The translations under genes and the position numbers were made by a program. From Bacillota bacterium (GTDB taxonomy: Bacteria > Bacillota > Clostridia > Christensenellales > QALW01), in assembly GCA_029007865.1 (NCBI GenBank), contig JAQXIQ010000148.1:1-45922 (forward strand): a stretch of DNA of 45,922 nt, read 5' to 3'. This document shows, in pieces, positions 1-45,922 of the stretch. Within the stretch, counting starts at the first letter, position 1; every line of letters begins with the position of its first letter. The notes beneath the pieces were generated by a model. The model saw only the letters and a program-made list of their open reading frames with translations. It ran no database searches and was not told the DNA's origin.

Positions 1-51
1 TACATATAACAGGAATCAAATATAGGAGCATGGCAGCTGCAAAACACGCCT

Positions 52-984
52 TCAGTTTTTGCCGCAGCGGCACGGAAGCGCCCCGAAGGACGGGTCTTCG
101 CTGAGCATAAGGAAGCCCTCCAGCGAGTCCCTGTCCGACACCGTAAGACTGTCAAAGCCCCAACGGCTCATAAAGCTCTCCAGAATGATCGTGCCGAACG
201 GAATGATATCCGCTCTGTCCTGCGGCACGCCCGGAATAAGCATTCTGTCAGCAAGCGGCTGCATGAGCTGCTCCGCCAACTGCCTGATCTGCCCCAGCGT
301 AAGGACTGTGCCCTGTACGGCGTCGCTATACTCGCGCATACCCAGCTTTACCGCGCCCAGCGTGGTAGCGGTGCCGGACACTCCCACCAGTGTCCGCGCG
401 TCAAAGGGGCGGATACTTTCGTAGCACTCCAGCTCTGGGGCTATGGCTTCCTTTACGCGCTGCAGCATCCGGCAGTCTATGCCGTCGCTGCCGCCAAAGC
501 GCTCCTGAAGCCTGACCGCGCCCAGTTTTCTGCTCATTGCCCGCACCTGTCCGTCATGCTTTACCATTACTTCGGTGCTGCCTCCTCCGATATCTATTAC
601 CGCCGTATCCTCCGCATTTGCCGCGCCCGTAAAGGCAATCAGTGCCTCCTGCTCGCCGCTGAGCAGCTGCAGTTTAACGCCGTTTTGCAAAAGCAGCCGC
701 CTAAAGGCATCGCGGTTTTCCGCCTCGCGCACCGCAGCAGTGGCGTATACATAGAGTTCCTGCGCTCCGGCCTCGGCCGCGGCCGCCGCAAACCCGGCCA
801 CTGCGTTTGCCGTGCGCTCCATGGGCTCACGCTTGAGGGTGCCGTCGGCGCTGCCCTGTCCCAGCCTGGTGGTGGTGAGGTATTTGCGCACCTGAGAAAC
901 GCTTACCGCGCCCTCAGCGCGCTCTACACGGGCTATACACAGTCTTGTGCTGTTTGTACCTATATCTATTACGGCTTTTAACAC
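52..984 (-). CDS. Ppx/GppA family phosphatase (exopolyphosphatase-like)
   Basis: This 310-residue protein is a member of the ASKHA-fold Ppx/GppA family, which hydrolyses polyphosphate or the 5' phosphate of pppGpp. The first ATP-binding-type motif is at the N-terminus (AVIDIGTNSTRLCIARV, residues 4-20). A family segment ATAAVREAENRD follows near residue 82, and the second phosphate loop VIDIGGGSTEVMV near residue 129. The length fits the short, single-module form found in Clostridia and lacks the C-terminal HD-like domain of the long enterobacterial enzymes. The motifs are intact, so it should be active. Whether polyphosphate or pppGpp is the substrate cannot be told from sequence. It is probably monocistronic: the next gene upstream on the same strand has its own terminator at 1103-1148. 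Confidence 0.93.
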   Translation of the reverse strand: MLKAVIDIGTNSTRLCIARVERAEGAVSVSQVRKYLTTTRLGQGSADGTLKREPMERTANAVAGFAAAAAEAGAQELYVYATAAVREAENRDAFRRLLLQNGVKLQLLSGEQEALIAFTGAANAEDTAVIDIGGGSTEVMVKHDGQVRAMSRKLGAVRLQERFGGSDGIDCRMLQRVKEAIAPELECYESIRPFDARTLVGVSGTATTLGAVKLGMREYSDAVQGTVLTLGQIRQLAEQLMQPLADRMLIPGVPQDRADIIPFGTIILESFMSRWGFDSLTVSDRDSLEGFLMLSEDPSFGALPCRCGKN

Positions 985-1102
985 TTTGCTTCCCCTTTCT
1001 TTATTGAAAAATCATCGGTGCCGGCTCCGCACAACGCGCTTTGTCTGTCCGGATAATCGCGCGCTCCGGTCCGCTGCTGTATATTATACATCAAAAATGC
1101 TT

Positions 1103-1148
1103 AAAAAAAGCCCGGATATTGCGGCAAAACCGCACGATATCCGGACTT
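1103..1148 (-). terminator. Rho-independent terminator of the 1210-1908 gene
   Basis: On the minus strand a long stem (AGTCCGGATAT pairing with ATATCCGGGCT, plus an inner GCGG/CCGC helix) is followed by seven Ts. It lies 60 bp past the stop of the membrane-protein gene. Confidence 0.85.
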
Positions 1149-1209
1149 ATTTTATAACGGATCTTAATTTTGCCGTGCACGGCACGCTTTCCGGGGCAAT
1201 GCCAGGGGA

Positions 1210-1908
1210 CTACTGTCCGCCCTGCGGGGCATCATCGCCGCCGCTTTCCGCATTGCCGGGCTGTGCTTCCGCAGCCGTGCCGTTATCGGTTTGGGGTGTT
1301 TCCGGAACCGCGGTATAAATACTGCCGTCGGAGGAGTCTCCGGGGGCCGCATCTGTTCCATACGGGTTTGCGCCGTAGGGGTTTGCGCTGTACTGGTCTG
1401 TGCCGCATCCTTGACCGGGCTGCGCCGTCTGCAGCGTAACCGCACTGCAATACCGAATAACATTTTTAAGCATGCAGCACACGCCCGCGACGCCCAGCAG
1501 CATGCCTATGACGGACGACTTGAGTATTTCCAGCAGGTTATCCGGATAAACCAGAGACCAGAACACATACGAGCCGACCGAAAACGATTCCGCTTCGGCC
1601 TCCGCAATCCATTCGGGGTCCTGGCTTAGCACAACCCAGTAGCTGCAAAACTCGCTGACATAAATCATAAGTACAGAACAGATAATAATTACGGTTATGG
1701 CATAGCCCTTGTTTTTTGCACCCTTCAGCAGTTTATAGCCGAAGAACGCGCAGATGCCCACCACAAGCCCAAGCCAGGATGAATAAAGCTCCAAAAAAGT
1801 GCTTACCAGAAACCACGGCACCGCGCCCACCGCCGCGCCGAGAAGAGCGCCGAGAAAACCGCTTAAATAGCTGAACGCATCGCTTTTTTCGCTGCACTGC
1901 TGCTGCAT
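1210..1908 (-). CDS. Hypothetical membrane protein with Asn/Tyr/Gly/Pro-rich tail
   Basis: I do not recognise a named family. The 232-residue protein has three or four hydrophobic segments: roughly residues 15-35, 40-60, 68-90, and a further one near 125-150. A low-complexity C-terminal tail rich in N, P, Y, G, T and D starts near residue 165, with the short repeat SANPYGANPYGTDA. This architecture of membrane helices plus a disordered polar tail is common in small Clostridial envelope proteins. The start is well supported by GGAGGGG placed 7 nt before the ATG. It has its own promoter (1948-1976) and terminator (1103-1148), so it is a single-gene unit. Function unknown. Confidence 0.7.
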   Translation of the reverse strand: MQQQCSEKSDAFSYLSGFLGALLGAAVGAVPWFLVSTFLELYSSWLGLVVGICAFFGYKLLKGAKNKGYAITVIIICSVLMIYVSEFCSYWVVLSQDPEWIAEAEAESFSVGSYVFWSLVYPDNLLEILKSSVIGMLLGVAGVCCMLKNVIRYCSAVTLQTAQPGQGCGTDQYSANPYGANPYGTDAAPGDSSDGSIYTAVPETPQTDNGTAAEAQPGNAESGGDDAPQGGQ

Positions 1909-1947
1909 AAAGATACCCCTCCATTTTATATCAAGTTAATGTGCCTT

Positions 1948-1976
1948 ATTTTATCAAAAAAGCCTTTTGCAGTCAA
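1948..1976 (-). promoter_or_regulatory. Sigma-A promoter of the 1210-1908 gene
   Basis: On the minus strand TTGACT, a 17-nt spacer and TAAAAT lie about 40 nt before the start codon. Confidence 0.7.
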
Positions 1977-2017
1977 TATGCCGACGGCAAATATTCACAA
2001 AATGCTTGCGCAGTTTT

Positions 2018-2044
2018 TTAGCACTCTAAGATCGAGAGTGCTAA
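2018..2044. promoter_or_regulatory. CIRCE operator (HrcA binding site)
   Basis: This is a perfect CIRCE inverted repeat: TTAGCACTC, nine bases, GAGTGCTAA. CIRCE is the known operator of the heat-shock repressor HrcA. It lies about 200 bp before the hsp20 start and no other heat-shock gene is near, so it most likely represses the small heat-shock gene. A -10-like TATAAA (around 2072) lies downstream of it, which places the operator in or just upstream of the promoter. Confidence 0.95.
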
Positions 2045-2148
2045 AGTTCACAGAATGATAATAAAATCCCGTATAAAATGAAATATTTACGAGTTATCAT
2101 ATACGCGTTGAAAGGGAAAGATAAAAAAACGGAAAGGAGTTGAGTCCG

Positions 2149-2202
2149 ATGTGTAAGTCAGAAGCCTGCGGCAAAGGCTCAGCCGCCGGCACATTGCAAT
2201 GA
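2149..2202 (+). CDS. Possible 17-residue leader peptide upstream of hsp20
   Basis: A short ORF begins at ATG 2149, preceded by a very strong ribosome binding site (GGAAAGGAG, 2131-2139, spacing 9), and ends at TGA 2202. The peptide would be MCKSEACGKGSAAGTLQ, with two cysteines. It lies in the leader between the CIRCE operator and hsp20, 44 bp before the hsp20 start. The ribosome binding site is better than that of many real genes here. I infer translation from this alone; conservation cannot be tested here, so the coding call is tentative. Confidence 0.4.
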   Translation: MCKSEACGKGSAAGTLQ

Positions 2203-2246
2203 GCCGAAGCAACCGTTCAGAATAATTTTTTTAAGGAGTGAGTTTT

Positions 2247-2681
2247 ATGTTTGATATTATGCCGTTTGAAAGAAATAACAACAGGACCGTCTTTAATCCT
2301 TTTAAGGAGCTCAACGAGCTGGAAAAAGCATTTTTCGGGAATAACTCAATAGCGGAGTTCAAAACCGATATTAGGGATACCGGCAGCGCGTACGAGCTGG
2401 AAGCCGATCTACCGGGCTTTAAGAAAGAGGACATACACATAGATCTTGAGGGTGACTATCTGACCATAAGCGCGAGCCGCAACGACAGCAAGGAAGAAAA
2501 GGACGAAAAGGGCAATTATGTGCGCCGCGAACGCTGCTACGGTTCCTTTACCAGAAGCTTTGACATCTCCGGCATCAAGTCCGATGAGATAACCGCCGAA
2601 TACAGCGATGGCGTATTAAAGCTTAATATGCCCAAGCGCGAGGAGATCAAACCCACCTCCAGGAGGCTGGAATTAAAATAA
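2247..2681 (+). CDS. Hsp20/alpha-crystallin small heat-shock protein
   Basis: This is an ATP-independent holdase chaperone of about 144 residues. The alpha-crystallin domain covers roughly residues 35-135: it starts with the FKTDIRDTGSAYELEADLPG segment, continues through GDYLTISASR, and ends with YSDGVLKLNMPKR, the family's conserved strand. A short IKPTSRRLELK tail follows, close to the usual IxI-type C-terminal anchor. I place the start at ATG 2247 because AAGGAG (2233-2238) sits 8 nt before it. An in-frame GTG at 2238 overlaps that site and is less likely. The CIRCE element upstream indicates HrcA control, and the gene is followed by a bidirectional terminator. Confidence 0.95.
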   Translation: MFDIMPFERNNNRTVFNPFKELNELEKAFFGNNSIAEFKTDIRDTGSAYELEADLPGFKKEDIHIDLEGDYLTISASRNDSKEEKDEKGNYVRRERCYGSFTRSFDISGIKSDEITAEYSDGVLKLNMPKREEIKPTSRRLELK

Positions 2682-2713
2682 ATTCCGCAAGCCTGAGCTG
2701 CAAATGAATAAAC

Positions 2714-2748
2714 AACAAACCGGACCGCCGCAAACGGCCCGGTTTGTT
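2714..2748. terminator. Bidirectional terminator between convergent genes
   Basis: ACAAACCGG (2715-2723) pairs with CCGGTTTGT (2739-2747), with an inner CCG/CGG pairing. T-rich sequence follows on both strands. It separates hsp20 (+) from the surface-protein gene (-). Confidence 0.75.
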
Positions 2749-2764
2749 TATATTTCAGAAGTTA

Positions 2765-3754
2765 TCAGTTTTCCTTCTTCTTTTTGGAAGCTGCCACAAT
2801 AACAACAACGATTATCGCCACGGCAACCACGGCAATAACGATCCAGGCCCAGGTGGGGAAGCCTCCCGACTGCTGAGCAGCTGCTGTGCTCTGTCCGGGA
2901 GCTACGGAAGCGCCCTGGGAAGCAACTTCTGTCGGAGCCACGGTGGGAGCTACGGACGCGCCCTGAGAAGCAACGTCTGTCGGAGCCTCGGTGGGAGCTA
3001 CGGTGGGAGTAAAGGCAGGCAGGTCGAAATCCAGCTTCGCGGCAACGGCATACATATTCACCCATTCCAGCTCTGCAGGCTCATCGCTTAGGTTTTCCAG
3101 CACCAGACCGAGCAGCCAGAAGAAGCGGTAATTCTGCTCAGTATGCAATGACATATAATCTCCAATCCCCTCGGTATTACTCTCTGAGGTATCGCTGGTC
3201 AGACGCTCATTGGGGATTACGATATAGCCGCTGAAATCAGCGGGCAGTTTAATATACCATGCATCCCTAATAAATTCCACGCCGGCGCGCTGGTATTCAC
3301 CGTTATCGTTTACCATGACAACGGGGTATTCTTCATTTCCGCTGATACCGATATAAGCCGTAACCGTTTCACAAAAAGCCTGGTGCTTAATCGCAAGCGC
3401 AATTGGCTGGCTGCTATTCTTTACCTGAAGCACCATATACTTGCTTGCATAGAGATTATTCTCGTGAGCGATAAACGGGGCGAAAAAGGTGCCGTCCGTG
3501 GTAACAGTATATCCTATCTCTACATTGTCGGAGCTGTCGATCTCCGCAAGCAAGGTGTCATTCTCCGTAAGTGACGCATAACCTCCGCCCCATGAGCTGA
3601 CCACCTTTTCGATATCGAATTTTTCGGTTACCGGCAGCAGCAATGACGTGTCAAAGGGAGAGGTGTCCGGCGCCCCGGTAACCGCGGACGCCGTCAAAAC
3701 CACAGTGCAGATTACGGCGATAACAACCAGAGCTGTGAAAAGCTTTTTCCTCAT
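2765..3754 (-). CDS. Secreted membrane-anchored protein, paralogue A
   Basis: I do not recognise the family. The start is at 3754 (MRKKLFTALVVIAVICTVVL), with a GGAGG-type site upstream. This gives about 329 residues. The architecture is a signal peptide (residues 1-25), a globular extracellular domain (about 30-240), a Pro/Thr/Ala linker with repeated APTEVASQGASVAP-like segments (about 245-295), a C-terminal membrane helix (PTWAWIVIAVVAVAIIVVV) and a KKKKEN cytoplasmic tail. This is the topology of a single-span surface protein anchored at its C-terminus. It is a tandem duplicate of the gene at 4132-5067 and both start their mature region with PFDTSLLLPVTE(K/Q)FDI. The promoter at 3789-3817 matches that of the paralogue base for base in its core hexamers and spacing. 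Confidence 0.75.
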   Translation of the reverse strand: MRKKLFTALVVIAVICTVVLTASAVTGAPDTSPFDTSLLLPVTEKFDIEKVVSSWGGGYASLTENDTLLAEIDSSDNVEIGYTVTTDGTFFAPFIAHENNLYASKYMVLQVKNSSQPIALAIKHQAFCETVTAYIGISGNEEYPVVMVNDNGEYQRAGVEFIRDAWYIKLPADFSGYIVIPNERLTSDTSESNTEGIGDYMSLHTEQNYRFFWLLGLVLENLSDEPAELEWVNMYAVAAKLDFDLPAFTPTVAPTEAPTDVASQGASVAPTVAPTEVASQGASVAPGQSTAAAQQSGGFPTWAWIVIAVVAVAIIVVVIVAASKKKKEN

Positions 3755-3788
3755 AATATTTTCCTCCGCAATACTTTGATTTGTCAGC

Positions 3789-3817
3789 ATTATAAATTAT
3801 TATCTCCCGAATGTAAA
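3789..3817 (-). promoter_or_regulatory. Sigma-A promoter of paralogue A
   Basis: On the minus strand: TTTACA, 17 nt, TATAAT. The sequence just upstream (AAATATCCATA) is shared with the promoter of the second paralogue. Confidence 0.8.
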
Positions 3818-3923
3818 TATGGATATTTAACCGTTCGTTTTGCGTGGAATAAATCCGAAAAATTGCTGTCCGCATATTGGCGTCATAAACCGGAGCCTTT
3901 TGCTGCAAGGCAGGCAAAATGGC

Positions 3924-4004
3924 GGAAATGCCATGCCCGTGCGGAAGAGCCGTAGCGCTTGGGACAAGATTATAATTATAGCGAGGAAATGCCATGCCCG
4001 TGCG
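3924..4004. repeat. 20-bp direct repeat pair
   Basis: GGAAATGCCATGCCCGTGCG occurs at 3924-3943 and again at 3985-4004, 61 bp apart, in the gap between the paralogous genes. No coding role is evident for this gap (3818-4070) beyond the promoter and terminator listed. Confidence 0.8.
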
Positions 4005-4070
4005 AAAGCGCCGGCATGAGAGGATTGACCGTCCGGCGCTCAGAGTCGGAATCACAATGCCGTATCCTTA

Positions 4071-4106
4071 CGGCAAACAAAAAACCGAGCCGCTTACTGC
4101 GGCCCG
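4071..4106 (-). terminator. Terminator of paralogue B
   Basis: On the minus strand CCGGGCCGC, a short loop and GCGGCTCGG are followed by TTTTTT. It lies 26 bp past the stop of the 4132-5067 gene. Confidence 0.85.
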
Positions 4107-4131
4107 GTCGGATGTTTGTATTCAGAAGCTA

Positions 4132-5067
4132 TCAGTTTTCCTTCTTCTTTTTGGAAGCAACCACGATAACAACAACGATTATCGCTACGACAACCACGGC
4201 AATAACGATCCACGCCCAGGTGGGGAAGCCTCCCTGCTGAGTCTGAGCAGCGGCTGTGCTCTGTCCGGGAGTTACGGAAGCGCCCTGAGAAGCAACTTCT
4301 GTCGGAGTCTCGGTGGGAGTCTCGGTGGGATCCTCGGTGGGATCTGCGGCAGGCAGGTCGAAATCCAGGGTCTCGGAAACAGCAAACATATTGACCCACT
4401 CCAGAGTGGTTTCCTCCTCGCCTCTGTTCTCAACATAAATATTGAGCTGCCAGAAGAAGCGATAATCCTGCTCGGTGCGCATTGCCATGTAGTCGCCTAC
4501 GCCTTCGGTGTTCTCCTCGGTAATGTCGCTGGTAAGGCGCTCATTGGGGATTACGATGTAGCCGCTGAAATCGGCAGGCAGAATCACATACCAGGCATCC
4601 AGGCTGAATTCCACCACGGCACGCTGATACTCGCCGTTATCGTTTACCAGAACAATGGGATACTCCTCATTACCGCTGATGCTTACGGGAGTTGTAACGC
4701 TTCCGCTGAAAGCGATGTGATAGGGAGATATGGCAGTCTCCTGGCTGCCGTTTTTAACCTGCAGCACCATGTACTTGCTGGCATAGAGATTGTCCTCATG
4801 CGCGATAAATGTCGCCCAGAAAGAACCGTCGGTGGTAACGGCATAACCGGCCGCTACATAGCCGTAGCCGTCGATTTCCACAAGATAGGTCTTGTCTTCG
4901 GTAAGGGACGCCACTCCGTCGCCGGTGGCGCTCACTACCTTGTCGATGTCAAACTGCTCGGTTACAGGCAGCAGAAGACTTGTGTCAAAAGGTGCCGCAA
5001 CCGCTGTCATTGTCATTGCACAGATTACTGCAATAACGGCAAGAACTGCAAAAAGCTTTTTCTTCAT
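4132..5067 (-). CDS. Secreted membrane-anchored protein, paralogue B
   Basis: This is the tandem paralogue of the gene at 2765-3754. The start at 5067 (MKKKLFAVLAVIAVICAMTM) has a GGAGGGA site upstream; the in-frame extension to 5271 has no signal-like start and runs across the promoter. The protein has about 311 residues: a signal peptide, an extracellular domain containing segments close to those in paralogue A (LYASKYMVLQVKNGSQ, FSGYIVIPNERLTSD), a shorter linker (DPTEDPTETPTETPTEVASQ), a C-terminal helix and a KKKKEN tail. The two copies keep the domain and diverge in the linker. Function is unknown; surface display follows from the topology. Confidence 0.75.
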   Translation of the reverse strand: MKKKLFAVLAVIAVICAMTMTAVAAPFDTSLLLPVTEQFDIDKVVSATGDGVASLTEDKTYLVEIDGYGYVAAGYAVTTDGSFWATFIAHEDNLYASKYMVLQVKNGSQETAISPYHIAFSGSVTTPVSISGNEEYPIVLVNDNGEYQRAVVEFSLDAWYVILPADFSGYIVIPNERLTSDITEENTEGVGDYMAMRTEQDYRFFWQLNIYVENRGEEETTLEWVNMFAVSETLDFDLPAADPTEDPTETPTETPTEVASQGASVTPGQSTAAAQTQQGGFPTWAWIVIAVVVVAIIVVVIVVASKKKKEN

Positions 5068-5095
5068 TATTATGTCCCTCCATATATTTTTATAT

Positions 5096-5124
5096 ATTAT
5101 ACAACTTTGCACGAGGTTTGTAAA
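5096..5124 (-). promoter_or_regulatory. Sigma-A promoter of paralogue B
   Basis: On the minus strand: TTTACA, 17 nt, TATAAT. Upstream, AAATATCCCTA and an ACGGACGG block resemble the paralogue A promoter (AAATATCCATA, ACGAACGG), so both genes may share a regulator. Confidence 0.8.
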
Positions 5125-5333
5125 TAGGGATATTTTCCATCCGTCCGTTTTTATAAAAATTTCAAAGGTATCTGCGAGCCTCCGACGGCAAAAGCCGTCC
5201 GCGTCACCGGATAACATGATGTGCACCATAGCGCAAAAAGGGCTTTGAAAAAGTATTTCGCACACCTTCAAAAGCGGCGGCGACTCGCAAATGCCACCCC
5301 CGACACACTATGCGGAAGCTTATGATGCTGTAC

Positions 5334-5428
5334 GGCCCCGGGCGCACCGCGCGGCCCGGCGACCGGAGGGAGCGCGCCGCCGCAGGCGGCGCGGAGGGCC
5401 GAAGGCCGTAAGGCCGAGGCCCGGGGCC
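5334..5428. repeat. GC-rich multi-hairpin repeat element, copy 1
   Basis: The gap 5125-5788 has no supported gene and contains this GC-dense block. The ends pair perfectly (GGCCCCGGGC at 5334-5343 with GCCCGGGGCC at 5419-5428). Inside are an 8-bp hairpin GCGCCGCC-GCA-GGCGGCGC (5374-5392) and an arm with the pattern GGGCC-GAAG-stem-CGA-GGCCC (5396-5422). A 25-base core (5368-5392) is identical in copy 2 at 28150-28174. It could be a structured RNA, a REP-like ssDNA element, or both; the strand is unknown. Confidence 0.75.
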
Positions 5429-5788
5429 GCGCGGGAAGCAGTTATTCCTGCCGCAGCTTGTTTTTCTGTCGACACAAAAAAACATTTTTATGCTTCATTA
5501 TATGCCTAATCTGACGAAAAATGCGTTAAACTCATGTTTTCCGGCGCAAAAAGGCATACGATTGCGTAAAATCCTGCCGTCAAAGCAACATTTTTCACCC
5601 TGCAGTCCCTGTTATAATGCAATCAACAATCCATATACGCTCAAATCTCAAAAATCCGTGCAAGAGAGCCTGATTGCCAGCTGATGCACAGCCGCAAAAC
5701 TCATTTGTACTGCATATACTGTATGTACTTCATGTGCTTTTAGTGACTCAGGCCAAACTGCCGCAGTCTGAAGAAACAGGGTGATAAA

Positions 5789-8107
5789 ATGCAAAAGAAA
5801 CACAAAAAGCTTTCGGTTTACAGCATACGCGCGCTGACGGCACGCGCCGCGGAACCGGCTATACTGCTGGTTTTATCCGTTTTGCTGGCCGGCTGCTCGC
5901 CCGCAGAAGGGCTGTACCCCTTTGCGGTTTGTTTGCCGGGCGTAATATGGGACAAGCCGTCCCGGTATCTTCCCGTAGCGGCAGGCTCGATATGTGCGGC
6001 ATTGATAAGAGAGCCGTCACTGTTTAGCGTGACCATGTATTGCGTACCGGTGCTTTTATACCTGTTCTGCGTCTACTTTTTACATATAAAAAAGCTGTCG
6101 CGACAAGTTTATCGCATGGGAGCTATGGCGGTATGCTATCTTATAGCCATACTGTGCAGTGAAGACGCGGCAGCCTACGACATCATAATGGCCTGCCTGT
6201 CCTGCGTAGGAGGATGTGCACTTATACCGATACTGACCGGAGCCGTGCAGGCGCTGCAGTCGGCCCGGAAACGCAGTGCCCTTACAAAAGGTGAGCTTGC
6301 ATGCGTAGGCTTACTGATATGCTCCGTTCTGCTCTCTCTGCCCGATATAAATCTGCTGGATATCTCCTTTGCAGTGCTTATGTCCCTGATATGCATATCC
6401 GCCGCGGCGCTTGCTCTTCCCGCCGGCGAGGCCATTGCCTTTGCCTGTATGTGCGCCTCATTTTTCCTGTTAAAGGGCATGAAATCCGATGTCTGTTTTA
6501 CTCTTGCCGTAATGGCACTTTTTGCATGCTCCTTCAGAAGGCTCGGACGGTTTTCCGCTCTGCTGGGCTTTGTGCTGGCGGACGCGCTTATGACCCTGTG
6601 CATGACCGGGATGCCGGGATTTATTATACCGATGCAAACGGCAGGACTGGCAGCGGTTCCGGTCATGCTGCTTAACAAAAAGCAGACGCAGCTGCTGCGC
6701 GGCCTGGGCGGCAGTGTGCTTATACCCACCTCTTCGGAGAAAGAGCTGGCTTCCCGCTCGCTTGCAGAAATAGATACACGGCTTCGGAGCTGCTCGGAGG
6801 TATTTAACCGGTTGTCCCAGATATTTCAGGAAAGCACCGAGAACAAGCGAAGCAAACGGCTGGAGCTGTGCGCGCACGCCGCCAGCAGGATATGCTCTCA
6901 GTGCAGTAAATACGAATACTGTTGGAAAAACCGGTATTCCGATACATACTCGGACTTCCGCGAACTTGCCGGGATGATAACCGCCGCAGGCTCGCTGTCC
7001 CCGTATGATGTAAGCAAGGATTTCAAGGCAAGATGTGTAGACTGGATAGGCGTACTGCTGGATATGAACACCCAGAATGCCGCTCCGGCAGAGGATGCCG
7101 AAATAAAAAGCGGCAATATAATGATGTCAAAGCAATGCCGCAGCATTGCCGATATGCTTTTGTCTCTGGTAAAGGAAAACAGCCCCATAGAGTACGATTA
7201 TAATACCGAAGAACGGCTTTCCTCCGTTCTGTGTGAAAACGGTCTGGGCGCGCGTGATATTGTGTGCCGCTGCCGCGAAGGAAATCTGGAGTCGGTAACG
7301 GTCAGTCTGCCCGCCTGTAAAGGGGACAAGCCCTGTGCCGGTCGCATTCCGGAGCTGCTCAGACAGACCCTGGGCGCTGATTTTTCCTGCGATGAGCGCA
7401 TCTGTTCTCTTGCGTCCGGAGGCTGCCGCTGCGTGTTTACCCCGGCTCCCAGGCTGCGCGCCTGCTGCCATGCAGCCTGTAAGGTTAAGGATGGGCAAAG
7501 CGTCTGCGGGGACAGTTTTTCCCTTCTTCCTCTGCCGGGCGGAAAATATCTGGCCGCCATAAGCGACGGAATGGGCAGCGGCAGCGAGGCTGCATGCGAA
7601 AGCGAAAACGCCGTGGCCCTGCTTGAAACGCTGTGCCTTGGCAGAATGGATGTCCGGCAGGCATACGACACGGTAAACGAGCTGCTGCAGCTGAGGAAAA
7701 AAAGCGCCGAAAGCTATTCCACTATTGACGCCTGCGTGCTTGACCTGACGCAGGGAATATGCTCCTGGGGGAAAATAGGCGCTGTTCCGGGATATCTTGT
7801 GCGGGCAGGCAGAGTGCAGGCCGTAAGCGGAAACTCGCTGCCGCTGGGTATTGTAAGCGACCCCGGTCCCAGCATAACGGACAGGCTCATCAAGGACGGC
7901 GACCTGCTGCTCCTGCTGTCCGACGGCGTATATGACGCGTTGGTAAATCCATGTCAGGATGAAATCGAGCTTATTCTGCCCAGGATATACGATAAGGATG
8001 TAAACATAGTAGCGGGAGAACTGGTTAAAAGCGCTCTGAAAAAAAGCGGAGGACATGCACGGGATGACATGACCGTAATTGCGATACGCATAGAAAAAAC
8101 CGCCTGA
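5789..8107 (+). CDS. spoIIE: Stage II sporulation protein E (SpoIIE) phosphatase
   Basis: SpoIIE is the membrane PP2C phosphatase that dephosphorylates SpoIIAA and so activates sigma-F in the forespore. The 772-residue length matches the family (about 800). The N-terminal third (about residues 20-300) is a run of roughly ten membrane helices. A central regulatory region follows, with a cysteine-rich patch (CSQCSKYEYCW, about 375). The C-terminal PP2C domain (about 555-770) carries the metal-binding motifs AISDGMGSGSEA and LLSDGVYDAL. The start ATG 5789 has AGGGTG upstream. A terminator follows at 8144-8187, so the gene is probably monocistronic, as is usual. It shows that the organism has at least the core of an endospore programme. 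Confidence 0.98.
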   Translation: MQKKHKKLSVYSIRALTARAAEPAILLVLSVLLAGCSPAEGLYPFAVCLPGVIWDKPSRYLPVAAGSICAALIREPSLFSVTMYCVPVLLYLFCVYFLHIKKLSRQVYRMGAMAVCYLIAILCSEDAAAYDIIMACLSCVGGCALIPILTGAVQALQSARKRSALTKGELACVGLLICSVLLSLPDINLLDISFAVLMSLICISAAALALPAGEAIAFACMCASFFLLKGMKSDVCFTLAVMALFACSFRRLGRFSALLGFVLADALMTLCMTGMPGFIIPMQTAGLAAVPVMLLNKKQTQLLRGLGGSVLIPTSSEKELASRSLAEIDTRLRSCSEVFNRLSQIFQESTENKRSKRLELCAHAASRICSQCSKYEYCWKNRYSDTYSDFRELAGMITAAGSLSPYDVSKDFKARCVDWIGVLLDMNTQNAAPAEDAEIKSGNIMMSKQCRSIADMLLSLVKENSPIEYDYNTEERLSSVLCENGLGARDIVCRCREGNLESVTVSLPACKGDKPCAGRIPELLRQTLGADFSCDERICSLASGGCRCVFTPAPRLRACCHAACKVKDGQSVCGDSFSLLPLPGGKYLAAISDGMGSGSEAACESENAVALLETLCLGRMDVRQAYDTVNELLQLRKKSAESYSTIDACVLDLTQGICSWGKIGAVPGYLVRAGRVQAVSGNSLPLGIVSDPGPSITDRLIKDGDLLLLLSDGVYDALVNPCQDEIELILPRIYDKDVNIVAGELVKSALKKSGGHARDDMTVIAIRIEKTA

Positions 8108-8143
8108 GACCTGCCCGCAAAGTGTCAATACTACAATAAGGCG

Positions 8144-8187
8144 AAACATGGCTACGTTGCAGAGTATTCTTTCCGCAGCCATGTTTT
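8144..8187 (+). terminator. Terminator after spoIIE
   Basis: AAACATGGCT (8144-8153) pairs with AGCCATGTTT (8177-8186), with a further inner G-C pair or two; T-rich sequence follows. Confidence 0.65.
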
Positions 8188-8457
8188 ACCCTGTTTTTAT
8201 GCTTATACTGGCACAAGACGCACATACATCTGTCTGCGGTGCTTATCATGATAAATACGCCATCGTCTTACGGATTCCGAGGGAATTCCTCTGAAAATCA
8301 TTGTTTTTTGCCGATAATATGATATACTGTATGTATGGTATATAATTACCATCAGATATGTATCATGCAAAACTCTGGACTTCACGCTTTTGAATACTAC
8401 TGACGGAATTAAAAAGCAAAAACCGTTCAAAAGCATATTTCTATTCCAAAAGCAACC
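8188..8457. other. AT-rich intergenic region
   Basis: I see no gene here. TATACT near 8322, 16 nt downstream of TTGTTT, could be the promoter of the NERD gene. The composition becomes markedly AT-richer than in spoIIE. Confidence 0.4.
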
Positions 8458-9057
8458 ATGAGGCGGCCTATGATTGTAATAATCGTCATAATTGCAATTA
8501 TCATTATAATAATTGCCGCAGTATTTCTGAATAGCGAGCCGCCTGAAAGGAAATGCGGCCGCTTGGGGGAGGAGTATGCCGCACGAATGATAGAAAGCAT
8601 TTTGAACGGCAAAGATCATCTTTTATCCAATATTACTGTCTCTTTTGATCAAAAAAACACAGAGCTTGATAATGTCATTGTCAATGAATACGGCATTTTT
8701 ATTATTGAAGTTAAGAATTATAACGGACAGCTTGTAGGTTCTGTTGGCGATTATGAATGGCAAAAATATCATACTACCGACGCCGGAAACACTTATGTCA
8801 AAACGGTAAAAAATCCTATAAAACAAGTAAAGCGACAGATATACATACTGTCTAACTATCTGAAACAGCACAATATAAATGTTTGGATCAACGGATATGT
8901 GCTATTGCTGCACAATAACAGCCCGGTTGACAGTGAATTTATCCTTGCAGATGTCAGTGATATCGACCGGGTGATACATACGCAAAAAGTATTGCTTGAT
9001 TGCCGCACCGTTGAATCCATTATCGGGTTGCTGTCAAAAAGCCGCAACACGTTATAA
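8458..9057 (+). CDS. Membrane-anchored NERD-domain protein
   Basis: The 199-residue protein starts with a single strongly hydrophobic helix (MIVIIVIIAIIIIIIAAVFL, residues 5-24). A NERD (nuclease-related) domain follows at about 35-160. Its recognisable features are the GEEYAARM helix, the ELDNVIVNEYGIFIIEVKNY segment with the D-(x)n-ExK nuclease-type core, and downstream helices. NERD is distantly related to restriction-type endonucleases; the acidic and lysine residues are present, so nuclease activity is possible but unproven. The gene is AT-rich and unlike its neighbours in codon use, which suggests recent transfer. No strong ribosome binding site precedes the ATG. Confidence 0.85.
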   Translation: MRRPMIVIIVIIAIIIIIIAAVFLNSEPPERKCGRLGEEYAARMIESILNGKDHLLSNITVSFDQKNTELDNVIVNEYGIFIIEVKNYNGQLVGSVGDYEWQKYHTTDAGNTYVKTVKNPIKQVKRQIYILSNYLKQHNINVWINGYVLLLHNNSPVDSEFILADVSDIDRVIHTQKVLLDCRTVESIIGLLSKSRNTL

Positions 9058-9189
9058 GCCCTTGCCTGATCCATTGCCGGGAATCTACAGGTTATATAAG
9101 AAACCTCACAGATAATACTTTTGGGTCTTGACTTTATATTCGCTAACGCTTACAATAGCTGCGTATTACAAAAGTCGGCACAGCCGTTT

Positions 9190-10011
9190 ATGGCTTTTTT
9201 TGCGGCTGCGCTCAGGAAAGGAAAAACCGAATTGTATCCGGGATTTGCATCTCTTTCGTTTTTCGCCGCTCCGTGTGCCGCTCCCGCGGCCGGACTTTAC
9301 TCACCGGCGCACATAATAATGCTGCTCATTGCCGCCTGCTGTGTGGCCGCGGCGCTTTATTTTACGGCGCGCATACCGGCAGATAAAGCGTCTTTTATCA
9401 TGCGGCGCATAATACGCTGCCTGACCGCTGTGCTCTGGGTGCTGGAAATATGCAAAATAGTGTTTAATATTATAATAGGAAATGCCGATAATCCCAACTC
9501 ATACATACCGCTTTATTTTTGCAGCATTGTACTGTATGCCGGCCTTATGAGCAGTTTGGGCCGCGGCAAGCTGCAGCGTGCCGGCGATGTTTTCCTGGCA
9601 ACCGGTTCTGTAGTGGGCGGACTTGTTTTTTTAATTGTCCCTCTTACATCGCTTACCATTTACCCCGCAATTCACTTTATATCCTTTCACAGCTTTATGC
9701 TGCACTCGGTTATGGTTTATATGGGGCTGGCGCTGCTTATTACAGGCAGCATACGGCTTGGCCTGCGGGATATTATCGGATATGCCGCAACGGTACTTAT
9801 CGTATGCGCTGCAGCCCTGGTTATAAACCTGTGCTGCGATTCCAACCTGATGTTTATATCGCAAAACTATCCGTCCTCTCCGATAGAACTGATATATAAT
9901 CTGTTCCCGGGAGTATGGTTTACGGTAGTAATGATTCTGGGGCAATGCACTCTTCCGTTTATCGCGGTATACCTGCTTCTGCCCTCCCGCTGCAAGGAAC
10001 GCTCCCGCTGA
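9190..10011 (+). CDS. YwaF/TMEM164-like integral membrane protein
   Basis: This protein of about 273 residues has around seven hydrophobic segments and resembles the YwaF (TIGR02206/TMEM164) family. The cue is the conserved third-helix region with polar residues in a hydrophobic context (SYIPLYFCSIVLYAGLMSS) and a later helix with paired histidines (YPAIHFISFHSFMLHSVMV). Function of the bacterial family is unknown. I prefer ATG 9190; the frame is open back to a TTG at 9121, but neither has a clear ribosome binding site, so the N-terminus is uncertain. It ends 64 bp from the convergent glycosidase gene. Confidence 0.65.
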   Translation: MAFFAAALRKGKTELYPGFASLSFFAAPCAAPAAGLYSPAHIIMLLIAACCVAAALYFTARIPADKASFIMRRIIRCLTAVLWVLEICKIVFNIIIGNADNPNSYIPLYFCSIVLYAGLMSSLGRGKLQRAGDVFLATGSVVGGLVFLIVPLTSLTIYPAIHFISFHSFMLHSVMVYMGLALLITGSIRLGLRDIIGYAATVLIVCAAALVINLCCDSNLMFISQNYPSSPIELIYNLFPGVWFTVVMILGQCTLPFIAVYLLLPSRCKERSR

Positions 10012-10075
10012 GCGCGGCTTCGCTTCTTCTCCCGCTCGCCTCATTGCCTGTCCGTCCTGCATTTTACCGCTAAGT

Positions 10076-12100
10076 TCACTGTTTTTTTACGGTATCTATA
10101 TAAACGCAGGCGGGAGAACCGCACATACCGTCCGCCGATAGGCGCACATACAGTTCCGCCCCATGAAGCTCTCCGTATGCGGTTACGGTAAGCGGAATAA
10201 CCTTTTCCTCACCCGGTGCCAGTACCACCGCATCAGCGACGGAAACGGAAATCCCCTCCGGCGCATTTATATCCGGATGCGCGCAGACCGTTTGCGAAGT
10301 GAAATTGCAGCATCCGAGCATGATTTCGGTGCTCCGGCCGCTTTCCAGCCGGTAACCCGTAGTGATGAGCTCTCCCTCGCCCTTTTTCGGGTCGGGAAAG
10401 AACGGAAATGTATCGGGCGGAAACACCGGTCTGACAAAAAGCCGGCACGGCAGAGGCAAGCTATGTGCGCAGGCGCGCCGCACCTTGGCGGCGTCACGGT
10501 TATAAAGCTGCTTTGGAATGCGGTTAAAGTGCACGAAGACCGGAGCCGCGCCTATATTGATGCTGAGTCCGTCCCTCCCGGGGCAAAGACATTTTTCTCC
10601 GCCGTTCATATCTGCCACAACTACAGGAAGCCGCACCGGAAGCTGCACGCTCACCGGCTCGTCGTTCCAGAGCATAAGCACCTCGTCCCCGCCGGTATCG
10701 AAGGCCACTCCCCTGACAGGGAGGGTTGTGCTTCCCAGAGCCTCTCCCTTTCCAAGCTGCGCGCATACCGCGCAAAGCGATATAAACGCCGGAAGCGGCT
10801 CATGCCCGGAGGTAAACATTCCGAACTCGGCATTGCACTCGCCGTACGCCGGGAGCATGAAGTGAAAGGTTCTCTCCACGCCGCAGAACGGGACAAGCGC
10901 CGACGCAGCGGACAGGTAAGCGGCATGCTGATACCATTGCGTCATCCTGTCATAGCCATCCGGATTTGTGATTATCGTGCCTGTCTCGGTAAGCCATGCC
11001 GCTTTGCCGCCCCATTTTTCGGCATTAAGCATGTGCTCTGACAGCACCGGCATATCCGGGGCGGGCACAGAATCTTTATCCGGGAAAACATAAGTGTGGA
11101 AATTGTACGCATCCGTATAATCCATTACGCCGTTTTTCATCATCCACGGCCCGTAAACGGAAAATTCCGGCGCGCGCGCATAGGCACCCGGCAATATCAG
11201 GGCCTCTGTACCGCTGTCCTTAAGCCCTATGGCAAAGGCCTTCATAAAGGCTGCGTATTCATCCGGCGTACCGCAGGAGAAATGGGTGACATCCTGCTCG
11301 TTCCATATCTCCCAGGCATCCACCGCTCCATCAAAATGCCTGCCTATTTCCCGGGCAAAGCTCCTGACGGCGCTCATGGAACTTACCGCAAGTCCGTCGC
11401 GGCAGCACAGCGCGGCGGGAATATCATGAAAGCAGACGGTAATTTTTATTCCCTCCGCTTTAATATAAGAAAAGGCTTCGTCGTAGTTCTCAAAAAGGTA
11501 TTGTATCCCGTCGTTATATATATCCGAAAGCCTTATTCTCTCCCTTGCCCACTTGACGCCCGACAGTCCAAGCAACCGCGCATAATCCCTCCTGTTTTCC
11601 GATTTTACATGCCATGCGGAGGCATGGTCTACGGCAAAGGGGCTGTCCGCCACTGCACATCTGTCCGTTTTGGCAACTATGCCGAAAAAGCAGCTTAGCG
11701 CATTGCCTTTTATAAAGACCTTACACTCATAATGCCCGGGGCCCATGCCGCATTGAGAAAAATCCAGCCGGAAGCAGTTACAGTCTCTGCTTATCTCCAG
11801 CCTTCCCTTGAATATTTCTCCGCTCAGGGTGTTTTTAATTCCGTATCTGATTTTGCCGTCGTTTACAGGCGCGGTAATGACGAAAACTAACGGTTCGCCC
11901 TCCGAAAATACCGACATATTTGCACAACTGCGCATCCCAAGCACCGCATTGGGCAGATGCTCCTGGTACAGCTTAGGCATGGGAACGCTTATGGGGCGCT
12001 CCTGCACGCTCATTATATTAGCTGCGCCGCTTGGGGCATCCGCCTCCTGCCGCGGTCTGTCTTTGTGCAGGGATACGGGATCAAAACCGCTGTATGACAT
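10076..12100 (-). CDS. Cytoplasmic clan GH-A glycoside hydrolase (GH39-like)
   Basis: The 674-residue protein has a central TIM barrel of the clan GH-A type, which acts by a retaining mechanism. The acid/base glutamate is E268 in DAWEIWNEQD, and the likely nucleophile is E372 in AAWLTETGT, at the strand 4 and 7 positions typical of the clan. An N-terminal beta-rich region (about 50-150) and a C-terminal beta-sandwich (about 480-670) flank it. The motif context is closest to GH39 or related beta-xylosidase-like families, but I cannot assign the substrate. There is no signal peptide, so the enzyme is cytoplasmic. GGAGG precedes the ATG. It lies just downstream of, and on the same strand as, the transporter operon, separated by a terminator, which suggests it works on the imported sugar. 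Confidence 0.8.
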   Translation of the reverse strand: MSYSGFDPVSLHKDRPRQEADAPSGAANIMSVQERPISVPMPKLYQEHLPNAVLGMRSCANMSVFSEGEPLVFVITAPVNDGKIRYGIKNTLSGEIFKGRLEISRDCNCFRLDFSQCGMGPGHYECKVFIKGNALSCFFGIVAKTDRCAVADSPFAVDHASAWHVKSENRRDYARLLGLSGVKWARERIRLSDIYNDGIQYLFENYDEAFSYIKAEGIKITVCFHDIPAALCCRDGLAVSSMSAVRSFAREIGRHFDGAVDAWEIWNEQDVTHFSCGTPDEYAAFMKAFAIGLKDSGTEALILPGAYARAPEFSVYGPWMMKNGVMDYTDAYNFHTYVFPDKDSVPAPDMPVLSEHMLNAEKWGGKAAWLTETGTIITNPDGYDRMTQWYQHAAYLSAASALVPFCGVERTFHFMLPAYGECNAEFGMFTSGHEPLPAFISLCAVCAQLGKGEALGSTTLPVRGVAFDTGGDEVLMLWNDEPVSVQLPVRLPVVVADMNGGEKCLCPGRDGLSINIGAAPVFVHFNRIPKQLYNRDAAKVRRACAHSLPLPCRLFVRPVFPPDTFPFFPDPKKGEGELITTGYRLESGRSTEIMLGCCNFTSQTVCAHPDINAPEGISVSVADAVVLAPGEEKVIPLTVTAYGELHGAELYVRLSADGMCGSPACVYIDTVKKQ

Positions 12101-12407
12101 ATTGTCCTCCGTTTTTGCTCAGGGCGCGCGCAAACCTAATTGCCGCGGCCGGACCGGCGTGCATACATAAAGCATTATTGCCCGCAAATGATAAACAGTC
12201 CTAAAAGCCGCAGAGCAAAAAGCTTACGTCATCCGTTTGCAAGGTATTATCTTTCTTTCAAAGATTATACCGCACCGGCACACATATTTCAATGCTAAAA
12301 ACATTCCTGAATATGTACTTTTTGTATGGTCTTGTGCGTTGCTTCGCAGGCGGCGATATGCCCGGGCGCAGAAAGGCTTGCCGCATGTTTCACGAAATGT
12401 ATACATA
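12101..12407. other. Intergenic region upstream of the glycosidase gene
   Basis: I find no gene here. The stretch must hold the glycosidase promoter; I see no convincing -35/-10 pair. The 12380-12406 part contains the imperfect inverted repeat ATGTTTCACGAAATGTAT. Confidence 0.4.
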
Positions 12408-12437
12408 AAAACGCCGCGCATGCAGCGCGGCGTTTTT
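12408..12437 (-). terminator. Terminator of the transporter operon
   Basis: AAAACGCCGCGC (12408-12419) pairs perfectly with GCGCGGCGTTTT (12425-12436), 18 bp after the last permease gene. On the minus strand a T-run follows. Confidence 0.92.
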
Positions 12438-12454
12438 GCGGCTTGTTATATTGA

Positions 12455-13507
12455 TTAGCCCACCATACCGGAACGCTCAATTGACTGAACGAAGAACCTC
12501 TGGCAGAACACATACAGCACAACCAAGGGCAGTATGTGCATTATCAGCAGGGCTGCGTTATATACCTCGGTCAGAATAGAGTTGTTATCATAACCCAAAA
12601 CCTTCTGCACATAACCTGTAGCAGCGCTTGTTATCTTCATGGACAAAACATCTGCCTGCGGGTACAGTATGGAGAGATACGTCGTATCATTGTACTGCCA
12701 TACAAAGGCAAAGAGGAATACCGTGACCATTATGGGCAATGCACTGGGCAGCATTATCTGCCAGAAGGTGCGGAACGTGCCTGCACCGTCTATATAGGCA
12801 GCTTCCTCCAGCTCTTTGGGCTGATTGCGGAAATACTGACGCAGCATGAATATAAACAGTCCGTTTTTGAACATTACGCAGGTGGCGCTCATGATGATCA
12901 TGATGCTCCAGCCGGTAAGCTTTATTCCTCCGCCGCTCCTGGTGTTGAACATATCCGGAGTTATTGAAAACATCGTCAAAGGATTAAAGTTTGAAAAACG
13001 CATCTTCATGGCATCGGATATAAGCTGAATAGGCACCACAAGGGTGGCGATTACCAGGAAGAATACAAGGCCGTTACCCTTGAAACGGAACCTGGCAAGG
13101 CCGTAAGCCACCAGCGTACACGACGCCATCTGCAGCAGTCCCAGTCCCAAAGAGGACAGTACGGAACCCATAAACAGCTTGGGATACTTTACATAATTCC
13201 ACATGGCGGTGTAGTTTTCCAGCGTCAGACTTCTGGGAATAAAGATAACCGTCTGATCGTAAACGTCCTGAGCCGTTTTAAGCGAAGTGGAGAGCTGCAC
13301 GAGCAGAGGATACAGGATAAGCCAGCACAGTCCTATAAGCAGAACCCCTCTGATTATCCCCCAGATAACGCCCCTGGTCTTTTTTGACTTGAAGAACGCT
13401 TTTACCGCGGCCCAGCCCTTGAGCTTAATTACCTGAAAGGCATCTACCTCTTCGGCGCCGACCTGATTGACCTTTTTTTCAACCTTCTTTTTACTGAAAA
13501 GCCCCAT
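12455..13507 (-). CDS. Carbohydrate ABC permease, MalG type (second pair)
   Basis: This inner-membrane subunit of an ABC sugar importer has about 350 residues. I start it at 13507 (MGLFSKKKVEKK), where AGGAGG sits upstream; the longer frame to 13555 has no such site. A charged cytoplasmic N-terminus of about 50 residues precedes six membrane helices. The EAA loop that contacts the ATPase is visible as EAAYIDGAGTFRTFWQIMLP near residue 245. The protein ends in the VQSIERSGMVG tail typical of MalG-like permeases. It is the last gene of the operon, 4 nt after the partner permease. Confidence 0.93.
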   Translation of the reverse strand: MGLFSKKKVEKKVNQVGAEEVDAFQVIKLKGWAAVKAFFKSKKTRGVIWGIIRGVLLIGLCWLILYPLLVQLSTSLKTAQDVYDQTVIFIPRSLTLENYTAMWNYVKYPKLFMGSVLSSLGLGLLQMASCTLVAYGLARFRFKGNGLVFFLVIATLVVPIQLISDAMKMRFSNFNPLTMFSITPDMFNTRSGGGIKLTGWSIMIIMSATCVMFKNGLFIFMLRQYFRNQPKELEEAAYIDGAGTFRTFWQIMLPSALPIMVTVFLFAFVWQYNDTTYLSILYPQADVLSMKITSAATGYVQKVLGYDNNSILTEVYNAALLIMHILPLVVLYVFCQRFFVQSIERSGMVG

Positions 13508-13511
13508 GTTC

Positions 13512-14741
13512 TCACCTCCTGCTCTTCTTAACGACTTCGTTTTCGTTATAGACAAACCTTGATATTATGGCTGCCACTATCACTATCAGCAATGCAGAGA
13601 CAAGGAAGTACAGCCAGCCCATTGCCATGCGTTCGGAAAGGCTGATGGACGTATTGCTTGCCGAATTGAACAAATAGCTTATCATCGGGTTGTTGGAACC
13701 TGTAAAAACATCGATCATGGTATACATTGTGGCAACCAGTATCATAGGCGATACCATGGGGAAGGTGATCTTCCAGAAAGCTTCCCACTTTGTGGCGCCC
13801 TCCATGTCCGAAGCCTCAAACAGAGAGGGAGATATGGTCTGCAGCGCAGCAAGGAAAATAAGTATCTGCACGCCGGAAAACAGAACTATGTTGGAAAGCT
13901 CGTTAAACGCGCCGGTAACAAAATCCACGAACGGGCTCATAAACTCTATTTCCGATAGAATGTTCTTTATTGATTCCACCATGTCAAGGTCGGTACCGCT
14001 CATGGCACCCGAAACACTGGAGCCGAATCTTGCAACCTCCCAGCTGCCTTCCTTTATCCTGGAAGCCACACCCGTAGCGGTTACAACAGGCATGAAGAAT
14101 ATAACTCTTGCAACAACTCTGCCGCGGAATTTGCTGTTAAGCACATTGGCTATCAGGAAGCTGAATACAAGTATCGCCGGTATATAGATAAGTCTGGGCA
14201 GGGTATTCTGCACGGCGGTAATATAATCACGCTTTTCGGTACATACGGTTTTGTAATTATCCAGTCCCACATAATTCAGCGTATCGCGGGTCTCTATGCT
14301 GGTCACGACCTTGCGCTGGCCGTTTTCCATTTCATAGATGACATTGCCGGAGGCGTCATAAGTTTTCTCGCCGGCATTGTTGAGTTTAAGCACCCAATAC
14401 TCCGGATTTGCGATCAGTCTTTCCGGCTCTCCGTCTTCTTTGTCGGCCGTCTGCATTACATATATCTTATTGCCCTCGGAATCGGTTTTGGGCTGGCCGT
14501 TTTCGTCCAGCTCCAAAACATAGCATTTTTCGCTGGGCTTTGCCGGGTTTACATATTCATACTGAGGCAAAAGCTCCGTGCACTGCGCCGTGCCCTGACT
14601 GTAGATACTGAGCATAAAAGATGTATACAGCGGAGAAAGAACAAAGAACAGGAAGCCCAGAAGAAACGGCAACACGAACAGCCATCCCGACAGGGAACGC
14701 TTTGTCATCAGATCCAGACCTTTTTTGCGCGGTTTGTACAT
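13512..14741 (-). CDS. Carbohydrate ABC permease, MalF/UgpA type, with large external insertion
   Basis: The 409-residue permease has the MalF-type fold with an EAA loop (EASDMEGATKWEAFWKITFP). It is about 100 residues longer than its counterpart at 20984-21934. The extra length is an insertion at about residues 50-150, between the first and second helices, which puts it outside the membrane. It contains two imperfect copies of a 23-residue unit (74-96 and 116-138; shared core V-L-x-L, then G-N-x-I-Y-x-M). The start is 3 nt after the stop of the DUF5696 lipoprotein gene. In MalF the second periplasmic loop contacts the binding protein; by analogy this insertion could dock the lipoprotein. Confidence 0.93.
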   Translation of the reverse strand: MYKPRKKGLDLMTKRSLSGWLFVLPFLLGFLFFVLSPLYTSFMLSIYSQGTAQCTELLPQYEYVNPAKPSEKCYVLELDENGQPKTDSEGNKIYVMQTADKEDGEPERLIANPEYWVLKLNNAGEKTYDASGNVIYEMENGQRKVVTSIETRDTLNYVGLDNYKTVCTEKRDYITAVQNTLPRLIYIPAILVFSFLIANVLNSKFRGRVVARVIFFMPVVTATGVASRIKEGSWEVARFGSSVSGAMSGTDLDMVESIKNILSEIEFMSPFVDFVTGAFNELSNIVLFSGVQILIFLAALQTISPSLFEASDMEGATKWEAFWKITFPMVSPMILVATMYTMIDVFTGSNNPMISYLFNSASNTSISLSERMAMGWLYFLVSALLIVIVAAIISRFVYNENEVVKKSRR

Positions 14742-14744
14742 TTA

Positions 14745-17528
14745 TCAGACCCCCTTAATAACGAGGTAGTCCCTTGCCGGAACAGTATATCCGTCTATTG
14801 AAACGGAAACCTCATCGTAATTGACATACACGATTGTGCCGTCGCTGTACTGCGTGCTGGTAAGAGTCTGGCTTATATTGTCATGCTTGACCATCGTCAA
14901 AGAAGCAGTATGCCCCAGCTCCTCATTGTAGCGGTTATAGAACTTTATGGCGTCATCTATCCATGCCGAATAATTTACCGAATATACATCCTCAAAATAC
15001 ACGTTGTTAATGTCCTTATTGGGAGCATACATCCAACGGTAAGCAATCCCGGCGCCGTACTCGACCGCCTTGAGCATACTTGTTGTGCTGTCACCGGACT
15101 GGTTGATGAACTCACCGGAATACTGTATGTAGCCATGGATAACAAGCTGATAGAACGGAACCGTTTCATCGGCCATATAGAATTCCGAACTCTGATTGGG
15201 CAGCTCGTATATAACATCGGTGCCGGCCAGAGTATACATATTGCCGCCAACCGTAGCTATGCTCACTCCGGCGTCGGAGAACATACCGTAAATATCGGTA
15301 TAAATCTGCTGAACCTCATTACGGTCCACAAGCGCGCCGACATGATAATCCCCGGTAAGCATATTGCCTATGGCTCCCAGCGAAACAGCGCTTATCTTGT
15401 TGCTCTGAAGGTTTTTAAGCAGGCTTTCCGAAACCGACTGAACCTTCTGAGGCTTGGTGATAAATGCCTGGTGCATATAATACTTGGTCTGCATCAGATT
15501 GTACTGATAATACATCGCATTGGAACGGGACAGCATACGCGACGCATCCAGGAATTTCATATAGTCATCAAACAGCTTATCGGTATAAACCAGAAGCACT
15601 TCGCATTCGGGATAGAGCGCTATTCCGTTATCCTGGGCATACTGCTGCAGGTCGCGGTAATCGCCCCAGCCTCCCAGCTCATTAAGCGGTCTGACGGAGC
15701 TGTATACCTGGTTGAGCAGTCCGTTATTGGACCAGCCTCTGTAGCGGACATTGATACCCTTGACACCGCTTTCGGTAAGTTTCTTAAGTATCTCCTGCGC
15801 CTCGTTGTAGGTTGTAAGGCTGTTCAGATAATCGTACTGAATGCCCATAAAGGCGCCGGTATCCGACATCGCCCCGAGCAGCTCCAGGTTAAAGTTAATG
15901 TCGTTTCCGGAGATCTGCCTGTCTTTGAGCAGGCCTTTACTTATCAGATACTCTCTGTAATAAGCCGCCATATCGGCATAATCGAGATCGCCGGGTAATA
16001 TTGTGTACTTAATGGCGATATCGCCGGAATACTTTTTCTCCTGATAGGTCTTAAGAGTGCTGCTTGCACCGAAAAGCGCCATATCGTCAAATTCCGAGAG
16101 ACGGTAGGAAGAATAAGTATAATTCAGGGTGTTGTTCTGTCCTCTGGGAACATCGCTGACGACGCTTGCAACCGCCTCGCCGTCCTCAATGATGGAAAAC
16201 AGCGTACTGTTCTGCTTCTTTATAGCCCATATCGGCAGGTATCCCTGCTCGGAATACTCCGGCTGAGTGGAATAGTCCTTGCCGCGGTCTATGCCGTATA
16301 TCTGAACCTTTAACGGATCGCTTATAGCTATCTTGCCGTTGTTGAAGTTTATCAGCGCTCCGCTTCCGTCGGGAGTAAGCATATAGCCTTTTTCCTGCTG
16401 GTCGGCGCTGCCGAAATACTTGAGCACATCCAGGTATGCAATGCAGTATTTGCTCTCATTGAACATTATCTCGTCATTCTTGATGCACACCTTAAGGCCG
16501 TCTTCCTCAAGAATATAATCAAGAGGAATCATAAACAGGTTGGTGCTGACATCAGCAACATCGTATTCGGAATGCCAGTAGTCGCGAAGCGCCACCATAT
16601 CCGGGAAATCCGGATACTCATCCTTATGGCCCTGGTAATCGTAGCCGAACTGTTCTCCGCCCTCATACCACATCGTAAAGACATTCTTGAACATATTTCC
16701 GTTAACGTCTTTAAGGCTTTGTATGAGAACCGCGACTTCTTCGCCTTCTTCAAGATTTTTCAGCTTGGGAGATATTTTATCGTACTCTTCCTTGGCGGTA
16801 TCGGTTAATTTGTCGTAAGTATCCTTGGTAAAGATCTTGTAAGCGTTTTTGATGGCTGCATAGTTTACGTTATACAGCACGCCCCATTTATCTTTTTTCT
16901 CATCATTGGACAAGCCGTTCAGTTCGTTGTTGTAAAAGGTTGTGGCAAGCTCCAGCATCTCGTCAAAAACCTGCTTGGGCATTATGGTGGGTATTTTGTA
17001 ATCGGTCTGGAAATTTCCGATTACATATTTGACCCTGAGGCCGCCCTCGTCATTATAGGTCAGGTAAAAAGGCATTATTTTGGAGCCCTGCTCGACCGCC
17101 TTTTCATACATTAGGATGCAGTTTGTATAGCTGTTCAGATCCATCTGACTGGAAGAGGTTTTATCGTTATACCTGATCTGTATCTGGCTCATCATTTCGC
17201 CGGCTTTTCCGCTGGCGTCTATAACGCTCTGCGTCGGATTGGAAAACCAGGTTTCTCCGCTGGCCTTGTGAACCAACACTATATCCAGCCGCTGTTTGTT
17301 CAGGTACAGCTCGTAAGAGCTGTTTTCCTGCACAAGATAGTAATCGACGGTGCTGCCGTTGCCCATATCCCGGTGATAAATAATGTCCTCGCTGAGCTTG
17401 TACTCCTCAAGACCGGTATATTTGTCCTCGGGAATGAACCACTCTTCAACGGCCTTTTGTACACAACCGGAGAACATACTCAGCGCCATAAGCAGAACAA
17501 GGGCAATAACCGTAAGTTTTTTTGTCAT
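14745..17528 (-). CDS. DUF5696-type surface lipoprotein
   Basis: This 927-residue lipoprotein starts MTKKLTVIALVLLMALSMF and has a lipobox-like SGC with Cys22 as the lipidation site. From memory it matches proteins annotated DUF5696 in Paenibacillus and Clostridia. The N-terminal half looks beta-rich, with a helical insertion at about 165-270 (DKLTDTAKEEYDKISPKLK). The second half has the alternating strand-helix pattern of a TIM barrel, with strand ends GINVRYRGWSNNG and ALYPECEVLLVY, then SIATVGGNMYTLAG. A beta-rich C-terminus ends in DYLVIKGV. I infer a glycosidase-like or glycan-binding role, since GH101-like enzymes share this order. Catalytic residues are not established. It sits between YIP1 and the second permease pair. 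Confidence 0.8.
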   Translation of the reverse strand: MTKKLTVIALVLLMALSMFSGCVQKAVEEWFIPEDKYTGLEEYKLSEDIIYHRDMGNGSTVDYYLVQENSSYELYLNKQRLDIVLVHKASGETWFSNPTQSVIDASGKAGEMMSQIQIRYNDKTSSSQMDLNSYTNCILMYEKAVEQGSKIMPFYLTYNDEGGLRVKYVIGNFQTDYKIPTIMPKQVFDEMLELATTFYNNELNGLSNDEKKDKWGVLYNVNYAAIKNAYKIFTKDTYDKLTDTAKEEYDKISPKLKNLEEGEEVAVLIQSLKDVNGNMFKNVFTMWYEGGEQFGYDYQGHKDEYPDFPDMVALRDYWHSEYDVADVSTNLFMIPLDYILEEDGLKVCIKNDEIMFNESKYCIAYLDVLKYFGSADQQEKGYMLTPDGSGALINFNNGKIAISDPLKVQIYGIDRGKDYSTQPEYSEQGYLPIWAIKKQNSTLFSIIEDGEAVASVVSDVPRGQNNTLNYTYSSYRLSEFDDMALFGASSTLKTYQEKKYSGDIAIKYTILPGDLDYADMAAYYREYLISKGLLKDRQISGNDINFNLELLGAMSDTGAFMGIQYDYLNSLTTYNEAQEILKKLTESGVKGINVRYRGWSNNGLLNQVYSSVRPLNELGGWGDYRDLQQYAQDNGIALYPECEVLLVYTDKLFDDYMKFLDASRMLSRSNAMYYQYNLMQTKYYMHQAFITKPQKVQSVSESLLKNLQSNKISAVSLGAIGNMLTGDYHVGALVDRNEVQQIYTDIYGMFSDAGVSIATVGGNMYTLAGTDVIYELPNQSSEFYMADETVPFYQLVIHGYIQYSGEFINQSGDSTTSMLKAVEYGAGIAYRWMYAPNKDINNVYFEDVYSVNYSAWIDDAIKFYNRYNEELGHTASLTMVKHDNISQTLTSTQYSDGTIVYVNYDEVSVSIDGYTVPARDYLVIKGV

Positions 17529-17543
17529 CTCATTTCCCTCCTG

Positions 17544-18197
17544 TTAATAACGCATGGTAACTTCCCGATATATTGTATAAACAACGCCGAATATCTGCTG
17601 CAGCAGGAAGAAAAACAGCATGCCTATAAACATTATCAGTGCCATACCCAATGCAATGCATATAATGGCAAATATTGTTCCTATTGCTCCGTACTGATGG
17701 GTTACCATCGTGCCGCAGTACAGCAGCAAGCCGGTCCAGAAAATACCCAGGAAATTAAGGAATGTAAATATCGTGCCCTCGTCCACCGTCATGAACTGTG
17801 AAAGAACGGTCAGCGCCAGGGTGAAGATAATGTACGGCATCAGAGAATAGGCCGTATAATGGAATATATCCTTAACACTTCCTTCGCCGTTAAACAGCGT
17901 GGTTATACCCCAGTTTGAATAGCACCACAGCAGCACTATCAGTATGAACACTCCGGCGTCACTGAAAACGTTGATGTTCTCCGGCCGCACGGCAAATGTA
18001 TTGAACGAATAGGCTGCAAACTGCTTGAAAATAAGCCCCGCAATTACAAACAATATATAAAGTGTAACGGATACCGCCATGCGGGCCTTTTTATCGTGCT
18101 TGAGCTCCCAGAAGCCCTTGAAGGGATGCAGCATGCAATAAAAGACATATCTGAAATCACTGAAATATTGCTTCAGCGCGGCTTTCACCTTACTCAT
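17544..18197 (-). CDS. YIP1-family membrane protein
   Basis: The 217-residue protein has five predicted membrane helices after a soluble N-terminus (YVFYCMLHPFKGFWELKHDK). The FxxxxHPFKGFWELK opening and the helix order fit the bacterial YIP1 family, whose members sit in the membrane and often neighbour transport genes; no activity is known. Its start overlaps the end of the NHL/TPR gene by 8 bp, so the two are likely co-translated. A GAGG-type site lies within the upstream gene. The DUF5696 gene follows after 15 bp. Confidence 0.8.
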   Translation of the reverse strand: MSKVKAALKQYFSDFRYVFYCMLHPFKGFWELKHDKKARMAVSVTLYILFVIAGLIFKQFAAYSFNTFAVRPENINVFSDAGVFILIVLLWCYSNWGITTLFNGEGSVKDIFHYTAYSLMPYIIFTLALTVLSQFMTVDEGTIFTFLNFLGIFWTGLLLYCGTMVTHQYGAIGTIFAIICIALGMALIMFIGMLFFFLLQQIFGVVYTIYREVTMRY

Positions 18198-20106
18198 CGC
18201 CTTTACCTCCAGTCTTTATAAAGCGTCTGATCTTTTTGAATATCGCCTTGCCTACAAAGAACACAACCAGTACCACAATGCCGGTCATTATATAAGGCAT
18301 TGCCACTTCCATGCGTTCATTGCGAAGCTTTGCATACGCCTCGGCATATTCGCTCTGATTATAAGCGCGCATAAAGTTCTCGCACGCCGACTCGTATTCT
18401 CCGCGGACATACTGAATTCTTCCGATCCCGGTATAAGCCAGTCTGGAATTGGACGCCTGATCCAGTACCTGTTCCCAGAGTCTTACCGCCTCGTCATACT
18501 CTCTGTTCTGCTGACACATCGTAGCGCGGCGTATGAGCTTACCGTATTCGGTAGGCTTGAACAACGTTATACGCGCCGTTTTGGAATCCAGTACGGCAAT
18601 GATCATCTGCGTGTAGGTTTCCGCCTCTTCATCGTCCGGAGCTATAATACCGTCCTCCACGGCGGCAAAAGTCAGGATGTTGATTGCGGCCGGTTCGGCA
18701 AAAGCGCCCTCTGCGCTTCCCTTGGCTCCGAATATAAAGAGCAGTTCGCCGGAGTTATTATAAGTAAATATCCTGCCCTTCTCGCTATCAAGGGCGCTGT
18801 AGATTCCGTCGGACGCAACCGCAATGTCCACCATTTTGGAGAACTCGCTGCGCTCCTGGTAATAACCGAGGTCGCCGGACGGCGGATACACGTCATTACG
18901 CACGAGGATATCCGAGCCGGTAGGAGCGATTCTTTTTATTGCCGCACCTATCTCGGACTTGCTGTTGAAGTGGCTGAACAGATCAGCCGCTTCCAGCGCA
19001 TTTATTGTACCGAATATCATTCCGTCAGCGTCCAGGCAAACATTGCTGTATTCCGTTGAAAGATTCAGCTTGGAGCCTGCTTTCTGCTCATCGGTCAGTA
19101 TCCTGCGCAGCAGTGTCGAGAGTGTCTGCTTAACCTTTGTAGCGCCTGTAAACTTTGTGAACGAGCCGTCGGAGCTAAGCTCGATAAGGCCCTTATGGTT
19201 TCCCTTGGAAACGACATACATGGTGCCTCCGTCCGAAACAACCACCTTTATGGGCTTATACTTTCCGCCGGTGGTGTTGTCTCCAGAAGTGTTGCCTTCA
19301 CCGGTTTCGCCCCCTTCGGTTTCGCCTTCGCCGGACTCACCTTCGCCTGCCTCGCCCTCCTGCTCCGTATCGGAACCGTTGTCGGCGTCAGCGGACTGGT
19401 CGGTATCGCCCGTATTATTCTGATCCGTGTCGGTATCTCCGGAAGGCTCATCTGTAGCACCGGGATCTGTTACTGTTGCGTTTTCGTCCTCTGCATTGAG
19501 CAATTCATCCAGCCCCGCAGGCTTGTTGAAGATCATATCGCAGGCATACTGGCCGGACTCGTCCAGGGTAAACCTTACGATACGTCCGTTGCCGGTATCG
19601 CAGACATAGAGCTGGCCGGCATTGTTGAATGTCAAGCCCTCCGGGCTTGAAAGACGGTATCTCTGACCGTTATACATAAACCCGGTTATGTCTGTAGTTT
19701 CCTGGGTATACTGAAGATTGCCGTTTTCGTCAAGCAAGGGCTCGCCGTTCTCGTCCACCACCAACACCGTTTTTACGGATTCCATTTTGGTGGAAATGTA
19801 TTGCTTGAGCTGGTACTTCTTGTCGATAATAATTATGCGGCTGTTTCCGGTATCCGCTATGGCAATATCTCCGTTGACCGTGGATGCTGCCATATCAGAC
19901 GGATTGAGCATGCCCTGGCTGTTCTCCCCCGTCTGGACGCCCATTGTAACGGCGTCGATTATTTTATACGGAGTATAAGCCTGCGGCTCGGCGGTGACCC
20001 AACCCTTATTGAAATTGTAGTTCTGGTACGGGGCCGCGAATGCAGTTGCGGTAAACATGCAGCATATAAGCGCAATCGCAACTCCGGTCAATAACTTTTT
20101 AATCAT
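18190..20106 (-). CDS. NHL-propeller/TPR membrane protein
   Basis: The 638-residue protein has a signal peptide (1-25, cleaved near AFAAP). It then has NHL-type propeller repeats: LNPSDMAASTVNGDIAIADTGNSRI near 67-91, LSSPEGLTFNNAGQLYVCDTGNGRI near 152-175, and a later one around 430-470. An acidic, low-complexity linker of about 70 residues (D, E, G, T, N) splits the propeller near 210-285. After it come TPR-like helices (YDEAVRLWEQVLDQA, GEYESACENFMRAY), one membrane helix (YIMTGIVVLVVFFVGKAIF) and a basic cytoplasmic tail. Propeller plus TPR suggests an extracytoplasmic scaffold for protein or glycan contact. A GGAGG site precedes the ATG. Confidence 0.85.
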   Translation of the reverse strand: MIKKLLTGVAIALICCMFTATAFAAPYQNYNFNKGWVTAEPQAYTPYKIIDAVTMGVQTGENSQGMLNPSDMAASTVNGDIAIADTGNSRIIIIDKKYQLKQYISTKMESVKTVLVVDENGEPLLDENGNLQYTQETTDITGFMYNGQRYRLSSPEGLTFNNAGQLYVCDTGNGRIVRFTLDESGQYACDMIFNKPAGLDELLNAEDENATVTDPGATDEPSGDTDTDQNNTGDTDQSADADNGSDTEQEGEAGEGESGEGETEGGETGEGNTSGDNTTGGKYKPIKVVVSDGGTMYVVSKGNHKGLIELSSDGSFTKFTGATKVKQTLSTLLRRILTDEQKAGSKLNLSTEYSNVCLDADGMIFGTINALEAADLFSHFNSKSEIGAAIKRIAPTGSDILVRNDVYPPSGDLGYYQERSEFSKMVDIAVASDGIYSALDSEKGRIFTYNNSGELLFIFGAKGSAEGAFAEPAAINILTFAAVEDGIIAPDDEEAETYTQMIIAVLDSKTARITLFKPTEYGKLIRRATMCQQNREYDEAVRLWEQVLDQASNSRLAYTGIGRIQYVRGEYESACENFMRAYNQSEYAEAYAKLRNERMEVAMPYIMTGIVVLVVFFVGKAIFKKIRRFIKTGGKGDE

Positions 20107-20123
20107 TTTATCCGCTTGCCTCC

Positions 20124-20981
20124 TTAATCCTTCATTCCCGAGGTAGCCATGGTCTCGATAATGTTGCTCTGCGAAATGACGAACATTATTATCGGAACCG
20201 ACATCATAACCACTGTTACGGCGTTACCCACGCCTGCACGCGCTATGCCGACAGATATGATCTGCTGCAGCGCGTAGGACAGAGTCTTAAGGCTCTCGGA
20301 CTGAATATAGATGGATGCACCCATATTCCACAGTCCCTGTACGGCGAATATCATAAGTGTAAGCCATGCGCTTTTGATATTGGGCATTACTATGGACCAG
20401 AATACTCTGAGATGACTTGCGCCGTCAACCCGTGCGGCTTCCACAACTGCCATCGGTATCTGGGTCATAAAGCTTCTGATAAGGTGCAGGCCCAGTGCCG
20501 AAGCAAAGACGGGAACTATAAGTGCCCACTGGCTGTCGACAAAGCCCAAGGAAGACATTATCATATATGACGGTATCCACAGCACCGCTCCGTTGAACAT
20601 AAGAGCAAGCTCTATCATCTTTGTGATGAAGCGGTTTCCGGGGAAGCGATGCAGCGCCAGCGCAAAAGCGCACAGCGAGCAGCATATTATCTGGCCTATT
20701 GTACCGACGCCGGTAATGAATATGGTATTGAAGAAATACCGGGTAAACGGCACCCATGAGGTATTCATCAGCACGAACAGGTCGGAGTAATTCTTTGTGG
20801 TCCAGTTCTGCGGGAAGATTGTAGGCGGAAACCTGAACAGCTCATCTGTAGGTTTGAAGGAGCTGCCTATTGCAAAAAGCATGGGCAGAACCATAAACGC
20901 GCCGATCAGAACAAGGAACAGCACGGTGGCGATGTCGCCGCCCAGCGAACGGTTGACTTTTTTCTTTCTTATACGAGCCAT
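20124..20981 (-). CDS. Carbohydrate ABC permease, MalG type (first pair)
   Basis: The 285-residue permease has six helices and the EAA loop EAARVDGASHLRVFWSIVMP near residue 190. Compared with the other MalG-type subunit here (12455-13507) it lacks the long charged N-terminal extension. The start lies 2 nt after the stop of its partner, so the two are translationally coupled. It forms the first permease pair together with 20984-21934. Confidence 0.94.
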   Translation of the reverse strand: MARIRKKKVNRSLGGDIATVLFLVLIGAFMVLPMLFAIGSSFKPTDELFRFPPTIFPQNWTTKNYSDLFVLMNTSWVPFTRYFFNTIFITGVGTIGQIICCSLCAFALALHRFPGNRFITKMIELALMFNGAVLWIPSYMIMSSLGFVDSQWALIVPVFASALGLHLIRSFMTQIPMAVVEAARVDGASHLRVFWSIVMPNIKSAWLTLMIFAVQGLWNMGASIYIQSESLKTLSYALQQIISVGIARAGVGNAVTVVMMSVPIIMFVISQSNIIETMATSGMKD

Positions 20982-20983
20982 TA

Positions 20984-21934
20984 TCAGTCACCCACCTTGC
21001 TTATGATCTTTTGTGCCAGCTTATTGCACACTATCATCAGGAAGAACAGCAGCGTAGCCAGCGCACAGGCATAGCCCATTTCCATACGGGATCCGCCGTA
21101 ATCCTGGATATGCAGGATAAGTGTATGCGCTACATAGTCCTGCGTGGGATAACCCGCAAGCGCCGTTATCTGATCGCCGACCGAGAAAGCGCCGGTAATA
21201 CTCATTATTGCGCTGAAGAGCATCTGAGGACGCATATACGGAAGGGTGACGTACCAAAGCTCCTGCCAACGGTTTTTAACGCCGTCCAGCGCAGCAGCCT
21301 CATACAGCGTTTTGTCAACATTCTGCAAACCTGCGATAAATGTAAGGAAGGATACGCCCAGCGACGACCATAGCATCACTATGATCACGCACGGGACTAT
21401 ATAAGTCGTGTCCTCCAGCCAACGTATGTTCTGCGTTATCAGCCCCAGCTTGAGCAGGTTACCGTTTAAGTAGCCGTACGTATCGGATGAGAATATCAGC
21501 TTCCACACGACGTATACGTTAGCCAGCGTCGGCGCGTAGTATATCAGCGTCATAAGCGCCCTTACTTTGGGCGACAGCTCGTTGATCAGCCATGCAAAGA
21601 ACAGAGAAAGAATATATCCGCCCGGCCCCAGTATCACGGCAAAGAGCATGGTATTCTTTAAGGCGGTCATGAACAGATCGTCCGCAATAAACATTCTGGT
21701 GTAGTTATCCCAGAAAATAAACTTGGGAGCCTCCAGAATATTGAAGTATGTAAAGCCGTAGTATATTGCGGTTATGACCGGCAAAACCGTCAGAGTAATA
21801 AACACCAGCATAAACGGCAGCATGAATAAATACAGAATTTTGTTCTTCCATGCTTCCTTAAGCTTGGTTTTCATATAGTGCCCAAGAAAGCTCTGCTGCT
21901 TGGGCGCTGACTGTGCCTGCATTTCGTTTGTCAT
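20984..21934 (-). CDS. Carbohydrate ABC permease, MalF/UgpA type (first pair)
   Basis: The 316-residue permease is of normal length, with a cytoplasmic lead, six membrane helices and the EAA loop EAAALDGVKNRWQELWYVTLP. It follows the binding-protein gene after 12 nt and shares a GGAGG-type ribosome binding site region with it. The local order binding protein, MalF type, MalG type is the standard one for CUT1 importers. No ATPase gene is present in the window; CUT1 systems often share an MsmK-type ATPase encoded elsewhere. Confidence 0.95.
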   Translation of the reverse strand: MTNEMQAQSAPKQQSFLGHYMKTKLKEAWKNKILYLFMLPFMLVFITLTVLPVITAIYYGFTYFNILEAPKFIFWDNYTRMFIADDLFMTALKNTMLFAVILGPGGYILSLFFAWLINELSPKVRALMTLIYYAPTLANVYVVWKLIFSSDTYGYLNGNLLKLGLITQNIRWLEDTTYIVPCVIIVMLWSSLGVSFLTFIAGLQNVDKTLYEAAALDGVKNRWQELWYVTLPYMRPQMLFSAIMSITGAFSVGDQITALAGYPTQDYVAHTLILHIQDYGGSRMEMGYACALATLLFFLMIVCNKLAQKIISKVGD

Positions 21935-21946
21935 CCTCTTCCCTCC

Positions 21947-24900
21947 TTACCACAAATCCTTGTTATCAAGTTTATCTTTAAACTCGTCTCTCTTACGGGC
22001 AATCTCATCGTTAACGATCTTGGAATACTCAAGCAGCACAAGGTTGCTGTCGGAGTTTGTATTGATAACTTCCTTCCATGCGAACTCGACATTCCTGCCC
22101 ATATAATAGGAGCCGGGAACTTCGGGAATTCCTACAACATAATTCCATTGATCCTTGATGGCTTCAAGCGATTTTTTGTCCCACGGAAGCTGCTCCACGG
22201 CGGCCATATTGGCTGTCTGGTAACGCGCCGCGCTGCCCAGCAAGCTCTCTATCTCGCGCCCGAACAGAGCCTGAGCCTCCGTTCCCGTCCACCAAGCCAT
22301 AAACCTCCAGGCATTTTCCCTGTTTTTGCAGGTGGACATCATAATGCAGGCGGTAACGCTTCCGGCTGTGGAGTAATCAATGGTACCGTCCTCTTTAACG
22401 GTGCCGGGAACCTTCTTGAACTCCCACAGGCCGTCTATTTCGGGAGCGAAGACGCTCAGCAGATTGTATGAGCTGTATCCCGCTATGGACACCGGGATCT
22501 CACCGGAACGGAAGCGGTTTGCAAAGTCATAGGAGTTGGGCAGACGGTTAACGGTAAAGAGGTTGGTCCACATCTTGAAGGCGTCCAGCGCCTCATCGGA
22601 ATCAAGATTTCCGGTTATTCCGTCATATTCGTACTCATCGCTCATTTTATAGATGGTACCGCCGCGCTGATAGAGCAGGGTGGCATACAGATTCAGCGTT
22701 CCGCCCACAACACCCAGTGCCGGGACCGGCATACCGAAGTTCATGCTCTTGTTCTGCAGCAGCGGGAGCAACTTGTAAATATCGTCCCAGGTATTAAGCT
22801 GGGTATCCGGATCCACGCCAAGCTCCTCAAGAATATCCGTTCTGTAATAAAGCATGGGGAAATCCTGCGTTTCCGGGAGTCCGTATACGCCGGTACGGAA
22901 GCGAAGCGGGGTAAGCGCGCTCTCATGGAACTGAGCAAAGACTTCGTCCCGTCCCTCGAAAGACTCATCGTTGAGGTTTACCACCGCGCCGCGCAGCGCA
23001 TAGTTAACCGCGTCGCTGGAGCCTCTGGTAAGGCAGACATCGGGGCCGTTGCCCGCAAGGGTCGCAGGCAGCAGCGCGCCGGAAGCCACCAGCTTGAGGT
23101 TTATGGCTATATTATACTGAACGGTAAAGCGAGAGTCTATGATCTGCTTAAGAACATTGGCGTTATCGCGGTTGCCGGCGTTTCCCGCGCCCGTCTCAAC
23201 CCAAACATTTACCGGCTCCTCGTCCCCTTCAACGGTAACGGAGCCGATGGTGTCATAATCCTCTGTAAAGGATGCAATAAAGGAGGAAATCTCATGCCAC
23301 AGCCTATCAAAGAAGCCGGCATCGCCTGCCGGAAGCTCACGCTCCGGAGCGCAGATGATAATATAATCCATCTGAAGCGGCTGCTCACGCATATCGTTGA
23401 TCCAGGTGCCAAGAGCGGCGATATTGTCTTTAAGGTCGGCGAAGCGCTCCTTGAGGGTATCCATCCTTCTTTCGATATCGTCCAGGATGAGTATCAGCTT
23501 TCTGATGATGCTTGACTGCTCGTTTGCCTTGCCGTCATAGGCATCCTTGACCTGCTGCTCAATATCCTTGAGGTTTTCGTTCTCCTGACGGAATATGCTA
23601 AGTGCCTCGGTGGCCACCTTATCAAACTGGTAATCGCGGTTAATATCAGGATCGGCACCGGTGAGCATCAGTATCTGGCGATAAGCGACATTGAGCTGAG
23701 AAAGGCTCTGCTCCGCCTGTCTGAGCGTATCGCTCAGGTCACCCAGGGTCACATCAAGGCGCAGCGTGTGTACGCCCTTGTCAAAATAGAACATCATGTA
23801 TTCGCTGCCGTCGTTACCGGCACCTACCGCATACATCTTGTAACCGGTGGAATAACCGAACTTGAGATCCTGAGTCTCGCTGCACACCTCTTTGCCGTCA
23901 AGAAGCATGCGTCTGTGAGCGTTTGCACCGCCCACAACATTCTGCTTTGCCTTAAAGGCTATCTTATAGAGTCCGGCCTCTTTGACCTCAAAAGACCACT
24001 CCATCCAGGAGCCGACATTCTGCCACTTGTCGCCGCCTATGGAGTTAAGGCGGATCTTGCTGGCATGGTAAGGCTCCATGCTGGGGGTGGAACGGTCGCC
24101 TATGGCATAAAGCGTCGGGTCGCTTTTATCGGAAGGATCCTCTGCCTGGATCTTTATAAACGTATCGTCGTTATCCTGTACGGGCGCATATCCTTTGGCC
24201 TCATATTCTTCCTGCAGCTGGCTGTAGGATTTGACCTCGTCCCTCTGATATATAACAACCTGAGATATGGCAAAGCTTTCGCTGATGGGCGAAAAGGCTA
24301 TTATATGCTCTCCCTTTGTAAGATAGAAGGAAAGCGGCTCGGAATAATATCCGAGATAATCCCGGAGCTCTCCGACCTGCCATGCTTCCTTCTCTATCTG
24401 GAAGGGTCTGAGGTCGTTATTGGTTTTTTCGTCGCGCTGAACGGGGGTCTCATTTTTCCACTGACGGGAAAACTGAACCTGCCTTGCGTCATAAAACGGC
24501 AGCTGTCCGTCAATATATACAGCTCTGGAGACAGACGACCCCTTGGATGTATATTCAATGACGCTGCTGCCGGTTTCCACCTTAAAGCTGGTAAAGTTAT
24601 AATAGTTTACCCGCACATTATACAGCCCGTCCTGAGGAACGGTGACCTTCCATGCGATAATTTTATCGTCTGAGGAGAGCACCGCCTCAATTCCGCCGAA
24701 GTTGCCCGTAGGCATCTTTTCGTCGCTTATGCTGAAATCCGAGTTAAGCACCAGATGCTCGTCATAAGGCAGGACGATATTCACATCCGGACGTGCCGCC
24801 CCGGCATACTGCGCCAGATATTCATTATATTCTTTATGATCCGCTTTGTTAACGGTGCCGGTGCTGCCGGTATCGGTATTACCGGTCTGCTCCTCGTTTT

Positions 24901-25018
24901 CGATGCCGGTACCCCCGGAGCCTGTGTTGTCTCCGTCGGCAAAGGCACTGAGTCCAAGCATCGATACGGCCATGAAGACAGTAAGCAGTGCTGCCAGCAG
25001 CTTTTTCCCGATAGCCAT
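21947..25018 (-). CDS. Very large solute-binding protein with carbohydrate-binding-like N-terminal domains
   Basis: About 1023 residues, more than twice the usual size of a CUT1 binding protein. The start at 25018 (MAIGKKLLAALLTVFMAVSML) has a GGAGGG site; the longer frame to 25135 crosses an operator and lacks one. It has a signal peptide without a lipobox cysteine, then a Gly/Thr/Asn/Glu linker. Two beta-rich modules follow; the second (from FIKIQAEDPSDK, about 270-400) has the look of a CBM6/CBM35-type domain (VGSWMEWSFEVKEAGLYKIAFKA). A helical stretch of about 150 residues (ERRMDTLKERFADLKDNIAAL) leads to a family 1 solute-binding domain at about 610-1000. How it is held at the cell is unclear, as there is neither lipobox nor C-terminal helix. 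It is first in the operon. Confidence 0.9.
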   Translation of the reverse strand: MAIGKKLLAALLTVFMAVSMLGLSAFADGDNTGSGGTGIENEEQTGNTDTGSTGTVNKADHKEYNEYLAQYAGAARPDVNIVLPYDEHLVLNSDFSISDEKMPTGNFGGIEAVLSSDDKIIAWKVTVPQDGLYNVRVNYYNFTSFKVETGSSVIEYTSKGSSVSRAVYIDGQLPFYDARQVQFSRQWKNETPVQRDEKTNNDLRPFQIEKEAWQVGELRDYLGYYSEPLSFYLTKGEHIIAFSPISESFAISQVVIYQRDEVKSYSQLQEEYEAKGYAPVQDNDDTFIKIQAEDPSDKSDPTLYAIGDRSTPSMEPYHASKIRLNSIGGDKWQNVGSWMEWSFEVKEAGLYKIAFKAKQNVVGGANAHRRMLLDGKEVCSETQDLKFGYSTGYKMYAVGAGNDGSEYMMFYFDKGVHTLRLDVTLGDLSDTLRQAEQSLSQLNVAYRQILMLTGADPDINRDYQFDKVATEALSIFRQENENLKDIEQQVKDAYDGKANEQSSIIRKLILILDDIERRMDTLKERFADLKDNIAALGTWINDMREQPLQMDYIIICAPERELPAGDAGFFDRLWHEISSFIASFTEDYDTIGSVTVEGDEEPVNVWVETGAGNAGNRDNANVLKQIIDSRFTVQYNIAINLKLVASGALLPATLAGNGPDVCLTRGSSDAVNYALRGAVVNLNDESFEGRDEVFAQFHESALTPLRFRTGVYGLPETQDFPMLYYRTDILEELGVDPDTQLNTWDDIYKLLPLLQNKSMNFGMPVPALGVVGGTLNLYATLLYQRGGTIYKMSDEYEYDGITGNLDSDEALDAFKMWTNLFTVNRLPNSYDFANRFRSGEIPVSIAGYSSYNLLSVFAPEIDGLWEFKKVPGTVKEDGTIDYSTAGSVTACIMMSTCKNRENAWRFMAWWTGTEAQALFGREIESLLGSAARYQTANMAAVEQLPWDKKSLEAIKDQWNYVVGIPEVPGSYYMGRNVEFAWKEVINTNSDSNLVLLEYSKIVNDEIARKRDEFKDKLDNKDLW

Positions 25019-25100
25019 AAAATTCCCTCCGTTTAAATATGATACATTCTTAGCCGAATAAGCATTCCCGTCAATCGAAATCCCTATTGCACGCCATTGT

Positions 25101-25117
25101 GGGACGAAATTTGTCCC
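25101..25117. promoter_or_regulatory. Palindromic operator, site 1
   Basis: GGGACGAAATTTGTCCC has perfect GGGAC/GTCCC arms. It lies downstream of the predicted -10 of the transporter operon promoter, where a bound repressor would block elongation or initiation. A half-like CGAAATCCCTATTG follows at 25076-25089. Confidence 0.7.
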
Positions 25118-25161
25118 TCTTTGAAATGAGAGCAATCCACCCCGTAAATTATAACGGTATT

Positions 25162-25191
25162 ATCATAATTCATTTACCCCCTGAATGTCAA
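25162..25191 (-). promoter_or_regulatory. Sigma-A promoter of the transporter operon
   Basis: On the minus strand: TTGACA, 18 nt, TATGAT. It lies about 145 nt before the binding-protein start, and the two palindromes lie on either side of it. Confidence 0.7.
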
Positions 25192-25262
25192 TGAATTTTG
25201 GCGGCTTTTTAATATAAGACCGAGGCAGAAAAAGCAGTTTTTTGCCGAAAAAGCGTTATAGC

Positions 25263-25279
25263 GGGACGAAATAAGTCCC
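25263..25279. promoter_or_regulatory. Palindromic operator, site 2
   Basis: GGGACGAAATAAGTCCC matches site 1 in 15 of 17 positions. Its centre is 162 bp from that of site 1, on the far side of the promoter. Confidence 0.7.
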
Positions 25280-25476
25280 TATTGTTAACATTTCCGCGCG
25301 GTGCTTCCCGGGCATCTGTACGCATTCGTGCATATTAGTGCGATGATTACAAGTATTTTTGTTCACAATACATAACAGACAGCACAGAATATACCTTTTC
25401 ACCTCAGAATCCCCTTTTGCCCGAAAAACAAGCTCAACGGGTTATTATAATGCTAACATGAGTTAAAATAAGCAAT

Positions 25477-25504
25477 TTGATTATTTGCCTCCTGCCTATA
25501 TAAT
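25477..25504 (+). promoter_or_regulatory. Sigma-A promoter of the 25584-28025 gene
   Basis: TTGATT, 16 nt, TATAAT; about 75 nt before the start codon. Divergent from the transporter operon promoter. The stretch 25280-25476 between the two holds nothing else I can support. Confidence 0.65.
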
Positions 25505-25583
25505 AAAGATATGCACCGGAAGCTCAACGCATGTCCGGTACAAATAAACATCTGAAAGCTCCCGACGGGACACGGTGCAACCA

Positions 25584-28025
25584 ATGACAAAACCCTTATA
25601 TAACGATTTCGGATACACTTGGTGGAAAAACGGCTACACGGGCAGCGACCGCACTCTGTACACCCGCACCAGGCTTTTCGGCGCGGCATTAAGATGCGAC
25701 AGGGGAACAATTGAGCATTTCGGTGCAATAGTCTCTCAAACCGACGAAGACTGCAGCGAAATAGACTGCCTGCCGCCCCTTGAGGTGCTTCCGGTTATCC
25801 GCAAAGACGGAGTGGAGCATTCGCTTGCCGGAATAGAGCCCACCGAAACTTACAGTTCTCCCTTCGGCCAGAGTGCCGAGGCCGGCGTATTTAACCGCAT
25901 ACTGGAAAGCGGACGCATAGTGCAGCGGAATGACCTGATGTTTTACCGCTTTGACGGTACCGACATCGGCGGAAGAATGGAGCTTGCCCTTTTCCCGGAG
26001 CACTGTGCGCTTTCCTTTGAGCTCTTTTCCCCCTGCGACTGTACGGTCAGGCTGACTCTGTCCCTGCGCCGCCCCGGAGCGTCGGCGTGCGAAGGCTCGC
26101 TGATAACACGCAGCGGCGGCAAAACGCAGTATCTCCGCGCAAGCGGGCTGGAGCCATGCGGGGACAGCTTTGCCGTAAACTCCGTGCTGACTCTGAAAGC
26201 CGGTGTTTTCAACGGTATCACGGTTATTCTGCTGCCCTCCCTTGACGGACGCCCTCTGCCCGAAACCGGCATGGTGCAGGTTTCCGCGGAAACTCTTTCG
26301 CCGGAAAAAGGCATTTCCCGCCCCGTATCAAAAACTGCCGACGGTATAATAAACATATCGCAGGATAATATGTTTTCCTGCTTCGGGCAGGACTTTAACG
26401 ATGGGAACATATACACCTGCGACCGTATGCTGCTTACTCTTAAAAACCCATATCCTTATCCGGTGCGTCTCCCGGTACGCTTTGAAAAAAATCCGCCGCT
26501 GTCCATTACCGGGCTGTGTCCGATGCTGCTGGACGAAAACGGCGAGCCCACCGGCATTCCTGTTCAGCTTACGAAAAACTGGCATTACTTCCCCCTGCAG
26601 CAAAGCGAGGTGTCCGGGCATGCCTCCGCAATATCTCCCAAGCGTCATTTTGAAGGGCAGTGGTTCCACGGCTATACCGTTATCGATCTGCCTGCAGGCA
26701 GCGTTACCAGGCTTATATATGCCTGCAGCTTTGCCGCATGGGGCAAACTGTTTGCCGCCAGCCACGCTCAGCTCTGTCTTGCAGGCTGGGGCGGCGGACA
26801 GCAATGGGAGACCAGTGCCGTCGGCTCCTTCGGCGAATCCTTCTGCTATGATATAGCGCGTTCCTGGACCTGGTGCTGTATGGGGGATATCTGTCCGGGC
26901 TTTATATATTCGCGCCTGGAGGGCAGAAAATATGACTGGACAGGCAATATAGGAGGCGGGGACTTTCTGTTTTATATAAGCGGCGGCAGGAGAATCGGCT
27001 TTGCCGCCATGCGTACAGACTTCAGGTCGCAGGGGCCCTGTATGACGGAGGTCTGCTACCGCGGACGCACACAGGACGGCGCGGCGGAGGTCCGGATAGA
27101 GATATTCATGGGCCGCACAAACGATATAGTACACGCTCTGCACCGCTTTGAATACACCTTTGTGCGCGATGTGGAATACGAGCGCATGAGCTTTTATCAG
27201 ATGGGCTCGGACAGCTATAATTACGATTACTGGGATCATGCCTGCATCGGCTCGGAAGACGGGACTGTCAAAAAATACACCATCAAGGGAGAGGGGGAAA
27301 ACAAGGTAGACCTGCCCAAGGACGGCGAATGGGGCGACTATGTCGATTACGGCATAACCCGGCCCGGTATGTACTTCGGGCTATACGGCTGCGAAAGAGG
27401 CCATGCATACGGCGACAAGCTTATGCTCATACATCAGTACGACTCCGTTATAAACGGCGCGAGCCGACCTCCGGTCATGGCGGTACGCACCAGTAATGTT
27501 ATGAACCGCTGGCGCAGCGTTTTCCCGGAGCTTGTACCGCCGGAGCGCTCCGGAAGAATAGAAAAGGGAAGCCATATAAGCGGCTGCGTCGACTATATAT
27601 GCCTCCCCGCCTCAGCAGATGAGTATTACGGAGGCAGCTCCTTCATTAAGGACATTCCGCCCGAAATATTTGATACACCGGAAATATTTGCGCGCCTGAG
27701 CGCTGCCGGACGGATTGAGCTTACAGCGCAGACCGGAGAGGTAGAACGCTTATATCCGCCCCTTATCCGGGCCTGCGGAGATACGGCCGAGTTCACCCTG
27801 CGCGGAGGCTTTGCTTATACTCCGGTAAGTATTAGCGGGCTTTCCGAATACTGCGGCTTTGAATGCCTGCGCACGGAAAACGGCACTTGTATCCCCGTAG
27901 CCGCAGAACAGGAGGTATACGGCAACGATTTCTGGCAATGCCGCTTTGACGCCGAAAGCAATACATATATACTTACCTACAACCTTCCGCAGGGGCACTA
28001 TATTATAAGAAAAAGGCAGCACTGA
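25584..28025 (+). CDS. Large unrecognised protein of the carbohydrate locus
   Basis: I do not recognise this protein of about 813 residues. It has no signal peptide and no membrane helix, so it should be cytoplasmic. It is rich in aromatic residues and predicted beta strands, with clusters such as GYTWWKNGYTGSDRTLY near the start, WHYFPLQQSEVSG and FEGQWFHGYTVIDLP in the middle, and AGWGGGQQWETSAVGSFGES followed by FCYDIARSWTWCCMGDICPG. Such beta-rich, Trp-rich proteins next to sugar transporters are often glycoside hydrolases, lyases or epimerase-like enzymes; this is inference. ATG 25584 is the preferred start, with an in-frame GTG at 25575 as alternative. It is divergent from the transporter operon and may share its regulator. 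Confidence 0.75.
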   Translation: MTKPLYNDFGYTWWKNGYTGSDRTLYTRTRLFGAALRCDRGTIEHFGAIVSQTDEDCSEIDCLPPLEVLPVIRKDGVEHSLAGIEPTETYSSPFGQSAEAGVFNRILESGRIVQRNDLMFYRFDGTDIGGRMELALFPEHCALSFELFSPCDCTVRLTLSLRRPGASACEGSLITRSGGKTQYLRASGLEPCGDSFAVNSVLTLKAGVFNGITVILLPSLDGRPLPETGMVQVSAETLSPEKGISRPVSKTADGIINISQDNMFSCFGQDFNDGNIYTCDRMLLTLKNPYPYPVRLPVRFEKNPPLSITGLCPMLLDENGEPTGIPVQLTKNWHYFPLQQSEVSGHASAISPKRHFEGQWFHGYTVIDLPAGSVTRLIYACSFAAWGKLFAASHAQLCLAGWGGGQQWETSAVGSFGESFCYDIARSWTWCCMGDICPGFIYSRLEGRKYDWTGNIGGGDFLFYISGGRRIGFAAMRTDFRSQGPCMTEVCYRGRTQDGAAEVRIEIFMGRTNDIVHALHRFEYTFVRDVEYERMSFYQMGSDSYNYDYWDHACIGSEDGTVKKYTIKGEGENKVDLPKDGEWGDYVDYGITRPGMYFGLYGCERGHAYGDKLMLIHQYDSVINGASRPPVMAVRTSNVMNRWRSVFPELVPPERSGRIEKGSHISGCVDYICLPASADEYYGGSSFIKDIPPEIFDTPEIFARLSAAGRIELTAQTGEVERLYPPLIRACGDTAEFTLRGGFAYTPVSISGLSEYCGFECLRTENGTCIPVAAEQEVYGNDFWQCRFDAESNTYILTYNLPQGHYIIRKRQH

Positions 28026-28132
28026 GCCGCGAAAGCACAAAGCCTGTTGCTTTATGCAAAATACGGCGGGCGGGCTGCGGCAGCAAACAGCACCGGGCAT
28101 TTTTTACGCTGCTGAGCCCCGACGCGCGCAAA

Positions 28133-28209
28133 CGCGGCCGGCTCCCGCAGGGAGCGCGCCGCCGCAGGCGGCGCAGGGCCGAAGCACAGCCGTGCGAGGC
28201 CCGGCCGCG
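28133..28209. repeat. GC-rich multi-hairpin repeat element, copy 2
   Basis: The gap 28026-28346 contains this block and no gene. CGCGGCCGG (28133-28141) pairs with CCGGCCGCG (28201-28209). Inside lie three hairpins: GCTCCC-GCA-GGGAGC (28141-28155), GCGCCGCC-GCA-GGCGGCGC (28156-28174) and GGGCC-GAAG-CAC-AGCC-GTG-CGA-GGCCC (28176-28202). The whole folds as a cloverleaf-like shape. The middle hairpin is identical to that of copy 1, and the third has compensatory base changes. Confidence 0.75.
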
Positions 28210-28346
28210 GCGGAGCCGAGTAAACACAAAGGCCGGCCGGAGAGAAAATTCCGCAGTTATTCCGCAGACAAGCCAAGAATACCGCCGCCGAAGAAATAAC
28301 AATACCGTAATACAAAAAACGAATAATCCCTCTAAAGGAGTCCGAA

Positions 28347-29060
28347 ATGAAAAATATCATAACTTACGAAAACCTGCATTATTTCGCATACTCAAACGAT
28401 AAACTGTGCCGGGGCAAGGTAAAAGGCATTGTCCTGGACTTCTTCGGACTGGGCGCCCAGTTAATGTATGACGATCACCCATGGGGAAGAGAGCTTGCCC
28501 TGCAAAATATAATACTGGTTATACCGTATAACAATCCGTGGGCTTGGATGAACAGACAGGCCGTGGACTATACTGACGAAATAATTGATGTTTTGTTTGC
28601 GCATTACGGCATAAATGACCTGCCCATCGTTGCAAGCGGAGGCAGTATGGGAGGATTATCTGCCCTTGTATATAGTGCGTATGCACGCCGCACTCCGGTG
28701 CGCTGCGTTGCCTCCTGTCCGGTATGCGATCTGCCCTATCACTATACAGAGCGCCCGGATCTGCCCCGTACTTTATACAGCGCATTTTTTAGCTGTGCTG
28801 ATATGGATTCCGCGCTCAGAAGCGCATCTCCGCTGCATCTTGCCATGGACGGCAGGATGCCGGATATAGATTACTTTATCTTTCATTGCAGCCGAGATTC
28901 CGCAGTAAACATCAACGCGCACTCGGAAAAGCTTGTAAATATACTCAGGCATAACCGCCGCGTGGAGTACGCAATAGTCATGGACCGCGACCACTGCGAC
29001 CTGACGGAACAGGCGCTGTGCGAATACCGCAAAAGCATAACCGACGCATTTTGCCATTAA
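28347..29060 (+). CDS. Alpha/beta hydrolase (prolyl-oligopeptidase-like esterase)
   Basis: The 237-residue protein has the nucleophile elbow GGSMGG with Ser100, at the position expected after the strand LPIVAS. A histidine in MDRDHCDL near residue 216 is the likely catalytic His, and the acid may be the Asp in HCSRDSAV near 183. There is no signal peptide. AAAGGAG precedes the ATG by 7 nt. It follows the large unrecognised gene on the same strand but is separated from it by the GC-rich repeat element. A role as an acetyl- or feruloyl-type esterase on imported sugars is plausible from context only. Confidence 0.8.
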   Translation: MKNIITYENLHYFAYSNDKLCRGKVKGIVLDFFGLGAQLMYDDHPWGRELALQNIILVIPYNNPWAWMNRQAVDYTDEIIDVLFAHYGINDLPIVASGGSMGGLSALVYSAYARRTPVRCVASCPVCDLPYHYTERPDLPRTLYSAFFSCADMDSALRSASPLHLAMDGRMPDIDYFIFHCSRDSAVNINAHSEKLVNILRHNRRVEYAIVMDRDHCDLTEQALCEYRKSITDAFCH

Positions 29061-29065
29061 TGAAT

Positions 29066-29102
29066 ATGCGGCAGCGGCCTTGCCTCTGCCGCATGATTTT
29101 TT
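29066..29102 (+). terminator. Terminator after the alpha/beta hydrolase gene
   Basis: ATGCGGCAG (29066-29074) pairs with CTGCCGCAT (29086-29094), followed by GATTTTTT. Confidence 0.9.
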
Positions 29103-29143
29103 AACCCTGCCGGAGCATTACGCATATGTTTACGGCATGCGCT

Positions 29144-29914
29144 TTACCCGTTTTTATGCTGCACTCCGTTATTGTCAACACTGTAATTTTCCGTATATAT
29201 CAGTTCGGAAACAGAGACTATCTGATAGCCCTGTTTTATAAGCGAATCCAGAATTGCAGGCAGTGCATCCAGAATATACTTTGAATTGTTATGGAACAGT
29301 ATAATGTCTCCCGCCTTTACCTTTTTTACCGTGCGGTCTATCATGTCCTGCACGCCGAGTTCTTTCCAGTCCAGCGAATCTATTGACCATTGTATACAGT
29401 GCATGGACATATCGTTAACCGTCTGAACCACAGCGTCGTTATAATCGCCGAAGGGCGGACGGAAAACCGTAGGAGCCGTACCCGTAAGTTCCTTTATTTT
29501 ATCGTTTACGGCGGCAAGCTCCAGCTTCATCTGCTCCTGAGTCAGCTTTGTCATTCTGGGATGATTTGCCGAATGGTTCCCGATTTCAAACCCGCGTTCC
29601 GCAATGGACTTAACCTTATCCGGATACTTATCCACCCAGAACCCTACCAGAAAAAAGGTAGCGTTTGCTCCTTTTGAGTCCAGTATATCCATAATACCGT
29701 CGGTTTTATCGGCTCCCCACGCCGCGTCAAAGCTCACGGCGACTTTTTTAGCCTTAGTGTCCACGCTGTAAACCGGCTTTTTGGCTGCAAGCGCCGCCGC
29801 CGGCGCATCACTGTTCCCCACAGAATACAGTACGGCGGTAAGCGCAATAAGCAGACACGCTAACACCGCCACTATACCGGAGCGTTTTACAAATAAGATT
29901 CTCATACGGTGCAT
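29144..29914 (-). CDS. Polysaccharide deacetylase, PdaB-like sporulation type
   Basis: The 256-residue protein has an N-terminal membrane or signal helix (residues 10-30) and a NodB-type deacetylase domain (about 50-245). The first motif reads VAVSFDAAWGADKT, where the second metal-binding Asp of the usual TFDDG is missing. The family variant FD(I/A)(S/A)W is typical of PdaB proteins, which act in late sporulation. The metal histidines are in NHSANHPRM, and later motifs are FRPPFGDYNDAV and GDIILFHNN. With that Asp missing, activity may differ from classical enzymes. The start may be 29914 or the in-frame ATG 9 nt downstream; AAGGGGG lies close before both. It fits with spoIIE in the window as a sporulation gene. 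Confidence 0.85.
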   Translation of the reverse strand: MHRMRILFVKRSGIVAVLACLLIALTAVLYSVGNSDAPAAALAAKKPVYSVDTKAKKVAVSFDAAWGADKTDGIMDILDSKGANATFFLVGFWVDKYPDKVKSIAERGFEIGNHSANHPRMTKLTQEQMKLELAAVNDKIKELTGTAPTVFRPPFGDYNDAVVQTVNDMSMHCIQWSIDSLDWKELGVQDMIDRTVKKVKAGDIILFHNNSKYILDALPAILDSLIKQGYQIVSVSELIYTENYSVDNNGVQHKNG

Positions 29915-30064
29915 CCGTCCCCCTTACACGGTTAATTCCGGGATGCTTCCTGCATTATCCCGGTTTTTATATATAAAAGCTATGACGGAGGTCACACCTG
30001 TATACCGCTTATACGAAATATCTGGCAATATTGCATATTTTTTTATTTTTTATGGCATTCTTTG

Positions 30065-30093
30065 TTGACTCTTGACATTTTGTCACATATAAT
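30065..30093 (+). promoter_or_regulatory. Sigma-A promoter of the phage-type regulator
   Basis: TTGACT, 17 nt, TATAAT. The spacer contains TTTTGTCACA, a half-site matching the palindrome at 30127-30153. Confidence 0.75.
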
Positions 30094-30126
30094 ATAATTG
30101 TAAGGGAAAAATATATTTTTTTACTT

Positions 30127-30153
30127 CAAAATGTGACAATTCGTCACATTTTG
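30127..30153. promoter_or_regulatory. 11-bp palindromic operator
   Basis: CAAAATGTGAC and GTCACATTTTG are perfect inverted repeats separated by AATTC. It lies downstream of the promoter and before the start codon at 30226, as a repressor site would. Confidence 0.75.
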
Positions 30154-30225
30154 CCGATTGAAACAAGCAGGGGGGAGAAAAGCCGCTTGATATGCGGTAA
30201 ATAACTAAAAAGGAATGACAAAAAA

Positions 30226-30740
30226 ATGATAAGAGCTAACCTTTCAAATGAATACACTCTGGATCAACTGAGAAACGCCGAGGACTTTTTAGCCCGGATA
30301 GACGAGATCTGCTATTCTCTTGTAAAACTTCGCAGAGAATACAGCGCCCTGATAACCTCGTCCGGGCCCAAGGGCTACGTATGCCAAAGCGTGGAATGCG
30401 GCCCACAGAAGTCAACATGCGGAATAAGCGCAGAATTGCTCACCCAGCGCATATCCGAGCTGTCCAGCCGCTATCAGCAGCTATATGACCTGCTGTGTCT
30501 GCTTAGGCAGGATCTGAAAAAAATAAGCAAAACAAAAGAATTTATGCTGCTGTATCTGAGATTCAAAAGGGCTTAAACGCCGCGGAAACCACCGCGCGTA
30601 TGAACAGCTCGGTAAGGAATTATTACCGCATACGCCAACGCGCTCTTTATCCGGTATGTGAAAGCCTTCTAAAAACCGAGCTGGGCAGAAAGGTCCTGCA
30701 AAATGGCAGCTCCGCGGTCCTGCACAGATATTTCAGATAA
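30226..30740 (+). pseudogene. Phage-type transcriptional regulator (DUF1492/ArpU/RinA-like), frameshifted
   Basis: The first frame gives 116 residues: a helical N-terminus (LDQLRNAEDFLARIDEICY), a short Cys-containing segment and another helical stretch (ELSSRYQQLYDLLCLLRQ), ending at TAA 30576 after MLLYLRFKRA. From 30570 the -1 frame continues with GLNAAETTARMNSSVRNYYR and 36 more residues to a TAA at 30740. Joined, the parts have the sigma-region-4-like end of DUF1492/RinA proteins: a recognisable L-R-F then G-L-x-x-x-E-x-A-x-x-M-x-x-S-x-R-x-Y-Y-R-I. The break lies in the run AAAAGGG (30565-30571), which suggests a one-base loss. AAAGGA precedes the ATG. It may be a phage remnant. Confidence 0.75.
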
Positions 30741-30746
30741 AGACGC

Positions 30747-30781
30747 ATAAAAGCCGCGCAGAGCAAGCTTGCTCTGCGCGG
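30747..30781 (-). terminator. Perfect 28-bp palindrome acting as terminator
   Basis: CCGCGCAGAGCAAG and its exact complement meet without a spacer (30754-30781). On the minus strand CTTTTATG follows, so it would end transcription of the DUF1540 gene; it also lies 13 bp past the regulator on the plus strand. Confidence 0.75.
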
Positions 30782-30793
30782 ACAATTGAAACC

Positions 30794-31123
30794 CTACTGC
30801 TCAAAGGAATCGCACGGGCATTTTCGCCTCTTTGCAGTCTCCGGCTGGGAAATATGAACGGTATCAGCCGTACATACTCCGTCCTTATTGTGGACACAAC
30901 CCGCCGCATCACAGGAAATACCGGTATCGCGGCAAACACAGAAATCATTTTGTCCGATTTCGTTCTTCAGATTGCTGATCTCCTCTCTGCGTCTCGGTTT
31001 ATAGGTTCCGCAGAAAACAGTCCGGCAGTCTCCGCCGCTGACGCATACCTCGATGTGCCGCCTGACACAGTTGCAATCGCTGTTATGTGCACAGCTGACT
31101 GCGCCGCATTTTATAACGCTCAT
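30794..31123 (-). CDS. DUF1540 cysteine-rich protein (two repeats)
   Basis: The 109-residue protein carries two copies of the DUF1540 cysteine pattern: CGAVSCAHNSDCNC...I at the N-terminus and CDAAGCVHNKDGVCTADTVHI in the second half. A third cysteine group sits in between (CVSGGDCRTVFCGTY), and CPC is close to the C-terminus. The C-x4-C-x-HN core suggests a small metal-binding fold; the family is common in Clostridia, near sporulation genes in some, and its role is unknown. It has its own terminator and is divergent from veg. Confidence 0.88.
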   Translation of the reverse strand: MSVIKCGAVSCAHNSDCNCVRRHIEVCVSGGDCRTVFCGTYKPRRREEISNLKNEIGQNDFCVCRDTGISCDAAGCVHNKDGVCTADTVHISQPETAKRRKCPCDSFEQ

Positions 31124-31254
31124 TGTGCTACCTTCCTTCGGCTGACGATTTCATGCTTATTCTGCACCGCAGAGCCGTGTATTATACTGTAAATTACAGG
31201 AATAAAAAACGCATTTCCGGGCATAATAAGGGCAAATAAAAGCACGAAAGGAGT

Positions 31255-31270
31255 CTCCGGACGCCGGAGG
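31255..31270 (+). promoter_or_regulatory. Hairpin overlapping the veg ribosome binding site
   Basis: CTCCGG (31255-31260) pairs with CCGGAG (31264-31269), burying the GGAGG that serves ATG 31282. A second AAAGGAG lies upstream at 31247-31253. Confidence 0.5.
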
Positions 31271-31281
31271 ATACTGCAGCA

Positions 31282-31521
31282 ATGGATTCTATATCTCATA
31301 TTAAAAGACAGGTGGAAGCCTATGTGGGAAAAAACGTTACTATAAGAGCGGACCGCGGGAGAAAACGCAAAAGCGAATATACCGGCACGCTGACCGGAGC
31401 ATACGCAAATGTGTTTACACTCTCCTGCATCCTGAGCGGGGTGGAACAGAATCTGACATATTCCTACAATGATATACTGACGGGGAATGTACTGTTTCTC
31501 AAAGACAAAAAGGGCGCCTGA
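31282..31521 (+). CDS. veg: Veg family protein
   Basis: The 79-residue protein matches Veg: VGKNVTIRADRGRKRKSEYTGTL resembles the family's VGxxVxLKAxxGRRKxxxRxGxL core, and LTYSYNDILTGNVLF its SYxDxLT end. In Bacillus subtilis Veg is abundant and affects biofilm-matrix genes and spore outgrowth; a small beta-barrel fold is usual. The copy here is intact. It stands alone with its own terminator at 31560-31603. A long open frame on the opposite strand across this gene is read-through from the degraded gene at 31655-32172. Confidence 0.88.
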   Translation: MDSISHIKRQVEAYVGKNVTIRADRGRKRKSEYTGTLTGAYANVFTLSCILSGVEQNLTYSYNDILTGNVLFLKDKKGA

Positions 31522-31559
31522 AGGGCGCGCAAACAGGAAGTTTAAGCTATAAAAAATAC

Positions 31560-31603
31560 AGCACACCGCGCTTGACTGAAAACCAAGTGCAGTGTGCTTT
31601 TTT
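31560..31603 (+). terminator. Terminator after veg
   Basis: AGCACAC...GCTTG pairs with CAAG...GTGTGCT, followed by six Ts. Confidence 0.85.
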
Positions 31604-31654
31604 GAAATACATACAAAGCAACTAACGGAATTTGCCGCTGCATTATCCTGATTG

Positions 31655-32172
31655 CTATTTTTTCTTATATAATGACCTTCCTGAACAGCCGCAAAGGTTG
31701 CTGCTGCACATACCGGTACGGCAAGATAAACCAGCGCAATACGGCTGACGAAAAGCGGCATCGCAAATAAAAGCAAGCCTGTAACTTTATTTGCGACGGT
31801 ATGGAGCATTATGATTTTCTTTTGCAATACCGTCCCGGATATGATATTTATCAGTTTAATAATTGCAATTACGGCAATCCAAAGCCATAACCAAAGCCGT
31901 ATTTGCAAACGCGGGAGAATTTTAATCAAACATACGGCCGCAAATATTAAATCTGCCGCGCTGTCCAGTTTTGCTCCGGATTCGGAGGCCGCTTTTGTTT
32001 TTCTGGCCACAAAGCCGTCCAGCATGTCACTTATTCCCGCGGTAATGTAAAGCACATAAAATGCCGCAGAAAATGTCGTAACCGGCAGTAAAACAAAACC
32101 GCATCACATCCGAAAAACTGTAATAATATCCGCTATTAAAAACCGCGCCTGAATTGCATTTGTTTTTATCAA
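31655..32172 (-). pseudogene. CDP-alcohol phosphatidyltransferase, disrupted
   Basis: This was a membrane phospholipid-synthesis enzyme. The catalytic signature is complete: D-ML-DG-FV-AR, then eight residues, G-AKL-D-SAA-D. Upstream in the same frame lies the expected first helix (FLIADIITVFRM, stop, CGFVLLPVTTFSAAFYVL), but it is interrupted by an in-frame TGA at 32104-32106. A TTG at 32170-32172 with AGGG upstream is the likely old start. At the other end the frame passes the expected end (QEGHYIRK) at a run of six Ts (31658-31663) and runs on antisense to veg; one added base there would restore a stop. Two lesions make it a likely pseudogene. A GTG at 32055 could still start a shortened product. 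Confidence 0.75.
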
Positions 32173-32291
32173 GCAAAACCCTATCGGTACGCCGTAAAAG
32201 GGATACCTGATAAATGAATACGGCAGCGCAATACAGCCGCCCGGGCCGATATATAAGCCACCCGGTACATGTTCCGCTCAGGCAGCAGCGG

Positions 32292-32885
32292 CTATTTTAT
32301 CATGCTGCGTATGCGAAGAGGAACACCGAGGTCCGCGCAGAGCTTTTTGCAGGCCTCCTGCTCCTGCGGCGGAAGCACATCCACAATGCTGAAAATAACC
32401 TGCGGCACATACCGCTTGGCCTTAACCGCAAAATCCAGCATTGCGTCAAAGCCCTGCTCGCCGTACCGACAATTGCACTGACGCTGATATTCCTGCGCAT
32501 TTGAGGCATTGAGACTGATGGACAGAACATCCACAAGCCCTTCCATGCGAGGCGTAACATCATATCCCGCGATAAGGGAAGCATGACCGTTTGTGTTTAT
32601 GCGCACTCTGCCGCCGTTTTGCTTGACATACGCCGCCGTCCGCAGCAGCGCGTCCAGCCGCTCGGTGGGCTCACCGAAGCCGCAGAAAACGATTTCCCTG
32701 TACTGCCGGGGATCGCCTATCAGCTTTATTACCTCATCCGCTTCCGGCTCCCTGTCCAGCCAAAGATTGTAATCCGCCATGCCGTCATGGTTGTTGCGGA
32801 CGCAGAATACGCAGCTGTTGCTGCATCTGTTGGTCAGATTGATGTACAGCGAATCCTCAAGTTGATATACAAATGTGTCCTTCAT
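32292..32885 (-). CDS. TatD-linked radical SAM protein
   Basis: The 197-residue protein has the radical SAM cluster motif C-SNS-C-VF-C near residue 20 (NLTNRCSNSCVFCVRN), then the GFGEPTERLDALL segment, and ISLNAS. It is shorter than most radical SAM enzymes, which fits the TatD-associated subfamily (TIGR04038). Its product is unknown. It lies 17 bp after tatD on the same strand, with GGAG 7 nt before its ATG; the constant pairing of the two genes suggests a shared role. Confidence 0.93.
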   Translation of the reverse strand: MKDTFVYQLEDSLYINLTNRCSNSCVFCVRNNHDGMADYNLWLDREPEADEVIKLIGDPRQYREIVFCGFGEPTERLDALLRTAAYVKQNGGRVRINTNGHASLIAGYDVTPRMEGLVDVLSISLNASNAQEYQRQCNCRYGEQGFDAMLDFAVKAKRYVPQVIFSIVDVLPPQEQEACKKLCADLGVPLRIRSMIK

Positions 32886-32902
32886 GTTTTACTCCGTTAC
32901 AT

Positions 32903-33670
32903 TTATTCTATCCCGAAAAGCCTGCGGGCATTATCCCTTGTAATGACGGCGGTTTCCTCCGGACTGAGATTCCACAGCTCCGCCAGCCGTGCATTGACTA
33001 TTGCCACCCTGGAAGGGTCGTTGCGCTCTCCGCGGAACGGGACCGGCGTCATATACGGACTGTCCGTTTCTATAAGCACTCTGTCCCTCGGAGCATAAGC
33101 CGCCGCCTCTGGAGCCAGCCGGGCGCTCTTAAATGTGATAAGGCCCGTAAAGGAAATGTACAGCCCCAGGTCCAGATACTCCCGCGCGGTCTCACGGCTG
33201 CCGGAAAAGCAATGCACCACGCCCTTTGTTGTGCCGCGCTCCCGAAGCAGAGACAGCATATCGGGCAAGGCATCCCTCTCATGCAGTATTACCGGCTTGT
33301 CCGCGCGCGCCGCCATATCCAGCTGCCTGCGGAGCGCCTCAAGCTGAGCCTTGCGCGGGACTCCGTCATAATGATAGTCCAGCCCTATTTCTCCCACAGC
33401 CGCGCATTTGGGATGGTTAAGCATTTCGGTCAGAGCCGCCAGTGCGTCGCCGTCCATTTCCGCAGTCTCATGCGGATAAAAACCGCAGGCGCAGTAGATA
33501 TAATCAAAGCTCTCCGCATACGCAAGCGCCGTCCTGCCGGAAGCAAGGTTTGTGCCGCACCAAAGAATATTCTCCACGCCCTTGGAGGGCAGCGAGCAAA
33601 GCAGCTCCTCGCGGTCGGCATCAAAGGCCGGGTCGTCCATGTGGCAGTGTGAATCAAACAGGTGCATCAT
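32903..33670 (-). CDS. tatD: TatD family metal-dependent hydrolase (DNase)
   Basis: The 255-residue TIM-barrel metallohydrolase opens with FDSHCHMD (metal His pair) and has EIGLDYHYDG (metal Glu and substrate Asp), VILHERDA, VVHCFSG and LIETDSPYMTP (final metal Asp), all at family positions. TatD proteins are 3'-5' exonucleases acting on DNA. Its ATG overlaps the stop of the PTS IIC gene in an ATGA arrangement (33667-33670), so the two are coupled; a second ATG follows directly. Confidence 0.95.
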   Translation of the reverse strand: MMHLFDSHCHMDDPAFDADREELLCSLPSKGVENILWCGTNLASGRTALAYAESFDYIYCACGFYPHETAEMDGDALAALTEMLNHPKCAAVGEIGLDYHYDGVPRKAQLEALRRQLDMAARADKPVILHERDALPDMLSLLRERGTTKGVVHCFSGSRETAREYLDLGLYISFTGLITFKSARLAPEAAAYAPRDRVLIETDSPYMTPVPFRGERNDPSRVAIVNARLAELWNLSPEETAVITRDNARRLFGIE

Positions 33671-34722
33671 TGTCTTATCTTCATATCCCCGTCTTTAATC
33701 CAGCCCAGCTTGCGGAACAGCAGCGTAAGCGCCCATACCAGCACTGCCGGAAGTATAAAGTGCAGCACGCCTATTTTAAGCAGTACAGACCACCATACCT
33801 CGCCTGCGGCGGTCATTTCGGTAAATGTCCCTATGCAGCCTACCAGTCCGCTGGTACCCATGCCGGCGTTTATGCCGAAGTTCTGCATCCCGAAAACGGT
33901 GGTGGCAAGCGGCCCCAGCACCGCGGAGACGATTATCACAGGCAACCATATAACCGGCTTTCTGCATATATTGGGCACCTGCAGCATGCTGGTGCCTATG
34001 CCCTGGGAGATCACGCCGCTCCAGCCGTTATCACGGAAGGACGCCACCGCAAAGCCTACCATATTGACACAGCAGCCCACGGTAGCGGCTCCGGCCGCAA
34101 GACCGGACAATTCCAGCATTGCGCACAGCGCCGCCGAGGATATCGGAGCGGTGAGCGTCATGCCCACTATCACGGATATTACAATGCCGTAAAAGATGGG
34201 GCTGCGGGTGCAGGCATCATTTATAAACATACCCACGGTTTTGAGCAGCCAGCCGAACACCGGGCTGACGAACATGGCTGCCAGCCCGCCCGAGAGCAGC
34301 ACTCCAAGCGGAACCAGTATTATGTCCACCTTGGTCTTGCCGGCATACAAACCGGCAATTTCGGCGCCTACCAGCGCGGCTACAAACGCACCTGCCGGCC
34401 CGGCGGCATAGCCGTTAAAACTGGCCACACAGCCCAAAGCTCCGGTAACGGCGCTGGAAAACACGACCAAAGGCTTATGCTTCAGTCCGTAAGCCACCGC
34501 AACTCCTATGGCGGCGCCCACTATGGGATTGCTCATAGCCATATTGGTGCCGTTGCTGCTTATAAGATCATTCAGAAAGGAGCAATACGGTATTTTGCTC
34601 AGCTGCATTATAATAGTACCTATTATAAGGGTGGCAAACAACCCCAGCGCCATATAGCTCAGCCCGTCTATGAACCACCGCTTCATCAGACGGAAAAACA
34701 GATTACTCTTTTTTTCTTCCAT
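33667..34722 (-). CDS. PTS system IIC-like membrane permease
   Basis: About 351 residues, with start at 34722 (MEEKKSNLFFRLMKRWFIDG), where GGGAGGG lies upstream; the open frame reaches 34800 without a better site. The protein has about ten hydrophobic segments and glycine-rich turns (ALVGAEIAGLYAGKTKVDIILVP; GMGTSGLVGCIGTF) and fits the PTS_EIIC_2 family. No IIA or IIB domain or gene accompanies it, so it is either an orphan component or not a sugar phosphotransferase at all. It is co-transcribed with tatD and the radical SAM gene. Substrate unknown. Confidence 0.85.
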   Translation of the reverse strand: MEEKKSNLFFRLMKRWFIDGLSYMALGLFATLIIGTIIMQLSKIPYCSFLNDLISSNGTNMAMSNPIVGAAIGVAVAYGLKHKPLVVFSSAVTGALGCVASFNGYAAGPAGAFVAALVGAEIAGLYAGKTKVDIILVPLGVLLSGGLAAMFVSPVFGWLLKTVGMFINDACTRSPIFYGIVISVIVGMTLTAPISSAALCAMLELSGLAAGAATVGCCVNMVGFAVASFRDNGWSGVISQGIGTSMLQVPNICRKPVIWLPVIIVSAVLGPLATTVFGMQNFGINAGMGTSGLVGCIGTFTEMTAAGEVWWSVLLKIGVLHFILPAVLVWALTLLFRKLGWIKDGDMKIRQ

Positions 34723-35090
34723 GCTACCCTCCCATGTCTCCCTCTCGGATTTATATAATATAATATTTCGTTTTATGATTTCGTCAAGCAAATTCGGCAT
34801 TATACGCCCTGTCAGAAGATGATTATACGGCTTTTGCCGGGCTGAGCCGATATAAAGTTGCCAAAAAGTTTGCGGGGTAGTAAAATAAACAACTGCGCCT
34901 CTCCGGTTTTTATCAGCAAGGCCGGATGCTGTTAAACATTGCCGCCCGCGGTTTGCTCCGCTGTCGGGCAGATATCATCACAACGCACCGCAAAACATCC
35001 GCACCGCCTGCGTAAGACTTCAAAACACAAACGGCGGCGCACTATGAAAGGAACTTGCCCGCAGCCGCGGGCAGGCAACAGGTAATCAAT
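34723..35090. other. Divergent intergenic region
   Basis: On the minus strand TTGACG (34782-34787) and AT-rich sequence 17 nt later could drive the PTS IIC gene. I see no gene. Just before the MATE start lies GCCCGC-AGC-GCGGGC (35058-35073), a small hairpin, and an out-of-context 13-codon ORF (35044-35085). Confidence 0.4.
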
Positions 35091-36473
35091 ATGCTTTCAC
35101 AAACACAGCGGCTGGGAACCGAAAGCCCCGGAAAACTGCTCTTTAAGCTGTCTCTGCCCGCAATCGCGGCTCAGATAGTAAACCTTGCATATAATCTGGT
35201 AGACAGAATGTATATCGGGAATATACCGGGGACAGGGCAAGCCGCCCTGACCGGAATGGGCGTATGCCTGCCCCTTATAATGCTGATAACGGCGTTTTCC
35301 AACCTTGTAAGTATGGGCGGAGCGCCGCGGGCTTCCATTTTTTTGGGCAAAGGCGACCAACAGAACGCCAGGCATACCATGGCCAACTGCTTAACGATGC
35401 TGCTGATTATATCCGCAGTGCTTACAACGGTGTTTTTGCTGTTTGCAAGGCCTCTGCTGCTGCTTTTCGGCGCCAGTGAAAACACCATAGAATACGCCGT
35501 GGATTATATGAGCATATATGCCGCGGGCACTGTTTTTGTGCAGCTCACCCTGGGCATGAACGCTTTTATCACCGCACAGGGCTTTGCCCGTACAGGCATG
35601 CTCACGGTTATTATCGGCGCAGCGCTCAATATAGCGCTTGACCCGCTTTTTATATTTGTTTTTGATTTCGGCGTCAAGGGAGCCGCCATAGCCACCGTGA
35701 TTTCACAGGCCGTATCCGCCGCGTGGGTGCTGATGTTCCTATCCGGCAAAAAAGCTACGCTTAAGCTTTGCCCCTCCCTTATGCGCTTAAAAGCAAGTAT
35801 CATACTGCCCTGTCTGGCCCTGGGTCTCTCGCCGTTTATAATGGGCGCAACGGAAAGCGTTCTGAATGTCTGCTTCAATACCTCGCTGTTAAAATACGGC
35901 GGAGATATTGCGGTATGCACAATGACGGTGCTCTCGTCGGTCATGCAGCTGGCAATGCTGCCTCTGCATGGGCTGACCCAGGGCTCCCAGCCCATAATAA
36001 GCTTTAATTACGGGGCCGGAGACTCCGGGCGCTGCAAGCGCACCTTTCGCCTGCTGCTTATATGCTGCGTGACATATTCCGCCGTTTTCGGTATTACCGC
36101 GATATGCGTACCCGAAATGTTTATAAAACTTTTTAACAGCGACCCCGACCTCATTGCCTTTGCGGTGCCCGCAATGCGCATCTATATGGCGGCCTGTGCA
36201 ATCTTCGGGATGCAGATAGCCTGCCAGCAAACCTTTATAGCGCTGGGCAATGCAAAATCGTCACTGTTTCTCGCCCTGCTGCGCAAGGTATTCCTGCTGA
36301 TACCGCTTATATATATCCTGCCGGCATTGCTTGAGAACAAGACAAACGCCGTATTCCTTGCCGAACCGACAGCCGACATTATTGCGGTTACCACTACGGT
36401 TATCCTGTTTTCGGTGCAGTTTTCCAAAGCCATGAAGGAGCTGGACAAAAAAAATACCATACAGGGCGTTTAG
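35091..36473 (+). CDS. MATE family multidrug/cation exporter
   Basis: The 460-residue protein has the twelve-helix MATE layout with two homologous halves: SLPAIAAQIVNLAYNLVDRMYIG near the start, and the second-half counterpart GLSPFIMGATESVLNVCFNTSL. LTQGSQPIISFNYGAG is a characteristic MATE segment. MATE exporters use Na+ or H+ gradients. I start it at ATG 35091, with AGGTAA upstream, rather than the TTG at 35055 that would add a poor N-terminus over a hairpin. It stands alone. Confidence 0.94.
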   Translation: MLSQTQRLGTESPGKLLFKLSLPAIAAQIVNLAYNLVDRMYIGNIPGTGQAALTGMGVCLPLIMLITAFSNLVSMGGAPRASIFLGKGDQQNARHTMANCLTMLLIISAVLTTVFLLFARPLLLLFGASENTIEYAVDYMSIYAAGTVFVQLTLGMNAFITAQGFARTGMLTVIIGAALNIALDPLFIFVFDFGVKGAAIATVISQAVSAAWVLMFLSGKKATLKLCPSLMRLKASIILPCLALGLSPFIMGATESVLNVCFNTSLLKYGGDIAVCTMTVLSSVMQLAMLPLHGLTQGSQPIISFNYGAGDSGRCKRTFRLLLICCVTYSAVFGITAICVPEMFIKLFNSDPDLIAFAVPAMRIYMAACAIFGMQIACQQTFIALGNAKSSLFLALLRKVFLLIPLIYILPALLENKTNAVFLAEPTADIIAVTTTVILFSVQFSKAMKELDKKNTIQGV

Positions 36474-36541
36474 CTCGCTAAGCCGCTCTGCCGGGTAATA
36501 TTCCGGCTTCGGTTACATTCCGTAAGCGGTTGTCAGGCAAG

Positions 36542-36579
36542 AAAAAAGCAGAAGCGGTTCCTCCCGGAACCCCTCTGCT
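36542..36579 (-). terminator. Terminator of the plsX-acpP-rnc operon
   Basis: On the minus strand AGCAGAGGGGTTCC, a GGGA loop and GGAACCGCTTCTGCT are followed by TTTTT. Confidence 0.9.
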
Positions 36580-36680
36580 CACCGTCGATGCCGATATTCC
36601 AGCCCGACACAAGCCGCAGTTATGTCATCATTATATATTATGCCGCTGCATTGCGCATGGGCAGACCGGCGCGCAAAGCG

Positions 36681-37370
36681 TTAACTGCCGCCAAGCCTTG
36701 CAAGCGCCTGCTGTGCCGCCGCCTGCTGTGCGGCTTTTTTTGTTTTTCCGGTTCCGCGGCCCATATTTTTGCCCGCAATCAGAACCGAGTAATCATATAT
36801 CCGTTCGTGTGCCGGCCCGCTCTGAGCCTCCAGCACATACTCCGGAAACGAAACCCCGTTTTTCTGCACCAGCTCCTGCAGACGGCTTTTATAGTCCACA
36901 GCCGCGCTGTAATCCGCCGTTATCTCCTGCATACGCCCTTCCATAAGCCGCAAAACAATACGCTGTGCCTCGGAAAAGCCTGCGTCCAGATATATTGCAC
37001 CGAAGACCGCCTCAAGTGCGTCGGACAGTATGCTGCTTTTATGCGCACCGCCGCATGCCAGTTCACCGTGACTGAGCCTGAGATAATCGCCCAGGCACAG
37101 GCTTTCCGCCGCCACAGAAAGAGGCTTCTCCGACACTATTGCCGCCCGTATGCGCGAAAGCTCGCCCTCCGCCTTATCGGTGCAGTGCAGGTATAAAAAT
37201 GTGCTTACGGCCAGCTCCAGAACGGCGTCGCCCAGATATTCCATGCGCTGATTACTGCCGTCCGCCTTATGCTCGCCCAGAAAGGACGGATGAGTAAGAG
37301 CCTGCAGCAGCAGGCTCTCATCCTTAAAGCTGTAGCCTATGGCCGCCTGTAATTCATCAAGCGAAGCCAT
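36681..37370 (-). CDS. rnc: Ribonuclease III
   Basis: The 229-residue enzyme cleaves double-stranded RNA in rRNA and mRNA processing. The RIII domain (about 1-150) has the signature QRMEYLGDAVLELAVS, with Glu44 and Asp48 of the active site, and the second acidic pair in DALEAVFGAIYLDAG. The double-stranded RNA-binding domain (about 155-225) ends GKTKKAAQQAAAQQALARL. The signature reads NQRMEYLGD where many bacteria have NERLEFLGD; the change is conservative. It is 5 bp after acpP in the usual plsX-acpP-rnc order. Confidence 0.97.
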   Translation of the reverse strand: MASLDELQAAIGYSFKDESLLLQALTHPSFLGEHKADGSNQRMEYLGDAVLELAVSTFLYLHCTDKAEGELSRIRAAIVSEKPLSVAAESLCLGDYLRLSHGELACGGAHKSSILSDALEAVFGAIYLDAGFSEAQRIVLRLMEGRMQEITADYSAAVDYKSRLQELVQKNGVSFPEYVLEAQSGPAHERIYDYSVLIAGKNMGRGTGKTKKAAQQAAAQQALARLGGS

Positions 37371-37375
37371 AGCGC

Positions 37376-37600
37376 TTACTGCCTTGCTTCCAGATAAGCG
37401 GCAATATCCCCTACGGTACGGAGATTGGCAAGCTCCTCATCCGGGATCTCAATGCCGTACTGCTCCTCCAGGTCCAGCATAAGCGCCGCGACATCCAGAG
37501 AGTCCGCCTTCAGGTCGTCCACCAGGCTTGAATCCTTGGTGATCTTTGCCGGGTCAATGGCAAGCTGCTCCGCAACGGAAGCAATAATTTTTTCTAGCAT
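37376..37600 (-). CDS. acpP: Acyl carrier protein
   Basis: The 74-residue protein carries the 4'-phosphopantetheine attachment serine in DLKADSLDV (Ser34) and the acidic helix (LDLEEQYGIEIPDEE) that docks fatty-acid enzymes. The start is at 37600 (MLEKIIASVAEQL), with GGAGGAAA upstream; the longer frame overlaps plsX and is not needed. It sits between plsX and rnc. Confidence 0.97.
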   Translation of the reverse strand: MLEKIIASVAEQLAIDPAKITKDSSLVDDLKADSLDVAALMLDLEEQYGIEIPDEELANLRTVGDIAAYLEARQ

Positions 37601-37656
37601 AGCTTTTCCTCCAATAAATAAATTATATATGATGCCTGCAGATAACTGCAAAACCG

Positions 37657-38670
37657 TCATTCATTGCCGCTTTGCTCGGCCTGCGCCGTCAAAGCCTGCT
37701 TTATGGTGTCCACCACTCCGCCGTCCACCATGCGTACCGCCTGTCTTACGGCGGAAGCCAGCGCTTTGGCATTGGAGGAGCCGTGCCCCTTGAGCACCAC
37801 TCCGTCTATACCCAGCAGCGGAGCTCCTCCGTACTCGGTATAATCCATGCTCTTTTTGAACCGCTTGAGCGCCGGCATAAGAAGCGCCGCCCCCAGCTTG
37901 CTGCGCAGGGAGCTGGAAAATTCCCGCTTCATAAGGGATGTCATATAGCCCGCTGTGCCCTCGATGCTTTTAAGCAGCAGATTCCCGGCAAAGCCGTCCG
38001 ATACTATAACATCGGCCGCGGTAAAAACATCGCGTCCTTCCATATTGCCTACAAAATTGAGGTTCTTATCTGCGGCAAGGATGGGGAACACTTCATGGGT
38101 GAGTTCGTTGCCCTTTTCGCTCTCGGTGCCCACATTGGCAAGCGCCACCCTGGGCCTTTCCACTCCGATAACCTTGCGCATATAAATATCGCCCATCATG
38201 GCAAACTGTACAAGATTTGCACTCTTGCAATCCATGTTGGCGCCGCAGTCGATCAGCAATACTCCCTTATTGTTATTGGGCAGCATGGGCGCAAGCGCCG
38301 GACGCAGTATTCCTTTAATGCGGCCTACACGCAGCAATGCTCCAGACAGCGTCGCTCCGGTACTGCCGCAGGTGATAAACGCGTCGCCCTCTCCTGCCTT
38401 GAGCAGCTCCAGTCCCTCCACAAGAGAGGAATGGCGCTTCCTTTTTACCGCGGTCACGGGAGGCTCATCCATGCTTATGAGCTCAGGAGCATGCACAATG
38501 CTTATCCTTTGCTTTGCCTGAGGATACTTTTCCACCTCGGCGGCGGTTTTTTCCGCATCGCCGGTGAGGATTATCTCAAGCTCCGGAAATTCCTCCAGCG
38601 CAAGAGCCGCACCCTTGATTATCTCGGAGGGCGCATTGTCGCCTCCGAAAGCGTCAATTATGATCTTCAT
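37657..38670 (-). CDS. plsX: Phosphate acyltransferase PlsX
   Basis: PlsX makes acyl-phosphate from acyl-ACP for the first step of phospholipid synthesis. The 337-residue protein starts at 38670 (MKIIIDAFGGDNAPSEIIKG), with GGAGAAG upstream. Family segments are visible: ITCGSTGATLSGALL, PALAPMLPNNNKGVLLIDCGAN, NVGTESEKGNELTHE and GNMEGRDV followed by DVIVSDGFAGN. The adjacent acpP supplies its substrate. I did not see a FapR operator in the promoter region. Confidence 0.97.
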   Translation of the reverse strand: MKIIIDAFGGDNAPSEIIKGAALALEEFPELEIILTGDAEKTAAEVEKYPQAKQRISIVHAPELISMDEPPVTAVKRKRHSSLVEGLELLKAGEGDAFITCGSTGATLSGALLRVGRIKGILRPALAPMLPNNNKGVLLIDCGANMDCKSANLVQFAMMGDIYMRKVIGVERPRVALANVGTESEKGNELTHEVFPILAADKNLNFVGNMEGRDVFTAADVIVSDGFAGNLLLKSIEGTAGYMTSLMKREFSSSLRSKLGAALLMPALKRFKKSMDYTEYGGAPLLGIDGVVLKGHGSSNAKALASAVRQAVRMVDGGVVDTIKQALTAQAEQSGNE

Positions 38671-38788
38671 TTCTTCTCCGTCCCGGAATATGCCCACGCC
38701 GCCAAGCCCTGCCGCAGAACTTACCGCGCGTACTGCTTGCCCGCCGGGTACATAAACCGAACTTATAATATATAATAATAACGCATTT

Positions 38789-38817
38789 ATTATAATATAC
38801 CTGTGACAAAAAATCAA
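38789..38817 (-). promoter_or_regulatory. Sigma-A promoter of plsX-acpP-rnc
   Basis: On the minus strand: TTGATT, 17 nt, TATAAT, about 120 nt before the plsX start. Confidence 0.75.
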
Positions 38818-38932
38818 GCACTGAAACATTACGGCGGCATTATACGCATAAATATACAGGCAAGGGATCACAAATTTCCGTATTCGCGGCGGATGCATTT
38901 CCTCCACCTGCGGATTGGCCGCGCACCTGGCC

Positions 38933-39012
38933 GCGGCAGAAACAATTCGTATTTATGCACTTTATTTGCTGCGGTAGAAACAATTCGTATTTATGCGCTT
39001 TATTTGCTGCGG
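38933..39012. repeat. 38-bp tandem duplication
   Basis: Units at 38933-38970 and 38971-39008 differ at two positions; a partial third begins GCGG. Each contains AGAAACAATTCGTATTTATG. It lies in the gap downstream of the MFS gene and upstream of plsX, where I see no gene (38818-39070). Confidence 0.85.
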
Positions 39013-39070
39013 AATGCGCTCTGTTGAGGCCGCACCGGCGTCCTGCGCATTCTGCCCGGCTTTCAGTCCG

Positions 39071-40324
39071 TCACGGCGCAGTATCGTATCCGTCCGCGCT
39101 TCCGGTTCCGCCGCGGTGCTTCCCGCCGCTTCTGACTTTGGCCAGCACATAATGGGAGAGCGCGCACAGCATGGGAACCGCGGCCGAAACAAGCAGCGCC
39201 AGCCTGAGCCCGCCCTGCTCCGCACTTACTCCGAGCGCCGCAGCCAGGCCTGCGCCCGCTCCCTCCCCGAATGCATCTGCCATGGTCCCGGTGATAAGCG
39301 GAATGACGGCTGCCCCGGTGTCCCCGAAAACCGCCAGGGACGCATATAGCCAGGAGCCGGCAGCCGGAAAGCTGTCCGAAGCAATCAAAGCCGTGCAGAG
39401 GCCGCAGAGAATAAACGCCGCCGTGCAAACGGCATTATTTGGCGACAGCGCGGCCGTAACATAGCACGCAAAAGCGCCGACAGCGCTGAAGAAGAGAATC
39501 CGGCTCAGGTTTTTGCCTCCGCCTTTTATGCTGTAAAGCAGTCTGCCCGCGCCCATAGCGGCGGCAAAACCGCACATACACAGCAGGTCTCCCGCCGCTT
39601 TATCCATGCCCAGTGCTTTTTCCGCAAATACAGATGCCCACTGGTTCACGGTAACCTCGGCCGCCGCACCGAAGAAAATAGCCGTTAACAGCAGGACAAA
39701 AACGGGCGAGCGCATGACGGTGCCGGTGCGGGTCCGCTTTTGCTCGGGTATTGCGGGCGGAAAGGGAGCGCGGGCAAACATAAAAAAGCATACGGCAGGC
39801 AGCAGCGCCCACATAACCGGTATCAGATACCAGCGTTCACTGCCTAAAAGCGCAAGCAGGCCGGTGGTAAGAATGACGGTTATAACCTGTCCCCAGGCAT
39901 AGGCGGAATGCAGCAGGGATACATACCTGCCGCGATCGCTGTCCATAGCCGTCACCATGGGGCTGAGCAATATTTCCGTAAGCCCGCAGGCCGCTGCAAA
40001 TATCCCGGTAGCCGCCAGCATTACATAAAAAGCGTACTCCGAGAACAAAGGCACCGCTCCCAACAGCAGCAGCCCCAGAGATGCAAACGCACATGCCGGC
40101 AGGATCAGCTTTTTATAGCCTATTTTATCAATAAGCGGCGCAAAAACAATGTCTGTCAATATCTGCAGGCCGAAATTCACACCTACCAACACCCCTAAAT
40201 GCACAAAGGAAAGTCCGTACAGCGACATAAGCGGTACAAAAATCAGTGCAATAAGGTTTGTGGCTACGGCCTGGGAGAATATACCCAACAGGCTTGCGAT
40301 AAGTGTAAGCTTGTATTTTTTCAT
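39071..40324 (-). CDS. Major facilitator superfamily transporter
   Basis: The 417-residue protein has twelve hydrophobic segments in two halves. The loop between helices 2 and 3 carries a reduced MFS motif (APLIDKIGYKKLI). The start is at 40324 (MKKYKLTLIASLLGIFSQAV); a weak GGACGG lies upstream. Substrate unknown; the sequence does not point to a named subfamily. It lies 30 bp past the glnS terminator and may have little transcription of its own. It ends in a Gly/Arg-rich polar tail. Confidence 0.9.
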   Translation of the reverse strand: MKKYKLTLIASLLGIFSQAVATNLIALIFVPLMSLYGLSFVHLGVLVGVNFGLQILTDIVFAPLIDKIGYKKLILPACAFASLGLLLLGAVPLFSEYAFYVMLAATGIFAAACGLTEILLSPMVTAMDSDRGRYVSLLHSAYAWGQVITVILTTGLLALLGSERWYLIPVMWALLPAVCFFMFARAPFPPAIPEQKRTRTGTVMRSPVFVLLLTAIFFGAAAEVTVNQWASVFAEKALGMDKAAGDLLCMCGFAAAMGAGRLLYSIKGGGKNLSRILFFSAVGAFACYVTAALSPNNAVCTAAFILCGLCTALIASDSFPAAGSWLYASLAVFGDTGAAVIPLITGTMADAFGEGAGAGLAAALGVSAEQGGLRLALLVSAAVPMLCALSHYVLAKVRSGGKHRGGTGSADGYDTAP

Positions 40325-40350
40325 TTCATACCGTCCGGAAAAACGCAAGT

Positions 40351-40374
40351 AAAAGGCCGCCGATATCGGCGGCC
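40351..40374 (-). terminator. Terminator of glnS
   Basis: GGCCGCCGAT and its exact complement form a perfect 20-bp palindrome (40355-40374) followed on the minus strand by TTTT. Confidence 0.85.
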
Positions 40375-40451
40375 GAAATAACAAAAACCCTCAGCATCCG
40401 TGCTTCCCGCATCAATGGCAGATGCATACCCCGTGCTTGTACGCTCCTTTA

Positions 40452-42113
40452 TTACCGCTGCGCTTTGGCCCAGGAGTCCTTCAGCCCCACTACGCGGTTA
40501 AAGACAGCCTTTTCCGGTGTGGAATCCTCATCCTTGCGGAAATACCCCATGCGCACGAACTGGAAAGTATCTCCCACCTCAGCCTCCGCAAGCGCCGGCT
40601 CACACCAGCCCTGTCTGACAACCAGCGAATCGGGATTGATGCGCTGGGAAAAATCCAGGTCCTGGCCGTCACGGTCATCCAGCAGATAGTCGTACAGGCG
40701 GAACTCAGCCGGAACCGCCGCCCGGGCGCTGACCCAGTGCAGAGTGCCCTTGACCTTGCGGTTGGCTCCCTCCATACCGGAGAGCGACTGGGGGTCATAT
40801 TCGGCATATACGCAGCTGACATTCCCCTGCTCATCCGTATCATAGCCGGTACATTTGATAATATAAGCGCCCTTAAGACGCACCTCGCGTCCGGGAGCAA
40901 GACGGAAGAACTTGGCCGGAGGATCCGCCATAAAATCCTCGCGCTCGATATACAGCTCCTTTGTAAAGAGCACTTCCCGTTTGCCCAATTCCTCTTTGGC
41001 GTTGTGATTCTCCACGCTGACGGTCTGCTCACCCGTATAATTTGTTATGACAAGACGCACCGGATCTATGACCGCCATGCGCCTCAGCGCCTTTTCGTTC
41101 AGGTCCTCGCGCACGCAATGCTCCAGGAACCCCGCTTCAATTACGGAAAACACCTTGGCAACACCGCAGCGGGCGCAAAAGTTTTTAAGAGCCTCCGGAG
41201 TATAGCCGCGGCGGCGCAGTCCGGCTATCGTAGGCATACGCGGATCGTCCCAGCCCGAAACAACGCCCTGCTCCACCAGTTTTTTAAGATACCGCTTGCT
41301 CATTATAGTACGGGTGATGTTAAGGCGGGCAAACTCTGTCTGCTCCGGCCTGGATGGCACGGAAACATTCTGTATGACCCAGTTATAGAGCGGGCGGTGA
41401 TCCTCAAACTCGAGCGAGCAAAGAGAGTGCGTAACCCCTTCCATGGCATCCTGTATGGGATGGGCAAAGTCGTACATGGGATAAATGCACCATTTGTCGC
41501 CTGTGCGGTAATGATCTGCGCGCAGTATACGGTAAATTATCGGATCCCGCATATTGATATTCGGTGATGCCATGTCTATTTTGGCGCGCAGCACACGCGA
41601 GCCGTCCGGAAATTCGCCGGCGCGCATCCTGCGGAACAGGTCCAGGTTTTCTTCCGGAGTACGGTCTCTGTACGGGCTGTTCTTGCCCGGAGTGGTGAGC
41701 GTGCCTCTGTATTCCTTTATCTGTTCCGGAGAAAGATCGCACACATAAGCAAGGCCCTTTTGTATAAGCTCCTGGGCAAACTGATAGGTCACATCATAAT
41801 AGTCGGAGCCGAAGGTAAGCCTGTCCCACTTGTAACCCAGCCATTCCACGTCCCTGCAGATGGCCTGGACATAGTGCATGTCCTCCTTGGCGGGATTGGT
41901 ATCGTCCATGCGGAGGTTGCAGCGTCCGTTATACTTTTCCTTGATGCCGAAATCGATGCTCAGCGCACGGACATGGCCTATATGAAGGTAACCGTTAGGC
42001 TCGGGCGGAAATCTGGTGCACACCGTATAACCGGGGCCGTGCGCCGCTATATCGGCCTCCACCTTTTCCTCTATGAAATTACTGCTCTCAGGTATTTCCG
42101 TCATATTAACCAC
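40452..42113 (-). CDS. glnS: Glutaminyl-tRNA synthetase
   Basis: The 553-residue class I synthetase charges tRNA-Gln. The HIGH motif is in PNGYLHIGHVRA (about 44-47) and KMSKS is present as MSKR in TIMSKRYLKKLV. The anticodon-binding beta barrels follow in the C-terminal 220 residues. RMDDTNPAKE and YDFAHPIQDAMEGVTHSLC are standard GlnRS segments. The start at 42113 is a GTG with GGAG 7 nt upstream; ATG 42104 is an alternative. Having GlnRS does not exclude the indirect GatCAB route, whose genes are not in the window. Confidence 0.97.
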   Translation of the reverse strand: MVNMTEIPESSNFIEEKVEADIAAHGPGYTVCTRFPPEPNGYLHIGHVRALSIDFGIKEKYNGRCNLRMDDTNPAKEDMHYVQAICRDVEWLGYKWDRLTFGSDYYDVTYQFAQELIQKGLAYVCDLSPEQIKEYRGTLTTPGKNSPYRDRTPEENLDLFRRMRAGEFPDGSRVLRAKIDMASPNINMRDPIIYRILRADHYRTGDKWCIYPMYDFAHPIQDAMEGVTHSLCSLEFEDHRPLYNWVIQNVSVPSRPEQTEFARLNITRTIMSKRYLKKLVEQGVVSGWDDPRMPTIAGLRRRGYTPEALKNFCARCGVAKVFSVIEAGFLEHCVREDLNEKALRRMAVIDPVRLVITNYTGEQTVSVENHNAKEELGKREVLFTKELYIEREDFMADPPAKFFRLAPGREVRLKGAYIIKCTGYDTDEQGNVSCVYAEYDPQSLSGMEGANRKVKGTLHWVSARAAVPAEFRLYDYLLDDRDGQDLDFSQRINPDSLVVRQGWCEPALAEAEVGDTFQFVRMGYFRKDEDSTPEKAVFNRVVGLKDSWAKAQR

Positions 42114-42239
42114 ATATCCTCTCCGGCCGGAATTGCACCCGGCCTTATACCCCGTAGATTTAATATATTATAACCATTAGCCGCAAAATACGCAATGCTT
42201 TTTTGTGCCTCCCTTTATGCGCTCACCGAGTACTTTTTA

Positions 42240-42268
42240 TTGAAATGTGCGCAATATTATGCTATAAT
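42240..42268 (+). promoter_or_regulatory. Sigma-A promoter of the dCMP deaminase gene
   Basis: TTGAAA, 17 nt, TATAAT; 44 nt before the ATG. Confidence 0.8.
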
Positions 42269-42312
42269 TAAGCATAAATAATTCTATCCTTGCCGGAAAG
42301 GAAGCCAGCTTT

Positions 42313-42798
42313 ATGGAGCGCAGAGATAAAATCAACTACTATCTTGACCTTGCCCTGGTGGTCAGCCAGCGCGGCACCTGCCTGCGCCGCAAATTCGGCG
42401 CGGTTATAGTAAAAAACGACGAGGTTATATCCACCGGTTATGTCGGTGCCCCGCGGGGCCGGCAAAATTGCTCCGACCTGGGGTACTGCATACGGCAGAA
42501 GCTGGAAATTCCGCGCGGAGAAAGATACGAGCTGTGCCGCAGCGTGCATGCCGAAGCCAATGCCATAATAAGCGCCTCGCGCGATCAGATGCTGGGGGCG
42601 GATCTCTATCTTACGGGCCTTGAGAACGACGGCAGCTATGTAAAAAACGCCTGCTGCTGCTCCATGTGCAAAAGAATGGTGATAAATGCCGGCATAGCAC
42701 GGGTGATAATACGGGATGACGAAACCGATTACCGCATTATCAACGTTTCGGACTGGATAGAAAACGACGAATCCCTGATGGGTCAGAGAGGCTATTGA
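42313..42798 (+). CDS. dCMP/cytidine deaminase-type zinc enzyme (ComEB-like)
   Basis: The 161-residue protein has the zinc motifs of the CDA fold: HAEAN (His79, Glu81) and CSMC (Cys116, Cys119), plus GAVIVKNDEVISTGYVGAPRG. The insert between the core strands (CSDLGYCIRQKLEIPRGERYELC) is typical of dCMP deaminases of the ComEB type, which make dUMP for thymidylate synthesis. The ATG has GGAAAGGAAG upstream. The next gene starts 66 bp downstream and may be co-transcribed; a T-run at 42831-42836 could attenuate it. Confidence 0.93.
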   Translation: MERRDKINYYLDLALVVSQRGTCLRRKFGAVIVKNDEVISTGYVGAPRGRQNCSDLGYCIRQKLEIPRGERYELCRSVHAEANAIISASRDQMLGADLYLTGLENDGSYVKNACCCSMCKRMVINAGIARVIIRDDETDYRIINVSDWIENDESLMGQRGY

Positions 42799-42864
42799 AC
42801 AAAAGCCGATGTACGGCGGACATTTTTTCACAGATAACACCAAACCTTAAAAGCGGTGAATTGA

Positions 42865-44025
42865 TTGGACGACATATTTACATACCTTGCCTGGAAAGGA
42901 GACCTTTCGCTCAAGGCCGCGCCTCTTAATGAAACCGACGCGCTGATTCTTTGCCGCGCCGCTTATTTCCCTATGGATGGGGCAGTGCCCGAGGACTTTC
43001 AGAACCATATAGCTCTCAAAGACGCCGCCGCAGTTATGCTGGCAGACGCCGAAGAGCGCAGATTCCTTATGGAGAACGACAAGCGTCTGCTTGCGGAGCT
43101 TGCCTCCTGTCCGCGTTTTGAGCATCTTGAGCTGTGCGGATACCGGAACAATACCGACCCTAGTACCGAAAAACAGTTTTCCGCCGTAACCGTAAAACTC
43201 GGAGACAGCCTTTTTATTTCCTTCCGCGGTACCGATTCCACGCTCGTGGGTTGGAAAGAAGACTTCAACATGAGCTTCAGCCTGATTCCGTCGCAGCTGG
43301 AGGCGGTGCGGTACCTGAAGCAAGCGGCTGCGTCCGGCGGCCGTATTATATGCGGCGGGCACTCCAAGGGCGGCAATCTTGCCGTGTATGCCGCCGCCTT
43401 CTGCGGTAAACGCCTGCAGAAGCGCATTGATGCCGTTTACAATTTTGACGGTCCGGGCTTTATTAAAGAAGTGACCCAGAGTCCGGAATACAATGCGATT
43501 TCCGGAAAAGTATACAAATTTGTGCCCCAGTCCTCCATTATAGGCAGGCTACTGACCGCAGACGAGCGCTTCATCGCAGTAATATCAGAGGAAAAGGGCC
43601 TGCGCCAGCACGACCTTTATTCATGGAGAATAGTTCCTCCCGGTCGCATGGAACCCGCCGCCGTGCAGAACAGCCCCTTTATGGGCAGGTCTCTCAACGA
43701 CTGGATAGCCGGCATGGATATGAATACGCGCAGGCAGTTCTTTGACGCCTGTTATGAGGTAATAACTCAGACCGGAGCCTCCACGCTCTCGGAGCTTTTT
43801 ACCGGTAAAAACGCATTGCTGATCATTAAAAACTACCGCGCGACGGATCCCGAGGCACGGCGTCTAATCCTGCGCGGTTTTACTCTGCTCTACAGAGCCG
43901 CGCGCGGAAATATACCGTTGCCGCATCACCGCACAGACAGCAGCGCTCCGCCCAAGCAGCCGCAAACAACCAAGGACGGCTTAAAAACGGCGCGCAGTAC
44001 AAATAAAAGTTGCGCAAACCGATAG
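42865..44025 (+). CDS. Mbeg1-like/DUF2974 lipase-fold protein
   Basis: The 386-residue protein resembles the DUF2974 (Mbeg1-like) family. The alpha/beta-hydrolase elbow is GGHSKGGNLAVYAA, with the serine near residue 170, and the preceding segment FISFRGTDSTLVGWKEDF is the oxyanion-loop region of class 3 lipases. YNFDGPGF follows. Members are often annotated as lipases, but their substrates are unproven. The start is a TTG (42865), read as Met, with a weak site upstream; there is no in-frame ATG near. The C-terminal 40 residues are polar and probably disordered. It is not an obvious secreted protein. Confidence 0.85.
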   Translation: MDDIFTYLAWKGDLSLKAAPLNETDALILCRAAYFPMDGAVPEDFQNHIALKDAAAVMLADAEERRFLMENDKRLLAELASCPRFEHLELCGYRNNTDPSTEKQFSAVTVKLGDSLFISFRGTDSTLVGWKEDFNMSFSLIPSQLEAVRYLKQAAASGGRIICGGHSKGGNLAVYAAAFCGKRLQKRIDAVYNFDGPGFIKEVTQSPEYNAISGKVYKFVPQSSIIGRLLTADERFIAVISEEKGLRQHDLYSWRIVPPGRMEPAAVQNSPFMGRSLNDWIAGMDMNTRRQFFDACYEVITQTGASTLSELFTGKNALLIIKNYRATDPEARRLILRGFTLLYRAARGNIPLPHHRTDSSAPPKQPQTTKDGLKTARSTNKSCANR

Positions 44026-44096
44026 AATGCGGTTATAATATATACAACAATAAGCAAACCGCCTCAGTCTCATGATGCGTGAAAGGAATTGTATTT

Positions 44097-44465
44097 ATGA
44101 ACGAAACCATGTATTTCAAGGATGAGAACGGCAACGAGCTCCCGCTGACCATGATTGACGCTTTTGAATTTGAATCACAGCAGTATGCTCTGTTTGCCAC
44201 CCCCGCCGAGGACCTCAAGGATGACGAAGAGCCCGCCCTATACATTATGAAGCCCATTATCAGCAACGACGAGATCACCGATTTCGAAATGCCTACCGAC
44301 GAGGAAATGGAAGCCGTTACTCCGTTCCTTATCAGCCGACTGGAAAGCCGTCACTCCTGCAGCGGAAGCTGTTCCTCCTGCGGAGGCTGCGGCTGCGGAG
44401 ACGACTACGATGACTGCGGCTGCGGTGATGAGCACGAGCACGACTGCGGATGCGGATGTCATTGA
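44097..44465 (+). CDS. DUF1292 protein with cysteine-rich metal-binding-like tail
   Basis: The 122-residue protein starts at 44097 (MNETMYFKDENGNELPLTMI), with AAAGGA 10 nt upstream. The DUF1292 region spans about 1-75: acidic, with FEFESQQYALFAT and PALYIMKPI segments. The C-terminal 40 residues are made almost only of Cys, Gly, Asp, Ser and His (about twelve cysteines), which suggests metal binding. DUF1292 proteins are widespread small Firmicute proteins of unknown role; the Cys-rich tail is an unusual addition. A TATAAT lies at 44034-44039 with a weak TTGCGC 18 nt upstream. A terminator follows. Confidence 0.88.
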   Translation: MNETMYFKDENGNELPLTMIDAFEFESQQYALFATPAEDLKDDEEPALYIMKPIISNDEITDFEMPTDEEMEAVTPFLISRLESRHSCSGSCSSCGGCGCGDDYDDCGCGDEHEHDCGCGCH

Positions 44466-44527
44466 TTCTGCAAACCGGGTCTGGCTCATTAACACCGTAC
44501 CTGAAAACGAGGCCTATTTTATTTCTG

Positions 44528-44555
44528 AAGGCGAGCGCAAATACGCTCGCCTTTT
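44528..44555 (+). terminator. Terminator after the DUF1292 gene
   Basis: AAGGCGAGCG pairs with CGCTCGCC followed by TTTTCGG. Confidence 0.85.
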
Positions 44556-44568
44556 CGGTTTGTCAATA

Positions 44569-45363
44569 TCACACCATAGGCATTTCAATTTTTAATCCAT
44601 AATCACCCATATATACATTCCGCTTGCCCACGATCTCCACCAAATCGTCCCTTGACATAACTGCTGCGCCGGATGCTGCCATATCATACAAGATATAAGA
44701 ATCGTCATAGTATTGAATGTACCAGTTATCTTTCTCGCTGTAGCGCCAAGCGGTTTTGATAACTCCGTACAGTTTGCCGTCAGCCTTGACATACCATGCA
44801 TAGAGATTCAGACACAGAAGCTTTTTCCCTTCGGGGTCAGTATGCGGCGGGATCGGCAATTGCTCCGCATATTCGGCCGCATTTTCGGAAAGGTGTGCGG
44901 ATATGTTCTCCATCCGCTTCATGTCTTCCTCGGTATAGCGAACCTCGGAATAGGTTTGACTTTCATTAAGCATTGCATCGGGCAAATAACGAAGCAAATC
45001 TTTGTTGTTGACAAAAGGTATTACTTGTGATACGCTATATTCGACCAAGCCAGACGGTATTGGTCTTTCGTCATGAAAGGCAATGCTGTCCAAAAGCTTG
45101 GTTTTTATTTTATTTTGGTCGATCATTACATATAGTGTGTTTCTACCTTGTTTGGAATGCTTCAAGCCTATTCTTACCGGCGTAAAATATTCGCCGTCAA
45201 TAAAACCGCCAAGCAAATTTTCAAAATAAACAGTATCGGTGTCATAATAATACCTGTTTTGATGTCTTTCGATGCCGACACTATTTGCTACAACATCTTT
45301 CATTATCGGCATTAGTTTTGCAATTTGACTAGGCGTTGCTTTTGTGTGTGTTATTTTTCTCAT
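44569..45363 (-). CDS. Hypothetical protein, possible mobile-element accessory
   Basis: I do not recognise this 264-residue protein with confidence. It has no signal peptide or membrane helix and looks soluble and mixed alpha/beta. The segment YFENLLGGFIDGEYFTPVRI, then HSKQGRNTLYVMIDQNKI, and FVNNKDLLRYLPDAML recall, from memory only, domains seen in the large polyvalent proteins of integrative elements and phages. It is markedly more AT-rich than the genes to its left and is next to a tRNA gene, as acquired DNA often is. No good ribosome binding site precedes the ATG. Confidence 0.6.
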   Translation of the reverse strand: MRKITHTKATPSQIAKLMPIMKDVVANSVGIERHQNRYYYDTDTVYFENLLGGFIDGEYFTPVRIGLKHSKQGRNTLYVMIDQNKIKTKLLDSIAFHDERPIPSGLVEYSVSQVIPFVNNKDLLRYLPDAMLNESQTYSEVRYTEEDMKRMENISAHLSENAAEYAEQLPIPPHTDPEGKKLLCLNLYAWYVKADGKLYGVIKTAWRYSEKDNWYIQYYDDSYILYDMAASGAAVMSRDDLVEIVGKRNVYMGDYGLKIEMPMV

Positions 45364-45592
45364 ATTGGATTTTGAAAAAATAACTTATGAAGAATGATTG
45401 CTTTTCCATACGAACATGACACAAAAATTATTCCTCTTAACCATTGAGTAATAATATATTTATCAGCAATAGAATTTCGTGTTGTATTTCGTGTTGTATT
45501 TTTAGCAAAACAGCCTTTTTGAGAGCAAATAACGCTTATTATCGGAAAGAATACAATGCCTCAAAACCCGCGTGAAATGGGCATAAATAGCG
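45364..45592. other. AT-rich intergenic region
   Basis: There is no gene here. ATTTCGTGTTGT occurs twice in tandem (45474-45497). Confidence 0.6.
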
Positions 45593-45612
45593 AAAACGCC
45601 GCATTTGCGGCG
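45593..45612 (-). terminator. Terminator of tRNA-Val
   Basis: CGCCGC-ATTT-GCGGCG (45597-45612), followed on the minus strand by TTTT, directly after the tRNA. Confidence 0.85.
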
Positions 45613-45621
45613 CTTTTCATT

Positions 45622-45698
45622 TGGTGGGGATAGAGGGACTCGAACCCCCGACTTCTTCGATGTGAACGAAGCGCTCTAACCAGCTGAGCCATATCCCC
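45622..45698 (-). tRNA. tRNA-Val (anticodon CAC)
   Basis: On the minus strand the acceptor GGGGATA pairs with TATCCCC. The D arm contains AGCTGGTTAGAGC, and the anticodon stem CTTCG/CGAAG closes the loop TTCACAT, giving anticodon CAC (Val, codon GTG). The T arm is GGGGGTTCGAGTCCC and the 3' CCA is encoded. It has a strong promoter and a terminator, so it is a single-gene unit. Confidence 0.96.
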
Positions 45699-45724
45699 AT
45701 TGTCTGCTGATTTCAACGCTACTA

Positions 45725-45753
45725 ATTATACTAAAAGAATAAGGGTTTGTCAA
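45725..45753 (-). promoter_or_regulatory. Sigma-A promoter of tRNA-Val
   Basis: On the minus strand: TTGACA, 17 nt, TATAAT, both consensus, ending 27 bp before the mature tRNA. Confidence 0.9.
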
Positions 45754-45825
45754 CGAACATTTTACCCCTGCGTTAAATATCCCTGTAGTGTTACAATTGA
45801 TGTGAGACCAAAGGTATGGAAAAAA

Positions 45826-45887
45826 GCGATTGAGTTTGTTAGAATAAAGTCACCACAACCCAAGTCTAACGAAAGGAACTCAATCGC
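45826..45887 (+). promoter_or_regulatory. Stem-loop masking a ribosome binding site
   Basis: GCGATTGAGTT (45826-45836) pairs perfectly with AACTCAATCGC (45877-45887), and GTTAGA (45838-45843) with TCTAAC (45865-45870). The Shine-Dalgarno GAAAGGA lies in the bulge between the two right arms. Confidence 0.75.
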
Positions 45888-45888
45888 C

Positions 45889-45922
45889 ATGGTTATAGTA
45901 ACAGATGTTAATCAGAAAAACA
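45889..45922 (+). CDS. Start of a truncated ORF, probably from a mobile element
   Basis: ATG 45889 opens a frame MVIVTDVNQKN that runs off the window. GAAAGGA lies 11 nt upstream. The long inverted repeat around the start and its place next to a tRNA gene suggest a transposase, but eleven residues cannot prove this. Confidence 0.4.
   Translation, partial: MVIVTDVNQKN

Follow-up and report, generated by a model that had tools for sequence, protein, structure and literature searches.

How many importers does an operon encode when it holds two complete permease pairs, a single classical binding protein and no ATPase? This question is raised by a minus-strand operon in a window of 45,922 nucleotides (the whole stretch analysed, contig C148), which belongs to a 2.0-Mb clostridial MAG that is 92% complete. 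An earlier note, written from the letters of this DNA, described the operon as a glycan importer, either one large complex or two linked ones in which a DUF5696 lipoprotein stands in for a second receptor. We propose that the eight genes form a conserved CUT1-type glycan-uptake hub with interchangeable receptors and a shared MsmX-type ATPase, a reading to which we assign a probability of roughly one half.

Layout and conservation of the cassette

The eight genes lie on the minus strand in the order that the earlier note gave, and no ATPase gene was found within the operon. They encode a giant solute-binding protein (SBP) of 1023 amino acids, counted from the ATG at 25018 (21947..25018); permease A of MalF/UgpA type (20984..21934); permease B of MalG/UgpE type (20124..20981); an NHL-propeller/TPR-like protein (18190..20106); a YIP1-family membrane protein (17544..18197); a DUF5696 lipoprotein (14745..17528); permease a of MalF type (13512..14741); and permease b of MalG type, with its start at the ATG at 13507 (12455..13507). 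None of these genes contains an internal stop, and each is preceded by a Shine-Dalgarno-like sequence. The reading of the operon as one transcription unit is borne out by short gaps between genes (12, 2, 17, -8, 15, 3 and 4 bp along the operon, the YIP1 gene overlapping the NHL gene by 8 bp), by a putative promoter-like site 5' of the operon (TTGACA-18-TATGAT, minus strand, 25162..25191; 11 of 12 matches in a consensus scan) and by a terminator-like hairpin 3' of permease b (minus strand, 12411..12428; a 7-pair stem and a T-run).

The gene that follows the hairpin has its own promoter-like site and belongs to the next transcription unit. Its 674-amino-acid product (minus strand, 10076..12100) has no Pfam match and matches the glycosidase PslG weakly (E 0.013); the motifs WNEQD and WLTETG, picked out by eye, mark it as a possible clan GH-A glycosidase. 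An HMM search found matches in two loci including the window, and a homologue lies 3' of the cassette in a sister species of the same genus. The source of that species (genome G001, contig L139) was sheep rectum.

Among 392 sampled Clostridia genomes, 96 contain DUF5696 at a score that exceeds the Pfam cut-off, and a scan of one public collection with an alignment of eight closer members found at least 529 stretches that encode its relatives. Loci were collected from the surroundings of strong DUF5696 matches, together with 80 further loci, many of them from Paenibacillus and Cohnella. A locus was counted as complete when it held the giant SBP, A, B, NHL (with YIP1 separate or not), DUF5696, a and b. 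Of the 163 loci from Clostridia and Bacilli in which the DUF5696 gene is long, 139 had every part, a count in which loci are not all independent because a few genomes occur in both locus sets; complete loci with distinct DUF5696 number 131. Inspection of the other 24 revealed contig edges, rearrangement or broken genes. For example, the gene order is rotated in L161 and one permease has moved in L089 and L090, all with the parts still together, while DUF5696 carries an insertion at L054 and reading frames are broken at L182 and L200. Because the same set recurs so often and the remaining loci are cut, rearranged or broken, chance grouping is excluded, and the eight-gene set is a real, conserved unit. 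Pairwise distances of seven cassette parts correlate at 0.87-0.95, which may in part reflect shared species history. The co-occurrence of the DUF5696, YIP1, NHL/TPR and permease genes, proposed earlier as a check, thus supports the claim that the accessory genes belong to the importer, and the similar gene strings that the note placed in Paenibacillus and Clostridia were indeed found among the sampled loci. Searches for publications about DUF5696, YIP1, NHL and importers with several SBPs also agreed with the note's impression that the cassette has no functional description: no paper naming DUF5696 or describing the cassette was found in the literature searched, which largely excludes subscription journals.

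Components of the cassette

Domains of the operon proteins were assigned with Pfam and NCBIfam. All four permeases contain BPD_transp_1 (Pfam, E 1e-9 to 2.5e-16), with NCBIfam matches for A (UgpA/PotB-like), B and b. A tree of 48 cassettes resolves the permeases into four separate clades (A, B, a and b), with one other permease inside the A clade, and column counts indicate that the EAA loops are intact in all four. The cassette therefore has the paired MalF/MalG-type permeases with EAA coupling loops that characterize CUT1 importers. Permease a of the window carries an insertion at residues 53-149, located after the first transmembrane (TM) segment and common to the sister species; other long copies of permease a that were inspected carry unrelated N-terminal extensions. 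The idea that a longer permease a marks loci lacking a local SBP was also rejected, the effect being weak (p 0.04, uncorrected).

A normal-size lipoprotein SBP adjoins the cassette as a ninth gene in 46 of 49 loci from Bacilli, where it is mostly upstream, and in 28 of 90 from Clostridia, where it is mostly downstream. A lipobox was recognized by a simple motif rule in 96 of 107 such small SBPs. No small SBP lies beside the cassette of the window, but across the two classes these counts show that a second classical receptor does exist, a correction to the earlier note. They also lend some weight to the strongest alternative, namely that two independent importers are merely co-transcribed, the giant SBP serving A/B and a small SBP serving a/b, with NHL/YIP1 and DUF5696 as distinct surface proteins belonging to that regulon and with no joint complex. 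In many loci, both permease pairs have an SBP of their own next to them, and with intact EAA loops either pair could work alone. However, the accessory genes sit between the pairs, the parts stay together after rearrangement, and none of the 163 loci has only one half of the cassette, except at contig edges and in broken copies. We therefore consider two separate importers a possible but somewhat unlikely explanation, and prefer a hub to which both pairs belong.

Two of the genes that lie between the pairs encode the NHL/TPR and YIP1 proteins. The NHL part of the first label holds (Pfam, E 3e-15), whereas the TPR matches, at 22.7 bits, fall below the Pfam cut-off of 27. According to a TM map, this protein has a signal peptide and a single TM segment near its C-terminus (601-619). 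Its neighbor matches Yip1 (Pfam, E 7e-14) and has about five hydrophobic segments. That these are two proteins, as the earlier note had it, is correct for the window, but they are fused into one in 44 of 139 complete loci.

SBP_bac_1 matches the giant SBP in its C-terminal part only (Pfam, E 2e-20), which leaves the operon with the single classical binding protein that had been claimed for it. An AlphaFold2 model (pLDDT 85) predicts that the extra half of this oversized protein consists of two beta-sandwich domains (about 64-257 and 288-424) and helices (428-544), followed by a MalE-like domain at about 600-1014. The latter (601-1016) best matches the beta-1,2-glucan SBP 5ysb (VIA Z 36.9, rmsd 2.6, 373 aligned), and so supplies the MalE-fold sugar-binding protein of a CUT1 system. 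The N-terminal half gave CBM35 and Golvesin_C matches at sub-threshold scores, and a sequence search found no solved structural relative for it. The window protein begins with a signal peptide without a lipobox; by the simple motif rule, a lipobox is present in 7 of 133 homologues, and in nearly all giant SBPs the N-terminus is hydrophobic and no further TM segment follows. Given that most lack both a lipobox and an additional TM segment, the giant SBPs may be held at the surface by partner proteins.

The remaining protein of the operon matches DUF5696 alone in Pfam (E 4e-167) and bears the lipobox MFSGC, a feature found in only 29 of 151 homologues. Among solved structures, a profile of 30 DUF5696 members detected ZgGH129 (E 1e-16) and NagBb (E 1e-6), and hhalign aligned DUF5696 with clostridial GH129, represented by four full-length sequences and one partial sequence, at E 7e-18. 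Consistent with this, the AlphaFold2 model (pLDDT 87, pTM 0.85) superimposed on 5opq_D with a VIA Z of 30.5 (rmsd 4.2, 587 aligned) and on 5wzn_A with a Z of 30.1, followed by GH101, GH36 and GH13 at Z 20 or less. DUF5696 thus has the GH129 fold and resembles the GH129 glycosidases (NagBb 5WZN; ZgGH129 5OPQ/8RZG) in overall structure and in detectable profile similarity, but it differs from them in being membrane-anchored at its start and in having no conserved catalytic pair. No match to PF11308 (Glyco_hydro_129) was found in the genome of the window at E 1e-3.

Residues D435 and E478 of NagBb, which we take to be the catalytic Asp and Glu, were located in the GH129 alignment and correspond to regions 716-721 and 753-770 of DUF5696. 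The window protein carries A719 and V760, and neither region contains an acidic residue; the protein thus lacks the Asp/Glu pair of GH129 at both canonical positions. In the sister species, the second candidate position is a glutamate and the first a lysine. One alternative explanation is that DUF5696 is an active glycosidase at the cell surface and trims glycans ahead of import, as its fold would allow; both candidate acids are found in 27 of 152 homologues, and position 719 is kept in all 52 Bacilli copies. This appears improbable in view of the window's own A719 and V760 and of the 45 Clostridia copies that lack both acids in a cassette otherwise fully conserved. With both acids in so few homologues, enzyme activity is thus unlikely to be the function conserved across the family, to judge from these residues, although some members may be active. 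Having lost both catalytic residues, the DUF5696 protein of the window is probably a glycan-binding surface protein that holds or presents glycan chains. The proposal that it acts as a second receptor in the classical sense is not supported, its fold being that of GH129 and not of a binding protein, but glycan binding is possible.

Receptors, ATPase and glycans

A search of the window's genome with an SBP alignment identified nine full-length genes of the small-SBP type that are not linked to the cassette, five of which were themselves in the query. Four are on contig C76, and C42, C43, C54, C110 and C115 each contain one. In the neighborhoods inspected, none of the unlinked SBPs is next to a permease of this type. 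The permease pairs typed outside the window are of the polyamine/Pot (C78), phosphate/Pst (C90) and oligopeptide/Opp (C84) types, with no other sugar permease pair among them; three further permeases, on C22, C141 and C7, are single ones outside this typing. The cassette therefore appears to be the only sugar importer open to at least nine further receptors encoded elsewhere in the genome, although a sugar permease may be absent from the assembly because the MAG is 92% complete. The genome also encodes one MalK-type ATPase (OB_MalK match), cut by the start of contig C100 and adjoining genes that read from sequence as nagB- and nagA-like. This match provides the available MalK/MsmX-type ATPase expected of a CUT1 system.

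SBPs of this type number ten in the sister species. Elsewhere in the family, G393 and G395 contain a single one each, and G394 contains a weak partial match besides one that is full-length; G393 and G394 each have other sugar-type permease pairs. Full-length SBP matches above 150 bits, a threshold chosen post hoc, were present in 9 of 12 genomes with the cassette versus 0 of 13 without it (Fisher p 1e-4, the genomes being related). Placing the unlinked and cassette-adjacent SBPs in one tree group was considered and dropped, as the SBP tree does not group them. Some SBPs of cassette-less genomes score equally high with the cassette-adjacent HMM. Because the tree does not tie the unlinked SBPs to the cassette, the hub reading rests on genome content.

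The neighbors of the cassette give some indication of what is imported. Downstream operon neighbors include GH26 (10 of 86 scanned) and GH30 (10), as well as GH10, GH38, GH5, GH95 and GH43, and GH113 is also found among the operon neighbors. The neighboring copies of GH26 and GH113 have no signal peptide, an indication that oligosaccharides of some size enter the cell and are then cleaved in the cytosol. The mixture of glycoside hydrolases points to different glycans in different hosts. Together with the MalF/MalG permeases with their EAA loops and the MalE-like domain, these neighbors support the earlier reading as a glycan importer. LacI-like, AraC-like and sensor-like genes, identified by sequence reading of cluster representatives, are also common neighbors and could suggest that sensing or surface assembly is the cassette's main task, with permease-like proteins that signal binding to regulators instead of transporting glycans, but this is very improbable given the ATPase-coupling EAA loops kept in all four permeases and the cytosolic glycosidases that accompany the cassette.

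Proposed mechanism and relation to known importers

Under the hub reading, we infer a physical assembly, an assignment of receptors to pairs, ligands, and roles for DUF5696 and the scaffold as follows. The two permease pairs, A/B and a/b, would sit in the membrane with a scaffold of NHL/TPR and YIP1, pictured as a propeller outside the cell that stands on a base in the membrane. The giant non-lipidated SBP, with its glycan-binding-like sandwiches and MalE domain, would most likely deliver to A/B, and normal-size lipoprotein SBPs would deliver to a/b, with one or more encoded locally in the majority of Bacilli and in roughly a third of the Clostridia sampled. In the genome of the window, the nine unlinked SBPs would fill this small-receptor role. 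DUF5696, the GH129-shaped surface protein, would probably hold or present glycan chains. Both pairs would be powered by a common MsmX-type ATPase whose gene lies elsewhere, and cytosolic glycosidases would cut the imported chains. A more far-reaching version, in which the eight products form one supercomplex with four permeases, and the enzyme-shaped holder and the propeller feed long glycans from at least ten interchangeable receptors into two coupled channels, is unlikely in our estimation.

CUT1 importers that share a multitask ATPase, MsmX or MsmK, are known (PMC7658222). The cassette resembles these in its MalF/MalG-type permeases with EAA loops, its MalE-like SBPs and an ATPase outside the operon, and differs from them in having two permease pairs of its own, a giant SBP built from two modules, and three conserved accessory genes (NHL/TPR, YIP1 and DUF5696). 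In Anaerocellum bescii, the cello-oligosaccharide importer Athe_0595-0598 has one permease pair and two SBPs and is powered by MsmK (PMC12838199). In the hub reading, too, a single sugar importer would be served by more than one SBP, but both SBPs of the Athe system are local and it has no accessory proteins, in contrast to the nine unlinked candidate SBPs in the window's genome. We regard the cassette as a real and conserved form of CUT1 importer that has apparently gone undescribed.

Should the hub reading be right, it would explain the orphan sugar-binding proteins in gut Clostridia and give a function to DUF5696 and to the NHL/YIP1 pair. Carbohydrate uptake in such genomes would be predictable from their receptors alone. 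The presence of the cassette in culturable species such as Paenibacillus makes these predictions testable.

Genes near the operon

Transcribed divergently from the glycan-importer operon is a plus-strand gene for an 816-aa protein (window 25575-28025), for which Pfam returned no matches and a sequence search for solved relatives found none. Also on the plus strand, at window 9121-10011, is a gene for a bacterial protein that matches TMEM164, a family known chiefly from animals.

Surroundings of the unlinked solute-binding proteins

Four of the unlinked solute-binding proteins (SBPs) are clustered on one contig of the same genome (C76; L235:2279-11674), adjoining a melibiase-like (GH36/GH31-type) protein. 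On another contig, C110 (L237:1007-6418), an unlinked SBP adjoins two NlpC/P60 proteins that carry SH3 and peptidoglycan-binding domains.

An interrupted DUF5696 gene and short matches to DUF5696

At one sampled locus (L054:5532-10926), a DUF5696 gene is split by approximately 2.7 kb of sequence that does not belong to it. Locus L049 and similar loci encode proteins of approximately 570 aa that match DUF5696 over its C-terminal two thirds only; these short proteins may represent a bridge between DUF5696 and glycoside hydrolase family GH129.
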